Shown here: piece after piece, positions 1 through 64,000 of the stretch
Position numbering within the stretch: position 1 is the stretch's first letter
Layout of the letters: every line of letters begins with the position of its first letter
Assembly: GCA_944327295.1 (NCBI GenBank)
Contig: CALVHF010000003.1
Location: 1 to 64,000 of the forward strand
Origin: an uncultured Desulfovibrio sp.
GTDB lineage: Bacteria > Desulfobacterota > Desulfovibrionia > Desulfovibrionales > Desulfovibrionaceae
Length of the DNA: 64,000 bases
Direction of reading: 5' to 3'
Program-made: the position numbers and the translations under genes
Notes under the pieces: generated by a model
Seen by the model: only the letters and a program-made list of their open reading frames with translations
What the model was told of the DNA's origin: nothing
The model's database searches: none

Positions 1-18
1 GTGCCTGTCCGTTTTTTG

Positions 19-63
19 GGGGGACGTGACAGCAGCTCTTCGCAGCATGCTGTCACGTCCCCC
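19..63 (-). terminator. Strong hairpin downstream of the glycerate kinase gene
   Basis: A perfect 16-bp stem (arms 19-34 and 48-63, GGGGGACGTGACAGCA and its complement) with a 13-nt loop lies 31 bases beyond the stop codon of the minus-strand glycerate kinase gene. There is no T tract on the minus-strand side, so intrinsic termination is not assured. It may also serve a gene left of the window. Confidence 0.5.
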
Positions 64-93
64 TCTTTCGTTGTCAGGCCGGGGGGGGAGGCG

Positions 94-1467
94 CTACCTG
101 GGCGGATACACGAGGATGAAGGCTGCATCCATGACATTGGTGCGTGTGGGACCGCTTACGTAGAGCGTGCCTGCCTTTTGCAGGCAGGCATAGCTGTCAT
201 TGTCGGCAAGGCTCTGCTCTGGATTGAGGCCCAGGGCAGGCCAGTCCAGCACATGGCCGCTGAAGGCAAAGCCTCCTGCCGCATCGGTGGGGCCGTCCGT
301 TCCGTCGGTTCCGGCAAAGAGGGCGTGGATGCCCGAGGCCCTGGCCAGTTCCAGGCTGGCCGCAAGGGCCATTTCCTGGTTGCGTCCGCCCCGTCCCTGG
401 CCCCTGAGGGTCACCGTGGTCTCGCCGCCAGCCAGCAGGCAGACAGGTCGATCTCCGGACGAGAGCGTCTTCTGCACGTCTTGTGCCGTGTGGATGAGAC
501 CGGCTGCAACCTCGCGGGCTTCGCCAGTGAGCCGGTCCGTGAGCAGGCGGGGTTCAAGTCCCAGGCTCCGTGCCTTGTCTGCAGCAGCCTGCAGGGCCTG
601 GCTTAAGGTGGCCACAAGGCAGTTGCGCATGCGGGCAAAGGATGGATCGCCTGCCTTGGGTGTTTCGGGAAGGTGTCCGTCCAGCCCCTTTTGCAGATGG
701 GCGGCAATGGAGGCAGGAAGGCGCCCGGCAAGATGATATTTCTCCACAATGGCCGCGCAGTCGGCAAAGGTGCTGCCATCCGGCACGGTGGGACCGGAGG
801 CAATGACGTCCAGATTGTCCCCGACCACGTCGGAGACAATAAGTCCCAGGCCTGTGGCAGGCGCCAGGGCCCTGGCCAGGGAGCCGCCGCTCAGCCTGGA
901 GAGGTGCTTGCGCAGGGTGTTGATTTCGTGGATGTCCGCGCCGCAGCCAAGAAGGGCCGAGGTCAGCTTTTGCAGATCGTCCAGGGCAATGCCTGGCTGC
1001 AGGGCCGGGGTCAGGGCGCTGGCTCCGCCCGTGAAGACGCAGAGCACAAGATCGTCGGCCCGGCAGGAAAGGGCGGTGTCCACAAGCTCGTTGGCAGCCT
1101 GCATGCCGGCTGCATCGGGAACGGGGTGCGCTCCTTCCACAATGCGGACGGGATGGGGCTGGCCGTCCTCGGCCAGGCTGTGCCCGTATTTGACGATGAC
1201 AAGGCCGTCGTCAATGCGGTCGCCCAGAAGTTCCTCCAGGGCCCGGGCCATGGGGGCTGCGCCCTTGCCGGCTCCGAGCACGCGGATGCGGGCAAAGGAG
1301 GAGAGCGGGGCAGACCAGAGTTCCTCTTCCTGTTCGTCCAGCAGGGTAAGTGTTGCCTTGTTGTCGATGTGCAGGTGCCGCAGCACGGCTCCGTCGGGAG
1401 CCACTGCCTGCAGGGCGGTCTTGTTGAGACTCAGGAGCAGGTCACGATAGGGGGCGTAGGTGTCCAT
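94..1467 (-). CDS. Glycerate 2-kinase (MOFRL / DUF4147 family)
   Basis: 457 aa, a normal length for the family. It likely phosphorylates D-glycerate to 2-phosphoglycerate with ATP in the cytoplasm, feeding C2/C3 acids into lower glycolysis. The N-terminal DUF4147 domain shows GAGKGAAPMA (about residue 65), an HPVPD motif, FTGGASAL, INTLRKHLSRLSGG and SDVVGDNLDVIASGPT. The C-terminal MOFRL domain shows GGETTVTLRGQGRGGRNQE and GTDGTDGPTDAAGG. The start is the ATG whose complement ends at 1467; its ribosome site is weak. The hisB terminator lies just upstream, so this gene probably has its own promoter. Substrate is assigned by family only (gckA/ttuD-type enzymes). Confidence 0.88.
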   Translation of the reverse strand: MDTYAPYRDLLLSLNKTALQAVAPDGAVLRHLHIDNKATLTLLDEQEEELWSAPLSSFARIRVLGAGKGAAPMARALEELLGDRIDDGLVIVKYGHSLAEDGQPHPVRIVEGAHPVPDAAGMQAANELVDTALSCRADDLVLCVFTGGASALTPALQPGIALDDLQKLTSALLGCGADIHEINTLRKHLSRLSGGSLARALAPATGLGLIVSDVVGDNLDVIASGPTVPDGSTFADCAAIVEKYHLAGRLPASIAAHLQKGLDGHLPETPKAGDPSFARMRNCLVATLSQALQAAADKARSLGLEPRLLTDRLTGEAREVAAGLIHTAQDVQKTLSSGDRPVCLLAGGETTVTLRGQGRGGRNQEMALAASLELARASGIHALFAGTDGTDGPTDAAGGFAFSGHVLDWPALGLNPEQSLADNDSYACLQKAGTLYVSGPTRTNVMDAAFILVYPPR

Positions 1468-1517
1468 GATGCGGGTGGCGTCCGGGGTTGAAGGTTGAGA
1501 ACAGAGAGAACAGCAAC

Positions 1518-1542
1518 AAAAAAAGGGGGCCGAAGCCCCCTT
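1518..1542 (-). terminator. Rho-independent terminator of the tatB-tatC-hisB operon
   Basis: On the minus strand the sequence reads AAGGGGGC, a TTCG tetraloop, GCCCCCTT and then a run of T. It sits 15 bases past the hisB stop and is a textbook intrinsic terminator with an extra-stable loop. Confidence 0.9.
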
Positions 1543-1557
1543 GTGCGTGAAAAAGGT

Positions 1558-2154
1558 CTAGTCCAGGGCGCCCTTGGTGCTGCGCACGGCAGTGCCCTGT
1601 CTGTGCACAGCTTGGGCCAGGGCAAGGCCCAGGCCCTTGGCGGCACTTTCCAGCAGATGATGGCCGTTTTTGCCGTAGAGGAAGGAGACGTGTAGGTTCA
1701 TGCGCACGGCACTGGCAAGAGCCTTGTACCATTCGCGCCAGACATCCCGTTCCTCGCCGGCCATGACGGGTGGCAGCAGTTCGTCGCCCATCCAGACGAG
1801 ATAGGGCCGGCCAGAGATGTCGATGGTGACTTCGGCCAGAGCCTCGTCCATGGGCACACGGCCATGCCCCACACGGGCTATGCCCGCCCTGTCGCCCAGG
1901 GCCCTGAGCAGGGCGTCACCAAGCACCAGGGCCGTGTCTTCCACGGTATGGTGGGCATCCACGTGCAGATCGCCTGTGCAGCGCAGGGTGAGATCCATGC
2001 CGGCCCAGAAGAAGGTCAGGGTCAGCATGTGATCCAGCATCCCGAAGCCGGTCTGCACATCGATCCTGCCCGATCCGTCCAGACAGAGCTCAAGCTCTAT
2101 GCTTGTCTCCTTGCTGACACGCGAGCCCGTGGAAGTACGCAGCGTTGTTTCCAT
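1558..2154 (-). CDS. hisB: Imidazoleglycerol-phosphate dehydratase HisB
   Basis: 198 aa, the usual size of a monofunctional HisB. It dehydrates imidazole-glycerol phosphate to imidazole-acetol phosphate in histidine biosynthesis (cytoplasm). The manganese-binding histidine motifs are both visible: [10 protein letters not shown] (about residue 68) and the C-terminal [10 protein letters not shown]. The start [11 protein letters not shown] is preferred over an upstream in-frame ATG because it has a strong AGGAGG ribosome site and leaves 13 bases to the tatC stop. It is the last gene of a tatB-tatC-hisB operon. Confidence 0.95.
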
Positions 2155-2167
2155 GGCGTTTCCTCCT

Positions 2168-3799
2168 CTAGGGCTTTTGGGTGGGAACCTGTTCCCCGTC
2201 CTGTCCGGCAAGGGGCTTGGGGCTGGCGGCATCGAGTCCGGTTGCCCGGGAACCGGCCGTCTCGGGCTGTCCGGACGCTTCGCTTCCGGAACCCTGTTCC
2301 TGTCTTGTCACGGATGTCGCAGGCCGGGCAGCAGAAGGCGTTGCGGAAGGCGTGGCCGCTGCTGCGGCCGTCTCCTGCCGCTTCACAGGTTCGGCATCGT
2401 CAGCCCAGTCCGTGTCGTCTCTGTCGTCCGCATCGTCCGCGTACTCTTCGTCATAGTCCGCGTCTTCTGCTTCCTCTTCTTCCTGCGGCTTTTCTTCCAC
2501 CTTCTTGCCGAAGAGAGCGGCCACGAGAATGCTCACTTCATAGAGGACGAGCATGGGCACGGCCATGAGCAGCTGGGAGACCACATCCGGAGGAGTGAGA
2601 ATGGCGGCCACGATGAAGATGACCAGCACGGCGTAGCGCCTGGCCGAACGCATCTTCTTGGCTGTCACGATGCCCATGCGGGAAAGAAAGAAGGCGAAGA
2701 TGGGCATCTCGAAGATGAAGCCGAAGGCCAGCACAAGCTTGAGGACAAAGTCCAGGTAGTCGCTTATCTTGGGCATGGCCACTATGTCTTCCGTGGCAAA
2801 GCTCACGAAGAAGGCAAAGGCGTACTTGAAGACGATGTAGTAGCAGAAAAGGCCGCCGGCGATGAAGAACAGGGCGGAAATGAAGGCAATGGGAAGAATG
2901 AAGTGCTTTTCTTCCTCATAGAGGCCGGGAGAGATGAAGGACCAGATCTGGTAGAAGATGAAGGGACTGGCCACAAAGAGGCCGACAATGAAGGCTATGT
3001 ACATGCGGGTGAAGAAGGCTTCGGGCAGGGTGGTGTACATAGCGGTGCTGCCTGCGGGCAGCACGTCCAGAAGCGGCTTGGTCAGAATGTTGAAGACAGG
3101 CTCCACCACGGCCCAACAGGCCAGAAAGGCCACAAAGACCGCGGCCAGGGAGTAGAGGATGCGGGTTCTGAGCTCGCGCAGGTGGTCCATGAGGGACATG
3201 CGTCCTCCTTCGCCCTCTTCCTCGGTCTGCTCCTCCTCTTCAGGCAGGGCCGGCATGTCGTCCTCGCCGGCAGCAGCCGTCCTTTCGGGAGGCAGGGCTC
3301 CGCTACCGCCGGCATCGGCAGGCAGAGGGGCAGGGGCAGGTTTCCCGGCAGGCTCCTCTGCGGAAGCGTTCCGGGCTGCCTGGGCAGCAATGTCGTCCCA
3401 GGGATTGTCCGAAGGAGTCTCCGGGTGTGTACGGCCCTGAGGGGGAGCGGACGGGACAGGAACGGGCTCCTGTCCGGCCTGTGCGGCCTGTCCAACTGGA
3501 TTGGCAGGATCGGCAGAGGCCTCCGTTTCTTTCACAGGCTGATCCTCGCCGCAGCGCTCCTGTTCGTCACCGGGTGCGTCCTTGATCGTGTCTCTGGTCG
3601 CGTCACCGGACAGGGCACTGGACGTGTCCTGTGCCCTGGCAGCGGGGACGTCCCTGGCTGCGTCCTGTGCAGAAGCATCCTTTTGGGTGTCCTCTTGAGA
3701 TTCCTGCCGGGATTCCTGCTGAGAGTGCAGCAGGAAATTTTTCCAGGCATCCTTCTGCTGTATGTCGTCCTGGTGTTCGGGTGTTGTGCTGGTACTCAT
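2168..3799 (-). CDS. tatC: Sec-independent protein translocase TatC with long hydrophilic extensions
   Basis: 543 aa, about twice the usual TatC length. TatC is the inner-membrane receptor for twin-arginine signal peptides. The conserved core starts at residue 201 ([14 protein letters not shown]) and carries six predicted membrane helices, including the [16 protein letters not shown] loop and the conserved LTPPDVVSQ segment. Residues 1-200 are Asp/Glu/Gln/Ala/Pro-rich with no recognisable domain, and about 120 similar residues follow the core. The long start overlaps the tatB stop by four bases (ATGA), which supports it. A second start at residue 201 also has a good ribosome site (separate entry). 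Confidence 0.92.
3197..3210 (-). promoter_or_regulatory. Internal ribosome binding site and ATG at the start of the TatC core
   Basis: On the minus strand AAGGAGG (3204-3210) stands four bases before ATG (3197-3199), which is codon 201 of the long tatC frame and the first codon of the conserved core [10 protein letters not shown]. The spacing is slightly short but the match to the anti-SD is complete. It could produce a core-length TatC beside the long form. The Glu-Gly-Gly-Arg codons it overlaps could also create the motif by chance. Confidence 0.5.
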
Positions 3800-4383
3800 G
3801 CTTGTCTCCCGGTCCTGGTCTCGTCTGCCTGTGCCATGGTGGCAGGCCCGGGGCTTGCAGGGGCAGAGGCTGCTTCGGCAGCGGTCTTTCTGAGCATGGC
3901 TTCAAGGGGGCTGCCTGCAGGCGGCGGCGCCAGGGGTTCCTCTGCGGCTGCGATCGTGACTGTGGGGCTGTGGGCGTTCCTGGTCTGGGCTGTTTCAGAA
4001 GCTTCAACGATCGTGGCCTCCACGACAGGCGCTCCAGCAGGAGCCGGTTCAGCCTGGGCCTGCTGCAGGGGCTGGGTTACAGCTGCAGCAGCTGCTGTTG
4101 CGGTGGCCGGCTCTCCGCCCTGGGCAGTCTGTTCGGCTGCCGCCTTCCTGGCCCGTGCGGCCCTAGCTGCGGCAACCTTCTTGCGGACAGCCTCGCGGCT
4201 TTCCTGACGTTCTTCCTCTGCCACCTCGGCGTTCAGTGTGCGCTGGAAGTCAGTGGAGACTCGTCTGAATTCTCCCATGTACTTTCCCACGGTCTTGGAG
4301 ACCTTGGCAAGATTCCTGGGGCCTAGAACCAGAAGAGCGACCAGGAGGATAACGAGAAATTCAGTGCTGCCTATACCGAACAT
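3796..4383 (-). CDS. tatB: Sec-independent protein translocase TatB (TatA/B family)
   Basis: 195 aa. A single membrane helix at the N terminus followed by the hinge and amphipathic helix is typical of TatA/TatB: FGIGSTEFLVILLVALL, then VLGPRNLAKV. The Glu at position 8 and the GP hinge favour TatB. The rest is an Ala/Glu/Pro-rich tail of low complexity, longer than average. The start MFGIGSTEF is chosen because the family begins there; the 59 codons upstream do not look coding. The stop overlaps the tatC start by four bases. No separate tatA is in the window. Confidence 0.9.
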   Translation of the reverse strand: MFGIGSTEFLVILLVALLVLGPRNLAKVSKTVGKYMGEFRRVSTDFQRTLNAEVAEEERQESREAVRKKVAAARAARARKAAAEQTAQGGEPATATAAAAAVTQPLQQAQAEPAPAGAPVVEATIVEASETAQTRNAHSPTVTIAAAEEPLAPPPAGSPLEAMLRKTAAEAASAPASPGPATMAQADETRTGRQA

Positions 4384-4596
4384 CTGAACGCTCCCAGAAA
4401 AAATTAAATGTTGTCGAGATGCTGCATCATCAAAGCCGATGAACAGCTGCCTTAGAAAACGGTATGTGAGACTAAACCATACTTGCAGAGGGCGCAAGCA
4501 GGCGAGGCAGGATGTGCAAGGCGTACCGCTTCGGAGTGCAGGAGAGGACTTGATGCGCAAGAGCCTGCGCCGCTAGAGCTGTATCAGAATCGTGGC

Positions 4597-4625
4597 TTGT
4601 CAGTGTTTTGCAAGTTGGGCATACT
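4597..4625 (+). promoter_or_regulatory. Sigma-70-like promoter for the DUF4116-like gene
   Basis: TTGTCA (4597-4602), a 17-base spacer, and CATACT (4620-4625). This is 5/6 and 4/6 of the consensus with ideal spacing, about 110 bases before the start codon at 4736. The 352-base region 4384-4735 separates two divergent genes and also has to hold the tatB promoter, which I could not place. Confidence 0.55.
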
Positions 4626-4735
4626 GGCGCAAAGAACATGGAGTGTCAGAATCGAAAGAAAAACGGACGAGGGCCTTTTTCCTGACTTGTGAGCCGAGAG
4701 CTCTGTTTCTTGCTGCTGTTTTCAAGGAGTAGACA

Positions 4736-5356
4736 ATGGATATTCGTGAGTGGCTGTTCATTGGTTTGCAGAATGGCTGGGTCACCTTCAATGCCATTCC
4801 TCAGGAACTGCGTACGGAAGAACTGTACCGGGAAGCCATACGCCAGAACAAGGCAGGCCTGGACGAGATCCCCTTCATGCTGCGCACAAGGGAGCTCTGT
4901 CTGCTTGCGGTGGAACAGAGGGGCTGGGAATTGCGGGAAGTGCCCCTGGGGCTGCGCGACAGGGAGATGTGCCTTGCAGCCGTCAAAAGCGACGGCATGG
5001 CCCTGGCCTATGTTCCAGAGCGTCTGTGCGACAGGGAGCTGTGCCTGATGGCCGTGCAGGACAACGGCCTGGCCTTGAGGGAAGTACCCTTGCGTCTCAA
5101 GGACGAGGAACTTTGTCGCACTGCTGTGCAGAACAATGGAGAGGCCCTGCAATGGATACTGGAGGATCGCCGGACGCCCGAGCTGTGCAGGCTGGCCGTG
5201 GCCAGCAACAGCATGGCCCTGGCCTTTGTGCCGGAAAAGTATAAGGACGAGAAACTGTGCAGGCAGGCTGTGCTTGCCAATTCTGACGCCCTGCGCTTTG
5301 TCCCCTGGGAGATGCGCAAGTCCCTGCGCAAGCTTCTGGAAGAGCAGTCTGCCTGA
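4736..5356 (+). CDS. DUF4116-like repeat protein, function unknown
   Basis: 206 aa made almost entirely of about seven copies of a repeat of roughly 24 residues. The pattern is RxxELCxxAVxxNGxALxxVPxxL, seen for example as DRELCLMAVQDNG, DEELCRTAVQNNG and DEKLCRQAVLANS. This matches the DUF4116 type of repeat, which probably stacks as helix pairs. No signal peptide or membrane segment. Start ATG at 4736 follows AAGGAG. It is a single-gene unit between its own promoter and the terminator at 5394. Role unknown; repeat proteins of this kind usually bind other proteins. Confidence 0.75.
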   Translation: MDIREWLFIGLQNGWVTFNAIPQELRTEELYREAIRQNKAGLDEIPFMLRTRELCLLAVEQRGWELREVPLGLRDREMCLAAVKSDGMALAYVPERLCDRELCLMAVQDNGLALREVPLRLKDEELCRTAVQNNGEALQWILEDRRTPELCRLAVASNSMALAFVPEKYKDEKLCRQAVLANSDALRFVPWEMRKSLRKLLEEQSA

Positions 5357-5393
5357 GGCCCGCGTCTGGCTGCAGCAGACGGCCTTGAGTCTT

Positions 5394-5428
5394 GGGGAGA
5401 GGATCGACGGTCTTCTCCCCTCTTTTTT
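5394..5428 (+). terminator. Rho-independent terminator after the DUF4116-like gene
   Basis: A 10-bp stem with one G-T pair (GGGGAGAGGA with TCTTCTCCCC), a 7-base loop and then TCTTTTTTT. It lies 37 bases past the stop codon. Confidence 0.88.
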
Positions 5429-5819
5429 TGTGAAAAGACAGAGGCAGACTGCGCTTTTCCCGGAGCGCCTGATGGAACAGGAGCGGATCCGGGCATGCAC
5501 ACAAGAAATATCCTGCGAGTTTCAGGCAACAATTGGGGCAGAAAAGGACTGGTCTGAAGGGAGAGACATCCTACATATTCCAAGAAAAGGAGTGTCGCAT
5601 CTGGTGCCACAGGAGAAGGACGACCGGGCTTGTATCAAGGACGCAGCTTTCCCCGTCGGCGTACAGGACGGTTTTCCTCCTCTGTCCCGGCAGCAGGTGC
5701 GCTCTTCTTTTTTTGAGTACAAGACTTTTTTCTGCACAAAATCATGCACAGCCCCTTGCCGGCACCCCAGGACGTCCGGGAAGAACGGCAGATGGAGCCC
5801 GTACATGGGGAGTTCAAGT
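5429..5819 (+). other. Gene-free leader of the redox cluster
   Basis: About 390 bases without a convincing gene. Two T-rich patches (5706-5714 and 5726-5731) lie in its second half, where a promoter for the downstream carboxymuconolactone-decarboxylase gene would be expected. I see no clear -35/-10 pair, riboswitch or repeat. Confidence 0.4.
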
Positions 5820-6581
5820 ATGGATCGAGTGGAACGTGCCCGCGAGAACAGGCTGAAATACCTTGGCTCAGGCAATGCAAGGCTTGAGGCAACGGATCCG
5901 GAATTTGTGGCCATGCAGGAGCGTCTGCTCTACGGCGAAATTGTCAGTCACGGTACGCTCACCGACAGCCAGCGCCTGCTCATCATTCTTGTGGTTCTTG
6001 CGGCAGGGCAGACACTGGAGCCTCTGGACGAACAGACCGAGGCAGCCCTGAGACTCGGGGTCTGTCCCGAGGAAATCCGGGAAGCCCTCTATCAGGTGGC
6101 TCCCTATGCCGGTTTTCCAAGGGCAGCTGCTGCCCTGAAAATCGTCAATGCGGTCTTTGTCCGGCACGGTTTGCCCCTGCCCCTGGCCGATATGGGCACA
6201 GTCACGGAAGAAAGCCGCTTCAGGGACGGCCTTGCCGCCCAGAAGACCATCTTTGGTGACGGTATTGATGCCATGCACGCCGGTGCAGCCCCGGGCCAGC
6301 GGGATATCATGGTGAACTACCTCTCCTCCTTCTGCTTCGGTGACATCTATACCCGCAAGGGACTTGATCTGAAGACACGGGAACTGCTGACCTTTGCCAT
6401 CATTGCCACCCTGGGCGGATGCGAGCCCCAGCTCAAAGCCCATACACAGGGCAACGTCAGCATGGGGAACAGCAAGCAGAATCTTGTGGATGCTATTGCC
6501 CAGATGCTCCCCTACATCGGCTTTCCCCGTGCCCTGAACGCCCTGGCCTGCGTCAACGCCGTGCTGCCGGAAGACAACTAG
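5820..6581 (+). CDS. Carboxymuconolactone decarboxylase family protein, cytoplasmic paralogue
   Basis: 253 aa with two AhpD/CMD-type helical halves. The first holds LLYGEIVSHGTLTDSQRLLI and the second LSSFCFGDIYTRKGLDLKTR followed by LGGCEPQLKAHTQGN and QMLPYIGFPRALNALACVN. No CxxC peroxidase motif is visible, so AhpD-type peroxidase activity is not supported; the exact reaction is unknown. No signal peptide. Start ATG at 5820 follows GGGGAG; an in-frame ATG at 5805 is an alternative. It is closely similar to the exported protein at 8304, and the genes between them are redox genes. Confidence 0.88.
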   Translation: MDRVERARENRLKYLGSGNARLEATDPEFVAMQERLLYGEIVSHGTLTDSQRLLIILVVLAAGQTLEPLDEQTEAALRLGVCPEEIREALYQVAPYAGFPRAAAALKIVNAVFVRHGLPLPLADMGTVTEESRFRDGLAAQKTIFGDGIDAMHAGAAPGQRDIMVNYLSSFCFGDIYTRKGLDLKTRELLTFAIIATLGGCEPQLKAHTQGNVSMGNSKQNLVDAIAQMLPYIGFPRALNALACVNAVLPEDN

Positions 6582-6678
6582 AAGAGAGGAGTACGCACTC
6601 TGAAGGCAGGGACCAGGCAAAAGGCGCCACGTCCCTATCCTTATGGACTGCATACAACATCCGATGGAAGGGGGAACC

Positions 6679-8191
<1,513 letters not shown>

Positions 8192-8303
8192 CAAACGGAA
8201 ACACGACTTGGTTCTTGCAAAAAGAACCCTGCAGTCTGAAACGGCGTGGCAGAACTGCAGGAAAGCGGAGGCCAAACACCGTCAATTCCCAGGAGGAGAA
8301 GAG

Positions 8304-9167
8304 ATGAAAGTTCCTAGAACACTGCTGACCCTGCTGATGCTTTTCAGTCTGATCAGCCTGCCTTGTGCCGTGGCTGCACAAGGCACTGCTCCGGCAGGCA
8401 CAACTTCGAAAGACACAGCCGCAGATCGTGCGGCTCTGGCCCAGAAGGAACTTGAGCGCCTGTATGGTACGGCATCCTGCCCACTGCAGAAGACAGATCC
8501 AGGCTTTGTGGCTACACGCGACCGCCTTCTCTACGGCCAGATACAGCAGAAGGGCGTTCTGACCTCAGAGCAGCGCCTGCTGGTGACCCTGGCCACTCTG
8601 ACAAGTCTTTCCGCTGATGTGACCGACACGGCCAAGGCCTGCCTGCGCACCGGAGTGGAGCCTGTGCGCATCAAGGAGGCCGTCTATCAGGTAACCCCCT
8701 ATGTGGGTTATCCCAAAGCCAGTCAAGCCCTTGCTTCGGTCAACACGGTTCTGGAAGAGGCGGGCATCAGACTGCCTCTGGAGGAGCAGTCCACAGTGAC
8801 CGAGGACAACCGCTTCCAAAAGGGCTTTGAAGTGCAGTCCTCCATCTTTGGTTCCGGCATTGCCGCCATGCACAAGAACGCTCCAGAAGGGCAGAAGGAC
8901 ATTATCGTGGGCTACCTCTCCTCCTGGTGCTTTGGCGATACCTATACCCGCAAGGGCCTGGATCTGAAGATGCGCGAATTGCTGACCTTTGCGGCCATCA
9001 GCGCTCTGGGCGGCTGCGAATCCCAGGTGAAGAGCCATGTGCAGGGCAATCTCAATGTGGGCAACTCCAAGCAGATGCTCATTGATACCCTGGCTCAGAT
9101 GCTGCCCTACATAGGCTTCCCCCGGACCCTCAATGCACTGGCCTGCGTGAATGCCGTGACCAGGTAA
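8304..9167 (+). CDS. Carboxymuconolactone decarboxylase family protein, exported paralogue
   Basis: 287 aa. An N-terminal signal peptide (about residues 1-25, LLMLFSLISLPCAVAA) sends it to the periplasm. The mature protein parallels the one at 5820 domain for domain: RLLYGQIQQKGVLTSEQRLL, then YLSSWCFGDTYTRKGLDLKM, LGGCESQVKSHVQGNLNVGN and MLPYIGFPRTLNALACVNAV. It therefore looks like a duplicated gene that gained an export signal. Start ATG at 8304 follows AGGAGGAG. Enzymatic reaction unknown. Confidence 0.88.
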   Translation: MKVPRTLLTLLMLFSLISLPCAVAAQGTAPAGTTSKDTAADRAALAQKELERLYGTASCPLQKTDPGFVATRDRLLYGQIQQKGVLTSEQRLLVTLATLTSLSADVTDTAKACLRTGVEPVRIKEAVYQVTPYVGYPKASQALASVNTVLEEAGIRLPLEEQSTVTEDNRFQKGFEVQSSIFGSGIAAMHKNAPEGQKDIIVGYLSSWCFGDTYTRKGLDLKMRELLTFAAISALGGCESQVKSHVQGNLNVGNSKQMLIDTLAQMLPYIGFPRTLNALACVNAVTR

Positions 9168-9226
9168 GGACGCACGTATTTGAGACCTTGTTTTCACAGA
9201 CGGCAGACACTGCCGAGGAGCACAAC

Positions 9227-9706
9227 ATGAGCAAAATCCTTGTGGCCTATTTTTCCGCTTCCGGGCAGACGGCCCGCCTGGCAGGGACCCTTGCCAGGAC
9301 CCTTGGTGCCGACATCTATGAAATCGTTCCCGCAGAAAAATACACCAAGGCCGACCTCAACTGGAACAATGCCGCAAGCAGAAGCAGCGTGGAGATGAAG
9401 GATCCGGACTCAAGGCCTGCCATTGCCGGCAGCCTGCCGGACATGAGCCAGTACGACACCGTTTTTGTGGGGTTTCCCATCTGGTGGTACACGGCGCCGC
9501 ACATCATCCTCACCTTCCTGGAAAGCGCGGACTTTTCCGGCAAGACCTGCGTGGCTTTTGCCACCTCCGGAGGCAGTGCCATGGGCGACACGGATGCTGA
9601 TCTGCAGAAGGTGTGCCCTGCGGCCCACTGGCTGCGCGGTGAGCGCCTGAGCAGCAGGGCCTCCGAGGCCGATATCAGGGCCTGGGTGCAGAATCTCGGG
9701 CGCTAG
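9227..9706 (+). CDS. Flavodoxin
   Basis: 159 aa. A small FMN-binding electron carrier: the phosphate loop is ILVAYFSASGQTARLAG near the N terminus. The second half has FVGFPIWWYTAPHIILTFLE and FATSGGSAMGDT, as in the flavodoxin-like proteins found with alkene/quinone reductase and aldo/keto reductase genes. No signal peptide. Start ATG at 9227 follows GAGGAG. Last gene of the redox cluster, probably supplying or accepting electrons for its neighbours. Confidence 0.9.
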   Translation: MSKILVAYFSASGQTARLAGTLARTLGADIYEIVPAEKYTKADLNWNNAASRSSVEMKDPDSRPAIAGSLPDMSQYDTVFVGFPIWWYTAPHIILTFLESADFSGKTCVAFATSGGSAMGDTDADLQKVCPAAHWLRGERLSSRASEADIRAWVQNLGR

Positions 9707-10097
9707 TACTCCCGGGACAGCGTGCATGCCGAGGGGTATAACAATTTCTCTAATTATTTCAAATAAATAGATGTTCTGAATCCCCGGGTGAGGGGCAACT
9801 TTCGGTACAGTTTCTGGAAACAGCCACGAAGCGCATGTTCCGCTGTTCCAGGACTCTTGAAAAAAAAATTTTTTGAGGCTCAAGGCTTCTGTCTTTTCCT
9901 GTTTTGGCGGGGGAGAAGAAGCCTTTTGTTTTGGGAAAACTGCTTTTTTTTATTATAATGCTTTTTTTTGCTGCAAATAAAATACGTGTAGCTATTTTTC
10001 TTTTTTAGAAGAAGACATCAGTTCTTGTTTTGTGTATGTTGCGTCCTCCCGATTTATTGCTATAATAGTAGTACCATTAGTTGAGGAGGGTACAGCA
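9707..10097. other. AT-rich gene-free region at the edge of the T6SS locus
   Basis: About 390 bases of clearly lower GC than both sides. It contains an A9T6 block inside an inverted repeat (about 9856-9878), several T-rich runs between 9920 and 10010, and a promoter at 10039-10066. No gene is visible. The composition break fits a boundary of acquired DNA. Confidence 0.5.
10039..10066 (+). promoter_or_regulatory. Promoter of the orphan helix-turn-helix gene
   Basis: TTGCGT (10039-10044), a 16-base spacer and a perfect TATAAT (10061-10066), 32 bases before the start codon at 10098. The short leader carries the GAGGAGGG ribosome site. Confidence 0.65.
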
Positions 10098-10559
10098 ATG
10101 CCGCGTCGAAGCAAACCTCTTACGTGCTCTGAAGAGCAGAAAAACCAGTTGCTGGAACTCGTCAATGACAGTCACACCGAACCCCGGCTTCTGGAGCGCT
10201 GCCGGATCATTCTGGCCTGCATCGGGCCGCACAGGGCAGATCTGGTTGCCCAGGAACTGGGTGTCAATGTCTGCACCGTGCTCAAGTGGCGGGAGCGATT
10301 CCGCAAACTTGGGTTGGAAGGCCTGCAGGACGGCAAGCGGTCCGGCAGGCCCGTCATCTACGGTGAAGAGGTTGATGCACGGATTCATGCAAAGCTGGCC
10401 GAGACGCCTCCAGACGGCCAGGATCGCTGGGACGGCCGGACTCTGGCCAGGGCTCTGGGCATTTCCGCTGATGCCGTGTGGAGATATGCCCGCAAGCACA
10501 ATATCCTGCTGGCCCGCAAGCGTCTCAGGACAGCCAGGGGATCCTCCGGGAAGAAGTAG
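10098..10559 (+). CDS. Helix-turn-helix protein resembling the N terminus of IS630-family transposases
   Basis: 153 aa. The fold is a pair of helix-turn-helix units: ELGVNVCTVLKWRERFRKLG, then GLQDGKRSGRP, then ARALGISADAVWRYARKHNI. IS630 transposases begin like this but continue with a DDE catalytic domain. Here the frame stops after RTARGSSGKK and no DDE domain follows in any frame I can see. It has a good promoter and ribosome site, so it may be expressed as a DNA-binding protein (a domesticated regulator) rather than being dead. It lies next to the end of the T6SS locus. Confidence 0.7.
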   Translation: MPRRSKPLTCSEEQKNQLLELVNDSHTEPRLLERCRIILACIGPHRADLVAQELGVNVCTVLKWRERFRKLGLEGLQDGKRSGRPVIYGEEVDARIHAKLAETPPDGQDRWDGRTLARALGISADAVWRYARKHNILLARKRLRTARGSSGKK

Positions 10560-10706
10560 CCTTGTGCTGTTTGGGGAGGTCCTCCGCATGTCCGCTTCAG
10601 GTCCTCCTTCGGTTGCTTGTCCTTTTCTTCGCTAGGGAGAACGTCTGCTGCTCTGCCTTGGCGAAGCTGCCTCCTGTGCTGCGCAGGAGGGGCTGAAGAG
10701 CTTTTG

Positions 10707-11387
10707 TTAGTCCGCTTCCAGGCTTTTGCGGGACTCCTTCCATATCTGCCGGGCAAGCTCTGTTCCCGTCTGCTGCTCCCTGGCCCTGAAGCGTGTGCAC
10801 TGGTCCAGGGCAGCCGGGGATTCGAGGGCTAGGGTATAGGTGTCATAGGGCGTATTGGGATAAAAGGAGACCGTCACATTGGGGTAGGCCTTGCGGTAGG
10901 CCCTTGTGTGCTTCATGGTACCGCCTATGGCCGATCCTTCCGGCATGACGGTGCGGTCATTGCCGCCAAGGTGAAAGCGTTCGGCCACAAGCTTCATGAG
11001 CTCTTCGCCATTTTCGCTCACCGCATAGACGCCCACGGTCTGTCCCGTCTCCGGGCAAAAGGCCACGTAGGCCTGGGTAAAGAGACGACGTCCCCTGGCC
11101 GAGGTAAAGCACATGACCGACAGCCCGTGGCGCTGCTCCGTTCTGGTCAGAAGATAGTGCGCCTTCTTGAGTGTCTTTCTAAAGATGGCCGGGCTGTCGT
11201 CCAGCGTCAGTCCGAACATGGTGTAGGTCAGTGGCTGCGCCTTTTTGCCAAGGGACGCGGCACTGGCCTTTTGTGTCTGCAGGGACACGACAAGAGCCTT
11301 GAACCCCGCGTGGTCCGGCTCGTGAAGGCACAGGTCCGGCAGCAGGAGAACGAGTGCAAGAGCGAGCGGGACAGCACAGGCCTTCAT
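10707..11387 (-). CDS. Exported protein of unknown function at the end of the T6SS locus
   Basis: 226 aa. It begins with a signal peptide, MKACAVPLALALVLLLPDLC, so it should be periplasmic. The rest is soluble, with no domain I recognise; a central part reads GLSVMCFTSARGRRLFTQAY and FCPETGQTVGVYAVSENG. The start overlaps the stop of the PAAR-like gene by four bases (ATGA), so the two are translationally coupled. Position after the PAAR-like gene and periplasmic location would suit an immunity protein, but that is inference only. Confidence 0.65.
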   Translation of the reverse strand: MKACAVPLALALVLLLPDLCLHEPDHAGFKALVVSLQTQKASAASLGKKAQPLTYTMFGLTLDDSPAIFRKTLKKAHYLLTRTEQRHGLSVMCFTSARGRRLFTQAYVAFCPETGQTVGVYAVSENGEELMKLVAERFHLGGNDRTVMPEGSAIGGTMKHTRAYRKAYPNVTVSFYPNTPYDTYTLALESPAALDQCTRFRAREQQTGTELARQIWKESRKSLEAD

Positions 11388-11788
11388 CGCAAAACCGTCA
11401 CAAAGGTCTGGCTGGGGGCTACGCAGGTGGAGGGGCCGTTGGGAGTCATGCCGAGAGCATTGCAGCCGCCGGTGCTTGTCAGGCGCATGACGGGGCTTCC
11501 GTGCACAATGACGGCCGTGCTGCCCGCAATCCACATGTTGGCGCCCTTGATGAGATGGGAGACCAGGCCTGTGGCTGTGCCCGCCTCGTCACCGGAAGAC
11601 ATGGCAAGACTGGCCATCTGGTTGACTGTGGGGGTGCCGCCCATGAGAATGGTGGCGGCCGCAGACGGGCACATGGCTGAGGTGGCAATGTTGGGATAGG
11701 GCGTGGGCACAGGTCCGGCCGGAGTGGGCGTCAGACAGGTGTCCGGCATTCCCATGGTCTGGCCTGAGCCGACAGTCAGTGCAAACAT
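11384..11788 (-). CDS. PAAR-like protein (DUF4150), T6SS spike tip
   Basis: 134 aa. DUF4150 proteins are PAAR-like tips that sharpen the VgrG spike of T6SS. Diagnostic segments are TCLTPTPAGPVPTPYPNIAT near residue 17, followed by ATILMGGTPTVNQMA and GTATGLVSHLIKGANMW. There is no C-terminal toxin extension, so it is a bare tip. The start MFALTVGSG follows GGGGAGGAAG; longer in-frame starts lack this. Downstream it overlaps the exported protein gene by four bases. Confidence 0.88.
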   Translation of the reverse strand: MFALTVGSGQTMGMPDTCLTPTPAGPVPTPYPNIATSAMCPSAAATILMGGTPTVNQMASLAMSSGDEAGTATGLVSHLIKGANMWIAGSTAVIVHGSPVMRLTSTGGCNALGMTPNGPSTCVAPSQTFVTVLR

Positions 11789-11916
11789 GGACGTCTTCCT
11801 CCCCTGCAGACAAGTTCTTCTGCAGACAGATGTTTCGGACAAAGATTTTCGGGACATCTTTTTTGCGGCACACTCCCGTGGCCCTGGGAAAGCTGCGCAA
11901 GAAAGAACCCGGCTCA

Positions 11917-12636
11917 TCAGGAAATGTGCACCTGGGGCGCATCAATCTTGACCACATCCCTGGCCAGCTGGGTCACAGTGCCGGCCTGGGTGAGACTGCT
12001 CTCCTCGACACAGACACGGACATTGTGTGCCTGGGTTTCATCATCCCCGCTCACCATGCGCTGAGCACTGCCAAAACGGCCCATGAGCCTGGCAAAGGTC
12101 TGCTCCAGACGCTCGCCAAAGGAGCGTAGCACCCTGGTGACCAGGGTGGCCTCGGCAACGGTGGCCTCGGCACTGGCGGCCTGAACCTGCAAGGCGCCAG
12201 TGGCAAGACTTGTGTCTGCTGCTGTGATCTCAAGGGTCTGGCTGCTCTGCAGACGAACCGGAGCAGGACTTGCGACGCGCACGCCGTGGGGGAAGTCAAG
12301 CTGTGCTTCCGTGGCCTTTCTGGTCAGGATGGCCAGGACAAAGGCCCTGCCATCGTCCAGGGGAGCAAAGAGCACTTCGTCTCCGAGCTCGGGAACAAGG
12401 AGGCAGGAGGCGGCCACGGAAGCCTTCCAGGTGCAATCGCTGCTCTGGATGCGTACCGCACGTTCGCACCCTTCTGCGTGTTCGTCCCAGGCGTCCAGCA
12501 CTAGGCCTGTGAGCAGGCCAGAGACTGCGCCGCCAGGCTGGAGGAGGGGGGAAGCGAGGCCGGAGGCCTGAACTGAAGCGACAGAGGGCGCGGAAAGATC
12601 GGCCTTGTTGTCAAGAGTGAGGGCCTGGGTCTGCAT
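11917..12636 (-). CDS. DUF3540 domain protein, T6SS-associated
   Basis: 239 aa. Matches the DUF3540 family, which occurs in T6SS loci with DUF2169 and DUF4150 genes. The first part has VRIQSSDCTWKASVAASCLL then GDEVLFAPLDDGRAFVLAIL, a beta-rich OB-like region. The C-terminal part has a long Ala/Glu-rich helix and ends DVVKIDAPQVHIS, a beta-helix-like end. Probably a spike or adaptor part. Start ATG ending at 12636 follows GAGG. There is a 128-base gap to the PAAR-like gene. Confidence 0.82.
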   Translation of the reverse strand: MQTQALTLDNKADLSAPSVASVQASGLASPLLQPGGAVSGLLTGLVLDAWDEHAEGCERAVRIQSSDCTWKASVAASCLLVPELGDEVLFAPLDDGRAFVLAILTRKATEAQLDFPHGVRVASPAPVRLQSSQTLEITAADTSLATGALQVQAASAEATVAEATLVTRVLRSFGERLEQTFARLMGRFGSAQRMVSGDDETQAHNVRVCVEESSLTQAGTVTQLARDVVKIDAPQVHIS

Positions 12637-12748
12637 GATAGTGCCTCATATCTGTGCGCCGTCAGGGTGCGGCGCAAAAAGCGTTGCAGGATAAGGTCGG
12701 AAAGGGGGCTGCAGGGATGCGCAGAAGAAGCCTTTTTTTTGGACCCGG

Positions 12749-13843
12749 CTAGAGGTCCCTGTCTGGATGTACCCTGTGCTGCAGGAGCCAGTCTTCGCTG
12801 CGTGCCCGCTGAGGGTCCGTGCCCCGGCTGCCTGCAAGGAGAGCCCTGTCCATGAAGGCCTCTTCCCTGCGGACGCGGTGCAGATTAGCACTGGAGAAGT
12901 CCGCATTGGCAAAGAAGCCGTGGCTCAGGTCCGCATGGGAGAGATCGGCCCTGAAGAAGCGTGCCCCCTGCGCCTGGCAGTGCCTGAAGGAAGCGCCTTC
13001 GCACAGGGCATCGGAAAAATCGGCAAAGCTCAGGTCCGCCTGTTCGAGATGCGCCTGCAGGAACATGCCGCAGGCAAAGCGGCCATGGCACAGGCGGGCA
13101 CCGGCAAGCCTGGCCTCGCGAAAGAGGCACTGCTCGCTGCGGGTTTCGGAAAAGTCGCAGCCCGTGAGGTCGCACTTGAGGAAACCGACGCCCGTGAGAT
13201 GCGTTTTCTGGAAGTTGCAGCCCTTGAGGGAGGCGAAGCTGAACTGGACATAGGAGAGGTCCATGCCCGAGAAATCGTGCCCGTCCAGCCGGGCCGAGAG
13301 CAGGGCCGTCCTGTTGAGCCGTGCCCCCTTGAGCACAACGCCTGCAAAATCGCAGTCCACAAAGACCGCATGGCTCAGGTCGCACTGGTCAAAATTGGCA
13401 CCTGCCTGGCATTTGACAAAACTGGAGCGCAGGCAGTCGGCGCCTGCCAGGCACGCTCCTTCAAGCGTGCAGTCCTGCACGGTGCAGTAGTGCAGCCGCG
13501 AGCCGGAAAGGTCTGCGCCTGCAAGGTCGCAGTCCTGAAAGGCCACCCGCTCGAAGTGGCAGTTGTGCAAGAGCGCCCCCTTGAGCTGCATGTTCTGCAG
13601 GGCTGCGCCTTCCAGACGGATGTCGGAGAAGTCTGCGCCTGCAAGGTCGCACTCGCGAAAGGCCGTGCGCTCGATGCGGGCACCCCTGAGGCTGGCATGG
13701 CGCAGGCTTACCCGTTCAAACCAGCCTCCGGACAGGTCTGCCCCGGAGAGATCGATTCCGTTCAGGGTGAGATCTTCCAGAAACTCCCGGTTGGCAATGG
13801 CTGCGAGAACGTCCTCGCGTGTCTGCGGGATGTGGCTGCTCAT
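12749..13843 (-). CDS. Pentapeptide repeat protein, T6SS-associated
   Basis: 364 aa built almost throughout of A(D/N)LXX-type pentapeptides (for example GIDLSGADLSGG, DLAGADFSDIRLEGAALQN), which fold as a square right-handed beta-helix. No signal peptide, enzyme motif or membrane helix. Its start overlaps the stop of the DUF2169-pentapeptide gene by four bases and its repeats resemble that protein's tail. The two may act together as an adaptor or cargo scaffold under the VgrG/PAAR tip. Confidence 0.85.
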   Translation of the reverse strand: MSSHIPQTREDVLAAIANREFLEDLTLNGIDLSGADLSGGWFERVSLRHASLRGARIERTAFRECDLAGADFSDIRLEGAALQNMQLKGALLHNCHFERVAFQDCDLAGADLSGSRLHYCTVQDCTLEGACLAGADCLRSSFVKCQAGANFDQCDLSHAVFVDCDFAGVVLKGARLNRTALLSARLDGHDFSGMDLSYVQFSFASLKGCNFQKTHLTGVGFLKCDLTGCDFSETRSEQCLFREARLAGARLCHGRFACGMFLQAHLEQADLSFADFSDALCEGASFRHCQAQGARFFRADLSHADLSHGFFANADFSSANLHRVRREEAFMDRALLAGSRGTDPQRARSEDWLLQHRVHPDRDL

Positions 13844-16800
13844 TTGCTCATCTCCATGCGCCGCAAAAGGTCTTCCTGCCCCTCGAGAAGACTGCGTTCC
13901 AGATTGCTGCCCGCAAGGGCCGTCTTGCCGAGGACAGCCTTGTAGACTTCGGCGCCATAGAGATTGCAGTCCTCAAGGCTTGCCTCCACGAGGCGCGAGC
14001 GCCTGAGGGATCCGGTGGCCAGAGAGGAACCATGCAGATCCGCGCCTTCGAGATCGCAGTGGCGCAGCTGTGCCCCGTCTGCCTGGCAGTGAACAATGAG
14101 AGCCCGTGGCAGATCGCAGCGATCGAGGCAGGCATTGCTGAGGCGGCAGTCCTGGAAGACGGCTCCCGGCAGCCGCACTTCCCTGGCACAGAGATCGTCC
14201 AGCACGCAGTGCATACACCGGAGTCGTTCTATCTCGCAGTTCACGAGAAAACGCAGGTTTGTGGCTTCGCAGTCCACAAGGGCAAGTTCGGAGCCTGTGC
14301 AGGTCACAAAGCCCGTTTCCTGCCAGTGACCGCCCTCCACACGGACCCCTTTGAGAGCGCAGCTGGCAAGGGTGCATTTGTTCAGAGAACACTGCTGCAG
14401 GGTCAAGCCCTTCAGGGGGCATTGGGTGAAGGTGCAGAGTTCCATGTGCACCTCCCTGACCGTGCCCTGCCAGTCTGTATTTGTAAAGCCACAGAGCTTG
14501 CAGGAGGCCCGGGTCAGGTCGACATCCTGGATGGAACTCTCCTTCCACTGCGCAAGTTCCATCTGCAGGCCCTCGCCTCGTGTTCCGACAAGGCTTGCCC
14601 CGGTGAAGGAGCACATGCTGAGGGAGGCATGACTCAAGTTGGCTCCGTCCAGGCAGATTTTGGTCGCCATGGCCTTGTCCCAGACCGTGCGGCTCAAATT
14701 GGCGCCGGCAAGGTTCACCTCTTCCAGAAAGCAGTCTCTGAAGATGCAGCCGGACAGATCCTGGCCCGAAAAATCCACCTTGCGCAGGGTCAGTCCCCTC
14801 ACGCCGTTTTTGAGCTGGCCTATGAGATCCGGCACATCGGACACCCTTGGCGGCTTGAGGCTCGGGCCTCCGCCAGGAAGGGTCTTGACCCAGTCAGGCA
14901 GGGGATCCGGCAAAAGGGGCCCTGAGCCAGCCCTGGCAAAGAGGGCGCGATCGGCCAGAATCCGCTCCCTGGACAGGGCATCAAGGGCCTCAATCTTGTC
15001 CACGGCCTTGAGATAGCGCTGCCTCAAGGCCTGGATCCTGGGTACATCGCCGGGCTTTTTTCCCTGCAGCAGCCGTTCTGTCTTGTCCAGGTTCTTCATG
15101 ACATCCGGATCCGGAAGCTGGGGTAGCTTCATGGCCAGAACCTCATCCAGGGTGGCGGAAGGAGAAGGCGGCAGGACAAGATCTCCGAAGGGTTTTTTGA
15201 GGGTGGAGAGTTCCTTCTGCACACTGGCTCTGGCCTTGTCAGCGGCGGTCGTGAACTCGGCTCTCTTTCCGTCTGCGATGGCTTTGGCCCGCTGCTTCAG
15301 ACGGGCCACAATGCCTGCCACATCCACTTCTGGCACAGCGACCGGATTTTTGTTGTCCGAGGGCCCGGGAACAGTCTGATCCGGCAGGGGCACCCCTCTC
15401 TGGCGCAGTTCCCGAACAAGCCAGGAGCGGACATCAAGGCCCTGTTCCCGGGCGTGCCACAGTGTGGGCACGGCCTGGTCTGCAGGCCAGGGCAGGGGCT
15501 CGCAGGGCTTGCCGCAGAGCGGCTGCCAGACGGCGGCCAGCACTGCCTTTCGCTGCGCCTGCTTTGCGGCCGAAAAGGTGTGCGACACGGGTGCAAGCCC
15601 CGCGGGACACAGTGTTTCGGGCAGAGGAGGAACAGGCCAGAAGATCTGTTCGGCTCGGGCAAGGACGCCCCTGTCCTCGTCGGCCACTTCGCCTGCCTGG
15701 GGAGACTGGGCAATGGCCAGGGCGCAGAGATCGCCTGCCAGGGCATAGCAGAGCCAGGCTTCCAGGGGCGAGGTGCACAGGAGCACGGGCTTGGGACGGA
15801 TGGCACCAAGAAGCTGCAGGCCGTGCCTGGAGCCCGGCATGGTCCACAAGGTGTCCGGGGCAGCGGCGGCAGTCAGGTCCATGAACAGGTCTGCAGGCAG
15901 AGCCTGCAGATCGCTCTGAGCCGCTTGTCCGGTCCGGTCCGGATCATTCGTCCTGGCGCAGCCTGCGGGGAGGACGTACAGGGCAATGCATCGGGCCCCG
16001 GCAAAGAAGGGAAGGACAAGACCTCTGGGCATGGCAAGCGTGCCCTTTTGGGCGAGTTCGTCTCCAAAGGGGACAAGCCTTTCGTCCTGCAGGTCCAATC
16101 CGAATTCTTCGGGATGGATGGGGCAGTCTTCGGAGAGATAGGCCAGACGCGCATTGAGCACATCCCCCTCGCGCAGGCCGGCTGCAAGCAGGGCCTGCAC
16201 AAGCTGCATGGCAGCAGGGTCCGTACTCTCAAGGAGGGCATGATCGGCAAGCAGCTGCAGGGCTCTGGTACTCCAGCGCTCCTCCGGGGAAGGCTCGGGC
16301 ATGTCCAGGTTCAGGGGGTGCTTTGCTGCCTCCTCGCGCATCTCCCTGGTCGGCAGATGGCCCCAGTCCTCCCTGGCCTTCTCGAGCATCTTTTGGGTCT
16401 TTTTCTGGGCAGCGGCAACAATTTTGTCGAGGCGCCCCATGTTGCGGGCGGCCTTGTCCAGTTCGGGCAGAAGGCTGGTCAGCCGTGCCTTCAAAGGCTC
16501 CAGGGAGCGGGTGTCGATTTTCACCCTGTGTCCAAACTCCCTGTGCATGGCAATGAGGCGCTGCTCGGCCTCGTCAATGATTGCCAGGGCCCTGTTCAGG
16601 CGCTCCTTTGCCCTGGCAAACTGCTGCACGCCCTGGACAGGAAGCACAGCAGCCCTGCCTGTGGCCTGATCCAGGGCCAGGTTGAGATCCTCTTCCAGGG
16701 TCCGCAGGCTGGCCCGGCTCTTTTCCAGAACTTCGCCGGCAGAGAAGGGCTGAGGTTCCTGCACCCTTGCCTCGGAAAGGCGCCTTGTCTGCTCGGCCTG

Positions 16801-17883
16801 CCAGAACCGTATGTCCGTGCGGGGTGCGCGGGCGTCCTCCACCACGGCAAAGAGGCGCACAACGTCGCTGAACTCGTCGTCCTGAACGGGGAGAACGGCA
16901 CGCCACAGGCCCACGCCGCGCTCAATGGCCGGAAAGAGCCACACGGTCTCGAAGCGGCAGGTGTACTCCTCGAACAATTCCTGTCTGGGAGCGGTGTCAC
17001 TGCGGCCATAGGTCTTGGGATCCCTTATTCTGCTCGCAAAGACGCGCACGCGTTTGGAGGGCAGGCGGGACGTGATGAAGGGCTTGTCGGGATGCAGGTG
17101 CTCAAGGGTGATCGGCTCTCCGCCAAGGAAGTAGCCTGGAACGGCACCGGACTCCGCGGCCGTGCTGCTGCCATAGTCCTCTGGCAGGCGCTGTTCTTCC
17201 TGGGCCAGGGAGAAGTAGGCAGGATTGAGATCCGGGGGAAAGCCCGGCCAGAAATTCTTGAGCCAGCGTTCGTCATAGGTGCCTGCCAGGGCAAGGCGTT
17301 CGGGAGCGTCGGCCGGAACGGGCAGGGGGCAGGCAGGCCTTGGCCTGTCCGCAGGACTGGTAACCAGGCCAAGGCGGGGATCCTCCACCTGGGGCAGGGC
17401 CTGACGCAGCTCGCCCCAGGGAGTGCGCAGGGCCTCCAGGCCCGCTCCCTGGGGATTGGCGGCATAAGAGCTGCCACCAAAGGCTGTCTGCCAGGTCAGG
17501 GGCACGCTGAGCACGGGCTCGGGCCGTGAGGGCGCAGCCCCAGCAGGACCAGCTTGCCAGAAGCGCGGCCCGAAGACGGCCAGCGTGCGTTCTATGGGAC
17601 CGACGGCAAAGCGCACGGCACCGCCAGGTGCAGGGCTTTTGTTCGGGGCATGCCAGGAGCCTGCCAGCAGGACTTCGCCGCGCACCTTGGGAAAGCCCGG
17701 ATCCAGAAGGCCTTGTTCGCCCAGCAGAGGCAGGCATTCGGGCCAGAGCTTCTGCTCGGACAGGGGCGTCGCGGGATCGTCCAGGGCAAAGTACTGGAGG
17801 ATTGCCACCTGCAGATACCAGTGCGGGCCCAGGGCAAAGGGAGAAAAAAGCAGACCTGTGGTACTGTCCTTGAGTATGTGCAT
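13840..17883 (-). CDS. DUF2169 protein fused to a coiled coil and pentapeptide repeats, T6SS adaptor
   Basis: 1347 aa, far longer than a stand-alone DUF2169 protein. Order: an N-terminal DUF2169 domain (about residues 1-330; LFSPFALGPHWYLQVA, VRGEVLLAGSWHAP, PLTWQTAFGGSSYAANPQGAG), a charged coiled-coil stretch (about 390-540), a less recognisable middle, and a pentapeptide beta-helix from about residue 1060 to the end (DLSGCIFRDCFLEEVNLAGA). DUF2169 proteins are known T6SS adaptors that load cargo on VgrG-PAAR tips. It probably acts in the cytoplasm as loader or scaffold. The ribosome site is weak. No toxin active site is visible. Confidence 0.85.
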   Translation of the reverse strand: MHILKDSTTGLLFSPFALGPHWYLQVAILQYFALDDPATPLSEQKLWPECLPLLGEQGLLDPGFPKVRGEVLLAGSWHAPNKSPAPGGAVRFAVGPIERTLAVFGPRFWQAGPAGAAPSRPEPVLSVPLTWQTAFGGSSYAANPQGAGLEALRTPWGELRQALPQVEDPRLGLVTSPADRPRPACPLPVPADAPERLALAGTYDERWLKNFWPGFPPDLNPAYFSLAQEEQRLPEDYGSSTAAESGAVPGYFLGGEPITLEHLHPDKPFITSRLPSKRVRVFASRIRDPKTYGRSDTAPRQELFEEYTCRFETVWLFPAIERGVGLWRAVLPVQDDEFSDVVRLFAVVEDARAPRTDIRFWQAEQTRRLSEARVQEPQPFSAGEVLEKSRASLRTLEEDLNLALDQATGRAAVLPVQGVQQFARAKERLNRALAIIDEAEQRLIAMHREFGHRVKIDTRSLEPLKARLTSLLPELDKAARNMGRLDKIVAAAQKKTQKMLEKAREDWGHLPTREMREEAAKHPLNLDMPEPSPEERWSTRALQLLADHALLESTDPAAMQLVQALLAAGLREGDVLNARLAYLSEDCPIHPEEFGLDLQDERLVPFGDELAQKGTLAMPRGLVLPFFAGARCIALYVLPAGCARTNDPDRTGQAAQSDLQALPADLFMDLTAAAAPDTLWTMPGSRHGLQLLGAIRPKPVLLCTSPLEAWLCYALAGDLCALAIAQSPQAGEVADEDRGVLARAEQIFWPVPPLPETLCPAGLAPVSHTFSAAKQAQRKAVLAAVWQPLCGKPCEPLPWPADQAVPTLWHAREQGLDVRSWLVRELRQRGVPLPDQTVPGPSDNKNPVAVPEVDVAGIVARLKQRAKAIADGKRAEFTTAADKARASVQKELSTLKKPFGDLVLPPSPSATLDEVLAMKLPQLPDPDVMKNLDKTERLLQGKKPGDVPRIQALRQRYLKAVDKIEALDALSRERILADRALFARAGSGPLLPDPLPDWVKTLPGGGPSLKPPRVSDVPDLIGQLKNGVRGLTLRKVDFSGQDLSGCIFRDCFLEEVNLAGANLSRTVWDKAMATKICLDGANLSHASLSMCSFTGASLVGTRGEGLQMELAQWKESSIQDVDLTRASCKLCGFTNTDWQGTVREVHMELCTFTQCPLKGLTLQQCSLNKCTLASCALKGVRVEGGHWQETGFVTCTGSELALVDCEATNLRFLVNCEIERLRCMHCVLDDLCAREVRLPGAVFQDCRLSNACLDRCDLPRALIVHCQADGAQLRHCDLEGADLHGSSLATGSLRRSRLVEASLEDCNLYGAEVYKAVLGKTALAGSNLERSLLEGQEDLLRRMEMSK

Positions 17884-17922
17884 GCTGTGTGTCCGAAGGA
17901 GAGGTGAGCCGATACGGAGAGA

Positions 17923-18552
17923 TTAGCCGATGAGGGTCGTCGCGTTCTGCTGAAGAATGGTAGCGGCTGTCGTGCAGACACTGGTGCAGAGCCTGGTGGA
18001 GTTCGTGGCATTGATCTCGCATTGCTGGGCAGCCTCGGTCAGATTGGTAATGATCTGGTTGTACGTGGCGGCCTTGCGGGAAAAGTCATTGACCAGGGTT
18101 GTTGCCTGTTCGATGGTCTGCGTCAGAGCCGCTTCCGTCTCTGTCGTCTCTTCGACAACGGCACTATGAAGAGAGTTGAACTCATCCATGGCAGCGGCAA
18201 CCTCCGTCTTTTTGAGACCTGTTGCAAGCCTGCTTGCCACACTCGCGTGTCTGCTGGCGATCGTATTGAGTTCACTCTGTTTTGCCTTCAGGTCGTTGAG
18301 CTTCTGGCGAGCATTCACCGTCGACGTCTCTGCAGCGGGAGCTGCGTTGCTCTTGGTCTTGCTGCGTTCAACCTGGAAAAACCAGCCATCGTCAGCGACA
18401 ATCTTGGACAGGGCTGAAGTGTGCATCGATTTGACGCCGCCGCAAAAATCGAACTTGACGCCGCCGACCTGGGACAACGAAAGAGAAAAGCACAGTTCCA
18501 GGGAAGTGACTGAAACCAACCATGTCTCAATGCTGTTCAATGTAATGCTCAT
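17923..18552 (-). CDS. Thr-rich coiled-coil protein A, unknown, in T6SS spike region
   Basis: 209 aa. Not a family I recognise. Residues 1-65 are hydrophobic with beta character (SVTSLELCFSLSLSQVGGVK). From about residue 80 it is a long helix rich in Thr, Ala and Asn (TEAALTQTIEQATTLVNDFS, TAATILQQNATTL). No signal peptide is convincing. It is the third of three consecutive genes with the same layout and a GC content visibly below the flanking T6SS genes (about 53-57 percent in sampled stretches). Possible cargo, spike part or tip chaperone. Confidence 0.7.
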   Translation of the reverse strand: MSITLNSIETWLVSVTSLELCFSLSLSQVGGVKFDFCGGVKSMHTSALSKIVADDGWFFQVERSKTKSNAAPAAETSTVNARQKLNDLKAKQSELNTIASRHASVASRLATGLKKTEVAAAMDEFNSLHSAVVEETTETEAALTQTIEQATTLVNDFSRKAATYNQIITNLTEAAQQCEINATNSTRLCTSVCTTAATILQQNATTLIG

Positions 18553-18584
18553 GAGAAATCCTGCAAAAAGGAGTGATACACGTG

Positions 18585-19256
18585 TTACTTGCTGATGACA
18601 CTTCCCGATTCGATGCTGGTCCCTGCAGTCTGCTGTACAGAAGTGGCAAGAGTCGTCATCCTCTGGGCATTGAGCGAGAGCGTTGCATAACTTTGCCGCA
18701 GTTGAACGGCTACTTCGTTCATTTGGGTGACAAGTCGGTTGCCTGTCACTGTCGTCCGGGTCAGCTTGTTATGCGTGCTGGTCACGTTTGCCAGCGTCTC
18801 GGAGACATGTGCCGCATACGTATCCACCTTTGCGTGAATCTCGTTCCGCTGCTGAACGAGATCCGATTTTCTGGCGAACGTCCGGCTTTCCTGCTGCGTG
18901 GCAGTGGTCTCCTGCGCTATGGCTGTTGACTGCTGTGCCAGGACATTGATTTGATTCAGGCACTTCTTGGTGTGGAAATCGATGGTCTCCATCTTTTTAA
19001 AGGTCGTATTGGTACACAGAGCCTTGCTGAAGACAAGATGCGCAGAGGAGCGCAGAGCAATCTTGTTGAGAAGCGTCAGATGCACACTGTATAAGCCCGC
19101 AAACCAGACAGTCTTGGCTCCGAGAACAAAGGTGTCGCTCATTCCCAGGGCAACCGAGTTTGCCATGGAGCAGGTGAGCTTCAGTGTGCCGTTTTCATTG
19201 CTGATGGAGATGCCGATTTTTCCGGACGGCTTGTCTGCGAGATTGGTTGTTTTCAA
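18585..19256 (-). CDS. Thr-rich coiled-coil protein B, unknown; start uncertain, beside an 11-G tract
   Basis: About 223 aa from a TTG at 19256 with AGGA eight bases before it. Layout as protein A: a beta-like hydrophobic N-terminal region (VWFAGLYSVHLTLLNKIALR), then a long Thr/Gln-rich helix (QQSTAIAQETTATQQESRTF, TSVQQTAGTSIESG). The same frame stays open to an ATG at 19349, adding a Cys/Pro-rich leader that crosses the 11-G tract. If that ATG is used, one base more or less in the tract would shut the gene off. The TTG start is favoured because its product matches proteins A and C in layout. Confidence 0.62.
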   Translation of the reverse strand: MKTTNLADKPSGKIGISISNENGTLKLTCSMANSVALGMSDTFVLGAKTVWFAGLYSVHLTLLNKIALRSSAHLVFSKALCTNTTFKKMETIDFHTKKCLNQINVLAQQSTAIAQETTATQQESRTFARKSDLVQQRNEIHAKVDTYAAHVSETLANVTSTHNKLTRTTVTGNRLVTQMNEVAVQLRQSYATLSLNAQRMTTLATSVQQTAGTSIESGSVISK

Positions 19257-19303
19257 AAGGAGAGTCCTTGCACAAGGCTGCTGGCAAAAATGTGCATCTT
19301 CCA

Positions 19304-19314
19304 GGGGGGGGGGG
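19304..19314. repeat. 11-G homopolymer tract upstream of coiled-coil gene B
   Basis: Eleven consecutive G on the plus strand (C11 on the coding strand) lie 48 bases before the TTG start of gene B and inside its frame if translation begins at the upstream ATG (19349). Tracts of this length are prone to slipped-strand mispairing. The assembled length may be inexact. Confidence 0.85.
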
Positions 19315-19357
19315 CAGCATGCAGCTCTCGGGCAGCACGCTTCAGGCAAAAGGAACG

Positions 19358-19470
19358 CTAGTATTTTGTTTTTGAAGTTCGTTAATAAGTCTGAATTGGG
19401 AAAAATCCATTTTCCACCATATTGTAGGAATTTCTTTACCTATTAACGAACTTAGAGAACGCTATACTAG
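19358..19470. repeat. Nested inverted repeat around a 53-bp AT-rich segment
   Basis: Inner arms AAGTTCGTTAATA (19375-19387) and TATTAACGAACTT (19441-19453) are exact 13-bp complements, 53 bases apart. Outer arms CTAGTAT (19358-19364) and ATACTAG (19464-19470) add 7 bp. The right outer arm covers the stop codon of coiled-coil gene C. The enclosed segment contains a TACAAT -10-like box on the minus strand reading towards gene B. It could be a long hairpin terminator between C and B, an operator, or an invertible promoter. No invertase gene is in the window. Confidence 0.65.
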
Positions 19471-20312
19471 GAATAGGTTATGCTTGGCGCTGTCTTTGTC
19501 GAGGTTGGGGCTGTTTCCTGAATAAGCGAATAGTTTTCCTGAACGGTTGTGAAGGTCTGGGTGCAGTTGGTCAGAAGGTCGTTGGCAGTGGTCTGCGCCG
19601 TCTCCATTCGGGTGGCTGTGAGCGTCAGAGCTGCTGTTGTCTGGGAGAGCGTCTGTTCAAGCTCGGTTTTCCGCTCGGTCACATCCTGTCTGATGGTCGC
19701 GAGGACAGTTTGCTCGGTACTCACCCGTGACTTGAAGCTCGCAAGATGGCTTCCCGTTGCGATCTCTTCGAGGTCCTGTTCCAGGGTGTCAAGCTGTGCG
19801 CTCACGGCAGCTGTCTCGTTTGCAATGGTGTCCATCCGGGCCGTGATGGTATTTAGATCGGATACGCTCAGTTTGGTCTCGATATTGACGGCTCTTGTTG
19901 TGCCCGAAGACTGGATGATATTGAGCACATTGGCGTCGACATCACTCATGAGACCAAGATCTACGGTGGTGCGGGATCCAAGAACAGAGTCGACGCGTCC
20001 GCCAAAGGTCGTATTGAAGCTGAACTGGGTAAAGCTGTTGGAGAACTGCAGGGTGAGGGAAACGATTTCATTGGCAAATACGGTCAGGGTGGGCGCATAC
20101 TTGAGAGTGATCGTGCTTTTGTCCTTCTCCACGTCCTTTTCGGCATCCGTTCCCGTGTCACTGCCCTGTTCGCCTGCCGGATCCTGCGGCTGGTCCTGTG
20201 ACTGATCCGAGGCCGGATCCTGCGGCTGGTCCGGCGACTGATCCGGGGTCGGATCCTGTGACTGGACCTGCGACTGATCCTGGGGGGTGGTCGTCTGGCT
20301 GTTCGTCTCCAT
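19467..20312 (-). CDS. Thr-rich coiled-coil protein C with Asp/Gln/Pro repeat N terminus, unknown
   Basis: 281 aa. Residues 1-50 hold three copies of a 12-residue Asp/Gln/Pro/Ser repeat (DQSQDQPQDPAG type). Next comes a beta-like hydrophobic region, FANEIVSLTLQFSNSFTQFS then FGGRVDSVLGSRTTVDLGLM. The rest is a long Thr/Glu-rich coiled coil (LDTLEQDLEEIATGS, TERKTELEQTLSQTTAALTL). Layout matches proteins A and B apart from the extra repeat domain. Start METNSQTTTP follows GGAG. Directly downstream of vgrG. Function unknown. Confidence 0.7.
   Translation of the reverse strand: METNSQTTTPQDQSQVQSQDPTPDQSPDQPQDPASDQSQDQPQDPAGEQGSDTGTDAEKDVEKDKSTITLKYAPTLTVFANEIVSLTLQFSNSFTQFSFNTTFGGRVDSVLGSRTTVDLGLMSDVDANVLNIIQSSGTTRAVNIETKLSVSDLNTITARMDTIANETAAVSAQLDTLEQDLEEIATGSHLASFKSRVSTEQTVLATIRQDVTERKTELEQTLSQTTAALTLTATRMETAQTTANDLLTNCTQTFTTVQENYSLIQETAPTSTKTAPSITYS
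20177..20284. repeat. Three tandem copies of a 36-bp minisatellite
   Basis: Units 20177-20212, 20213-20248 and 20249-20284 share the core GGATCCTG...GACTGATCC and encode the 12-residue repeats DQSPDQPQDPAS, DQSQDQPQDPAG and a diverged third copy. Each unit is 12 codons, so gain or loss keeps the frame. Confidence 0.85.
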
Positions 20313-20485
20313 GGCGGTACTCCGGCACAAATAGCGACAAGGTGCGATACATTGGGGGGGCCCGCGTCCTGCAGCCTGGAAATCCCGCCAGGAGCCTGCA
20401 AAAAGGCCGCGTTGGTCAGAAAAAAGGGGAGCGTCAGGGGGCGGAGGGGAAAAGCCAGGAATCAGGAAGGAAGCAGCCCTGATCC

Positions 20486-22060
20486 TCAGTCATCGGACTG
20501 CATGCCGATCTTGATGTAGTTCTGACCGTCCGGGGAGGAGAGCAGGATGTGTTCCCTGCCAGGGGCATCCTCCATGAGGAATTTCTGGCCTGCGGCACTG
20601 TGCAGCTGTATCTGGGTGGCATTGGCATCCGTCACCTGGCTTGGGGTCTGGGGATTGAAGACGGCAGCCGTGATGACGGGCTCGTCGGGATTGCCGCCCA
20701 CAAAGCTCAGCATGACTTCCGTGCCCTTGTGCAGGGGCGCAAAGAAGCCCATGCCCTCGCCGGCATAGGGCTGCATCATGCGCACCCAGCAGGAGGCCTT
20801 GCCCCCGCCGCGCTGGGCCAGATCAAAGGGCAGGACGACCTTGTAGCGCCCTTCGGCATCCAGTTCGGCAAAGGCTCCTGTTCCCTGACCGTCAATGCGC
20901 GCCGGCAGGCTGCCGGCCACCCTGGGCCAGGGTGTGGTGCGCAGAGGGCGGTACTGCGTGGAGGCCTCGATGCAGGCAAAGGAGTTGCGGTAAAAGAGCC
21001 TGTCCTCGTCGTCCAGCCCCTGCAGGGCACTGCCAGCCCGCATGCTGCGGGCAATGAGCCTGGACTGGCTGCCCTCGTGCTCGACCCTGGTGGTCAGATA
21101 GCTCTGGTTGAAGGAAGAGCGGTAGTGATTGCGCAGGGTGAACAGGGCTCCTGGCCGCAGGGCCGGATTGTGGGAGAGGCCTTTGTATTCCAGGCTGTGG
21201 CAGAGCAGGCCTTCGGCCTCGATGCGGGCAAGATCCTCGCCCTGCTGCCGTGTCTCGTACTGGACGCCGTAGCGGTAGAAGCCCCCGTGTCCCGTCTCGC
21301 TGACCGGCACCTTGCAGGTCAGATCAAGGCTTGGCTTCTGGGGATTCCAGGTCCGAAACTCCACTTCCCTGGGCAGGGGTGTTGCACAGGCCGAAAAATG
21401 GGTGATGACCTGGCCCGGGTTTTCCGGGTTGAGGCCGGAGGGCTCGTGAAACTCGCAGGTCGCATTGCCGGGCAGGGGCTGATGCGCCATCTTGTTGTCC
21501 GCAAAGACGCAGCAGGGCCCGGCCGCCTTGTGCTCGAACCAGAAGCAGATGCCCAGGTACTCGAGCCAGCGGTTCACAAACTGGAAGTCCGTTTCGTCGT
21601 ACTGGCAGAAGAACGCCCTGCGTTCTGGATTTGTGCTCAGGCTGAACCTGAAGTCCGCCGACGAGAGGCCAGCCTCCTGCAGAACCTGCGTGCAGGCCTC
21701 CACAGGGGTCTTGTCCAGAAAGACGCGGTTGTGGCGCAGCAGGGTGAGCCACCAGAACTTGTGACGCAGGCAGGCCTTGTAGACAAAGCGCCTGTTCATG
21801 CGCTGCACGAGAGAGAAGGAAGCGAGCACGCCCGTGTAGTCCAGGCCGGATTCCGGGGCAAAAGGAGGCAGGAGACGCAGATGCGCTTCGCCCTGCAGGG
21901 CCTTGTGCAGATCGATGTCGGCCTCGTCCGAGACAAGGAGCACCTCGAACTCGTAGAGGGTGTTCAGGCCCTCGGATCCGCGAAAGCGCAGGACATCAAA
22001 GGTGTCGGCCGGAAAGCCGTCCAGGCTGAAGGTGAAGACAGGATTGGCAAGAGTGCTCAT
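20486..22060 (-). CDS. vgrG: T6SS spike protein VgrG (TssI)
   Basis: 524 aa. VgrG trimers form the gp27/gp5-like spike carried on the Hcp tube. The gp27-like half shows RFRGSEGLNTLYEFEVLL, DYTGVLASF, FFCQYDETDFQFVNRWLEYL and the gp5-type OB part shows ARIDGQGTGAFAELDAEGRY and HKGTEVMLSFVGGNPDEPVI. It ends soon after, with IQLHSAAGQKFLMEDA, so it carries no C-terminal effector domain. Cargo must therefore ride by adaptors, fitting the DUF2169 and DUF4150 genes next door. Confidence 0.95.
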   Translation of the reverse strand: MSTLANPVFTFSLDGFPADTFDVLRFRGSEGLNTLYEFEVLLVSDEADIDLHKALQGEAHLRLLPPFAPESGLDYTGVLASFSLVQRMNRRFVYKACLRHKFWWLTLLRHNRVFLDKTPVEACTQVLQEAGLSSADFRFSLSTNPERRAFFCQYDETDFQFVNRWLEYLGICFWFEHKAAGPCCVFADNKMAHQPLPGNATCEFHEPSGLNPENPGQVITHFSACATPLPREVEFRTWNPQKPSLDLTCKVPVSETGHGGFYRYGVQYETRQQGEDLARIEAEGLLCHSLEYKGLSHNPALRPGALFTLRNHYRSSFNQSYLTTRVEHEGSQSRLIARSMRAGSALQGLDDEDRLFYRNSFACIEASTQYRPLRTTPWPRVAGSLPARIDGQGTGAFAELDAEGRYKVVLPFDLAQRGGGKASCWVRMMQPYAGEGMGFFAPLHKGTEVMLSFVGGNPDEPVITAAVFNPQTPSQVTDANATQIQLHSAAGQKFLMEDAPGREHILLSSPDGQNYIKIGMQSDD

Positions 22061-22114
22061 AAAACTCTCCTTGCAGGAGCAGAGGCAGAAGAAGGTACAC
22101 GCCGGGACGGGTCT

Positions 22115-22366
22115 CTATCGGGCCTGTTCGGTGGTGCGGTGCACGTAGCCTTCATTCTCGAGCCTGTTCACGACCTGGCCCATGAGATCATGGAGTTGCA
22201 GGAAGGCCGGCAGGGAGAGCACCAGGCGTTCGCTGAAGCAGTACTGGGGCGTATCCTGTTCGTCCTGGGCAGGGGTCTTGTCATAGAAGTCGATGTGCAC
22301 GATGCCGTTTTCCAGGTGGATGTTGCCGGGCACGTCGTGGAAGGTCACCCGCTTGTGCATGTCCAT
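22115..22366 (-). CDS. Small unknown protein between tssM and vgrG
   Basis: 83 aa, not recognised. Mixed beta then helical: RVTFHDVPGNIHLENGIVHI, DTPQYCFSERLVLSLPAFLQ, and LMGQVVNRLENEGYVHR. No signal or membrane segment. Start ATG ending at 22366 has AAGGAG nine bases upstream. It lies 24 bases after tssM and 54 before vgrG in the operon, so it is likely expressed with them; perhaps a small chaperone. Confidence 0.7.
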   Translation of the reverse strand: MDMHKRVTFHDVPGNIHLENGIVHIDFYDKTPAQDEQDTPQYCFSERLVLSLPAFLQLHDLMGQVVNRLENEGYVHRTTEQAR

Positions 22367-22390
22367 GCGTCAAAGCTCCTTTCTTGGTTG

Positions 22391-25300
22391 TCAGCGCAAA
22401 GGTGCAGAGGGCAGATTGGGCAGCTGTATGTCCGAGAGCCGTTCGTCCTCGCCGCCCAGAGAATCCATGCGCGTGGGACAGAAGGCCGCCTTCCCTGGCA
22501 GGCTCCGGCCCACGAAGCGCTGGGCCATGAGGGCATCGTCCGCACCCCGGAAGGTGTAGCGCACGCGGATCTCCTCCACATCCAGCTCCCTGAGCACAGC
22601 CTCCTGACCAGGGAAGTCCGCAGGAGTCAGGACGAGCTCCCCACCGGCAAAATCGTGCAAGAAGGTCTGGAAGGCCCAGTCTCCGTCCCAGGAGGTGGTC
22701 ACGGTCTGGGACTCGAAGGAAACGGAGAGGCTAACCCTGCCGCAGGTGGCCGGTTCCCAGGTAAAGTCCTTGCTGATGAGGTAGTTGTAGTTGTCCAGGG
22801 TCTGCATGTCTGGTCCGCACTCAAGGCGCAGGCGCACCCTGTGCGGCTTCTGGGCCATCTCGTTGACGTTGACGGGATGCGCCGTGATGCCGATGACATA
22901 CTTGTCCCTGGCCTTGTGGCCCGGATGCTTGCTCTGATCAAGGAAGTTCAGGAATTCCGGGGTCAGGGGATAGCCTATGCCAAGCCAGCGGGCCACCTGC
23001 CAGCCGCTCGTGCGCGCCTTCAGGAAGGGTGCGGCAGGACCGTGCACAAAGGTGTTCAGGGCACTCTGCTCGTCAAAGAGCTGCGTCCACAGGCTGTCCG
23101 GATCCTGCTCGTCGATCTGGCTGAGCACGGAGCCTTCCCAGAGGTTGTTGAGCTCGCAGGCCGAACGGTACACGGCAAAGATGGTCTGCCAGGCAAGGGG
23201 GCCCTTGACCAGGCGCCAGAACTGATCATGTTCGCTGCTGCGCATGTCCATCTGGGCCTGCAGCTGGGCCAGGTGGGCCAGGGCTGCACTGACCGGCGTC
23301 TTGGCCGCTTCCTGGCCACCGGCATAGCCCTGGGCAATGAGCTGCAGGGCCTCGGCATCCGTGCCCGTGACTTCACGAATTCTGGCCAGATCGGCCAGAT
23401 AGTCCTGCAGAAGCTTTGCCTCGTCATGGCGTTCCGAGTATTCCCGGGCACGCCTGGCGTCAAGGCTTGTGGTCAGCTGTTCGGTCTTCTGATGGAGGGT
23501 GCTTTGCAGGGTCTGCGGCTCGCTGGCCGTGGAAAGCTGCCTGAGGAGTTCGGCAAAGCGGCCGGGCAGGCGGTCGAGCTCGGTGGCGGCATTGAGGTGC
23601 TCAATGCGCCTGAAGGCCTCGTCCATGCTCTGGATGAAGGCAAAGTAGGGATTGTCCTGCCCCGCCATGGTGGGCGTGATCCGGCGCCAGGCCTGTTGAT
23701 CGTCATTGTAGTGCAGGGCCTGGGAGAAAGTGTCCGCAAGACGCCACCAGGCCGAATGGAAGTCCCTGGCATAGCGATCCAGGAAGGCCTGGGAGAGGGT
23801 CGCAAACCTGTTCTTGTCCTGAGAGGCATTCTCGAGGGCCTTCAGCAGGCCCTGCATGCGCTCGTAGCCTTCAATGGTATAGGCCGCAGGCACACAGGGA
23901 TCCTTTGGTCCCCTGGGCCAGAAGCTGGCCATGGTGACGGAGGCTATACTCGGCCTTGAGTTGAGCCACTGCACGACCCAGTCCAGATTGGTGCCCAGAA
24001 GATCTAGGTAGGCATCCACCCGCAGGCTCTGCTGGGCCATCTGGGTACGGCGCAGTTCCGGTTCCTCCCAGCTTGCGTAGGCGGCAAGGACATTGTTGAG
24101 CTGGGCACTGCCCGAGGGCACCACCTCTTGCAGATCCCTGGCAAAGGCGTCCAGGGCGTCCTTGGCCTGGGGCAGGGGTTTGCCCTCTTCAGCTGCCTGC
24201 AAAACCCTGTGGGTCCAGGCCTGATAGTCGCAGAAATAGATGAGGGCCATGCGGCGGCGGTTTTCGGGCAGCCTCTGCAGGGCCCGGGCCACCTGATCGG
24301 GATTGAGGACAAGGAGGCTTGAGCGCACCCAGGCCGTGAAGCGGGCACGCATCTCCTGCAGGGCCTGCCAGGACTGGTCGGCCCCGAGCAATAGCCAGGC
24401 ATGCCTGTGCAGATCCGCCTCGAAGATGCGGATACGGTCGGCCACATCGCTCAGCTGCTGCACCCGCCGGTTCATGTCGCCTGCAAGCGTGATGCGGGCG
24501 GGGATGTCGTTGCGGGCCGTCTCCACAATCTGCATGCGCAGGACAAAGCAGAGGGAGAAGTAGGCTCCGAGCAGCAAAAGGAAGGAGAGCCAGAGAATGT
24601 AGGGGGCCCGGCGGCGCAGGGTCTGGACCGAGAACAGGCTGTCGTTCTGCCTGCTCAAGGCGCGCTCCCTGGGCAGGATGGTCGTGAAGAAGTCCTCGAG
24701 AAAGAGGGAGGCGCTGGTGCCGGGCAGGTTCCAGCGGCACTGGGCAAAGGTGGGCATCTGTTCCAGCAGGGCCGTGTGCACGCTGCCTTCCTGGCGGCCG
24801 CTGCACAGGAAGAGGCCGCGTAGCATGGGCGTGTGCCCGTAGTGGCTGGGACCGAAGACGGCCCGCACAAAGGCGCGTATGCCAGGGAAGAGCTGCTCCA
24901 TTTCGGCAGGCAGGAGCACGGCCTGCGTCCCTGGCGGCAGATCCGTGTGACCTGCCTGCTCCCGTTCCCTGGCCGCAAGAAGCAGGCTCAGATCCTGCAA
25001 ACGGCCGCGCAGGTGCTGCAGGGCCGTTTCCAGAAAGGCCAGAGCATCGCCCGCCTTCTTCTCCCTGTTCAGCAGGCCCAGCACCTGGCGGCGCTCGTCG
25101 GGAGTGAGCAGGCTGGCCAGGGAGGTGAGCCCCAGCACCCGGTCCATCTTGGTGACCAGTACATAGACGGGAAAGGTGGCGCCAAGAGCCGCATGCATGC
25201 TGTTGATGCGCTTGCGCACGAGGCGTCCGTAGTCGGCCAGCGCCTCTGGGCTGCGGGTCTGCAGCTGCTCCACGGACAGGGTGAGGATGAGGCCGTTGAG

Positions 25301-25912
25301 GGGTTCCCTGCGTCTGTGCGCTGCCAGAAGCCGCAGGAACTCCTCCCATTCCCTGTTGTCTTCCTCCTCGTTCTGGGGCACGGCATAGCGGCCTGCCGTA
25401 TCGATGACCACGGCCTTTTCAAAGAACCACCAGTCGCAGTTGCGGGTATTGGTCACATGGGCCAGGGGACCGGCATCACTGGCCTGAGCCGAGAGCCTGG
25501 CATGGGAGACGGCCGTGGACTTGCCTGTGCCGGCTTCGCCGAAGATCATGAACCAAGGCAGGGCATAGAGGGCAGCGCTGCCCTGGTCGAGGCCGGAGTG
25601 GCGCAGCATGTGCACGCCCTTGCGCCAGCGATCGCGCAGCTCCGTCAGGCGAACCTCTTCTTCCTGGGGGCTCAGGAGCGGACGGTCGTGTTCCACCATC
25701 TGGCGCAGGAAGCGCTCCTCCCGGTGACGGTAGTAGAGCCTGCGTACAAGCAGGACGCCCAGAATCAGGGCCAGACAGCCCAGGGCAAGCGCGCCAATTT
25801 CCCACAGGCTCCAGTCAAGCCTTGTGTGCAGCAGATAGGCCCCGGCACCGAGGAGTCCCAGGAGCAGGAGGATGAGCAGAAGACGCAGGAAAAGGCCGAG
25901 CAGCTTGTTCAT
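22391..25912 (-). CDS. tssM: T6SS membrane-complex protein TssM (IcmF)
   Basis: 1173 aa, normal for TssM. With TssJ and TssL it forms the envelope channel. Two N-terminal membrane helices (about 5-27 and 36-57), a Walker A motif GEAGTGKS at 125-132 in the cytoplasmic NTPase-like domain, a third helix (LWLSFLLLLGAYFSLCFVL) near residue 430, then the long periplasmic part ending with the TssJ-binding beta domain. Has a Walker A motif, unlike some TssMs that lost it. Follows tssL by 117 bases. Confidence 0.95.
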   Translation of the reverse strand: MNKLLGLFLRLLLILLLLGLLGAGAYLLHTRLDWSLWEIGALALGCLALILGVLLVRRLYYRHREERFLRQMVEHDRPLLSPQEEEVRLTELRDRWRKGVHMLRHSGLDQGSAALYALPWFMIFGEAGTGKSTAVSHARLSAQASDAGPLAHVTNTRNCDWWFFEKAVVIDTAGRYAVPQNEEEDNREWEEFLRLLAAHRRREPLNGLILTLSVEQLQTRSPEALADYGRLVRKRINSMHAALGATFPVYVLVTKMDRVLGLTSLASLLTPDERRQVLGLLNREKKAGDALAFLETALQHLRGRLQDLSLLLAAREREQAGHTDLPPGTQAVLLPAEMEQLFPGIRAFVRAVFGPSHYGHTPMLRGLFLCSGRQEGSVHTALLEQMPTFAQCRWNLPGTSASLFLEDFFTTILPRERALSRQNDSLFSVQTLRRRAPYILWLSFLLLLGAYFSLCFVLRMQIVETARNDIPARITLAGDMNRRVQQLSDVADRIRIFEADLHRHAWLLLGADQSWQALQEMRARFTAWVRSSLLVLNPDQVARALQRLPENRRRMALIYFCDYQAWTHRVLQAAEEGKPLPQAKDALDAFARDLQEVVPSGSAQLNNVLAAYASWEEPELRRTQMAQQSLRVDAYLDLLGTNLDWVVQWLNSRPSIASVTMASFWPRGPKDPCVPAAYTIEGYERMQGLLKALENASQDKNRFATLSQAFLDRYARDFHSAWWRLADTFSQALHYNDDQQAWRRITPTMAGQDNPYFAFIQSMDEAFRRIEHLNAATELDRLPGRFAELLRQLSTASEPQTLQSTLHQKTEQLTTSLDARRAREYSERHDEAKLLQDYLADLARIREVTGTDAEALQLIAQGYAGGQEAAKTPVSAALAHLAQLQAQMDMRSSEHDQFWRLVKGPLAWQTIFAVYRSACELNNLWEGSVLSQIDEQDPDSLWTQLFDEQSALNTFVHGPAAPFLKARTSGWQVARWLGIGYPLTPEFLNFLDQSKHPGHKARDKYVIGITAHPVNVNEMAQKPHRVRLRLECGPDMQTLDNYNYLISKDFTWEPATCGRVSLSVSFESQTVTTSWDGDWAFQTFLHDFAGGELVLTPADFPGQEAVLRELDVEEIRVRYTFRGADDALMAQRFVGRSLPGKAAFCPTRMDSLGGEDERLSDIQLPNLPSAPLR

Positions 25913-26029
25913 AAAAGACCATAACAGACTGGAAAATCAGGAGAAATCTGAAAATTCGGGCGAGAGCCACTGGACTGGGAACAGGAATGGGGGAAGAGGC
26001 AGGGCCGCGGCAAGGGGCCCGGGCAGGGG

Positions 26030-27001
26030 TCAGAAGCTGCCCGCGCCGAACTCCTGTACCCACTCGGCCACAAAGAGAGAGATGGTGTGATTGTAGGTAT
26101 GGTAGAGAAACAGGGTGGCCAGGGCCGGGATGAGCACAAGGGGCGCCAGCAGGGTCAGATGCAGGCCGCGGTGCGGCCTGGCTGCTTCGGGCATGTAATA
26201 GGCCTCTGGCGTCAGCCTGCGCGCATTGTCTGACAGTTCGCTGAAGGCAATGCGCCCTCTTTGTGCCTTTTCCAGGCTTTCCAGGGCAATGGCCGCAAGC
26301 CTGCTGCGTGCAGCAGGATCATAGTACTGTCCGCAAAAGCCCATGCTCAAGGCTGCGCCGTACAGGGCCAGAGCCTCTTCCTGCCAGAGGAGCAGGGGGT
26401 GGGCTGTGTCTGCTTCTGTGTCAGCGACGTGTCTCGGTACGAGATCGAGGCTTGTGCCTGCAGGCAGGGAAACGGGCCTGGCAGGCCTCAGGGAGAGGAA
26501 GGGGCGGCGGGTCGTGTTCGCCAGCTCGTGTGTCCTGGCAGCGTCAGCAGGCCCAGCCGGGCTGGCAATGGGCTGCGTGAGCTCTATGGGCTCGTCGAGG
26601 AGCGTCTTTTCTGCTGTTTTGCCGGGAACTGCGGACGGCTGCTTGCCGGCACTTGTTCCGGTCAGGCGATCCATGGCATGGAGCAGCTCGGCACAGTGAT
26701 CAAAGAATTCCTTGCCCGCATTGACCGTACCGCACAGGGTGCGCTGCAGCGTTTCCCTGGCCCAGTGTCCGCGGTGGACCCAGGCGCTTGTGAGCAGGGC
26801 CTCGTCCGTAAAGGCACAGACGGCAAAGAGCGCCTGAGAGCGGGCCTCTTCGGGAAAGTCCGCGGCCTCTTGTTCCGCCTTGTGCACAAGGGTGATCACA
26901 TCCTTGCGGACGGTTTCGTAGTCCGTGCTCTGCAGGGCCTGCGTGTCGCGGAAGAGGGCTGCAAAGGCCAGAACCGGCAGGTAGGCATGAAAGAGTCCCA
27001 T
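26030..27001 (-). CDS. tssL: T6SS membrane-complex protein TssL (DotU/IcmH family)
   Basis: 323 aa. The DotU domain includes VRKDVITLVHKAEQEA, ALFAVCAFTDEALLTSAWVHRG-type residues and FFDHCAELLHAMDRL; a single C-terminal membrane helix is LLAPLVLIPALATLFLYH. No OmpA/peptidoglycan-binding extension follows. An Arg/Pro-rich linker separates the two halves of the DotU domain, somewhat longer than usual. Start overlaps the tssK stop by one base (TGATG). Confidence 0.9.
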   Translation of the reverse strand: MGLFHAYLPVLAFAALFRDTQALQSTDYETVRKDVITLVHKAEQEAADFPEEARSQALFAVCAFTDEALLTSAWVHRGHWARETLQRTLCGTVNAGKEFFDHCAELLHAMDRLTGTSAGKQPSAVPGKTAEKTLLDEPIELTQPIASPAGPADAARTHELANTTRRPFLSLRPARPVSLPAGTSLDLVPRHVADTEADTAHPLLLWQEEALALYGAALSMGFCGQYYDPAARSRLAAIALESLEKAQRGRIAFSELSDNARRLTPEAYYMPEAARPHRGLHLTLLAPLVLIPALATLFLYHTYNHTISLFVAEWVQEFGAGSF

Positions 27002-28380
27002 CAGCCCTCCAGGACAATGAAGCAGGCCTCGAGATCGGCCGGCGCCTCTTCCCAGCTCAAGGCGAGGCCGCCTTGCTCGCGGACCTTCTGCCAGAGCGTG
27101 GCATCGGCGTGCAGGCGGGCATAGACTGTGCCCTGCTTTCTGGCCAGGCCCATGGGCGTGTGCTCTTCCAGGGTGAAGGGCAAACCAGGCAGGGCCCGGG
27201 TGAGCAGGGTCTGCATCTCGTTGCGGGCCGAGAACTTGAGGCGGGCCAGGCCCGGATCGGTTTCGGACAGGGGTATGGTCTGCGAGAAGAGACTCACCCA
27301 GTACTGGCAGCCAGGTGCCTCCAGCATATGGGGCGGAATGAGGGCCGTGTCGAAGATGTCGCCCTTCTCGAAGCGAATCACGTATCTCGGGCCTGTGGCC
27401 AGGCTGTCCAGAATGACGCTGATGGCCGTGCGCAGGGAACGGAAGGCCGGCAGGGGATCATCGTGCCTGTAGGGCGCGAGGATGCTCTGGCCCGTGCGAT
27501 CCTCGCCAAGGGGGGAGGTCTGCAGGGAAAAGACCGAGAGTTCGGCCAGAAGATCCCTGAGCAGCAGATAGGCTTCCCAAGGGGCCAGCAGGGGCATGTC
27601 CACGCCGAGCTCCAGGCGCGGCGCAAAGCGGGCCAGGGAGCGCAGCATGAGGAAGATGCCCGTCATGTCGCCCATGGAGGAGCGCCTGGCCAGCTCCTTG
27701 TAGGAGTCAAGCTCGCGTATCTTGGCAAGGACCCGGTCGCGGACTTCCCTGAAGCAGTCGAGCAGCGGCAGGGAGTCCTGCAGGCTGATGCAGGCAGGGG
27801 CGTAGTCCGTATCCAGGACAAGACCGTCTGCCGTGCGCCGCATGCGGGCCACGCGCAGGCACACGACGTTGCCGGCCGTGTCCCGTTCCTGGCCAAGGAG
27901 GATCTGCACCACATAGTTCAGGCGCTGCATGCGGGCCGAGGGGCCGTCGCCGTAGAGATCCGGCACATCGTCCATGCCTTCGGCAAGGCACAGCCGTGTC
28001 CCCAGCCGCTCGTAGTTTTCGTTTTCCCCGGCCTGCCCCACATTGCCTTCGCCTTCCCTGAAGGGGGCAAGACCTATGTAGACGTCAATGTTCGATCCGG
28101 CAGCCAGGCTGTCCGGCACCATGCGTCCGGGACAGACGGCATTGCCTGGACAGGAGAGCTCGAGGCCCATTCCGGGCAGCAGCACCTGGAGCGTCCGGGG
28201 CTTGAGACAGCCGGCCTTGAGGGCCCCCATGTCCCAGGCGAGGGAGCGCACGCCCCACAGCCACGGCCGGCTCAGGCCCGCGAGCTGGCCAAGGAGGTCC
28301 TCTGTGCGCTGATCCGTGCGCTGAAAGTGCTGGGGCTGCAGGAACAGTCCCTGATGCCAGTAGATGGGGCCGTCAGCCAT
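27001..28380 (-). CDS. tssK: T6SS baseplate protein TssK
   Basis: 459 aa, usual length. TssK trimers connect the baseplate to the TssJLM complex. It begins with the diagnostic YWHQGLFLQPQHFQRTDQRT, then WGVRSLAWDMGALKAG; later LCVRVARMRRTADGLV-like and RYVIRFEKGDIFDTALIPPH segments fit the family. Start ATG ends at 28380, 15 bases after tssJ. Confidence 0.95.
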   Translation of the reverse strand: MADGPIYWHQGLFLQPQHFQRTDQRTEDLLGQLAGLSRPWLWGVRSLAWDMGALKAGCLKPRTLQVLLPGMGLELSCPGNAVCPGRMVPDSLAAGSNIDVYIGLAPFREGEGNVGQAGENENYERLGTRLCLAEGMDDVPDLYGDGPSARMQRLNYVVQILLGQERDTAGNVVCLRVARMRRTADGLVLDTDYAPACISLQDSLPLLDCFREVRDRVLAKIRELDSYKELARRSSMGDMTGIFLMLRSLARFAPRLELGVDMPLLAPWEAYLLLRDLLAELSVFSLQTSPLGEDRTGQSILAPYRHDDPLPAFRSLRTAISVILDSLATGPRYVIRFEKGDIFDTALIPPHMLEAPGCQYWVSLFSQTIPLSETDPGLARLKFSARNEMQTLLTRALPGLPFTLEEHTPMGLARKQGTVYARLHADATLWQKVREQGGLALSWEEAPADLEACFIVLEG

Positions 28381-28395
28381 GACTTGGTTCTCCGC

Positions 28396-29001
28396 TTAAT
28401 TCTTTGTGTCGCTGTCGTTGAGGCGCTGCAGCGAGGAGGGGCCCAGGAGCAGCACCATTTCCAGGGGACCGGGATAGTAGTAGGTCTCCTTCCAGAACAG
28501 GGATCCGTCCTCGTAGAGGGCCACGGGTATGGCCCAGACCCTGCTGACCAGACCGGGCTCAAGGTGGGAGTAGCCTGCGACCACGGCCACATGGCGGGCC
28601 CCCTCGGCCCGGTCCAGAACCTGACTGTCTACAAGCCCGGGCTGGATGATCTGGCTGTGCAGGTCCTTCACACTGGGGTCAAAGCGCTGGCAGAGCATGA
28701 GCCTGGCCAGCCCCTCGGAGGTGGCGGCCAGCTCGTTGAAGGCATCGGGCTTTTCCAGCTGATAGAGGCACAGCCGCAGGGTGTGCGCCTGCTCGTCCTC
28801 GTAGTTCATGTTCGGATCGGCCTTGATGTGCAGGGCAAGAGCCCTGGGCGCAAAGGTCCAGCGTACGGTGTCCGGCGTCTTGCCCGGCGTCATGAGCGAA
28901 CTGGCAGGCACCGTGGGCGGATCGCTCGCGGAACAGGCAGCAAGCTGCAGGCAGACTGCGGCAAGAAGGAGGAGGACAGTGCAAAGGACGGGTCTGGGCA
29001 T
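28396..29001 (-). CDS. tssJ: T6SS outer-membrane lipoprotein TssJ
   Basis: 201 aa. A lipoprotein signal ends at the lipobox LAAC (Cys about residue 23). The mature part is a transthyretin-like beta fold: NMNYEDEQAHTLRLCLYQLE, LCQRFDPSVKDLHSQIIQPG, HVAVVAGYSHLE, then YYYPGPLEMVLLLG. It anchors TssM at the outer membrane. Ten bases downstream of the 259-aa unknown gene. Confidence 0.92.
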   Translation of the reverse strand: MPRPVLCTVLLLLAAVCLQLAACSASDPPTVPASSLMTPGKTPDTVRWTFAPRALALHIKADPNMNYEDEQAHTLRLCLYQLEKPDAFNELAATSEGLARLMLCQRFDPSVKDLHSQIIQPGLVDSQVLDRAEGARHVAVVAGYSHLEPGLVSRVWAIPVALYEDGSLFWKETYYYPGPLEMVLLLGPSSLQRLNDSDTKN

Positions 29002-29011
29002 AAGAGTCCGG

Positions 29012-29791
29012 CTAGCAGAGGTTCAGGACATAGAGGTCCGCGTCGTCCTCCTTCGGGAAGGCGCCGAAGACCAGGGTCTCGGGAAGGCCTGTGAGACGGA
29101 CAAAGTAGCTGTCCGCAGCGCTCAGAGTATTCTCCGTTCCCCAGGCTGTAAACTCCTTTTCGCCCAGGGCAAGCTTCAGTCCTCTGCTTGGATGGTGCAG
29201 GGTGCAGCGCTCGGGGATCATGCCTGCCTGGCCAACGCCGTGGGCATCGGGCTCGCAGGGTGCAGCTCCGAGCAGCACGCCGTCCCACTGCTCTTGTGCA
29301 GGGCCGACTTCAAGCCACAGGCCAAGACCCGGCAGGGCATGCACGTCCAGCCGGTAGTCGCAGGCAGGCAGCGTGTTCCTGCCGTGTATGCGGGCAATGG
29401 TCCGCGCACCAAGGCCTCTGCTGACAATGTCTGCACAAGCCAGGGGTGTGGGCAGGTCGCCGGACAGGTCGCTGGACGGACTCAGCACCACGGGCAGTGC
29501 GCCAGTCTGGCTTTTTCTGCGGGCCGCCTGGGCGGCCAGGGCTGCAAGGCTCAGACCCTGGCGAATGTCCTTTTGGGCCAGGGACGCTGCTGTGCCGGCA
29601 ATGACCCAGGCGGACAGGCCGGGGTTGCAGACCTCCGGGATCAGGCTTGAGAGCGCCTGAGCGTCCGTGGTCCCGAACCAGAAGTGGGCCGAGCAGTCCG
29701 CGCCAAGGCGGGTGAACTCGGCAGCAAGGGTCCGGGCCAGGCCCGGATCCTCTTCCAGAAGTGTCAGCAGGATATGCGGCTTCTTGCTCAT
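29012..29791 (-). CDS. T6SS-locus protein of unknown function between clpV and tssJ
   Basis: 259 aa, soluble, no signal peptide. The N terminus (HILLTLLEEDPGLARTLAAE, then FWFGTTDAQALSSL and AWVIAGTAAS) suggests an alpha/beta Rossmann- or receiver-like fold of about 110 residues; the C-terminal half is beta-rich (RIHGRNTLPACDYRLDVHAL, TLHHPSRGLKLALGEKEFTA). Not recognised. It overlaps the clpV stop by four bases (ATGA), so it is made with ClpV. No tssA is found in the locus, but I see no ImpA-like sequence here to support that role. Confidence 0.75.
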   Translation of the reverse strand: MSKKPHILLTLLEEDPGLARTLAAEFTRLGADCSAHFWFGTTDAQALSSLIPEVCNPGLSAWVIAGTAASLAQKDIRQGLSLAALAAQAARRKSQTGALPVVLSPSSDLSGDLPTPLACADIVSRGLGARTIARIHGRNTLPACDYRLDVHALPGLGLWLEVGPAQEQWDGVLLGAAPCEPDAHGVGQAGMIPERCTLHHPSRGLKLALGEKEFTAWGTENTLSAADSYFVRLTGLPETLVFGAFPKEDDADLYVLNLC

Positions 29792-32544
29792 GCGCCCTCC
29801 TGTTCGCCTGCTGCAGAGGCACAGCCGGCAGCAGGCCCGCCGTCCTCTGCAGCCCCTGTCCCGAAGTCCATGACGAGCTCGCCCTCGCTGATGGCAAGAC
29901 GCACGCAGTCCGGCGGGCAGAGATCGGCCATGTGGGTGAGGATGTTCTTTGCCAGCCTGGGCAGGATGGATCCGGCCAGCACATAGTCGATGTTGCGGGC
30001 GCCTGTCTCAGTTTCCGTGCAGCGTTCGGCCAGCCAGCCAGGCACGGTGTCGTCCCAGGTGCACTGCATGCCGCTGTTGGCGGCAAGGCGGCCGGCCAGG
30101 GTCTTCAGCTTGAGGCCGGCAATGGTCCTGAGCGCCTCGGGGGTGAGGTTCAGATAGGGGACAATGCGCATGCGGGCGAGCAGGGCCGGCTGGAAGTGGC
30201 TGGAGAGCAGGGGGCGCAGGGCCTGGGCCACCGTTTCCGTGTCCGGCATGTGTTCCGGATCCTCGCACATGGCCTGGGTTATGTCGGATCCCAAGTTGGA
30301 GGTGAGCAGGATGACGGTATTGCGGAAGCTGACCACCGTGCCTTCGCCGTCCGTGAGCATGCCCTTGTCAAAGACCTGGTAGAAGAGCTGCATGACATCG
30401 GGATGCGCCTTTTCCACCTCGTCCAGCAGCACCACGCTGTAGGGGCGCCTGCGCACGGCTTCGGTCAGAAGACCGCCTTCGCCATAGCCCACATAGCCTG
30501 GCGGGGAGCCGATGAGCCGGGAAACAGTATGCTTTTCCTGGAATTCGCTCATGTTGATGGTGACAATGGAATTCTCGTCGCCAAACAGGGCATCGGCCAG
30601 GGCCAGACCCGTTTCCGTCTTGCCGACGCCCGAGGGGCCCACCAGCAAAAAGACACCCATGGGCTGTGTCGGGGCATTGAGGCCGGCCTTGCTGGCCTGT
30701 ATGCCTTCCACCACACTGTGCAGGGCCACATCCTGGCCGCGTATCCTTCTGGAGAGGGTGGCAAAGAGGTCGGCAATCTGGCCTGCCTGATCCCTGGCCA
30801 CCTTGCCCACGGGCACGCCGGTCCAGTCCGAGACCACCTGGGCCACCACATCGCCGGTTACTTCCACGCTGACAAGAGGCGATCCGGCCTGCCGTTCCTG
30901 CAGGGCCTCGCGGGCTGCATGCAGCGCCTGCCTTGCTGCGGCAAGGGCCTCTTCCGTGGCCTCGGGCGTCTGTCCGTCCCCTTCTGCAGGACGAGGCGCT
31001 TCCGGGCCGGAACTGCTCTGCAGGCTTGTCAGGTGCGATCGTGCCTCGAGTACAGCTTCGGCCAGGGTTTTCTCCTCCTGCCAGCGGGCGAAAAGGGCGT
31101 CGGCTTCCTGTTGGGCGCTGGCGCGTTCGGCCTCTATGCGGGCGCACAGCTCCTCGTCCACGGGAGCGCCTTCCTGTCTGTCGCGGTCCAGGGCCGCAAG
31201 CTGACGGTCGCAGGCCTGCACACGGCGCTGGGCATCCTCCAGGGGACCGGGCTTGGCGGCCTGGGAGACCCGGACCCTGGCGCAGGCCGTATCCAGCAGG
31301 TCCACGGCCTTGTCCGGCAGAAAGCGCCCGGTAATGTAGCGGGCAGCAAAGTCGGCGGCTGCCTGCAGAGCCTCGTCGCGGACCAGAACATTGTGGGCCT
31401 TCTCGTAGCTTGCCCTGAGGCCGCGCAGAATGAGGGCCGTGGTTTCCACCGAGGGCTCATCCAGCTTCACAAGCTGGAAGCGCCGGGCCAGGGCCGGATC
31501 CTTTTCAAAATACTTCTTGTACTCCTTCCAGGTGGTGGCGGCACAGGTGCGGATTTCGCCGCGGGCCAGGGCAGGCTTCATGAGGTTGGCCGCATCCGAG
31601 CCGCCGGCACCGTTGCCTGCGCCCACGAGCAGATGCGCCTCGTCGATGAAGAGAATGATGGACTTGGTGGAGGACCTGATTTCGTCCAGCACACCCTTGA
31701 GCCTGCGCTCGAATTCGCCCTTGACCGAGGCACCGGCCTCCAGCAGGCCGATGTCCAGGCCGAGCAGGGTGGTGTCGCGCAGGGTGTCGGGCACGTCGCC
31801 CTGGCTGATGCGCAGGGCCAGGCCTTCCATGACGGCCGTCTTGCCTACACCGGGCTCGCCCACGAGAATGGGATTGTTCTTGCGGCGCCGGGCCAGGATG
31901 TCCACCATCTGGCGGATTTCCTGATCCCTGCCAAAGACAGGGTCAAGCTTGCCGGCCTTTGCCTTGGCAGTAAAATCCTCGCAGAAGCGGGCCAGGAAGC
32001 TTTCCTGGCCGGACTGCGGCGATCCTGCGGCCACGTCTGCGCCGGATGCCGCCTCGCCCTGATCCATGAGCTCGCAGCTGCCCTCTGTCAGTTCGGCAAA
32101 GTTGCGCTGCAGGGCCGTGGTATCAAGATCCTTCAGGAAGTGACTGTATTCGCCCTGGGCGTAGAAGCGGGGGCGCTTCAGGAAGGCGAGAAGCACGGCG
32201 CCGGAGCGCAGGGCCGTGCAGCTCAAGTCCACAGAGGCAACGAGCCAACCGGCTTCCAGGGCATCCTGCAGAGTGGGGGAGAAGACGGGGCGCCCGGTAT
32301 TGCCAGAGCGCAGGGAGGCCAGGGTCCGCTGTATTTCCTGGCGCAGTCCCGCCACGTCCACGTGGGAGCGGGCAAGGAGGAGGCTCATGTCGCTTGCTGC
32401 CTCTTCCAGGCAGGCAAGGAAAAAGTGCTCGAAGGTCACCTCGTAGTGTTCGCGGGTGACGGTCAGGCCTGCTGCGCTGTGCAGGGCCTGGGTGCAGAAG
32501 CCGTTACATTTGTCGATTAGCCCCTTCATGTCGACGCCGATCAT
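29788..32544 (-). CDS. clpV: T6SS AAA+ unfoldase ClpV (TssH)
   Basis: 918 aa. Recycles the contracted TssBC sheath. Clp N-domain, then two AAA+ domains: Walker A GEPGVGKT (229-236) with Walker B IILFIDEAH (about 296-304), and GPSGVGKT (636-643). Between them is the ClpB/ClpV-type middle coiled coil (about 440-560). Sensor segment VLLDEVEKAHPDV also seen. Start MIGVDMKGL follows AAGGAG; Met at residue 6 is an alternative. Overlaps the next gene by four bases. Confidence 0.96.
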   Translation of the reverse strand: MIGVDMKGLIDKCNGFCTQALHSAAGLTVTREHYEVTFEHFFLACLEEAASDMSLLLARSHVDVAGLRQEIQRTLASLRSGNTGRPVFSPTLQDALEAGWLVASVDLSCTALRSGAVLLAFLKRPRFYAQGEYSHFLKDLDTTALQRNFAELTEGSCELMDQGEAASGADVAAGSPQSGQESFLARFCEDFTAKAKAGKLDPVFGRDQEIRQMVDILARRRKNNPILVGEPGVGKTAVMEGLALRISQGDVPDTLRDTTLLGLDIGLLEAGASVKGEFERRLKGVLDEIRSSTKSIILFIDEAHLLVGAGNGAGGSDAANLMKPALARGEIRTCAATTWKEYKKYFEKDPALARRFQLVKLDEPSVETTALILRGLRASYEKAHNVLVRDEALQAAADFAARYITGRFLPDKAVDLLDTACARVRVSQAAKPGPLEDAQRRVQACDRQLAALDRDRQEGAPVDEELCARIEAERASAQQEADALFARWQEEKTLAEAVLEARSHLTSLQSSSGPEAPRPAEGDGQTPEATEEALAAARQALHAAREALQERQAGSPLVSVEVTGDVVAQVVSDWTGVPVGKVARDQAGQIADLFATLSRRIRGQDVALHSVVEGIQASKAGLNAPTQPMGVFLLVGPSGVGKTETGLALADALFGDENSIVTINMSEFQEKHTVSRLIGSPPGYVGYGEGGLLTEAVRRRPYSVVLLDEVEKAHPDVMQLFYQVFDKGMLTDGEGTVVSFRNTVILLTSNLGSDITQAMCEDPEHMPDTETVAQALRPLLSSHFQPALLARMRIVPYLNLTPEALRTIAGLKLKTLAGRLAANSGMQCTWDDTVPGWLAERCTETETGARNIDYVLAGSILPRLAKNILTHMADLCPPDCVRLAISEGELVMDFGTGAAEDGGPAAGCASAAGEQEGA

Positions 32545-32681
32545 GCTTGCTCCTTAGAAATAGGCTGGAAGTGAGAACGCCGGTCTTTGGAAAAACGAAA
32601 GAAGGCTCAAGGAAAACGGAAAGGAACATAATGGGAAAGGAAAGCTCGGAAAGGGCCCCTGGCACAGGAGCGAGTCACAGG

Positions 32682-32703
32682 GGCGGCCTGCCTGCAGGCC
32701 GCC
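32682..32703 (-). other. Intra-operon hairpin between tssG and clpV
   Basis: A 10-bp perfect inverted repeat (GGCGGCCTGC / GCAGGCCGCC) with a 2-base centre inside the 188-base gap between the tssG stop and the clpV start. No T tract. May modulate transcript stability or read-through. Confidence 0.5.
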
Positions 32704-32732
32704 TCGGGAATCCGGGCAAGGGCTCGGGCGGA

Positions 32733-33998
32733 TCATTCCCTGCTCTGCTGCCAGCGCCGACTCCGGAAAAAGGCCGTGCCGCGGGCACCGGCAGGAGTGC
32801 TGCCTGCCGCCTGGCCAAGCCAGGTGTCCTGACCGAGAACCTGACCGGGAACCTGTCTGCAACCTGTCTCTGTCTTGGGACTGGGGACAAGACAAGCACA
32901 GGCCTGTTCCGGACAGTCGAGGTGCAGGACAATGTCTGCCTCCAGGGGTTCGGTGCAGTAGAAATCCATGTTTTCCCTGATGCGCCCAAGGCCCGGAGGC
33001 CCAGAGAATCGGCGCATGGCTTCGGGAGTGAGCCTGTGCAGGTGGACGGCAATCCGGCCCGTGCAGTCCGCAATCTGCGAGCCAAGACTTGTGTTCTCTC
33101 CGAGACGCGCGTTGGCCAGGCCCAGCAGACAACGCTGATCTTTCGGTATGGCGGCAGAGCCTTCCGCACACTGCTCCACTGTGCAGGGCACGCCAAGAGA
33201 GCCGGAGAGAAAGGCCTGCAGGCCCGCGGCCGAACGCGGGTACTGGTTGAGCAGGCCGCAAAAAGGGGCAAGCTGCAGGGGCTTTAGGGGAATGGAGCGG
33301 ACAAAGGGCGTACTGAGGCCGCCCAGGGCGAGCATCTTTTCGGCCAGCTCCAGATCCTGTTCTTCCAGGATGGCCTGCATGGGGCGGTAGCGAAACCAGC
33401 CTGCGTGCAGGAAATGCCCGAAGAAGGGGGCATTGACGAGATCCAGAAAATCGCGGCCTGCGCTCAAGTCCTCCCTAGCCTCGGCCAGAAGGTCTTCCAC
33501 ATAGAAGGTGGGCAGGGGCGAGGAGGCGCCATAGAGGCCCGGAATGCTCACGGTAAGCCGGAAGCGGGGGCCGTGCGCACGGGATGTGTCCCCTTCGTCT
33601 TCAGAGTCGTTCCTGTCTGCAGGCTCTGGCGTCCCAGTGCCGTCCGCGTCTTTGCTGCCCTCACGAACAGGGGCTTCGCGGGCCAGTTCCTCCAGGCTTA
33701 TGACATCCGAGGGCGGAAAGCCCAGGGAGAGATGGGGCCTGATGAGCAGCTCCTCGCGCACAAAGTCCGTGTAGCTCTTGTCGGGCGCAAAGAAGACGTG
33801 CAGCAGGCGTGTCACCTGGACAATGCTGAACTTCCAGGGTTCGGCAAAGAGCCTGCGCACAAGGGCATTGTTCCCGAGATCCGCTCCGTTCTCCGCTCCG
33901 GGGGCATTCATGGATGCGCCCCGGATCCTGTTGTGGAACCTGTCCAGAAACTTGTCCCTGTCCTCCGGGGCCTGACCGGTCACGTTGCCGCCGCGCAT
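32733..33998 (-). CDS. tssG: T6SS baseplate protein TssG
   Basis: 421 aa, longer than the usual 330-360 because of a Gln/Gly-rich tail of about 60 residues. Family features: FAEPWKFSIVQVTRLLHVFF near the N terminus, RPHLSLGFPPSDVISLE, LTVSIPGLYGASSPLPTFYV, FLDLVNAPFFGHFLHAGWFR and LLGLANARLGENTSLGSQI. TssG pairs with TssF in the baseplate wedge. Preferred start is ATG at 33998, sharing one base with the tssF stop (TGATG); a GTG at 34001 is also possible. Confidence 0.9.
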   Translation of the reverse strand: MRGGNVTGQAPEDRDKFLDRFHNRIRGASMNAPGAENGADLGNNALVRRLFAEPWKFSIVQVTRLLHVFFAPDKSYTDFVREELLIRPHLSLGFPPSDVISLEELAREAPVREGSKDADGTGTPEPADRNDSEDEGDTSRAHGPRFRLTVSIPGLYGASSPLPTFYVEDLLAEAREDLSAGRDFLDLVNAPFFGHFLHAGWFRYRPMQAILEEQDLELAEKMLALGGLSTPFVRSIPLKPLQLAPFCGLLNQYPRSAAGLQAFLSGSLGVPCTVEQCAEGSAAIPKDQRCLLGLANARLGENTSLGSQIADCTGRIAVHLHRLTPEAMRRFSGPPGLGRIRENMDFYCTEPLEADIVLHLDCPEQACACLVPSPKTETGCRQVPGQVLGQDTWLGQAAGSTPAGARGTAFFRSRRWQQSRE

Positions 33999-35706
33999 CA
34001 CAAAAGAGCCCTCAGGCCCAGCATGGCTGGCCAGCGCAGATCCAGGCGGCCTGTGCTGTCGGCAATGTGCAGGCGGGTAAAGGTGTTGACGGCCGCGTAG
34101 CTTGCCAGAAAGCAGGAGAGCACGGTGCCAAAGACGTACATGTCGCCGTCTCCGGCAAAGTTTTCCCTCTTGAGGCGGATGAAGATGTCCTGACCGCGCA
34201 GAAGCTGGCCCTTGTGCAGGCGAGAGGCCGGCGTGACCTGCATCTCCTCTATGCCATCCACACGGCCTATATGAGCGGCCTGCAGGGCGCTGTCGCTGTT
34301 CTTGCCAAAGACATAGAGCTTGAGCAGGCTGCGCAGGTTTTCGGCCGAGGCCACGGAGAGGTAGTTCAGAAAGAGGTGCGAGAGCAGGCGCCAGAGGGTA
34401 TTGCCGCCCAGGGGCGGCAGGGCTGCGGACGTGGGCTGGCGCAGGTTGACAAAGTCGGCCAGTTCCGGGGAGGAATCCGAGGCCTTGCAGATGTCGCCGG
34501 CATGCAGCCGTTCCGGCAAGCGGCCATTGGTGCAGAGCAGATCCAGGGAGAGGACTTCCTCGGCAGGGAGCATGTGGTCCCTGCCCACGGCGATATCCAC
34601 CTGCAGGTCCTGGCCGTCCTGGGTCAGGTGCGTGGACAGGGCGTAGACGGGGTCCGGACTGCTGCTCGGATTGGCTGCCATGAAGAGGCGGTAGTCTCTG
34701 GGCGTGCTTTCGCCCTGGCGCAGGCCCGTGACCTTCTGCACGCTGTAGACCTGGAAGTGGCGCGGGGAAGTGCCCGAGGGACGCACGCGGTACTGATCCC
34801 TTGTGTGATCCAGGCGTATGGGCTCGCCGGCCATGGGAAAGATGTTGATGGCAGGACAGGCGAAGAGGCGCACATGCGCGCTTGAAAAGGCCGGGCAGTC
34901 GGCGGGCAGGTTGTCCACCTCGAGCTCCAGGGAGAAGGTGGTTCCTGTGCTTGAGCCAAGATTCAGGCCCGTGACGTCCATGAAGCAGAAGCGCTCGGGC
35001 AGGAGAAAGAATTCCTGAATGTACCTGAAACCCGGAAAGGACTGGGGCGGGTAGGGAAGCAGGGCATCGCTGCTGTCAAAGCCTGCCATGCGCAGACAGG
35101 AGGGGGAAAGGCCCCTTCGGTGACAAGGTGCAGGGAGCGGCAGTGCCGGCAGCAGATCATGAGTCGCGATGCTGCCTCGGGGTAGGAGCCTGCAAAATGA
35201 AGGCGCAGTGCGGAGAGGCCGAGAACGGAGAGGGGAATGTGGTTGAGGGTCGCCAGGGTGAAGGTAATGCGTCCCCGGCCGTGGTTTTTGTGTTCCAGAC
35301 GAACGTCTGTCAGGCTCAAGGGGGCGAGCCGCACGCTGCTTGTGGTGGTGAAGCGGCAGACGCAGCCCTCAAGCTCCACGGAATGCAGTTCCGTGCCTGC
35401 GGGAATGGTCAGGCATTCGCGCAGGGCCCTGCGCGGCGTGAAGGCCATGATGGTGGCAGAGGGCAGGGGACGCAGGTAGTGCGGGGCGACCATGCCGAGG
35501 AGGGAGTGGATGATCTCGGGCAGCTCGTCATCAAGCTTTTCGTGAATCAGGGCCGAAAGATAGGCTGTGCCCTCGAGCAGGCGTTCCACATCGGGATCGC
35601 TGCCTTCGCCGGCCAGCATGGGGGCGAGGGCAGGATGGCTGCGGGCAAAGGACTTGCCCCGTTCGCGCAGCTGGTTGAGTTCACGCTGATAGTAGTCGGA
35701 GATCAT
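33998..35706 (-). pseudogene. tssF: T6SS baseplate protein TssF, interrupted by a one-base frameshift
   Basis: Read as one gene it would be about 570 aa, the normal TssF size. The first part (35706 down to about 35107) starts MISDYYQRELNQLRERGKSF and shows DPDVERLLEGTAYLSALIHE and APHYLRPLPSATIMAF. The second part, in another frame, shows SFPGFRYIQEFFLLPERFCF and LWRLLSHLFLNYLSVASAEN. The frames join if the C5 run (plus-strand G5, 35102-35106) were C6, giving EGAFPPSCLRMAGFD. Either a real mutation or a sequencing error; TssF is essential for a working baseplate. Overlaps tssE by four bases. Confidence 0.88.
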
Positions 35707-36119
35707 GCGTACCCTTTGATGTCAATGCGTCCGTCCGGCAGAAGGATGGTCTCGAAGAGCACAGGCAGGAGCGTGCCCTCGTTGTCCATCTTGGCAGAGA
35801 GGGAAAAGGCCAGGGTGAAGGCCGTGCCGGCAGAGGGCTCGTGACGGACCTGCACATCCTGGAGTCTGGGTTCATAGCGGCTGATGACCCCTTCGATGAG
35901 GGCTTCAATAGCATGAACATCCTCGCCGCCGTGCAGTCTCGTAAAGTTGGTAATGTCCGGAAGACCGAGATCCGGGGCAATGGAGGCACTGCCCTGGCGG
36001 GTGTTGAGCAGGCGGCCGAGATAGGAGCCTATGGAGTCTATCTGTTCCGTGAGCGCGTCCCTGGGCTGCCTGCCGGGACGTTCGGCATTAATGATGCGTT
36101 CGAGAAGACGGCCCTGCAT
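35703..36119 (-). CDS. tssE: T6SS baseplate protein TssE (gp25-like)
   Basis: 138 aa, normal size. MQGRLLERIINAERPGRQPR, then SIGSYLGRLLNTRQGSASIA with DLGLPDITNF, then the conserved ISRYEPRL segment of gp25/TssE (usual motif xxxEPRL). Start at 36119 follows AGGAGGG; an in-frame start further upstream reads through non-conserved sequence. The stop overlaps the tssF start (ATGA). Confidence 0.93.
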   Translation of the reverse strand: MQGRLLERIINAERPGRQPRDALTEQIDSIGSYLGRLLNTRQGSASIAPDLGLPDITNFTRLHGGEDVHAIEALIEGVISRYEPRLQDVQVRHEPSAGTAFTLAFSLSAKMDNEGTLLPVLFETILLPDGRIDIKGYA

Positions 36120-36187
36120 GGAAGCCCTCCTGGGAAGACAGGCCCTGACAAAGGGAACAGGAACTGCCAGACAGCGTACACGGGAAG

Positions 36188-36252
36188 GGCAGGTTCCTGC
36201 CATTGTGCCTCAAGGGGCCAGCGCTCCTGAGGCATGCCGGTCGGAACCTGCC
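36188..36252 (-). other. Two-tier stem-loop immediately downstream of hcp
   Basis: Outer 10-bp arms GGCAGGTTCC (36188-36197) and GGAACCTGCC (36243-36252) enclose 7-bp arms TGCCTCA (36206-36212) and TGAGGCA (36228-36234). It starts 22 bases past the hcp stop, before tssE. Without a T tract it is more likely an attenuator or 3' end protector than a full terminator. Confidence 0.65.
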
Positions 36253-36273
36253 TGATATCCGCGGAACGGGGAA

Positions 36274-36753
36274 CTACTTGTTCCAGTCGTCCACGTATTC
36301 GATGTTGCCGTCGTTATACGTCCAGGTGATCTTGGAATAGGTGAAGGACACCTCTTCCATGTCCGTGTAGGGCTTGTTCTCGGGCAGGAAGGTCAGCGGG
36401 GTCTGCTTGTGCATGGAGACCACGATGGCATCCTCGAGCTTGATGGTGAAGTACTTTTCCTCGGCGCCATCGGCATTGATGCGGTAGTGATCCAGGGTCA
36501 CGGTGCAATGTTCGCCGGTGCAGCAGGCCTTGTAGAGCTTGGGGCTTGCCTGATCCAGATGCTTGGTCACGGTCAGGGGATGGTGAATGCGCTGGCCCGT
36601 GGGCAGGCCGGTGTGGGTATCCTTGGGGATTTCCACCCTGTGGTCCACGGCAAAGACGACCACCTTGTCCTTCTTGTCGCCGCCTTGGGCGCAATCGCCC
36701 TTGATTTCGCCCTGATCCTTGCCTTCGATGGCCATGTAAGCGGTAAGAGCCAT
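36274..36753 (-). CDS. hcp: T6SS tube protein Hcp (TssD)
   Basis: 159 aa, standard Hcp length. Hexamers stack to form the inner tube and carry small effectors. Family features: MALTAYMAIEGKDQGEIKGD, RIHHPLTVTKHLDQASPKLY and the C-terminal MEEVSFTYSKITWTY. Start ATG follows GGAG. The gene is flanked by strong hairpins on both sides (36895-36918 and 36188-36252), which would allow hcp mRNA to accumulate relative to the rest of the operon. Confidence 0.96.
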   Translation of the reverse strand: MALTAYMAIEGKDQGEIKGDCAQGGDKKDKVVVFAVDHRVEIPKDTHTGLPTGQRIHHPLTVTKHLDQASPKLYKACCTGEHCTVTLDHYRINADGAEEKYFTIKLEDAIVVSMHKQTPLTFLPENKPYTDMEEVSFTYSKITWTYNDGNIEYVDDWNK

Positions 36754-36894
36754 ACTGTCTCCTTACAATTAAGATAGAGATACTAACGAGAGAGGGGGAA
36801 TGTGCCTGTCCCGGAACAACCGGGCAGGAGCGAGGTGAGTCTTGAGCGGGTGAGCCCTGGAGGACAGGTGCGCCTGTCTGGCAAACCCGGGACT

Positions 36895-36918
36895 CCGGGG
36901 CAGGTGTTCCTGCCCCGG
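36895..36918 (-). other. Hairpin between tssC and hcp
   Basis: Perfect 10-bp stem CCGGGGCAGG / CCTGCCCCGG with a 4-base loop, 15 bases past the tssC stop. No T tract follows on the minus strand. Likely processing, attenuation or protection of the tssBC message. Confidence 0.65.
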
Positions 36919-36932
36919 AAGGGGTAAAGGTT

Positions 36933-38408
36933 CTATTTCTTGTCCAGCTTGCCGACAAGGGACAGGGTGAAGCTGGCCCCCATGTACTTGAAGTGCGGCC
37001 TGGCAAGAATGTCCACGCTGTACCAGCCGGGTTCGCCGGGCACGTCGTTGACGACCACGCTGGCCATGCGCAGGGGACGCTTGCTGCGGGTCACGGGGTC
37101 GGGATTGTCCATTTCCGTGACATACTGGCTGATCCACTTGTTGAGCTCGCGGTCGAGGTCGGCGCGTTCCTTCCAGGTGCCGATATTTTCTCTCTGAATG
37201 ACCTTGATGTAGTGGGCAAGCCTGTTCATGATCATCATGTAGGGCAGCTGGGTGGAGAGCCTATAGTTGAGTTCGGCTTCCTTGCCTTCGGGGGTGTTGG
37301 CAAAGACCTTGGCCTTCTGGCAGGAGTTGGCGGAGAAGAAGGCCGCATTGTCGGCCCCCTTGCGCATGGTCAGGGCTATGAACCCTTCCTCTGCCAGTTC
37401 GTATTCGCGGCGTTCGGAGATGAGCACTTCGGTGGGAATCTTGGTCTGAATCTGGCCCATGGCCTCGAAGTTGTAGACAGGCAGGTTTTCCACAGCGCCG
37501 CCGCCCTGGGGGCCGATGATGTTGGCACACCAGCGGTACTTGGCAAAGCTGTCCGTCAGGCGACTGGCCAGAGCAAAGGAGGTATTGCCCCAGCAGAAGT
37601 CGTCGTTGCTCGAGGCCTCTTCCTCGAAGACAAAGCTTCTGGCCGGCACGGTATCCTGGCCGTAGGGCACGCGCAGCAGGAAGCGCGGCAGGGTCAGTCC
37701 CACATAGCGGGCGTTTTCGCTTTCGCGGAAGGAACGCCACTTGGTGTACTGCGGCATCTCGAAGATGGACTTGAGATCCTTGAGATTGGGCAGATCTTCC
37801 CAGCTGTCTATGCCGAAAAAGTCCCTGCCTGCGGCCGCAATGAAGGGGGCGTGGGACATGGCCGCCACGCTGCCCATGTACTGCAGAAGGGACATGTCCT
37901 GGGTACCGGGACCGAACTCGTAGTTGCCCACGATGACGCCCACGGGCTGGCCGCCGAACTGGCCGTATTCGGCCGTGTAGACATGCTTGTAGAGACCGGA
38001 ACGGGTGACCTCCGGAGCATCCTCAAAGTCGTCGAGCAGGTCCTGCTTGGAGGCATTGAGGAATTCAATCTTGATATTCTGGCGGAAATCCGTGCGATCC
38101 ACCAGGAATTTCAGGCCGCGCCAGGCACTTTCCATCTTCTGGAAGTCCTGGTTGTGCATGATGGCATTCACCTGGGCCGAGAGACGGCTGTCCAGGTCGG
38201 CCAGCATCCTGTCCACCAGGGCCGGGGAAACCTTGGTGCCCGTGTCCGTGCCCACCAGTTCCTTCAGAAAGGCACGCAGCCCGGTACGGGTGGCTGAAAA
38301 ACCCTCGTCGCCGGGTTTGAGCTTTGTGGCTTCCACTATTTCATCCAGGAGACTCAAGGTCGCTGCCTGGACCTGGCCGGAGGCTTGTGCTTGTTCCAGT
38401 TCACTCAT
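36933..38408 (-). CDS. tssC: T6SS sheath protein TssC (VipB)
   Basis: 491 aa, usual length. Builds the contractile sheath with TssB. Conserved parts: QDFQKMESAWRGLKFLVDRT, YGQFGGQPVGVIVGNYEFGP, HAPFIAAAGRDFFG, RSFRESENARYVGLTLPRFL, DDFCWGNTSFALASRLTDSF and NRLAHYIKVIQRENIGTWKE. Start ATG at 38408 follows GAGGA. 106 bases from the tssB stop. Confidence 0.97.
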   Translation of the reverse strand: MSELEQAQASGQVQAATLSLLDEIVEATKLKPGDEGFSATRTGLRAFLKELVGTDTGTKVSPALVDRMLADLDSRLSAQVNAIMHNQDFQKMESAWRGLKFLVDRTDFRQNIKIEFLNASKQDLLDDFEDAPEVTRSGLYKHVYTAEYGQFGGQPVGVIVGNYEFGPGTQDMSLLQYMGSVAAMSHAPFIAAAGRDFFGIDSWEDLPNLKDLKSIFEMPQYTKWRSFRESENARYVGLTLPRFLLRVPYGQDTVPARSFVFEEEASSNDDFCWGNTSFALASRLTDSFAKYRWCANIIGPQGGGAVENLPVYNFEAMGQIQTKIPTEVLISERREYELAEEGFIALTMRKGADNAAFFSANSCQKAKVFANTPEGKEAELNYRLSTQLPYMMIMNRLAHYIKVIQRENIGTWKERADLDRELNKWISQYVTEMDNPDPVTRSKRPLRMASVVVNDVPGEPGWYSVDILARPHFKYMGASFTLSLVGKLDKK

Positions 38409-38514
38409 GGAGCATCCTCGCTATCATAAATATATCGATATGACTGTCGGGTATCTGCTTTCAGCGGACAGCAGGGGAGGATGTCCCGTGCTGCAGGCGT
38501 CCGCGGCACAAGGG

Positions 38515-39003
38515 TTACTTGTCGTCGAGATCCAGCTCCTTGAGCAGGGCCTCGCGTGCGGCCTCGTCCGTCACCATTTCCTGCACCTTGCGGCGGAAAT
38601 CGGGTACGTTGGCAAGAGGTCCCTTGAGTGCCTTGAGGGCCTCGCGCAGTTCGAGCAGCTTGGCCAGTTCTGGCACCTGCGCTGCCACGGCATCAGGCGA
38701 AAAGTCGTTGATCTGGTTGAACTTCAGATTGACAGCCATCTGCGCATCGGGATCCTCGGCAAGCTTGTTCGGCACATTGAGTGTCAGGGAAAGGCCCTGT
38801 GCCTTCATGACATCGTTGAAATTGTCCTTGTCCACGGACACGGGAGCCCTGTCCTCGACGGCGCGATCGTCCTGACGCAAGGTAAAGTCGCCAAGAACCA
38901 TGAGCTTGAGAGGCAGTTCGACCTCTTCCTGGGCATTGCCCGTAGCCGGACGGTAGACAATATTGACACGCTCCTTGGGAGCAACGGAACCTTCTTGGGC
39001 CAT
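38515..39003 (-). CDS. tssB: T6SS sheath protein TssB (VipA)
   Basis: 162 aa. Small sheath subunit. Conserved NIVYRPATGNAQEEVELPLK, MVLGDFTLRQDDR and the helix LKFNQINDFSPDAVAAQVPE, then LLELREALKALKGPL. Start MAQEGSVAPKERVN follows AGGAG at good spacing; codons further upstream are not conserved. It is the first recognised T6SS gene of the locus. Confidence 0.96.
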   Translation of the reverse strand: MAQEGSVAPKERVNIVYRPATGNAQEEVELPLKLMVLGDFTLRQDDRAVEDRAPVSVDKDNFNDVMKAQGLSLTLNVPNKLAEDPDAQMAVNLKFNQINDFSPDAVAAQVPELAKLLELREALKALKGPLANVPDFRRKVQEMVTDEAAREALLKELDLDDK

Positions 39004-39677
39004 ACATATCTCCTGGCAGAGGGGACAGGCTCTCTCTGCACTTTGGTTTGGTGGCTGTGTTTTGTGCTTTGGCGAGACTCTTGGCAAAAGACGGGCCCAT
39101 CCGATCATGCCTCTCTGATAGGCAAAGAAAGGCAGGCTGTTACAAGAAAAAACTTCTGGCTCAGAGTACTCTCAAGCCAAAGCAAGAGTCAATGCCCTCT
39201 GTGCAGACGGAACACAAATTCTCCGCTGCAAAGCGGGGCAGCGACCGCGGGGTTCCCACAAGACGAAGCACCATGAAAATTCTTGTGACATGTTCAGGAA
39301 AAAGAAGCGAAGAAGAGAGCGTTGCAGCATCCGGAGCGTCTGATCCCGAACCGTTTTTCCGTGCACTTTTGCCGATCGGGGTGTGTACAGGAGCTGTGGT
39401 ATCGCCTGTGGACTGTCCTCCCGTTTTCCGTGTCGCAGTGTGCCTTGTCTTGGGGAGGGAGCTGCTGCAAGGATCCTGTCTTGAAAGAAGAGGCGCGCCT
39501 GTGCTAGGCTTTATCCATGTCTTAGGGGTACACAGGCCTTCGGCAGACCGTTTTTGCCCTGTTGCGAGCGGCCCTCCTGGAGAGCCGGCCTGGACAAGGG
39601 AGCGGGAGACGGGCAGCCGTGCCGGCCTGAAGTCGCAGGAACTGCGTAATTTTCTGCAAGCCTTAAGGGAGCATCCT
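39004..39677. other. Gene-free divergent region upstream of the T6SS locus
   Basis: About 670 bases between tssB (minus) and the 99-aa gene (plus). It must hold the T6SS promoter; a candidate is at 39163-39192 (minus). On the plus strand TTGAAA (39481-39486) and TAGGCT (39505-39510) with an 18-base spacer could drive the 99-aa gene. No sigma-54 -24/-12 pair was found. Confidence 0.5.
39163..39192 (-). promoter_or_regulatory. Candidate promoter of the T6SS locus
   Basis: Minus strand: TTGACT (39187-39192), an 18-base spacer and TACTCT (39163-39168), about 160 bases before the tssB start. The -35 box is good, the -10 box poor. Confidence 0.35.
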
Positions 39678-39977
39678 TTGAACGATACCATAGACGATCT
39701 GACCGTTGCCTATGAAGATGACAATGGGCACCTTATTATCAAGGAACTGGACAAGGTGGTCCTCACGCGTGGCGCATGGACGACAATTCTCTTCCGCTAT
39801 CAGGAATGGCGCCCCGATCGTGACGACTACGGCCCGGACAAATATACCCTGCGCCGCTACAAGAAATCTGCAGGCACCTACAGGCCTCAGTCCAAGTTTA
39901 CCATCTCAAGCCCCGATCAGGCGCGCAAGATCATTGATGCCTTGAACGGCTGGCTTGGCGAAGCGGAAGAAAAGTAA
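39678..39977 (+). CDS. Small conserved protein of unknown function, TTG start
   Basis: 99 aa, charged and soluble: DDLTVAYEDDNGHLIIKELD, TTILFRYQEWRPDRDDYGPD, and SKFTISSPDQARKIIDALNG. From memory, proteins like this are common in Desulfovibrio genomes, but I cannot name a family. Start TTG at 39678 is chosen because AAGGGAG stands six bases before it and the protein-like sequence begins there; longer in-frame starts read through Cys/Pro-rich, unlikely sequence. The bidirectional terminator at 40063 follows. Confidence 0.72.
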   Translation: MNDTIDDLTVAYEDDNGHLIIKELDKVVLTRGAWTTILFRYQEWRPDRDDYGPDKYTLRRYKKSAGTYRPQSKFTISSPDQARKIIDALNGWLGEAEEK

Positions 39978-40062
39978 GGCCAGGTACAGGCCTTTCGGTC
40001 AGGCTGCAGGGAAGGGCGATCCCCATCGCTGCCTCTTCGTTCTGATCGTGTGCAGGAAGCAC

Positions 40063-40113
40063 AAAAAAAGACGTCCGGGAAGAGTTCGTCCCGGGCGTCT
40101 TGCCGTCTTTTTC
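40063..40113. terminator. Bidirectional terminator between the 99-aa gene and mntP
   Basis: An 11-bp stem with one G-T pair (GACGTCCGGGA / TCCCGGGCGTC), an 8-base loop, A7 on the left (T7 for mntP on the minus strand), and a TCTTTTT stretch a few bases to the right for the plus strand. Confidence 0.88.
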
Positions 40114-40158
40114 AGACTGTCTCCTGGTTTCCGATGTCCTGTGAGACCTGGAGGGGTG

Positions 40159-40731
40159 TCAGAAAACGCCGTGCTCGTGGAGAATGAGCAGGGCAATGAG
40201 GAAGAGCGCACAGGAGCCGGCCACGCCGCTCCAGCGCCGGACCCTGTCGATGCGCCCTATGCACGCGCCCACGAACATGCCGAGAAAGCTTATGCCGGCA
40301 CAGACAATGCCTATGACAATGGAAGGAAGGACAATGGGCTGGGCGAGCAGGGCAAAGGAAAAGCCCACGGCCAGGGCATCAATGCTTGTGGCCACGGCCA
40401 GAAGCAGGATGGTCCAGCCGGAAGTGGGATCGGTCGGGGTGTCTTCTTCGCCCTCCTTCTCGCAGAGCGTTTCATAGAGCAGCTTTGCCCCCACAAAGAC
40501 GAGCAGGAGACAGGCAATCCAGTGATCCCACTGTTCAATGAGATGGCGGACACTGTTGCCCAGAAGCCAGCCTGTAAGCGGCATCAGGGCCTGAAAGACG
40601 CCGAAGGCAAGGGACATGCGCAGATACTGGGGAAGAGTCGGGCGCTTAAGCGTCACGCCTGTGGAGACGGAAACGGCCAGGGCATCCATGGACAGGGCGA
40701 CGGCCAGAGCCATGAGCTCGAGAAAGAACAT
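40159..40731 (-). CDS. mntP: Manganese exporter MntP
   Basis: 190 aa, usual size. Inner-membrane Mn(II) efflux pump with six helices in two inverted halves. Each half carries the Asp motif: LAVALSMDALAVSVSTGV near the start and LLAVATSIDALAVGFSFALL in the second half. It ends RRWSGVAGSCALFLIALL. Start MFFLELMALA follows AGGAGG; a longer in-frame start covers non-conserved, Cys-rich sequence. I found no yybP-ykoY riboswitch upstream. Confidence 0.94.
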   Translation of the reverse strand: MFFLELMALAVALSMDALAVSVSTGVTLKRPTLPQYLRMSLAFGVFQALMPLTGWLLGNSVRHLIEQWDHWIACLLLVFVGAKLLYETLCEKEGEEDTPTDPTSGWTILLLAVATSIDALAVGFSFALLAQPIVLPSIVIGIVCAGISFLGMFVGACIGRIDRVRRWSGVAGSCALFLIALLILHEHGVF

Positions 40732-41619
40732 GCGGAAACCTCCTGGGATGAAGCAGGGCTCGGGGAAGACACTCCCGAGACAAAAAGGACAAAGGGGAGA
40801 GGCAGTATAGGCACAAGGTCTTCTCTTTTCAAGCAATTCAGCACACTTGATTTGTGGGCACCGGGCTGGAAGGCAGGGAATAGCTCCAATCAAAGAATTT
40901 GTACCTAAAAAAGGCAGGGCTGCAGCAAAAAAGGGCAGGAAAAAGCAGGACAGGACGCAAGGCTTTGGCCTGCATGCAGCCGTTTTCGGAAGGAAGTGTT
41001 TAGCAATTATCCACTTTTCCCCGGAGCCTGCCTGGTCTGTAGAAAAAATATGCACATGCCTTTCTTAAGGAAACGTGGAGCTGTTTCCACGGGACAGGGA
41101 AGGATCTCCTGGCTTTACAACGAGAAAAGTCATATGTTGTTTGAAGATCTGCGTGAACTCTATTGCATGTCTGGATGCAGCAAACGGTGAAGACGTGAAG
41201 TGCATTCTTGTATACTGTAAAAAACTTCTGAATACATGGAGAAAGGGGGCTTTCGTCCCCAAGGCAGGAGCGAATGCACAAGAGGCGCCTTGACGCAGCA
41301 GGGAAGTCGTGCAAGAAAGGCTGCCCGGAGTTCAGGTAGCTCCCCCGTGCGTCTCCAGGGCAGGAGTTCATGGCATGCTTTGTGCATAAAAAGGGTTGTG
41401 TTCAAAGATTTTGACGCATTTCATGCCGGATGCGGCGCATGCCCCTAAAGAAGCTCCGTGTCCGATCCGAAAAGAAAGACAGGGATGTCCCGGCAGACTC
41501 CTGTACGGCCCGGCACATCAGTGCAGGAGCGCCTTGCCCCAGTCTGCCCGTTTCGTCTCGATTTTGTCTGTGTCCTTTCCCTGTGAGTTCTTCTTCGCAA
41601 GATCCTCGAGGATGTCTTC
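40732..41619. other. Long gene-free stretch between mntP and the ZraP-like gene
   Basis: Nearly 890 bases with no convincing gene. It holds small hairpins, including GGAAAC/GTTTCC overlapping CGTGGA/TCCACG at 41069-41091 and GGGG/CCCC around 41250, and a moderately AT-rich patch around 41090-41240. A small RNA is possible but unproven. At 41599-41612 the palindrome ATCCTCGAGGAT includes the ribosome site of the next gene. Confidence 0.4.
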
Positions 41620-42156
41620 ATGCGTTTTCCCTTTCTCCCTCTCATATTTCTGTGCTCAGTGCTCTGCGTGGCGGAAAGCCGGGCTGGAGAGGCTGCCCTG
41701 CAGGATTCCCGGGCCATGCAATCTGTCAGCGGAGAGGACTGCTCCCGGATGCAGATGCATGATCGCAGGCAGGGAAGAGCGCCTGCCGAAGAGGACGTCG
41801 CCTGCAACTGGATGGTTCTCTACGAGTCCATTGACAATCTTCCCGAGGAACAGCGGATCAAGGCCGCGGCCATTGTGAACGACAGCCTGCCCAGGCTGCA
41901 GGAGCTCGATGGACGCATTCTCGGCAAGGTCGACGAGCTGCAGTCGCTGACCTTTTCCGACAATGCGGATCCCCAGGCCCTGCCCAAGCTGGGGCTGGAT
42001 TTGCAGCGTCTGCGCCGGGAACTGCTGGAGGCGCTTGCGGCCGTGAATCTCCGCCTGCAGCAGGAGGTGGGCCTGGAGCTTCTGGACACCAGGGGCCGCG
42101 GCTGCCAGTCCATGCGCCTGAGTTCCCCCAGTCCGAGTGAGACTTCCGCGCCCTGA
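41620..42156 (+). CDS. Exported ZraP/CpxP-like periplasmic protein
   Basis: 178 aa. Signal peptide MRFPFLPLIFLCSVLCVAES. The mature core (about residues 75-155) is helical with the pattern of periplasmic heavy-metal/stress proteins: LPEEQRIKAAAIVNDSLPRL, LQSLTFSDNADPQALPKLG, then LRRELLEALAAVNLRLQQEV. Such proteins chaperone or sense metals and envelope stress in the periplasm. Assignment is by pattern, without a clear metal site. The ribosome site GAGGAT lies inside a palindrome. Confidence 0.68.
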   Translation: MRFPFLPLIFLCSVLCVAESRAGEAALQDSRAMQSVSGEDCSRMQMHDRRQGRAPAEEDVACNWMVLYESIDNLPEEQRIKAAAIVNDSLPRLQELDGRILGKVDELQSLTFSDNADPQALPKLGLDLQRLRRELLEALAAVNLRLQQEVGLELLDTRGRGCQSMRLSSPSPSETSAP

Positions 42157-42192
42157 GCCCGAATCGCCTTGTCCTTTGTCTCGCGTTGTTGC

Positions 42193-42252
42193 AAGAAAAT
42201 GAAAAGGTCCTGTCAGAACAAGAGCTGTCTGTCAGGACCTTTTCATTTTCTT
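42193..42252. terminator. Strong bidirectional terminator
   Basis: A perfect 20-bp stem (arms 42193-42212 and 42233-42252, beginning AAGAAAATGAAAAGGTCCTG) plus four more pairs after one mismatch. A- and T-rich outer ends provide a U tract in both directions, between the converging ZraP-like and aminopeptidase genes. Confidence 0.92.
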
Positions 42253-42268
42253 GGTACGGAAAGGCGGC

Positions 42269-43669
42269 TTAGGCTTCGTAGAAGGCCTTGTAGGTCTCGT
42301 AGGCCGAGTAGATGTCCGCCACGCTGGAAAGTTCAAAGGGGCTGTGCATGCTCAGCAGGGCAGGACCGCAGTCAATGACGTTCATGCCCCAGGCAGCCAG
42401 GAAGAGGGCCACTGTGCCGCCGCCGCCGTGATCCACGCGGCCGAGCTCGCCGGCCTGCCAGGGGATGTTGCGGCGGTTGAGGATGCCGCGCAGTTCGGCA
42501 AAGAATTCGGCATGGGCCTCGCTTGAGCCGTACTTGCCGCCGGATCCGCCGTACTTTTCAAAGCAGGCGCCAAAGCCCAGGGCTGCGGCATTGTTCTTTT
42601 CGTGGGCCTCCTGGTAGTCCGGATCCAGGCCGGCCGTCACGTCCGCGGACAGGGCCTTGCTGGCAAGATGCACATGGCGCAGGGGCGTGGAGGGTTCCTG
42701 GGCCTGCAGGACGTCTTCCAGGCAGTAGGAGAAGAAGCGGGACGAGGCGCCCGTGGCACCGTCGGAACCGATTTCCTCCTTGTCCCAGATGATGAGGGCG
42801 CAATTGGAGCCTTCACCTTCCGCCATGTCGCACAGGGCCCTGAGGCCCGTGTAGACGCAGATGCGGTCGTCCTGGCCGTAGCCGCCGACAAGGGAGCGGT
42901 CCAGGCCCACATAGGAGGCACGGCCTGCCGGAACGACCTGGAGCTCGGCGCTGATGAAGTCTTCCTCGCGCACGTTGTAGCGCTCGAAGAGCAGGTCCAG
43001 GATGGCGGATTTCACGGGCTCGGGGCAGCTGCCCCCTTCCTCGTCCCCGTTCTGCTGTTCCTTTGGCCTGTTGCCCAGGATGATGTTGAGCTTTTCGCCC
43101 TCAAAGGCTTCCTTCACGGTCTGGGTGACCTGCTTCTGGGCCAGATGCGGGAGCAGGTCCTCGATGGCGAAGACGGGATCGCCCGGCTCTTCGCCGAGGC
43201 AGACGGGCACAACCGTGCCGTCGTCCCTGGCAATGATGCCGTGCAGGGCCAGGGGTCTTGCCAGCCACTGATACTTGCGCAGGCCTCCGTAATAGTGGGT
43301 CTTGGCCTGGGCAAAGCCTGCCTGCTCCACAATGGGGTGCTGCTTGAAGTCGAGCCTCGGGCAGTCGCCGTGGGCGGCAATGATGTGCACACCCTGGCTC
43401 AAGGGGCGGGAACCCCGGCGCAGGGCAAAGAGGGCCTTGCCGCGCAGGGTGGTCACATAGTTCCTGTCTGCAGGATTGCTGCCAAAGCCGTGTTCCTTCA
43501 GGACACGTTCGCAATAGGCTATGGTCTCGCGCTCGGTCTTGCAGCGGGAAAGAAAGTCGATGTAGTCGTCACAGAAGCCGTGCATTTTTGCGCGCACGGC
43601 TTCGTCCTTGTAGACAGTCCAGGCATTTTTTGCCGTGTAGGCTGCCGAAGAGGTCTGTTCCTTGGGCAT
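42269..43669 (-). CDS. M18 family aminopeptidase
   Basis: 466 aa, typical for the M18 (aspartyl aminopeptidase / aminopeptidase I) family. Cytoplasmic dinuclear-zinc enzyme that removes N-terminal residues. Metal and catalytic motifs: HIIAAHGDCPRLDFK (HxD), LIIWDKEEIGSDGATGASS (catalytic Glu pair), a late Asp in TAGLDPDYQE, and the C-terminal SMHSPFELSSVADIYSAYET His. Start MPKEQTSSAAY follows GGAG; an upstream in-frame ATG is less likely. Ends at the shared terminator. Confidence 0.93.
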   Translation of the reverse strand: MPKEQTSSAAYTAKNAWTVYKDEAVRAKMHGFCDDYIDFLSRCKTERETIAYCERVLKEHGFGSNPADRNYVTTLRGKALFALRRGSRPLSQGVHIIAAHGDCPRLDFKQHPIVEQAGFAQAKTHYYGGLRKYQWLARPLALHGIIARDDGTVVPVCLGEEPGDPVFAIEDLLPHLAQKQVTQTVKEAFEGEKLNIILGNRPKEQQNGDEEGGSCPEPVKSAILDLLFERYNVREEDFISAELQVVPAGRASYVGLDRSLVGGYGQDDRICVYTGLRALCDMAEGEGSNCALIIWDKEEIGSDGATGASSRFFSYCLEDVLQAQEPSTPLRHVHLASKALSADVTAGLDPDYQEAHEKNNAAALGFGACFEKYGGSGGKYGSSEAHAEFFAELRGILNRRNIPWQAGELGRVDHGGGGTVALFLAAWGMNVIDCGPALLSMHSPFELSSVADIYSAYETYKAFYEA

Positions 43670-43759
43670 GAGTTCTCCGTAAAAAACGTAGAGTCTGTGA
43701 AAGCCAGAGTATGATATGTCCGAATGATGCTTCGTTGCTGATTCGGGATGCACCTGTCT

Positions 43760-45204
43760 TTATTGGGCCTGCAGCACCGTGCGCACGAGCCGGACAACGA
43801 GCTCAAAGTCCTCCTCGTTCAGGGTGCGAGGGTCCAGACAGAAGGCATCCTGTTCGATCCTGCCGAGCAGGATGGGGCTTGTTGCCAGCAGGCGCTGCCT
43901 GAGTTCTTCAGCCGAGCAGGACACGGGCCTGAGAACAACAAGGGTGGTTGGCAGAGGGTACTCCGGAAAGGCGCCGCCGCCCGTGCGGGAGCTGTCGGCC
44001 CGAAGGCTCAGGTCGCACAGCCCCTGGCAGGCGGATGCAAGCTTGTCGGCAAGCCTCTGGGCCCGTCCGGCAAGTTCTTCGGCAGGCATGAGAATCTGCC
44101 GCAGGGTAGGAATGCCCTGTTCGGCCTTCTGCGGATCCAGGTAGAGTCGCAGGGTGGCTTCCAGGGCTGCATAGACAAGCTTGTCGCAGCGCAGGGCCCG
44201 CAGCAGGGGATTTGTGCGCAGTCGTGCGACAAGCTCCCTTTTGCCAACGATGATACCTGCCTGGGGACCGCCCAGGAGCTTGTCGCCGGAGAAGAGGACA
44301 AGATCGCTGCCGTCGGCCACGGACTGCTGCACGGTGGGTTCATGAGGCAGCCCCGACCGTTCAAGGTCCACAAGGCTGCCCGATCCCAGATCATTGATGA
44401 GAAGAAGAGTATGATCGTGTGCAATTTTGGCAAGATCCCTGGTCGGCACGGCCTTATGGAAGCCTATGATGCGGAAGTTGGAGGTATGCACGCGCACAAT
44501 GGCTCCGGTCTTCTCGCAGATGGCCCGCTCGTAGTCCTCGGCATGGGTTCTGTTGGTGGCCCCCACTTCCCGCAGGTGCACGCCCGTGGCTTCCATGACA
44601 TCGGGAATGCGGAAGCTGCCGCCAATTTCTACAAGTTCGCCGCGGGAGATGATGGCTTCGCGGTTCTTGCAGAAGGTGTCCAGCACAAGCAGCACGGCGG
44701 CCGCATTGTTGTTGACCACAAGGCCGTCCTCGGCGCCCGTGAGGATCTGCAAAAGGCGGCTCACCAGGGCATTGCGGCTGCCCTGCCGCCCGTAGTCTCG
44801 TCGAATTCCAGGGTGGTGTTGCCCGAGGCAGCCCGAAGCAGGGCGTCCTGTGCCTCCTTGGCCAGCAGGGAGCGGCCTGTATTGGTATGGATGATGACGC
44901 CTGTGCCGTTGCAGACAGGCCGCAGCCTGGGCTGCACGACACGGCAGACAAAGGCCAGCATGTGCGCGAGGCGCACGTCCAGGCCAAGCTCACTGGCCGA
45001 GTTGAGGGCACCTGAACGAATGTCTTGTCGGATTCTGTTCCAGTAGGCGGCAAGGGCCTCGCGGACAAGAAGGTGCGGAGCGTGAACGAGCTCCTGGCAG
45101 GGGCGGGTGCTGTCGGCTGCGGCCTGTCTGGCAGCAGCCTCGACAGCGGAGAGGCAGCGGTCCATGGAGGGAATGGCCCGGAACAGGGACTGGAAATCGG
45201 ACAT
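43760..45204 (-). pseudogene. selA: L-seryl-tRNA(Sec) selenium transferase SelA, interrupted by a one-base frameshift
   Basis: Joined length about 480 aa, normal for SelA, which converts Ser-tRNA(Sec) to Sec-tRNA(Sec) using selenophosphate and PLP. The N-terminal part (MSDFQSLFRAIPSMDR, GTGVIIHTNTGRSLLA, TTLEFDETTGGR) stops at a TGA at 44761. The C-terminal part resumes in another frame with SRLLQILTGAEDGLVVNNNA, RGELVEIGGSFRIPDVM and the PLP-lysine segment LFSGDKLLGGPQAGIIVGK. One extra G in the GGG run at about 44781-44783 would restore GGRGSRNALVSRLL. Loss would disable selenoprotein synthesis; sequencing error is likely enough to check first. Confidence 0.9.
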
Positions 45205-45300
45205 GTCAGGCTCGTTTTTTTTGAAGACAGGGGCTTTGCACTCAAGGGCTGGATGCGTCCCTTCTGCTCAGGGACAGGAGAAAGGCGTCGCGGACAGCTC

Positions 45301-46575
45301 TCATGGATGGAGGCAGCGGGGCCACAGGGCAAAGAATTCGGCCAGAAGATAGAGGGAACCTGTGACAAGAACGGGGTGTTCGGCAGCAGAGCTTGTGGCA
45401 GACGCGGCGTTCTCCTGTTCCAGGGCTGCAAAGGCGTCCTGCAGGGTGGCATGGGTCATTGTGCGCGCGATCCCGAGAGCCTCAAGCCTGCGGGCTATTG
45501 TTGCCGGCTGTTCGGCCCGTTCGCCCGGAAGCTGCGGGATGTGAAAGGGTATGTCCGGCAGGCTCTCCACAAGCATGCCAAGGGCTGTGCTCCAGTTCTT
45601 GTCCGAGAGGCAGGAATAGACCACGGCGCGGGGCATGGGCACTTCGCGGCTGTTCAGGGCGCGGACGAGCGACTGCATGCCGTGGGGGTTGTGGGCTCCG
45701 TCCAGGAGGCAGCAAGTCCTGTGTCTGTCAGTGTCAGAAGCCTTCACAAGCTGCAGCCGGCCGGGCAGAAAGGCAGAGGCAAGGCCACAGGCTATGCGCT
45801 CTTCCTGCGGCTCAAGGCCAAGCTTCGGGGCAAGCATTCGGAAGGCCTGCAGGGCAGTGCCCGCATTGATGCGCTGATGGCTGCCGCGCAGTCCAAGACG
45901 TGCGTGCTCAGGGCAGGGCTTGGCCAGCATGAAGGGAGCTTTGTATGCAGCAGCCCGTTCCTGCAGGCAGTGCAGGGCCTGCGGAAACTGCGGCGCCGAG
46001 ATGACCGGTGCCGCCGAGCGGATGGCATGGGCCTTTTCACGGGCAATGGAAGCCAGATCCGGTCCCAGAATCCGTGTGTGATCCAGGGCAATGGGTGCAT
46101 AGACCACGCAGTCGCAGGCAAGGGCCGTGGTGGCATCGTATCTGGCACCCAAGCCGGCCTCCAGCACGGCACAGTCCACCTTCTGTTTGGCAAAGACAGC
46201 GGCTGCCGTGACGGTCAGAAGCTCGAAATAGGTCAGATCCCGGCAGATTTTCAGCGCCCGGGCTGCGGGTTCCAGCCACTCGTCAATGTTCGTCCACTGT
46301 CCGTCAATCTGAATGCGTTCTGCTGGCGAGACGAAGTGGGGCGAGGTATAGAGGCCGGTGCGCAGGCCGTGTGCCTGCAGGAGCGCGGCCAGAAAGGTGG
46401 CCGTGGATCCCTTGCCATTGGTGCCCACGACCTGGATGACGGGGTAGGGGGGACGCTCCAGATGCAGGGCCCTGAGGACCTGTGTCATGCGGCCAAGGGA
46501 GAGGTCCATGTGGAAGAAGTTGAGATCGTCAAGATAGCGCAGAAAGTCGTCTGCAGAGGAGAAGGTCTGGGACAT
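45301..46575 (-). CDS. folC: Folylpolyglutamate / dihydrofolate synthase FolC
   Basis: 424 aa, a Mur-ligase-type ATP enzyme that adds glutamate to (dihydro)folates in the cytoplasm. P-loop QVVGTNGKGSTATFLA, folate/ATP site YTSPHFVSPAERIQ, VLEAGLGARYDATTAL, and the C-terminal CLLDGAHNPHGMQSL. Start MSQTFSSADDFLRYL is the family-like start; the 54 codons upstream in frame look non-coding. Between selA and folC lie 96 bases. Confidence 0.94.
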   Translation of the reverse strand: MSQTFSSADDFLRYLDDLNFFHMDLSLGRMTQVLRALHLERPPYPVIQVVGTNGKGSTATFLAALLQAHGLRTGLYTSPHFVSPAERIQIDGQWTNIDEWLEPAARALKICRDLTYFELLTVTAAAVFAKQKVDCAVLEAGLGARYDATTALACDCVVYAPIALDHTRILGPDLASIAREKAHAIRSAAPVISAPQFPQALHCLQERAAAYKAPFMLAKPCPEHARLGLRGSHQRINAGTALQAFRMLAPKLGLEPQEERIACGLASAFLPGRLQLVKASDTDRHRTCCLLDGAHNPHGMQSLVRALNSREVPMPRAVVYSCLSDKNWSTALGMLVESLPDIPFHIPQLPGERAEQPATIARRLEALGIARTMTHATLQDAFAALEQENAASATSSAAEHPVLVTGSLYLLAEFFALWPRCLHP

Positions 46576-46816
46576 GGGGCAGGGGGAAACGTTTGAAGTG
46601 GTAAAGGGAACAGGGGACGCTGTGACTGTGCTCGGCCGTGTGCGGCAGGGCTCAAGGAGTATCACAAAGCGCAGAAATGGAAAGCTGTCAGGAAAGGGCA
46701 TAAATTCATAAGATTTTTCAGGCAATTGCCTGGGCATTGACCAGTGCTTTTCAGACAGGGATGTCTTCGGGGGCAGGCTATGTGCCTGCCGGTCACGCCA
46801 TTTTCACACAAAAGCC

Positions 46817-46845
46817 TTGACAGGGAGAAGACAATGACAGACACT
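46817..46845 (+). promoter_or_regulatory. Promoter of tRNA-Arg
   Basis: A perfect TTGACA (46817-46822), 17-base spacer and GACACT (46840-46845), about 65 bases before the mature tRNA 5' end. The -10 box is weak. Confidence 0.5.
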
Positions 46846-46910
46846 AGCTCTCCAGATCAGCCGGACGCTCGGTCAGAGCCGATCGAAAACGGCCGGATCG
46901 CAGGAGTGCC

Positions 46911-46987
46911 GCGCCCGTAGCTCAGTTGGACAGAGCAGGAGCCTTCTAAGCTCTTGGTCGGGGGTTCGAATCCCTCCGGGCGCACCA
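46911..46987 (+). tRNA. tRNA-Arg (anticodon TCT)
   Basis: 77 bases with full cloverleaf. Acceptor GCGCCCG pairs with CGGGCGC, followed by A and an encoded CCA. D arm GCTC...GAGC, anticodon loop CTTCTAA giving TCT, and T arm around GGGTTCGAATCCC. Reads AGA codons, rare in this GC-rich genome. Confidence 0.97.
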
Positions 46988-47176
46988 AGTGTGCCCTGCC
47001 GACATGCCCTCTGCAAAAGGGCCGGCAGGAGCCTGCAAAAGACAGGAAGACAGAGAAGCGATGGCCAGGTCGTGGCCGGTCGCTGCAGATAGCAAGGCCT
47101 CATCCAGATTCAGTCTGGATGAGGCCTTCACATATTTTGGCAGGTCGATCGGAAAAATTCGGAACCTGCCTTGTCG

Positions 47177-48091
47177 TCACTGTGCTATGCGGGCACTTTT
47201 TTCCAGCGTGAGCAGGAAGACAGCCATCATGATGAAGGCGCAGCCGAACCAGCCAATAAGCGAGAAGTTTTCGTCAAAGAACAGCCAGACCCAGAAGGTG
47301 CCAAGGACAGGCTCTATGTTGCCTATGACTGCGGACTGCACCTGGCTTATGCGCTTGAGGCTCAGCCCCAGGGCAATATAGGCCAGAAAGTTGGTGAAGA
47401 CGCTCATGCCCACAAGCTGGGCCCAGACATAGAGGGAGTAGCCTGTCTCCAGAGGCAGGGAAAAGGGCAGGAGAAAGGTGGCAGAGCCGAGAAAGGCATA
47501 GGTGTAGATGGTCTGCACCCTGTATTTGCGCACAAACCAGAAGGTGTAGGGGAAGTAGGCCGCGTAGCCGAAGCCTGAGGCCAGGCCACAGACTATGCCC
47601 ACGGTGGAAAAGGACTGGGAATGGCTGCCGCCGGAGAGGCTGACAAGGATGACACCGAGCAGGGCTATGGCTATGGCGCAAAGCTTGGTTTTGGAGATGC
47701 CCTCATGGAAGAGGAGTCTTGAGAGGATGGCCACCCAGGCCGGAGCCGTGTAGAGCAGCACCACGGCCGTGGCACCACCGCTCTTGTCAATGGAGACCTG
47801 GAAGCTGCCGAACATGAGGGCTCCCACGATGCCGCCAATCGCAAACATGAGAAGGCCGTCCCTGAAGGGAACGCGCAGGCATCCGGTTGCAGCCGCGTAG
47901 GCGGCAAAGCACAGGCCGCCGAAGAGCGGGCGCCAGAAGGCAGTGGCAAGGGGCGTGACCCCGCAGTCAAAGAGTTCTCGGGAAAAGGGTGTGATGAGAG
48001 ACCACAGGGCAGCGGCCAGGGCTGCGTAGAAAAAGCCCAGAATAAGCGAATGATGCGTGGGCTGCATCTGGGTGGCAGATATGGTGGACAT
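47177..48091 (-). CDS. EamA/DMT-family transporter
   Basis: 304 aa, ten predicted membrane helices in two EamA halves. First: LGFFYAALAAALWSLITPFS and TPLATAFWRPLFGGLCFAAY. Second: VCGLASGFGYAAYFPYTFWF and IEPVLGTFWVWLFFDENFSL. Drug/metabolite transporter superfamily members export amino acids, nucleosides or other metabolites; substrate unknown. Start MSTISATQMQPTHH has a poor ribosome site. Followed in the operon direction by the tRNA-proximal region. Confidence 0.88.
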   Translation of the reverse strand: MSTISATQMQPTHHSLILGFFYAALAAALWSLITPFSRELFDCGVTPLATAFWRPLFGGLCFAAYAAATGCLRVPFRDGLLMFAIGGIVGALMFGSFQVSIDKSGGATAVVLLYTAPAWVAILSRLLFHEGISKTKLCAIAIALLGVILVSLSGGSHSQSFSTVGIVCGLASGFGYAAYFPYTFWFVRKYRVQTIYTYAFLGSATFLLPFSLPLETGYSLYVWAQLVGMSVFTNFLAYIALGLSLKRISQVQSAVIGNIEPVLGTFWVWLFFDENFSLIGWFGCAFIMMAVFLLTLEKSARIAQ

Positions 48092-48128
48092 GGTGCTTTG
48101 GATGGGAGGGAAAAAGAATCGTGTCGTA

Positions 48129-48797
48129 TCAGACGAGACGGGTTTCCAGGTTGCGGGCGCAGGCAAAGCGGACAAGAGTCTCTGCAGCCTTTTCCATGGC
48201 CATTTCAAGAGGCTCTCTGCCCGAAAAGCCGTAGAGAACGGTGCAGACCGAGGTAGCTTCCAGGGTGATGCAGGCACGCTGGGAATCACTGACAGGAGTA
48301 CCGAAGGGGCCGTCCGCATCGCTCAGCAGGGGCATGTTGTGCAGAGGGATGGAACCCTTGCCCAGCCCCTGGTAGCTTTCCCCTTCTGCACCTAGGCGCA
48401 GGACAATGTCTCCGCAAATATGGGCGCAGTCGTAGCTGCCAAGGGAAAAGCCCGTTTCCAGGGAAAGGACATTGCAGCTGTCTACCACAGAGTTGATCTG
48501 ATAGAGTTCTTTGCCCTGACGCACACGGCGGTACAGGGCCTCCGAGGAGACACGCCAGCGACCGGGATCCATGCCAAAGGCTTTGAAGGCGCAACGGGCC
48601 TCGGAAATGCCGGGCATGTCTGTGAGAGGCTTCTCGGCAAGGGTTGCAGCAAGCTCGGGGGCCAGCGTGTCCCGGTACTGGGTCCACAGTTCCTGACACG
48701 AGTCTGTCACAGCGACTTCATAGAAGAGGCAGCCCAGCGAGGTAGCAGGCCAGAGCTGCAGGATCCGGGGATCTATGGAGATGGCGGGCACGGACAT
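48129..48797 (-). CDS. B3/B4 tRNA-binding-like domain protein
   Basis: 222 aa matching the stand-alone B3/B4 domain of phenylalanyl-tRNA synthetase beta: PGISEARCAFKAFGMDPGRW, SSEALYRRVRQGKELYQINS, VDSCNVLSLETGFSLGSYD and AEGESYQGLGKGSIPLHNMP. Such free-standing proteins may edit or bind mischarged amino acids; exact role unknown. Start ATG at 48797 follows AAGGAA. Close upstream of the EamA gene (37 bases), so co-transcription is likely. Confidence 0.85.
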   Translation of the reverse strand: MSVPAISIDPRILQLWPATSLGCLFYEVAVTDSCQELWTQYRDTLAPELAATLAEKPLTDMPGISEARCAFKAFGMDPGRWRVSSEALYRRVRQGKELYQINSVVDSCNVLSLETGFSLGSYDCAHICGDIVLRLGAEGESYQGLGKGSIPLHNMPLLSDADGPFGTPVSDSQRACITLEATSVCTVLYGFSGREPLEMAMEKAAETLVRFACARNLETRLV

Positions 48798-49351
48798 GGC
48801 GACGATTCCTTGGTGAAGAAGGGACGGTTTCGATCCCTGAAAAGAGACGGACAGGCAATCCAGGGAAGATTGGCCGGAGGGCGAGAGTACGCATATGCCT
48901 CATCTCCTGCAAGGGGCAGGCACAGGCTGCAGAAACAGGGAAGGCTCTGCGGAGAGGCCTGGGTGTTTTTTGTGACAGGATCACGAATCTCGTGGCCTGC
49001 TATATTTTCTGCTTTAGCAGGTGGAAAAATGCTTTGCAACTGAATATCAATATCAGAATATGATATGTGAACGCAAAGAATCAAATATCTTTAGAAGAAG
49101 AAAATTGGCAAGTCTTTAATCGAAAATTGAACAGACCTGTTTATGAGAGACATGATGTCATTGCTTGAATATATGAAATTAAAAACGTTATATTAAAGAT
49201 AATATGAGAGTATAAGTAGAAAAAATCAAGAGGTGTGAAACCGGGTAAAAAATTTGTATTCATGCAAAACACTTGACAAATTAGTGATAATATGGTGGCT
49301 ATATATAAATGCACTATTTGCCAATAAATTGTGCCAAAGGAGGAGAATATT
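48798..49351. other. AT-rich regulatory region upstream of mucR
   Basis: 554 bases without a gene. The second half is strikingly AT-rich. Inverted repeat ATATCA-5-TGATAT at 49050-49066, with further ATATCA half-sites before it, looks like an operator. The mucR promoter is likely around 49273 (TTGACA). Confidence 0.5.
49273..49304 (+). promoter_or_regulatory. Likely mucR promoter
   Basis: Perfect TTGACA at 49273-49278; an AT-rich -10 candidate CTATAT (49299-49304) sits 20 bases on, wider than ideal, and overlapping ATATAT boxes give other choices. Located about 50 bases before the GTG start. Confidence 0.45.
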
Positions 49352-49741
49352 GTGCCTAACGCAGATATTATGCAGCAAGCTTTGGAAATAGCCCGTGCCC
49401 AGGCAGGCGTTCGCGCCATGACGGCCGCCGAGGTGGCAGCCTATGTCAGCGAACTGGCCCAGACACTGGAAAATGCTATGTGTCCTGAAGAAGCCAAGCA
49501 GACACCTGCCGTCGACCCCAAGAATTCCATCGGTGAATCCTATGTCACCTGCCTTGAGTGCGGAAAGAAGTTCAAGGTGATGGGCAACCGCCACCTCAAG
49601 ACGCATGGACTGACAGCCAAGGAATACAAGGCCAAGTGGGGCCTCAAGAAGGGCGTCTCCTTGGCGGCCAAGTCGCTTGTCCGTATGCGCCGCAAGAAGA
49701 TGCAGGACATGCGTCTGTGGGAACGCAAGGGGACAAAGTAA
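49352..49741 (+). CDS. MucR/Ros family zinc-finger transcriptional regulator
   Basis: 129 aa. DNA-binding regulator with the Ros/MucR Cys2His2 finger: CLECGKKFKVMGNRHLKTH (Cx2C...Hx3H), then GLTAKEYKAKWGLKKGVSL. These proteins bind AT-rich DNA and often repress their own gene and surface/secretion genes. GTG at 49352 is chosen over GTG at 49331 because AAAGGAGGA lies at ideal spacing before it. The AT-rich upstream region would suit autoregulation. A link to the T6SS is possible but only inferred. Confidence 0.9.
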   Translation: MPNADIMQQALEIARAQAGVRAMTAAEVAAYVSELAQTLENAMCPEEAKQTPAVDPKNSIGESYVTCLECGKKFKVMGNRHLKTHGLTAKEYKAKWGLKKGVSLAAKSLVRMRRKKMQDMRLWERKGTK

Positions 49742-49813
49742 CAGGACTTCAGGACAACGGACACTGGAGAAGAGTGAAGAAGACTCTTTTTTGTACAGTT
49801 TTGCAAACTGTTA

Positions 49814-49852
49814 CCCACTGTATTGGAAACATTTCGATACAGTGGGATTTTT
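49814..49852 (+). terminator. Rho-independent terminator of mucR
   Basis: 10-bp stem CCCACTGTAT / ATACAGTGGG, 13-base loop, then ATTTTTT. About 70 bases past the stop. Confidence 0.88.
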
Positions 49853-50926
49853 TATACATGAAGAGCGTGCTGCACAGTGCTGTGGCGACGCGGAGGAAAC
49901 GGACAGAAAGCAAAGGGCGTGAAAGCTTTTCCTGTACAATGCATGGACAGGGGCCGGACACAAGCCCGTCTCCTGATCCGGGCAGTTTGGGGACAGGAGA
50001 CGGGCCAGGCACGAACGGAGGGCAGGAGTGGCCTGTTCCGGAACATCAGAAGACTTTGAAAAAAAGTATTTTTGGGGATGCAATGAGAGACAGGATACAT
50101 TTTTAAAGAGGGAAGTTGCATGAAATGACACTTCTTGTTTGCCAAAAATGCAAGAGAAAAAACATGAAAAATGGCAAACATGAGAGAGAAGAGAAGACAT
50201 GTTTGGTTGAAAAGAGCGTCAGTGGAACTGGCAGCCTGTTCGGAGCTTCACTGGAATAAAAATTTTTACAGGCATATTGTAACAGGTTACAGCTAAAAAA
50301 AGAAAAAATGCTGTTACAAAGGCAAAAAAATTGTACCAGATGTGTTGACAATGAAAATGAAGTTCAATTACATAGGACGCAAGGAAATTCGGCCCGTGCA
50401 TACGGTCCTTGTCTGCATATCGGACATGCTGTCCTGCACAAGGCTGAAGCGAGACCGGCAGCCAGGGGCAGATGTCTGCATCTGAACCTCTCCCGGAGCC
50501 TTTTTCAGACCCCGGAATTTGCAAGCGGACAAGCGAGCAGTGTCCTGATTGAGCACTGATGTCGTATCACAAGCCTGTGCTGCCTTTATTGCATGGGGCA
50601 GGGAGCAAGGCTCCTGGCATCCTAAGAGAAACCCGGCTGGCGAGGAGGCTCCAGGGGCTGATATCAGCGAGACATCAAGGGAAGGCGGCATCGAATTTTA
50701 CCTATGTCAGGCACAGTGTGCTTGTGTGCTGACACAAATGCTTTTCAGTCATAAAAACGGCGGTCCGCAATACTGACAGATCTGCAGGAACAATTATAAC
50801 TGGAAAGAAAATCCGTTGAGTTTTCATTTTTTTTTGGGAATATGCGCGCGTACGAATCAAAATCAAATTCTAATTTCTTTTTTGCTTTCAGTGTTTACCT
50901 GAAGCGGAAAATACAAGGGAGGATTT
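49853..50926. other. Long gene-free region upstream of feoB
   Basis: About 1070 bases with no convincing gene. It contains a 12-bp stem (49964-50005), a 9-bp inverted repeat TGTTTGCCA / TGGCAAACA (50136-50144, 50172-50180), a palindrome TGTAAC-AG-GTTACA (50278-50291) and an AT-rich leader before feoB. A regulator site or small RNA is likely; I could not define a Fur box. Confidence 0.5.
49964..50005. other. Stable hairpin in the mucR-feoB gap
   Basis: GCCCGTCTCCTG and CAGGAGACGGGC form a perfect 12-bp stem with an 18-base loop. No T tract follows. Candidate structured RNA or RNA-end element. Confidence 0.5.
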
Positions 50927-53188
50927 ATGGCGACTGAATGCTGCTGCCAGAGCGAAGAAGCCAGAAAAACTGGGGAGGACACCTTTACTGCACCGGCGTC
51001 AACCCATGGCGGCAATCTTCGCATAGCCCTGGCCGGTAACCCGAACTGCGGCAAGACCACGCTGTTCAATACCTACACCGGCGCCCGTCAGCATGTGGGC
51101 AACTATCCCGGTGTCACCGTGGACCGCAAGGAAGGGCCCATGACTGTCAACGGCAGGGACATTACCCTGGTTGACATCCCCGGTACCTATTCGCTCACGG
51201 CCTATTCGCAGGAAGAACTGGTCGCCCGCAGCGAACTCTCCTTCGGCATGGTCGATGCCGTCATCGACATCGCCGATGCGTCGGCGCTGCAGCGCAGCAT
51301 GCTGCTGACCGTGCAGATCATGGAAATGGGCATGCCCGTGGTTCTCGCCTGCAACATGATGGACGAAGCCCGCAAGGCCGGCGTGCACATCAACATGAAG
51401 AAGCTCTCCCAGAAGCTGGGTGTGCCCTGCATGCCTCTGGTTGCCCGCACGGGCGAAGGCGCCAGGGAAATCATGCAGCAGGCCCTGAAGCTGGGCGACA
51501 AGGGTCGTCAGGAACCGCTGCGCCTTTCCTATGGTGCGGAAATTGATGCTGCCCTGGCTCCCCTGGAAAAGCGCCTCACCGAAGAGAATGTGCTCACCAA
51601 CCTGTACCACCCCCACTGGACGGCCATCAAGCTGCTCGAGGGCGACCAAGAAGTGATCAAGACCTTCCGCGAGACCCATGGCGACATAGCCGAGGAAATC
51701 CTTGAGCACTGTGCTGCCACGGCCAAGCAGGTCCGCGATGTTCGCAACACCACCTGCGAATCCGTGATCACCGATGCCCGCTACGGCTACATCCGCGGCC
51801 TTCTGGCCGACGTGGTGACCCAGGATGCCGGCAAGGACCGTCTGGCTCTCACCGACAAGCTCGACAAGATCCTGACCAATGCCCTGCTTGGTCCCATCAT
51901 CATGATCGGCGTCCTGTACGCCATGTTCTGGATCACCATTGAACTTGGCGCCTATCCCCAGGGCTGGGTTGAAGACTTCTTCGGCTGGCTGGGCGAGATC
52001 TGCGACGGTGCCATGGCAGATGGTGCCCTGAAATCCCTTGTCGTTGACGGCATCATCGGCGGCGTCGGCGGCGTGGTCAGCTTCGTGCCGCTCATCGCCA
52101 TCATGTTCGCCCTCATCGCCTTCATCGAGGACAGCGGCTACATGGCCCGCATTTCCTACATGATGGACCGCATCTTCCGCATGTTCGGCCTGCACGGCGC
52201 CTCCGTCATGCCCTACATCATTGCCGGCGGCATCGCCGGTGGCTGCGCCATCCCCGGTGCCATGGCCACCAGAACCCTGCGCAGCCCCAAGGAAAAGCTG
52301 GCAACCCTGCTGACCCTGCCCTACATGGCCTGCGGCGCCAAGGTCCCGGTTTTCCTGCTCCTCATTGCTGCCTTCTTCCCGGAAAATCCCGCCACGGCCT
52401 TCTTCATGATTCTGGGCGCCGGCTGGCTTTCCGCTCTCCTTGTGGCTCTGCTCCTGCGCCACACCATCATCAAGGGCGATGCCACTCCCTTTGTCATGGA
52501 ACTGCCGCCCTACCGCATGCCCACCATTTTCGCTATCCTGCTCCACATGTGGGAGCGTACCTGGATGTATCTGAAGAAGGCCGGTACCGTCATCCTTGCC
52601 ATCTCCATCATCATCTGGGCTGCCCTGACCTATCCTTCCCTGCCTGAAGACATGGAAGCTCCCTACACCCAGAAGATTGAACAGCTGACTGCCGCCGCCG
52701 AAGCCCTGCCCGAGGGCTCCGAAGAGCGTACTGCCGCTGACGAGGCCGTTGCCGAAGCTGAGAACGCCCTTGCCGAAGCAGCCCTGCAGTACTCCTACGC
52801 CGGACGCATTGGCGTGGCTCTTGAGCCCTACACCCAGGTGGCCGGTTTTAGCTGGCAGACCAACATCGCCCTGGTTGCCGGTGTGGCCGCCAAGGAAGCC
52901 GTTGTGTCCACACTTGGTACTGCCTACTCCATGGGCGAACAGGATCCTGAAGACGCTGCTCCCCTTGGCGAACGCCTGAAGCAGGATCCCAACTTCGACA
53001 AGGCCACGGCCCTGTCCCTCATCCTCTTCGTGCTCATGTACTCGCCCTGCTTCGTGGCTCTGGTTGTCATCAAGTCCGAAGCCGGCAGCTGGGGCTGGCT
53101 GCTCTTCAGCATGATATTCAATACAGCGCTTGCCTTTGCCGTGGCGACCGTCGCCTACCACATCGGCAAGTCCATTTTTGCGGCATAA
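50927..53188 (+). CDS. feoB: Ferrous iron transporter FeoB
   Basis: 753 aa, full length. GTP-gated Fe(II) importer in the inner membrane. G domain: G1 GNPNCGKT (37-44), G2 Thr about 64 in YPGVTV, G3 DIPG (83-86), G4 NMMD (143-146). The membrane part holds the two Gate motifs (for example ARISYMMDRIFRMFGLHG and MPYIIAGGIAGGCAIPGAMA; LPYMACGAKVPVF). A Glu/Ala-rich insert sits between late helices. The N terminus has a CCC cluster (residues 5-7). Start ATG follows GGGAGG. No feoA or feoC neighbour is visible. Confidence 0.96.
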   Translation: MATECCCQSEEARKTGEDTFTAPASTHGGNLRIALAGNPNCGKTTLFNTYTGARQHVGNYPGVTVDRKEGPMTVNGRDITLVDIPGTYSLTAYSQEELVARSELSFGMVDAVIDIADASALQRSMLLTVQIMEMGMPVVLACNMMDEARKAGVHINMKKLSQKLGVPCMPLVARTGEGAREIMQQALKLGDKGRQEPLRLSYGAEIDAALAPLEKRLTEENVLTNLYHPHWTAIKLLEGDQEVIKTFRETHGDIAEEILEHCAATAKQVRDVRNTTCESVITDARYGYIRGLLADVVTQDAGKDRLALTDKLDKILTNALLGPIIMIGVLYAMFWITIELGAYPQGWVEDFFGWLGEICDGAMADGALKSLVVDGIIGGVGGVVSFVPLIAIMFALIAFIEDSGYMARISYMMDRIFRMFGLHGASVMPYIIAGGIAGGCAIPGAMATRTLRSPKEKLATLLTLPYMACGAKVPVFLLLIAAFFPENPATAFFMILGAGWLSALLVALLLRHTIIKGDATPFVMELPPYRMPTIFAILLHMWERTWMYLKKAGTVILAISIIIWAALTYPSLPEDMEAPYTQKIEQLTAAAEALPEGSEERTAADEAVAEAENALAEAALQYSYAGRIGVALEPYTQVAGFSWQTNIALVAGVAAKEAVVSTLGTAYSMGEQDPEDAAPLGERLKQDPNFDKATALSLILFVLMYSPCFVALVVIKSEAGSWGWLLFSMIFNTALAFAVATVAYHIGKSIFAA

Positions 53189-53201
53189 CTCTCCCTTATC
53201 C

Positions 53202-53230
53202 GGGCGGACGGGGCGTCACCCCTGTCCGCC
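53202..53230 (+). terminator. GC-rich hairpin after feoB
   Basis: GGGCGGACGGGG pairs with CCCCTGTCCGCCC, allowing one bulge, over a 5-base loop, 14 bases past the feoB stop. No T tract, so termination may be partial. Confidence 0.5.
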
Positions 53231-53357
53231 CTGGTGGGGACTGATGAGCCAGCCCCGTCACACAACGCAAAGATGCGTAGCCTTTTGCCCGCACGGAACA
53301 AGCAAGGCGGCTCATCAAGAAACCTTTCCACTTATTTTTCATTTGGGGTTTACAACA

Positions 53358-54899
53358 ATGAAAAAGCTTATGACACTGATTCTGGCTGCTGGCCTTTTTG
53401 TGGCAGGCACTGTGCCCGCCAGCGCCATTGAATTCAAGGCCCAGGGTGAATGGCTGATGGGCTTCGGTGTTGGTGAAGGCAACCTGATCAATCAGATTCG
53501 TACTGCTAATGGCAAGCAGAAGGCTGACAACGACGACAAGTTCAGCGCCATGCAGCGTGTGCGTCTGCAGCTGGACGCCGTGGCCTCCGAGAACCTGTCC
53601 GGTACCGTGCTCTTTGAACTGCTGGAAACCACCTGGGGCAATGCCGAAAGCGGCGGCGCCCTGGGTGCCGACGGCCAGATCGTGGGCGTGCTCAATGCCT
53701 ACATCGACTGGGCCGTGCCGAACACCGATCTGAAGGTCCGCATGGGCCTGCAGCCCATTGAAATGCCCAACGTGGCCGGCGGCTCCAGCATCCTGAACAC
53801 CGATGCCCTGGCTGCCGTGACCCTGAACTATCAGTTCAACGAAAACGTGGGCGCCACCCTCATGTGGGGCCGTCCCTACAATGACAACTACTCAACCACT
53901 GGTAACGGACTCGATAACGACAAAAACAACTATCTCGACAATATAGACCTGATTGCCCTGTCCGTGCCGCTGACCTTTGACGGCATTGAAGTGACCCCCT
54001 GGATCATGTACGGCATCATCGGTCAGAACGCGGCTCGCGCTTTTACAGATGGTGATCCTGAGAATGGCGAGTACCTTGGTCCCACGGATCTCTTTGCCTT
54101 CAACGGTGCTGTCCCTGCTGACACCCTGATGCGCCGTCATGCCAATACCAGCGCCTTCTGGGCCGGCCTGCCCTTCAAGCTCTCCTTCTGGGATCCGCTG
54201 AACATCGAAGTGGACCTCAACTACGGCTATGTGGAGAGCATCGGCCGCTATGATCTTCAAAACACGTATACTGGCGCATGGAAGCGTGCCGACTCCAGAC
54301 GCGAAGGCTGGCTGGCCAAGGCCCTTATCGAATACAAGATGGACTGGGGTACCCCCGGCATCTTCGGCTGGTATGCTTCCGGTGACGACAGCAATCCCAA
54401 GAACGGTTCCGAGCGCCTGCCTGCCATCGAAGCCAAGGGCAACTTCACCTCCATCATGGGTGACGACAACTACGGCTGGGCCTCCAATGGCGGCTTCTAC
54501 GACCGCACCCTGAACTACGCCGGTACCTGGGGCATCGGCCTGCAGCTCAAGGAAATGAGCTTTGTGGAAGATCTCTCCCACACCTTCCGCGTGGCCTACT
54601 GGGGCGGCACCAACTCCCCCGAGATGGCCAAGTATGCCACAGATCCCATGGCCTGGAATGCCGGCTACTCCGACTCTGCCACGACAGACGGTCTCTACCT
54701 GACCAGGAACGACGGCCTGCTCGAATTCAACCTGATCAACAAGTATCAGATGTACGAGAACTTCGAGATCAACCTGGAACTGGGCTACATGGTCAACTTC
54801 TTTGATGACGACACATGGAAGAAGGCCGGTAATGCGGGCTCTATCTACGAAAAGCAGGATGCCTGGAAGGCCCAGCTGATCTTCGCCTATTCCTTCTAA
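53358..54899 (+). CDS. Outer-membrane homotrimeric porin
   Basis: 513 aa. Signal peptide MKKLMTLILAAGLFVAGTVP then SASA-type cleavage near residue 23. Mature protein is a beta-barrel with alternating short strands, RVRLQLDAVASENLSGTVLF, YIDWAVPNTDLKVRMGLQPI, DLIALSVPLTFDGIEVTPWI, and a C-terminal FAYSF with terminal Phe, as required by the BAM complex. Resembles the homotrimeric porins of Desulfovibrio. It should allow passive uptake of small solutes. Ribosome site weak (GGGG, distant); the 169-base leader is shared with the feoB hairpin. Confidence 0.93.
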   Translation: MKKLMTLILAAGLFVAGTVPASAIEFKAQGEWLMGFGVGEGNLINQIRTANGKQKADNDDKFSAMQRVRLQLDAVASENLSGTVLFELLETTWGNAESGGALGADGQIVGVLNAYIDWAVPNTDLKVRMGLQPIEMPNVAGGSSILNTDALAAVTLNYQFNENVGATLMWGRPYNDNYSTTGNGLDNDKNNYLDNIDLIALSVPLTFDGIEVTPWIMYGIIGQNAARAFTDGDPENGEYLGPTDLFAFNGAVPADTLMRRHANTSAFWAGLPFKLSFWDPLNIEVDLNYGYVESIGRYDLQNTYTGAWKRADSRREGWLAKALIEYKMDWGTPGIFGWYASGDDSNPKNGSERLPAIEAKGNFTSIMGDDNYGWASNGGFYDRTLNYAGTWGIGLQLKEMSFVEDLSHTFRVAYWGGTNSPEMAKYATDPMAWNAGYSDSATTDGLYLTRNDGLLEFNLINKYQMYENFEINLELGYMVNFFDDDTWKKAGNAGSIYEKQDAWKAQLIFAYSF

Positions 54900-54922
54900 T
54901 TGAAACCCATTTGACTTTCCTG

Positions 54923-54952
54923 CTGCTTCGGGGCGGCATACGCCCGGAGCAG
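54923..54952 (+). terminator. First hairpin after the porin gene
   Basis: CTGCTTCGGGGCG / CGCCCGGAGCAG, about 12 pairs with one bulge and a 5-base loop, followed by a weak T-rich stretch. Confidence 0.6.
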
Positions 54953-54969
54953 CGTTCCTTCCTTATCAT

Positions 54970-55007
54970 GGGGTGCTCATTCTATCTTGGTGGGCACCCC
55001 TGTTTTG
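54970..55007 (+). terminator. Second terminator after the porin gene
   Basis: 10-bp stem GGGGTGCTCA / TGGGCACCCC, 11-base loop, then TGTTTTG. Tandem terminators suit a highly expressed porin. Confidence 0.7.
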
Positions 55008-55219
55008 TTGGCATATTGTAACAGATCGGCAATGTCCCGGCATCCATTCCGGTATAGAAGAACTCTGCGAGACGAGCTTCGGGGGCAAGCCCCGAGGAAC
55101 CTGGACAGGCAGCTTGCCCGAAAAACAGTCTGAACTGCAGGTCCTGTGCAGCTTTCCGTGTACACAGAGTTGTGCATCTGCCAAATCGCCGCTCAAATCA
55201 TGAAGAACAGTGCGAGCGC

Positions 55220-55257
55220 AAAAAAAGAGCAGACCCCTGCTTGCACAAGGCCTGCTC
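55220..55257 (-). terminator. Rho-independent terminator of the IHF/HU-like gene
   Basis: Minus strand: GAGCAGGCC pairs with GGTCTGCTC (9 bp, one G-T), a 13-base loop, then T7. 36 bases past the stop. Confidence 0.85.
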
Positions 55258-55292
55258 CTGTCAAAATTTGTGCAGAGAACGAATCCGGCTTT

Positions 55293-55652
55293 CTAGTAGC
55301 CCTCTTCGACGCCGTCTTCCTGCCACTCCTCGTTGAGCTGGGCACGAAGCTTGCGGGACAGCTTGAAGGTCGCAACCATGCGTTCGGAGAGGATCATCTT
55401 TTCGCCAGTCTTGGGGTTGCGACCGGGACGGGGCTTCTTGAGCCTGGCTTCAAACTTGCCGAAGCTGGAGATGAGAACGGAGCGATCTTCCACAAGGCCG
55501 CGCTTGAGGAGGGTGATCAGGCCTTCAACGCCCTTCTTTGCCTCATCGACAGTAAGCCCGGTGGCCTCTCTGACATTGTCAACAATGTCTGCCTTCACCA
55601 GGGTGTGGCCTGTTTTCACAGTCACAGGTTTGCGTCTAAGTTTCTTGGTCAT
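55293..55652 (-). CDS. IHF/HU-family nucleoid protein
   Basis: 119 aa, longer than HU (90) because of basic N-terminal and acidic C-terminal extensions. Dimeric DNA-bending protein. Core: TLVKADIVDNVREATGLTVD, EAKKGVEGLITLL, SVLISSFGKFEARLKK and the DNA-binding beta arm PGRNPKTGEKMI. Start MTKKLRRKPV follows AAGGAGG. IHF-alpha-like rather than HU by the arm, but the subunit cannot be fixed from sequence alone. Confidence 0.88.
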   Translation of the reverse strand: MTKKLRRKPVTVKTGHTLVKADIVDNVREATGLTVDEAKKGVEGLITLLKRGLVEDRSVLISSFGKFEARLKKPRPGRNPKTGEKMILSERMVATFKLSRKLRAQLNEEWQEDGVEEGY

Positions 55653-56053
55653 GCCAGCAATCCTCCTTACGTGCGGCGCTAGTCGCATGGTGTGCAGTCT
55701 GCCCGATTTTTATGAAATGTCAAGCCTCTGGACAGAATCTCGCAGCGCGGTTCTCCCAAATAGCCCCAAACGACGAAAAAGGAAAGAGAACAGGGGCTGG
55801 ATGCATGCAGGGAGAAATTTGTTCCGGAGTATCGATACTTAGACTGAATTTTCCTGCAAGGGGTGCTCAATGGGGGCTGGGACCTGAAAAAGCTCCTGTT
55901 CAGACTCCTTCGGCTCTCGTCTGCAGTGCGGGCACGGCATTTTTTGCAAAAAAGGCCTGCGGAGTGTACGGTCTTAACACTTTCTTGACGCCGGATTTTG
56001 CATAGTGTCTTCGTACACAAAAGAACTCATTCCTCAACCCAAGGAGCTCTATC
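55653..56053. other. Divergent gene-free region between the IHF-like and ygiW-like genes
   Basis: 400 bases. Holds both promoters. No clear promoter pair was found for either gene. Nothing else recognised. Confidence 0.4.
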
Positions 56054-56431
56054 ATGAAGACCCAACTTGTCTTAGGTGCCCTGCTTGTCACTGCCACCCT
56101 GACTGCCGCCCCTTCTCTTGCTCTGGCAGCCTTTGAGGGGCCGACTTCAACCACTGGTGCCGTGGATATGTCCGTTGACAAGGTACTTTCCCTGAAGCTC
56201 GACCGTGAGCAGGTGTGCATGACCGGAAAGATAGTCAACAAGGTTGCCACGGAAAACGAACACTACACCTTCCAGGACGCCAGCGGCAGCATGGTGGTCG
56301 AGATTGACGATCATGTCTTCGGCAACCAGGTTGTGACTCCTGCCAGCAAGGTGCGTCTGTGCGGCGAAGTGGACGCCGAGACCTTCAAGCCCAATGAATT
56401 TGATACGGAAACTTTGACAGTGCTGCCGTAA
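56054..56431 (+). CDS. YgiW/YdeI-type stress OB-fold protein (BOF family)
   Basis: 125 aa. Signal peptide (MKTQLVLGALLVTATLTAAP, then SLALA). The mature part is the small OB-fold family of periplasmic stress proteins: VLSLKLDREQVCMTGKIVN, YTFQDASGSMVVEIDDHVFG, and VRLCGEVDAETFKPNEFD. Members are induced by oxidative or envelope stress in enterobacteria; the biochemical role is unclear. ATG follows AAGGAG. Confidence 0.88.
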   Translation: MKTQLVLGALLVTATLTAAPSLALAAFEGPTSTTGAVDMSVDKVLSLKLDREQVCMTGKIVNKVATENEHYTFQDASGSMVVEIDDHVFGNQVVTPASKVRLCGEVDAETFKPNEFDTETLTVLP

Positions 56432-56461
56432 TTGCAGAACTGTACAGTTGATCTCATGCCT

Positions 56462-56502
56462 GCCGCCCTCAAGTCTGTGCTTCCGGGCGGCCTCTTTTTT
56501 TT
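56462..56502 (+). terminator. Rho-independent terminator of the ygiW-like gene
   Basis: GCCGCCC / GGGCGGC stem, 16-base loop, then CTC and a run of eight T. Confidence 0.88.
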
Positions 56503-56538
56503 GCGTCTGCGAAAAAACGCTCCTTTGTCGCATGATGC

Positions 56539-56567
56539 TTGACGTGAGAAACTAGCTTGGGATAGAG
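56539..56567 (+). promoter_or_regulatory. Promoter of the NUMOD4 protein gene
   Basis: TTGACG (56539-56544), 16-base spacer, GATAGA (56561-56566), about 70 bases before the start codon. Moderate match. Confidence 0.45.
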
Positions 56568-56635
56568 TCTTGCCCCAAAAGATAACTCCTCAGTTTTCAG
56601 CAAGATTCTTTATTTTACGAGTTGGAGAGGTTCTC

Positions 56636-58288
56636 ATGAGTCCTGTATCAAGTACATCCAAAACAGCAGACAAGAACAGCCAGCAGGAAATCTGGAAACC
56701 TGTCAAGGATTATGAAGCAAGTTATGAAATAAGTTCTTGGGGACGTATCCGTTCCCTGCATTTTGCAAAGCCTCGCCTCATCAAATTGCATCCTGCAGAG
56801 GGAGGAAGCATTGTTTTTCTTTCCAAAAACGGGAAAAAGCAGACCTTTTCTGTCAGCGAACTTCTGAAACAGACCTTTCCTGAAGGCGTGAATCAGGCCT
56901 CTTCCCCTGCCGACAAGGAGGCGCAGACCGCTGCACACGGCGCATCTGCATCAGGGGAAGGTAAGGGTACCGGGACGGAAGAAAAGCCGTCTGAAGACCC
57001 GCAGTCCGGTGAGCAGTGGAAGGACATTCCCGGGTATGCCGGTTCCTATCAGGTGAGCCAGCTTGGCAATGTGCGATCCCTGTCCATGACCCCGGGCTTC
57101 ATCCTGCGCCAGACCGCTTCTGCAGAAGGCAGACCCCAGGTTTCGCTCTATTCCTTTCGCAACAAGGGGGGCCGCAGGCTTGGCAAGAGCACGGTCACGA
57201 ATTTTGATGTGGATGAACTGGTGGCCAGAGCCTTTGTGGCACAGGTCCCTCAGGAAGGGGAGGTCGTGCTGCACAAAAATGGCGATCTGAAGGACAACAG
57301 AGCAGACAATCTTTGCTGGGGCAGGGCAGAAGATGCCCAAAAGCTTGCCGAGGAAACGGCTGCGGCTGCACGGATTGCCCAGGCAAGGCAGGCCCTGAAG
57401 GACAAGGCCCAGCGCCTGGCCGAAGCGGCTCGGGCTGCGGCCCAGTCCAAGCAGGAAGCAGAGTCTGCCGGGAAGGCGCAAAAGGTAGAAGAGGTCCAAA
57501 AGTCCCGGAAACAGGATCCTGTGCAGTCGCCTGCAGTACAGTCCTCAGCCCAGTCCAAGCAGGAAGCAGAGTCTGCCGGGGAAGAAGATCCCGGCAGGAC
57601 GTCCTTTGCCAGGGTACAGGCGGAAGCGGATCGAATTCTGGCACAGGTGCTCAAAAAGCCCCAGCCCGCGGCGCAGGTTGCGTCTGCCCCGCAGAGCGGG
57701 AAGGACGCGCCAGCACAGAAGACTCAGACTTCCGCGCCTGCGGGGCAGGCGGACGGTGTACAGGCCAAGACTGTACAGGCTGCTGATTCAGAAGAACAGG
57801 CCAGGCCGGAGCAGGCAGACACCAGCAAGGGCGATCTGCCCCAAAAGCCAGCGCAGGCACAAGCCCTCCAGGACAAGCCCGTGCAGGCTTCTGCCGCTTC
57901 GGAGTCCACTCAGGGCACAACCGTCAGGGCCGCGTCCCTGCGTCCGTCTTCACAGGGAGTGCTCTCTCCTGCGGCACGCCCAGCCACTGTGGAGGAGATG
58001 CGCAGAAAGGTGAAGCCCCGCATGCAGTCCCTAAGCGATCGTTCGGTCTGCTGTTCCACCCTGAAGGGCGGCATGCTCTGCATGTTCCCCACGGCCTCGG
58101 CAGCAGCACGGGCTCTCGGCTGCGTGGACACCCTGGATGTCATGATTGCCTGCGAGGGCATGATTGAGCAGCTGTGCGGCTATCAGTGGCAGTGGGTCAA
58201 GGCCGCAGCCTATCATCGCTGGAGTGCGCTGGCAGCGCCCATTACCATGCTGCCTTCTCAGGACTGGAGCGCAAAGGAACTTTCCTGA
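56636..58288 (+). CDS. NUMOD4 / HNH-like domain protein with repeat linker
   Basis: 550 aa. Two NUMOD4 motifs (about residues 19-43, IWKPVKDYEASYEISSWGRI; and 126-148, QWKDIPGYAGSYQVSQLGNV). The second is followed by an HNH-type segment around 209-228 with VVLHKNGDLKDNRADNLCWG, whose His, Asn and Asp residues are kept. Then a roughly 240-residue Ala/Gln/Pro-rich linker with an exact duplication, and near residue 471 a helix-turn-like GGMLCMFPTASAAARALG, as in NUMOD1. Such modules come from homing endonucleases and phage HNH proteins; this one looks like a rebuilt DNA-binding protein. Nuclease activity cannot be judged. Confidence 0.75.
   Translation: MSPVSSTSKTADKNSQQEIWKPVKDYEASYEISSWGRIRSLHFAKPRLIKLHPAEGGSIVFLSKNGKKQTFSVSELLKQTFPEGVNQASSPADKEAQTAAHGASASGEGKGTGTEEKPSEDPQSGEQWKDIPGYAGSYQVSQLGNVRSLSMTPGFILRQTASAEGRPQVSLYSFRNKGGRRLGKSTVTNFDVDELVARAFVAQVPQEGEVVLHKNGDLKDNRADNLCWGRAEDAQKLAEETAAAARIAQARQALKDKAQRLAEAARAAAQSKQEAESAGKAQKVEEVQKSRKQDPVQSPAVQSSAQSKQEAESAGEEDPGRTSFARVQAEADRILAQVLKKPQPAAQVASAPQSGKDAPAQKTQTSAPAGQADGVQAKTVQAADSEEQARPEQADTSKGDLPQKPAQAQALQDKPVQASAASESTQGTTVRAASLRPSSQGVLSPAARPATVEEMRRKVKPRMQSLSDRSVCCSTLKGGMLCMFPTASAAARALGCVDTLDVMIACEGMIEQLCGYQWQWVKAAAYHRWSALAAPITMLPSQDWSAKELS
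57440..57580. repeat. Exact 33-bp direct repeat, 108 bases apart, inside the NUMOD4 gene
   Basis: 57440-57472 and 57548-57580 are identical and encode AQSKQEAESAG. Distance 108 is 36 codons, so recombination between the copies would delete or duplicate 36 residues without a frameshift. Confidence 0.9.
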
Positions 58289-58332
58289 CCCCTTTGTACA
58301 GGCAAGCCTCTGCCTGCAGGACACATAATGCT

Positions 58333-58369
58333 CCACAAACAAGGCCCCGCAACGGGGCCTTGTTTGTGG
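58333..58369. terminator. Perfect bidirectional terminator hairpin
   Basis: A 17-bp stem (58333-58349, CCACAAACAAGGCCCCG; 58353-58369) and a 3-base loop CAA, between the convergent NUMOD4 and ankyrin genes. T-rich ends on each side of the stem serve both directions. Confidence 0.88.
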
Positions 58370-58411
58370 AAGCATGTTTGCGCAAGAGGTGCCTGCCTGT
58401 CGAGTCTGGCA

Positions 58412-59686
58412 TCAGAATCTGGCATCCATCTTTTCCCAGAAGGACGAATCGGACAGGTCAAGGCCCAGCTTTTCCATGAAGCGCAGGCTCTCTTCCCGTG
58501 TCAGCGAGGTCCCGTTGTGCCAGATGGTGAACTGCATCCCTGTGGTGCGGTCTCCGGGCAGGATAAAGCGGTCGTCCAGGAAAACAAAGGGTATGGCCAG
58601 AGAGGTCTGGTCCTCCTTGAGCCTGCCAAGGAAGACCAGCACGAGCTGGCAGTAGTAGCGGCTGTTCTGATTGAAGAACTGGAATTCTATGAGTCCCCAG
58701 GCCGTATTGGTACAGCTTTGTTCCAGGAGTTCGGAGAGACTCAGGAAGCCTTGATTTTTGGTGGGCACATGGAAGTCGCAGGCAAGATTCACAAGGTAGC
58801 GCTCCATGGTATCCCTGTGCTGTTCCATGAGTTCATCGGGGACAGGTTCTCCGCCCCTGTCCAGAAGATCATAGATGAAGCCCGGATAGTTGGTATTGCG
58901 GCTCATGGTCTTGAAGACGTGCACGGCCATGCGCATGGGATTCCAGGAACGCAGCCAGGCAGAGAGAGCCACATTCATGGGCGTTGCCCCGTTGCTCATG
59001 ACGGCATTGGGAGAGAGTCCCTGGGCGAGGAGGGCGCGTGCGACATCCGTATTGCCGGTGAGGGCGGCAAGATGCAGCAGGGTCACGTCCTGCAGGCTGT
59101 TTGTACGCGTGCCGCAGGCAAGCAAACTGACAAGCCTGCGCCGTATGGCCAGGCTCTCCAGGCTCTCGCACTGATGCGCCTGTGCCTTGATGCCCAGGGA
59201 GAAGCGGGCGGAGGACGTGTATCCTGCCCGCTGCAGCAGAAAGTCCAGGGTTGCTGCATCCGTATAGATGGCTGCCAGCCAGAGCGCTTCCTCGGTCAGC
59301 CGTGCTCCGGCATTGAGAGCTGCGTGCACTTCGCGCACGCTGGCTCTGCGTATGGAATCGTGCAGCCACAGGGTGGGGTCCCTGGGAATGCCCAGATCTT
59401 CATAGGGCACAACGGGAGCACTGATGGTATCCGAGTCTTCGGGAAAAACCGGTTCCGGCTCATCGGCGGGCTCGACGAGGGATGCCGGAGTGAGACGTGC
59501 CGGATCCTGCAGCTTCTCTGCGGGAGCAGGGACAGCCTCAGGGGCTGTGGTGTGCAGTGTGCCCTGATTGTCCGGGAGAAGATCCGTGTCTGCGGCACAG
59601 GCTGTCGTGCCGAAGCACAGGCTTCCGTAGAGCAGGAGCAGGACAGCAGGAACGCACAGGCGCAGTGGTGTATAAAATCTGTACAT
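58412..59686 (-). CDS. Exported ankyrin-repeat protein
   Basis: 424 aa. Signal peptide in the first 33 residues (LCVPAVLLLLYGSLCFGTTA). A Pro/Glu-rich spacer follows. Ankyrin-like repeats at about 107-152 (SVREVHAALNAGARLTEEAL) and 202-241 (LLHLAALTGNTDVARALLAQ, then GLSPNAVMSNGATPMNVAL). The C-terminal 150 residues are not recognised, with FSLSELLEQS-like helices and FVFLDDRFILPGDRTTG. Ankyrin repeats mediate protein binding; here the protein should work in the periplasm. Start MYRFYTPLRL is chosen because the signal peptide begins there; longer in-frame starts exist. Confidence 0.8.
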   Translation of the reverse strand: MYRFYTPLRLCVPAVLLLLYGSLCFGTTACAADTDLLPDNQGTLHTTAPEAVPAPAEKLQDPARLTPASLVEPADEPEPVFPEDSDTISAPVVPYEDLGIPRDPTLWLHDSIRRASVREVHAALNAGARLTEEALWLAAIYTDAATLDFLLQRAGYTSSARFSLGIKAQAHQCESLESLAIRRRLVSLLACGTRTNSLQDVTLLHLAALTGNTDVARALLAQGLSPNAVMSNGATPMNVALSAWLRSWNPMRMAVHVFKTMSRNTNYPGFIYDLLDRGGEPVPDELMEQHRDTMERYLVNLACDFHVPTKNQGFLSLSELLEQSCTNTAWGLIEFQFFNQNSRYYCQLVLVFLGRLKEDQTSLAIPFVFLDDRFILPGDRTTGMQFTIWHNGTSLTREESLRFMEKLGLDLSDSSFWEKMDARF

Positions 59687-59982
59687 GGGCAATCCCCATA
59701 GAAAACTCAGGGAGCGTACTCGAAGTGTAATGGGAGAACATAGCCTCAAGCTTTTCCAAGGGGAAGAGAAAAGCGAGGAATTTTTTTTGCGCATGGCTTG
59801 CGCATGCAGGAAGGGACAGCTAGCATGCACTGTCCCTGTGGCCGGCTGTTCTGCCATTGTGCCAGAGCAGGAAACAAGACAAGCAAAAAACAGGCCAGAG
59901 GCTCTTCTTGTGAGGAGGCTTCTTCTGCAGGGCGTTTTGGACAATCCTGTGTCTGGATGCTTCAGAGCCCGTGGGAGGTTCC

Positions 59983-60393
59983 ATGATATGTCTTGATTCC
60001 TGTCCCTGTTCCGGAATCCATCTGCCCCGCTTTGTGCAGCCTGTCCTGCTGGCGCTGCTTGTCCAGAAGCCCATGCATGGCTATGCCCTCAGGCAGAAGA
60101 TGCTAGAGTGCGGTCTTTTTGCTGCAGACTGCCCGGACATGACGGGCATCTACCGCAATTTGCGCGACATGGTCGAACGTGGCGTGCTGACCATCACCAG
60201 GGTCGACGGAGAAGGCGGACCGGCCCGCAATGTCTATGCCGTGACGGACACGGGGCTGGAATGTCTCAGGCGCTGGCAGCAATCCCTGAAAGCAGCCCGC
60301 AGCCACATAGGGGCCGTGCTGGAGCTTCTGGACAGGGAGACAGGGAACAGGGCTCAGGACGCACAACCTGGCACGCCAGCAGGAAGCTCGTAA
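59983..60393 (+). CDS. PadR-family transcriptional regulator with Cys-rich N terminus
   Basis: 136 aa. PadR winged helix: LPRFVQPVLLALLVQKPMHG, YALRQKMLECGLFAADC, TGIYRNLRDMVERGVLTITR, then GGPARNVYAVTDTGLECLRR. The N terminus has MICLDSCPCSG, three Cys in five residues, plus Cys in the wing region, so metal or redox sensing is possible. Start ATG at 59983 follows GGGAGG. The small membrane protein gene 62 bases downstream is its probable target or partner. Confidence 0.88.
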   Translation: MICLDSCPCSGIHLPRFVQPVLLALLVQKPMHGYALRQKMLECGLFAADCPDMTGIYRNLRDMVERGVLTITRVDGEGGPARNVYAVTDTGLECLRRWQQSLKAARSHIGAVLELLDRETGNRAQDAQPGTPAGSS

Positions 60394-60455
60394 GGCGTTC
60401 AGGTGCGCTCCGTCCCTCTTTTTTTTCGCACACCCAAGCCGGCAAGGAGGAGACC

Positions 60456-60764
60456 ATGTTTCGCAGAGGCTTTGGCCTGAGCATTCTCGGCTTTGCGCCC
60501 TGGATTCTCGAACTGCTTCTTTTCAGGCGTTTTGTGGGCAGGGCTCATGTGTCAGTCCTGGAGGCTGCGGGACTTGCGGCCCTGTTTTCCCTGCTGTGTG
60601 TCTACGCACTGTATGTTTGTGTGCGTCTGCCGCGCCTGGGCGTGCCGCGCACGTTCAACCCCCTTGCCTGGCCTGTGCCTGAACGCAGGGGCTTTGCTGG
60701 CGAGTGCGCCGTGCTTGTAGGCACAGCCTGCGTCCTTGCCCTGGCAGCCCTGAAGTGGGCCTGA
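60456..60764 (+). CDS. Small membrane protein, unknown
   Basis: 102 aa with three hydrophobic segments: GLSILGFAPWILELLLF, AAGLAALFSLLCVYALYVCV, and ECAVLVGTACVLALAALKWA. Ends right after the last helix. Start ATG has AAGGAGG at ideal distance. It follows the PadR gene, probably in the same transcript. Not a known family to me. Confidence 0.72.
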   Translation: MFRRGFGLSILGFAPWILELLLFRRFVGRAHVSVLEAAGLAALFSLLCVYALYVCVRLPRLGVPRTFNPLAWPVPERRGFAGECAVLVGTACVLALAALKWA

Positions 60765-61212
60765 TGCATCCCGAAAGACGGGACGAAGATCTTCCCCGCG
60801 ACTTTTCTGATTGTTTTTGCAAAAGGGGCTGCGCAGCAACAGTGCCGTACAGACAGTTTTCCAGAGAGAAACAGCAGTGACTTTCCTTGGTGATTCCAAA
60901 TAGTTGAAACAATAGACAAATCCCGGCCCGTTTCTTCGTTTCTTGCATAATATGAGTTCCTGTGCTCTAATACCGCAGAGGAAACAAGGCCAGAGCTGAC
61001 GGACATGAAGCACTGGACAAGGGACGGATTGTTCCTTTCCCCGGATCATGGCTTCCTGTGTGTCAGTCTTCGGATCCGCTTCAGTGAAGCAGGAAGGGCA
61101 GGGGGATGACGCAAGCACAGTGCCCTGTATGGCCTTATGCTGCGGACAGCGTTGTATTGGCCCTTTTTTGTCAGCCTGAGACAGCGCATGTCCTATCAAG
61201 AGGGGTAATCTT
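60765..61212. other. Gene-free region before lapA
   Basis: About 450 bases. TTGTCA (61168-61173), 17 bases, TCCTAT (61191-61196) is a plausible promoter for the LapA gene just downstream. Otherwise nothing recognised. Confidence 0.4.
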
Positions 61213-61698
61213 ATGCAGTACATCAAAGCGCTGGTACTGGTGCTCTTTTTCTTCCTTGCCATGGTCTTCCTGTGCCAGAATCAGGTGGCTCTTTCCAGGG
61301 AAGTGGCACTCCAGCTCAATCTTCTGCTTCTTCCTTCCACGGAGGCAGTGAAGCTTCCGTTCTATTTTGTGGTCATTGCTGCCTTCCTGCTCGGAGCCGT
61401 ATTCTGCTTCCTTCTGCTCATGTGGGACAGGGTGAGCATGAGCGCCAGGGCAGTGCGTGCCGGATGGAGAGTGCGCACCATGCAGAATGAACAGCTGCAG
61501 ATGGTTGCCCAGATCCGCCAGATGGCCAGTGCAGCCATGGAAGATCGTCCTGCTCTGCTTGAAAAGTACAGGGAAGGCTATGAAAGCCGCAAGAAGAGCT
61601 GGGAAGAAGAACGCAAGAAGGGCAAGAAGAACAACAGCATTGACATCAAGCAGCTGACCATTGATGCCAGTGCCAGTGCAACGCCGACCAAGGCGTAG
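61213..61698 (+). CDS. LapA-family (DUF1049) membrane protein
   Basis: 161 aa. Two N-terminal membrane helices (MQYIKALVLVLFFFLAMVFL and FYFVVIAAFLLGAVFCFLLL) separated by a short loop with LCQNQVALSREVALQLNLLL, as in LapA/YciS proteins. Then a charged cytoplasmic tail with a coiled coil (QMVAQIRQMASAAM, ESRKKSWEEERKKGKKN). In enterobacteria LapA works with LapB to control LpxC stability; no lapB is in this window. Start follows GAGGGG. Confidence 0.85.
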   Translation: MQYIKALVLVLFFFLAMVFLCQNQVALSREVALQLNLLLLPSTEAVKLPFYFVVIAAFLLGAVFCFLLLMWDRVSMSARAVRAGWRVRTMQNEQLQMVAQIRQMASAAMEDRPALLEKYREGYESRKKSWEEERKKGKKNNSIDIKQLTIDASASATPTKA

Positions 61699-61724
61699 TT
61701 CCTAACTCTGACAACAGATTTTTT

Positions 61725-61770
61725 CGAGAGGGCGGCAGCAGGTGGACAACCGGCTGCCGCCCTTCTCGTT
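61725..61770 (+). terminator. Terminator after lapA
   Basis: CGAGAGGGCGGCAGC pairs with GCTGCCGCCCTTCTCG (about 15 pairs, small mismatch), loop of 13 bases, then TTTG. Confidence 0.7.
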
Positions 61771-61954
61771 TGTGCCAGGAAGAGAAGCAAGGTCCTGTCC
61801 CAAAGAGCAAACACGCTCTTCCTTGTGCCACGCTGCCTTTGCAGAATCGTAACAGCAAAGGCTGTTGACAAGGAAAGGGGAAAAAGAGAGAACTCGCATC
61901 CGAATCCGTCTCTGCACCTCCAACAGCAAAAAAAAACAATACGTTGGATTTCTT

Positions 61955-62917
61955 ATGAAAACAACATCCAAACAGCCTGCACATCTTGTCCTTGGCATGC
62001 TCTTCCTCGTGTACATCTCTTGGGGCAGTGTCTACCTTGGCAACAAGCTGAGCCTGGAAATTGCGGGCCCCTTTCTTGTCTGCGGCGTCAGAAACATTCT
62101 GGCCGGCATCCTGATGCTCGGCTGCGCCCTGTGTCTGAAGGGGCAGTGGCGCAGGCCGGCGCTGCGCGAGATTGTGGTGCTGTCAGGACTGGCCGTGCTG
62201 CTCGTACTGGCCTCGGGCGGCTTTCTGGTCCTTGGCCAGACGCAGGTGTCTTCCATGGTGGCTGCCGTGGTCATGAGCTCCACCCCCATTTTCATGCTGA
62301 TTGGTGCCTTTCTCTTTGCCGGTGAACCTGCGCCCAATCTGCCCCAGTGCATTGGCATGATAGCAGGTGCCTGCGGTGTCATCTTTCTTTCCTGGTCCGA
62401 GCAGAGTGCCGGAACAGGCACCGTTCTTGGCGTCATCACCCTTCTTGGCGCCGTCCTTGGCTGGGTCTCCGGGTCTCTCCTGCTGAAAAAGGTCTCCGTC
62501 GCCAGGGACATGCCCATGCTGGAGAGCACGGGCATCATTCTTCTGATTGGGGGCATAGAGAGCCTGCTTGTGGGCCTTGGCCTTGGCGAAGGTGCAGGCA
62601 TCCACCTGGAAAACCTCAATGCCGCCAATGTCACGGCCTTTGCCTGGATGGTTGTGGGCGGCTCCTTTCTGGCCTATGGCAGCTATCTCTGGCTCCTTGC
62701 CCATGTCTCGGTTTCTCTGGCTGTCTCCTACGAATATGTGGTGCCGGTCATAGGCATCCTTCTGGGCTGGCTCCTGGGCGGTGAGGCCATCACCTCCAGC
62801 ACCATCATTGCCTGCCTTGTCACCATTTCTTCCGTCGTTCTAGTTGTGCGCCACAGGCACAGTTTCAGGGTCTATATCAGGCACTATTTCATTCGCAAAA
62901 GCCCGCAGCATCAGTAG
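61955..62917 (+). CDS. EamA/DMT-family transporter
   Basis: 320 aa, ten membrane helices in two EamA repeats: LGMLFLVYISWGSVYLGNKL, FLVCGVRNILAGILMLGCAL, SSMVAAVVMSSTPIFMLIGA and VSVSLAVSYEYVVPVIGILL. Exporter of amino acids or metabolites is the family rule; substrate unknown. It is not a close copy of the transporter at 47177. Start MKTTSKQPAHL has a weak ribosome site (TTGGAT). Confidence 0.9.
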   Translation: MKTTSKQPAHLVLGMLFLVYISWGSVYLGNKLSLEIAGPFLVCGVRNILAGILMLGCALCLKGQWRRPALREIVVLSGLAVLLVLASGGFLVLGQTQVSSMVAAVVMSSTPIFMLIGAFLFAGEPAPNLPQCIGMIAGACGVIFLSWSEQSAGTGTVLGVITLLGAVLGWVSGSLLLKKVSVARDMPMLESTGIILLIGGIESLLVGLGLGEGAGIHLENLNAANVTAFAWMVVGGSFLAYGSYLWLLAHVSVSLAVSYEYVVPVIGILLGWLLGGEAITSSTIIACLVTISSVVLVVRHRHSFRVYIRHYFIRKSPQHQ

Positions 62918-62990
62918 GAGAGGAGGCGACGCCGGACGTTGTGCGAACATGTGGCTGTCGGCTGTTCCGATTTCTGCGGCATGAAAAAGG

Positions 62991-63023
62991 GAGAGGAGGC
63001 TCAAAAACCTCTTCTCCTTTTTG
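62991..63023 (+). terminator. Rho-independent terminator of the second EamA gene
   Basis: 10-bp stem GGAGAGGAGG / CCTCTTCTCC (one G-T), an 8-base loop and T5. 73 bases past the stop. Confidence 0.85.
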
Positions 63024-63670
63024 GTGTGCGTCCGGCATGGCGCAAGACGAGGCGGTGAAAGACTTCTGAGGGGCCCGGCAGCGGGAACCTCCAACCGAAG
63101 GACAGGGAGCTTGTCGCAAGGCACGTTCTGAAGGAAGTCCATGGCAAACCACTGACCTGACGAACAAAAAACAGCACAGGAGTCTGGCGTGTCGGAGAAG
63201 AGGGCAATGAGACTCAAGGTCCAGGAGCTGCACGGAAGGCTCGAAGGCAAGGACGGCAGGGACAAGTGGGCACGTATTGCGTCGTACCCGGGGAGGCTAC
63301 GGCAGCACTGCCGGAGCAAAACGTGCTGTGATGCGTCGGCCGGGGCAGAGGAGCTCCTTTGGCGTGAAGGCCGGAATTCCAGCGTACCCATCAGAGGAAC
63401 TGAAACTTCAGGCATGAAGAGAGAAGAGACAGAAGCCGGAGGGCACGCCCACGAGCCTGTTAGAGAGCAGGCGACGGATGCGCCGAGTGCATGAAGGGTG
63501 CATGAACATGTCTGGCAGGGACAGAGGCCCGCGGGGAATGCAAACTCTGAGTCGTACTGGTCATACTCAGGAAACCCGCCATGATACATGAGCTGTACGT
63601 CTGGCGGTGTGGGAGGCTGGGGCGATTGCTCGCCCAGCCTCCCCGATGTGAGCCGCCCGCAGCAACAGGG
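63024..63670. other. Gene-free region near the right edge
   Basis: About 650 bases with no convincing gene on either strand. A hairpin GGGAGGCTGGG / CCCAGCCTCCC at 63611-63643 lies 26 bases beyond the minus-strand stop of the last gene and may be its terminator (no T tract). Confidence 0.45.
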
Positions 63671-64000
63671 TCACAGGCCGAGTTTTTTGCAGGTTTTTTT
63701 GAAGGGAAGAACTACGGCCCTGTGCTGTCCCGTCTCGGAGCAGCCATGGGGATAGCGTGCTTCGCAGGAAGGGCAGTACCACTGGCTGCCTGCTTCTTCG
63801 CCCTCTTCTTCCAGACGGATGAGACTGCCGTCCGTACTGTGGCACAGGGGGCAGAAGGGCCCCTTGAGACCGGCTTCTGTTTCCATCCAGATGAGACCGC
63901 TGCGCGTGCGCATATGCCCGGCAACAGGGAGAAGTTCTTCAAATGTGTGGACACGCAGCTGCAGATGCTGGATTTCCTCCATGAGGGTGAAGTAGCCGGC
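63671..64000 (-). CDS. Zinc-ribbon protein, partial at the window edge
   Basis: At least 110 codons, frame open to the right edge, so the N terminus lies outside. A zinc ribbon is formed by CPLCHSTDG and CPSCEARYPHG (two CxxC pairs about 25 residues apart). Upstream, IQHLQLRVHTFEELLPVAGH reads as a helix. An ATG at 63982 could be the start, but the frame continues before it (AGYFTL) and looks coding. Function unknown; possibly a nucleic-acid or zinc-binding accessory protein. Confidence 0.6.
   Translation of the reverse strand, partial: AGYFTLMEEIQHLQLRVHTFEELLPVAGHMRTRSGLIWMETEAGLKGPFCPLCHSTDGSLIRLEEEGEEAGSQWYCPSCEARYPHGCSETGQHRAVVLPFKKTCKKLGL

What the first reader, a model, noticed from the sequence alone, without database searches (positions are those of the whole stretch)
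17923..20312. Three tandem Thr-rich coiled-coil proteins of an unrecognised family in a T6SS spike module
Seen: three consecutive genes (209, about 223 and 281 aa) share one layout, a short beta-like hydrophobic N-terminal region followed by a long Thr/Gln/Ala-rich coiled coil. They differ in sequence, have a lower GC than the flanks, and lie between vgrG and a DUF2169-pentapeptide gene. Known: VgrG and DUF4150 here carry no toxin domain, so cargo must be separate and adaptors load it. Inference: they may be three diverged subunits of one complex, as cargo, a spike collar, or a helical pore-forming assembly. This is the best candidate for an undescribed system in the window.
Basis: partly seen in the sequence, partly recalled or inferred. 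Interest (0 to 1): 0.75.

Follow-up and report, generated by a model that had tools for sequence, protein, structure and literature searches.

The report
Split, triplicated VgrG spike tip
Three odd neighbouring genes in a gut Desulfovibrio are most likely the detached tip of its type VI secretion spike: a piece that in related bacteria is the tail of one protein (VgrG) is here made as three separate, diverged proteins, which hints that the spike tip is built from three different chains.

Summary
Three minus-strand genes (281, 223 and 209 aa) share a short beta N-terminus and a long helix, have lower GC than their flanks, and match no curated family. They are not an isolated family. An HMM trained only on the C-terminal tails of VgrG proteins from other DUF2169 loci recognises all three (E 2.6e-12, 1.1e-4, 1.8e-4; 0 of 300 local shuffles each), and profile-profile comparison gives E 5e-12 over 206 columns. 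Their N-termini carry the 8-residue glycine repeat of the gp5/VgrG beta-prism. The window's VgrG stops exactly where those VgrGs run on for about 230-330 aa. In 54 loci, 17 of 18 tail-less VgrGs have one to three free tail proteins, while none of 36 tailed VgrGs does. The module is a Class III Tvp spike system (PMC13373197). I conclude that the distal spike extension of VgrG was split off and triplicated. That the three co-assemble as a 1:1:1 heterotrimer is inferred (about 50%): relatives with one or two free copies exist, and no multimer could be modelled.

The parts
20486..22060 (-). vgrG, 524 aa: gp27-like, OB and only the start of the beta-prism; ends ...ILLSSPDGQNYIKIGMQSDD, with no C-terminal extension
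   Evidence: Pfam Phage_GPD 2.8e-62, Phage_base_V 1.7e-10; NCBIfam TIGR03361; tail length 0 against relatives
19467..20312 (-). W1 (P0003, 281 aa): detached VgrG tail with an extra 63-aa Asp/Gln/Pro-rich N-terminus
   Evidence: fused-tail HMM 17.7 bits, E 1.1e-4 at Z=1000, 0/300 shuffles; AF2 strands 5-63 then helices
20124..20312 (-). low-complexity, probably disordered N-terminal segment of W1 (residues 1-63)
   Evidence: sequence; similar acidic/Pro-rich leaders in one member of the L057, L059 and L060 triplets
18585..19256 (-). W2 (P0002, 223 aa, TTG start): detached VgrG tail
   Evidence: fused-tail HMM 42.7 bits, E 2.6e-12 at Z=1000, 0/300 shuffles; AF2 strands 15-30 and a helix 85-222, pLDDT over 90 for most of it
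17923..18552 (-). W3 (P0001, 209 aa): detached VgrG tail
   Evidence: fused-tail HMM 17.0 bits, E 1.8e-4 at Z=1000, 0/300 shuffles
13840..17883 (-). TvpAB-type protein: DUF2169 domain plus C-terminal pentapeptide repeats, 1347 aa
   Evidence: Pfam DUF2169 8.3e-63, Pentapeptide 1.5e-24
12749..13843 (-). TvpB-type pentapeptide-repeat protein, 364 aa
   Evidence: Pfam Pentapeptide 1.7e-50
11917..12636 (-). TvpC-type DUF3540 protein, 239 aa
   Evidence: Pfam DUF3540 1.3e-31
11384..11803 (-). PAAR-like (DUF4150/PIPY, Tox-PAAR-like) spike cap, 139 aa, no toxin domain
   Evidence: Pfam PF13665 3.8e-28 over residues 16-116
22391..39108 (-). T6SS core genes: tssM, tssL, tssK, clpV, tssG, tssF (two frames), hcp, tssC, tssB
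   Evidence: Pfam hits

Best explanation
The three proteins are the C-terminal extension (distal shaft and tip) of the VgrG spike, detached from VgrG and present as three diverged genes. The VgrG encoded next to them ends just after its OB fold and the first beta-prism strands. Each small protein starts with a few octapeptide beta-prism repeats and continues as a long, probably trimeric, alpha-helical coiled coil. Proposed working: three VgrG cores form the base; the three small proteins pack side by side, most economically one of each as a 1:1:1 heterotrimer, continue the prism below VgrG, and present the surface on which the DUF2169 chaperone (TvpAB), TvpB and TvpC assemble the DUF4150/PIPY cap; the whole spike is then fired. 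Shown here: homology to VgrG tails, the exact complementarity with a truncated VgrG, the octapeptide periodicity, the helix prediction, and triplets in other genomes. Inferred: that they sit on VgrG, that they are fired, and above all the heterotrimer (about 50%; the stated confidence is for the detached-tail reading).
For: (1) An HMM built only from VgrG-fused tails hits W2, W1 and W3 at E 2.6e-12, 1.1e-4 and 1.8e-4 (Z=1000), with 0/300 local-composition shuffles reaching each. (2) hhalign of free triplet members against fused tails: E 5.4e-12, probability 97.5, 206 columns. (3) Gly at lag 8 is enriched in fused tails (48 observed, 9.8 expected), triplets (20 vs 5.2) and the window's three (6 vs 0.6), each p about 0.0005, with little or no excess at other lags; glycines at positions 25, 33 and 41 are nearly invariant in the fused tails. 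(4) Window VgrG tail is 0 aa; fused relatives of this tail type run on for 230-331 aa. Across 54 DUF2169-linked loci: tail-less VgrG with free tail 17, tail-less without 1, tailed with free 0, tailed without 36. (5) Three-copy loci in ZJ369, L058 and two Adiutrix MAGs. Each Adiutrix copy has its own orthologue in the other MAG (42-51% identity, no length change in two of three; joined at 98-100% bootstrap). (6) Motif-to-C-terminus length is 193-203 aa in the window and 192-195 in L057. (7) AF2: the same order, strands then one long helix, for W2 and W1. (8) In the published Class III system the long VgrG1 prism tip is what TvpAB, TvpB and Paar1 are modelled to bind (PMC13373197).
Against: W1 and W3 match the fused-tail model only weakly on their own. 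Copy number is not fixed at three: many relatives have one free tail and some have two, so heterotrimerisation is not forced. The beta region is low-confidence in the AF2 monomers, and Foldseek found nothing significant. No multimer could be modelled. The phylogeny does not resolve whether the triplication was single or repeated. Several of the 17 free-tail loci were found by searching for free tails, and loci are not phylogenetically independent.
Confidence: 0.82

Rival explanations
1. Interchangeable homotrimeric tips: each of the three proteins forms its own homotrimer, and any one of them can cap the VgrG core, giving three spike versions from one VgrG. (This is a rival on stoichiometry only; it shares the detached-tail reading.)
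For: Single free tails exist in many relatives, where a homotrimer is the simple reading. T6SSs with several VgrGs are reported to make distinct spike versions (PMC4924876, title and abstract as listed).
Against: All three copies are kept and roughly length-matched in every triplet locus found; only one member of most triplets carries the long disordered leader; the within-locus copies are as diverged as 20-31% identity, more than swapping on one socket would need.
Confidence: 0.3
2. Cargo effectors: three secreted toxins or pore-formers loaded by the DUF2169 adaptor.
For: Gene position between vgrG and an adaptor gene; no other toxin domain in the module; the Class III VgrG1 of Serratia marcescens has an associated membrane-depolarising activity that its authors could not assign to a toxin domain (PMC13373197).
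Against: No toxin family hit; homologous to VgrG tails that are part of the spike itself; VgrG lacks its tail exactly when they are present.
Confidence: 0.1
3. Assembly placeholders: cytoplasmic, unsecreted mimics of the VgrG tip that pre-assemble the cap, as TvpC does.
For: Class III systems use a VgrG-like TvpC trimer in a pre-complex that VgrG later replaces (PMC13373197).
Against: A TvpC-type DUF3540 gene is already present; the three have no recognisable OB fold; the VgrG here has no tip of its own to replace them with.
Confidence: 0.1
4. Unrelated Thr-rich coiled-coil proteins whose similarity to VgrG tails is only compositional.
For: PDB profile searches return only generic coiled coils; W1 and W3 scores are low.
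Against: Local-composition shuffles never reach the scores; the glycine period of 8 lies in the non-helical part; position and VgrG truncation coincide in 17 loci.
Confidence: 0.04

Closest known systems
Class III Tvp spike-assembly system of Serratia marcescens Db10 (VgrG1-TvpAB-TvpB-TvpC-Paar1; PMC13373197), matching synteny type C of DUF2169 loci (PMC11883445)
   Same: Same gene set: DUF2169-pentapeptide, separate pentapeptide protein, DUF3540, DUF4150, linked vgrG.
   Different: There the long prism tip is part of VgrG1 (786 aa, 186 A prism). Here VgrG is 524 aa and the tip region is three separate genes.
C-terminal tails of VgrG in other Desulfovibrionales and Chromatiales (e.g. L066, L061, L063, L079, L124-L126, L130)
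   Same: Homologous octapeptide beta segment followed by a coiled coil; next to DUF2169.
   Different: One fused tail per VgrG polypeptide; some loci carry three or four complete tandem VgrGs (L061, L079).
Bacteriophage T4 gp5 C-terminal beta-helix (octapeptide repeat; own knowledge)
   Same: Eight-residue glycine repeat forming a trimeric prism.
   Different: A homotrimer, part of gp5; no long coiled coil, no separate genes.
Proposed VgrG heterotrimers of Vibrio cholerae and Chromobacterium violaceum (PMC9430734)
   Same: A spike from non-identical chains.
   Different: There whole VgrGs mix; here only the distal part would be heteromeric, on an apparently homotrimeric VgrG base.

Membership tests
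VgrG C-terminal extension (tail) family of DUF2169-linked VgrGs | Sequence homology to fused tails | tested here: met
VgrG C-terminal extension (tail) family of DUF2169-linked VgrGs | Glycine octapeptide repeat in the N-terminal part | tested here: met
   (degenerate in the window's three)
VgrG C-terminal extension (tail) family of DUF2169-linked VgrGs | Being part of the VgrG polypeptide | tested here: not met
   separate ORFs with their own starts; VgrG ends at residue 524
VgrG C-terminal extension (tail) family of DUF2169-linked VgrGs | Trimeric assembly on the spike axis | not testable with these tools
   only monomer prediction available
Class III Tvp system | DUF2169 protein with C-terminal pentapeptide repeats plus separate pentapeptide protein | tested here: met
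Class III Tvp system | DUF3540-type TvpC and DUF4150 cap | tested here: met
Class III Tvp system | VgrG with a long beta-prism, usually 700-800 aa (a tendency in the paper, not a strict criterion) | tested here: not met
   VgrG 524 aa; the extension is supplied in trans
Class III Tvp system | TvpC pre-complex replaced by VgrG | not testable with these tools
   biochemical property
TvpC (DUF3540/DUF6484) | OB fold plus prism | tested here: not met
   no DUF3540, DUF6484 or OB-domain hit in the three proteins
T6SS cargo effector | Recognisable toxin domain | tested here: not met
   absence from libraries only
T6SS cargo effector | Adjacent immunity gene | tested here: inconclusive
   a 275-aa ORF of unknown family lies after DUF4150; similarity to small proteins beside other VgrGs not found by BLASTP

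The most novel reading that the evidence does not exclude
An obligate heterotrimeric spike extension: one copy each of three diverged chains, in register, forms an asymmetric tip on a three-fold VgrG base, so that the tip presents three different faces to the cap, the chaperones or cargo. Splitting and multiplication of the tail (1, 2 or 3 copies) may have happened more than once.
Probability: 0.45. Interest if true: 0.72.

Novelty: new variant of a known kind. Interest (0 to 1): 0.52.

Why it matters
To my knowledge described VgrG spikes carry their shaft and tip in one polypeptide. A tip supplied in trans, by up to three diverged genes, gives a natural test of how a three-fold spike is matched to an asymmetric cap and chaperone set, which Class III Tvp work leaves open. 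It also gives an identity to a family of uncharacterised proteins next to vgrG, so that they are not mistaken for effectors, and it explains short VgrGs in DUF2169 loci.

Tried and rejected
Family searches (Pfam, NCBIfam, PHROGs) gave only chance coiled-coil hits below cut-offs. PDB sequence profiles gave generic coiled coils. Foldseek on the two AF2 models: nothing with E under 0.001. A tree of tails is dominated by long branches; one origin of all triplet rows is not rejected (p-AU 0.29) and neither is a window-only clade (0.40), so the history is unresolved. I first read the 500-690-aa ORFs between vgrG and DUF2169 in other loci as separate genes; they are in-frame VgrG tails and of another tail type not recognised by these HMMs. 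Homology of the 275-aa ORF to small proteins beside other VgrGs was suspected by eye and not supported. Literature: none of the searches I ran turned up a paper on a split VgrG tail; the library is open-access only.

Full report
WHAT IS THERE. On the minus strand, in the order of transcription, lie tssM, an 83-aa ORF, vgrG (22060-20486), three small genes W1 (20312-19467), W2 (19256-18585) and W3 (18552-17923), then a DUF2169-pentapeptide gene (17883-13840), a pentapeptide gene, a DUF3540 gene and a DUF4150 gene. W1-W3 have their own starts with plausible ribosome-binding sites. GC falls to 0.48-0.60 over them and GC3 is 0.64-0.68 against 0.73-0.81 in vgrG, DUF2169 and tssM. Thr is 13-18%. No curated family matches. 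The upstream T6SS core genes are present.

THE SAME PLACE IN OTHER GENOMES. DUF2169 loci of the same genus and of the 84,980-species genome collection were examined between vgrG and DUF2169. Two other Desulfovibrionaceae (L057 = Desulfovibrio sp. ZJ369; L058) have three diverged small proteins there. Two Candidatus Adiutrix MAGs (L059, L060) have three as well, two upstream and one downstream of vgrG. A near-identical triplet occurs in Candidatus Desulfovibrio intestinipullorum (L056). Others have two (L122, L163, L170) or one (L065, L069, L161, L162, L164, L166, L168, L169, L171).

WHAT THEY ARE. In further loci (L061, L063, L066, L079, L124-L126, L130) the same kind of sequence is the C-terminal tail of VgrG. 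An HMM built from these fused tails alone, which had seen no free protein, scores W2 at 42.7 bits (E 2.6e-12 at Z=1000), W1 at 17.7 (1.1e-4) and W3 at 17.0 (1.8e-4). None of 300 local-composition shuffles of each reached these scores. Single-copy L065 scores 64.4 bits; two Adiutrix members (L059_1, L060_1) are not recognised by this model. Profile-profile comparison of Desulfovibrio triplet members with fused tails gives E 5.4e-12, probability 97.5, over 206 columns. In 5,679 open frames of the loci then fetched, an HMM of the free proteins picked almost only free tails and VgrG tails.

COMPLEMENTARITY. The window's VgrG ends at ...YIKIGMQSDD, the point at which fused VgrGs of this tail type continue for 230-331 aa. 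Counting 54 loci whose VgrG end is seen: 17 have a short VgrG and one to three free tails, 36 have a long VgrG and no free tail, none has both, and one (L076) has a short VgrG with a 433-aa neighbour outside this family (Fisher p 3.8e-13). Loci are related and some were found through free tails, so the p-value is only indicative; the near-absence of exceptions is the point. Many of the 36 long VgrGs carry a different tail that these HMMs do not recognise.

FOLD. Glycines in the N-terminal part recur every 8 residues: 48 pairs against 9.8 expected in fused tails, 20 against 5.2 in triplets, 20 against 4.8 in one- or two-copy proteins, 6 against 0.6 in the window's own three. I read this as the gp5/VgrG beta-prism octapeptide (the link to gp5 is from own knowledge). 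The rest is helical: AF2 models W2 with strands 15-30 and a helix 85-222, and W1 (from residue 64) with strands up to 63 and helices 87-119 and 124-210. Hydrophobicity peaks at 3.48-3.60 residues. The prism part is low-confidence in a monomer, as expected for a trimeric fold, and Foldseek is uninformative. W3 was not modelled.

THE SYSTEM. DUF2169 proteins chaperone DUF4150/PIPY caps onto VgrG (PMC11883445). Systems with DUF2169-pentapeptide, a separate pentapeptide protein and DUF3540 are Class III Tvp systems. Their VgrGs tend to have long prisms, and in Serratia the tip is modelled to bind TvpAB, TvpB and the cap (PMC13373197). The window's module meets the gene-content definition but its VgrG is short; the extension is provided in trans.

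WHY THREE. The simplest reading of three diverged, length-matched copies for a three-fold spike is one of each. Motif-to-C-terminus distances are 203/193/194 (window), 192/193/195 (L057), 198/192/196 (both Adiutrix). Within-locus identity is only 20-31%, yet Adiutrix orthologues are kept one-to-one at 42-51%. Only one member of most triplets has the long acidic or Pro-rich leader. Against: one- and two-copy relatives show that three is not obligatory in general, L058 lengths differ more, and the tree cannot tell one triplication from several. I put the heterotrimer at about 50%, interchangeable homotrimeric tips at about 30%.

VERDICT. A real and well-supported feature: a split, triplicated VgrG tip within a known class of spike-assembly system. 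New variant of a known kind.

Noticed in passing
window 19358-19470, between W1 and W2: A MITE-like element of about 113 bp with 33-nt terminal inverted repeats (79% complementary); two further copies in the same genome (G000:C73:151-263, 96%; G000:C56:13891-14005, 82%). It is also present at this place in L056.
   Followed up: partly
window 33998-35706: tssF is split over two frames (247 aa and 363 aa, matching TssF profile positions 6-226 and 234-607), near a run of C in TTTCCCCCTCC. It may be a sequencing error or a real frameshift that would disable the T6SS.
   Followed up: partly
window 10000-26000 against L056: Mosaic identity: two blocks near 100% (22.75-26 kb and about 16.3-20.9 kb) within DNA of about 72-93% identity, as if the end of vgrG, W1-W3 and the start of the DUF2169 gene had been exchanged as a block between two related strains.
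   Followed up: partly
L167 (G027:C10:8000-21000), 6045-7366: Two free tail proteins (203 and 221 aa frames) side by side with no vgrG or DUF2169 gene detected within the 13 kb fetched: orphan tips.
   Followed up: no
L061, L073, L074, L079: Three or four complete tandem VgrGs, each with a C-terminal tail, beside one DUF2169 gene: possibly heterotrimeric whole spikes.
   Followed up: no
L166 6571-7194 (minus): A free tail gene in the opposite orientation between vgrG and the DUF2169 gene.
   Followed up: no
window 10707-11534 (minus): A 275-aa ORF of unknown family after the DUF4150 gene, with a hydrophobic stretch (MKACAVPLALALVLLLP) that could be a signal peptide of a shorter start; conserved in L041/L056 (84%) and L057 (44%). 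A possible periplasmic immunity protein.
   Followed up: partly
G000:C16 (L045): A second DUF2169 locus in the same genome with a VgrG carrying a 555-aa tail that these HMMs do not recognise.
   Followed up: no
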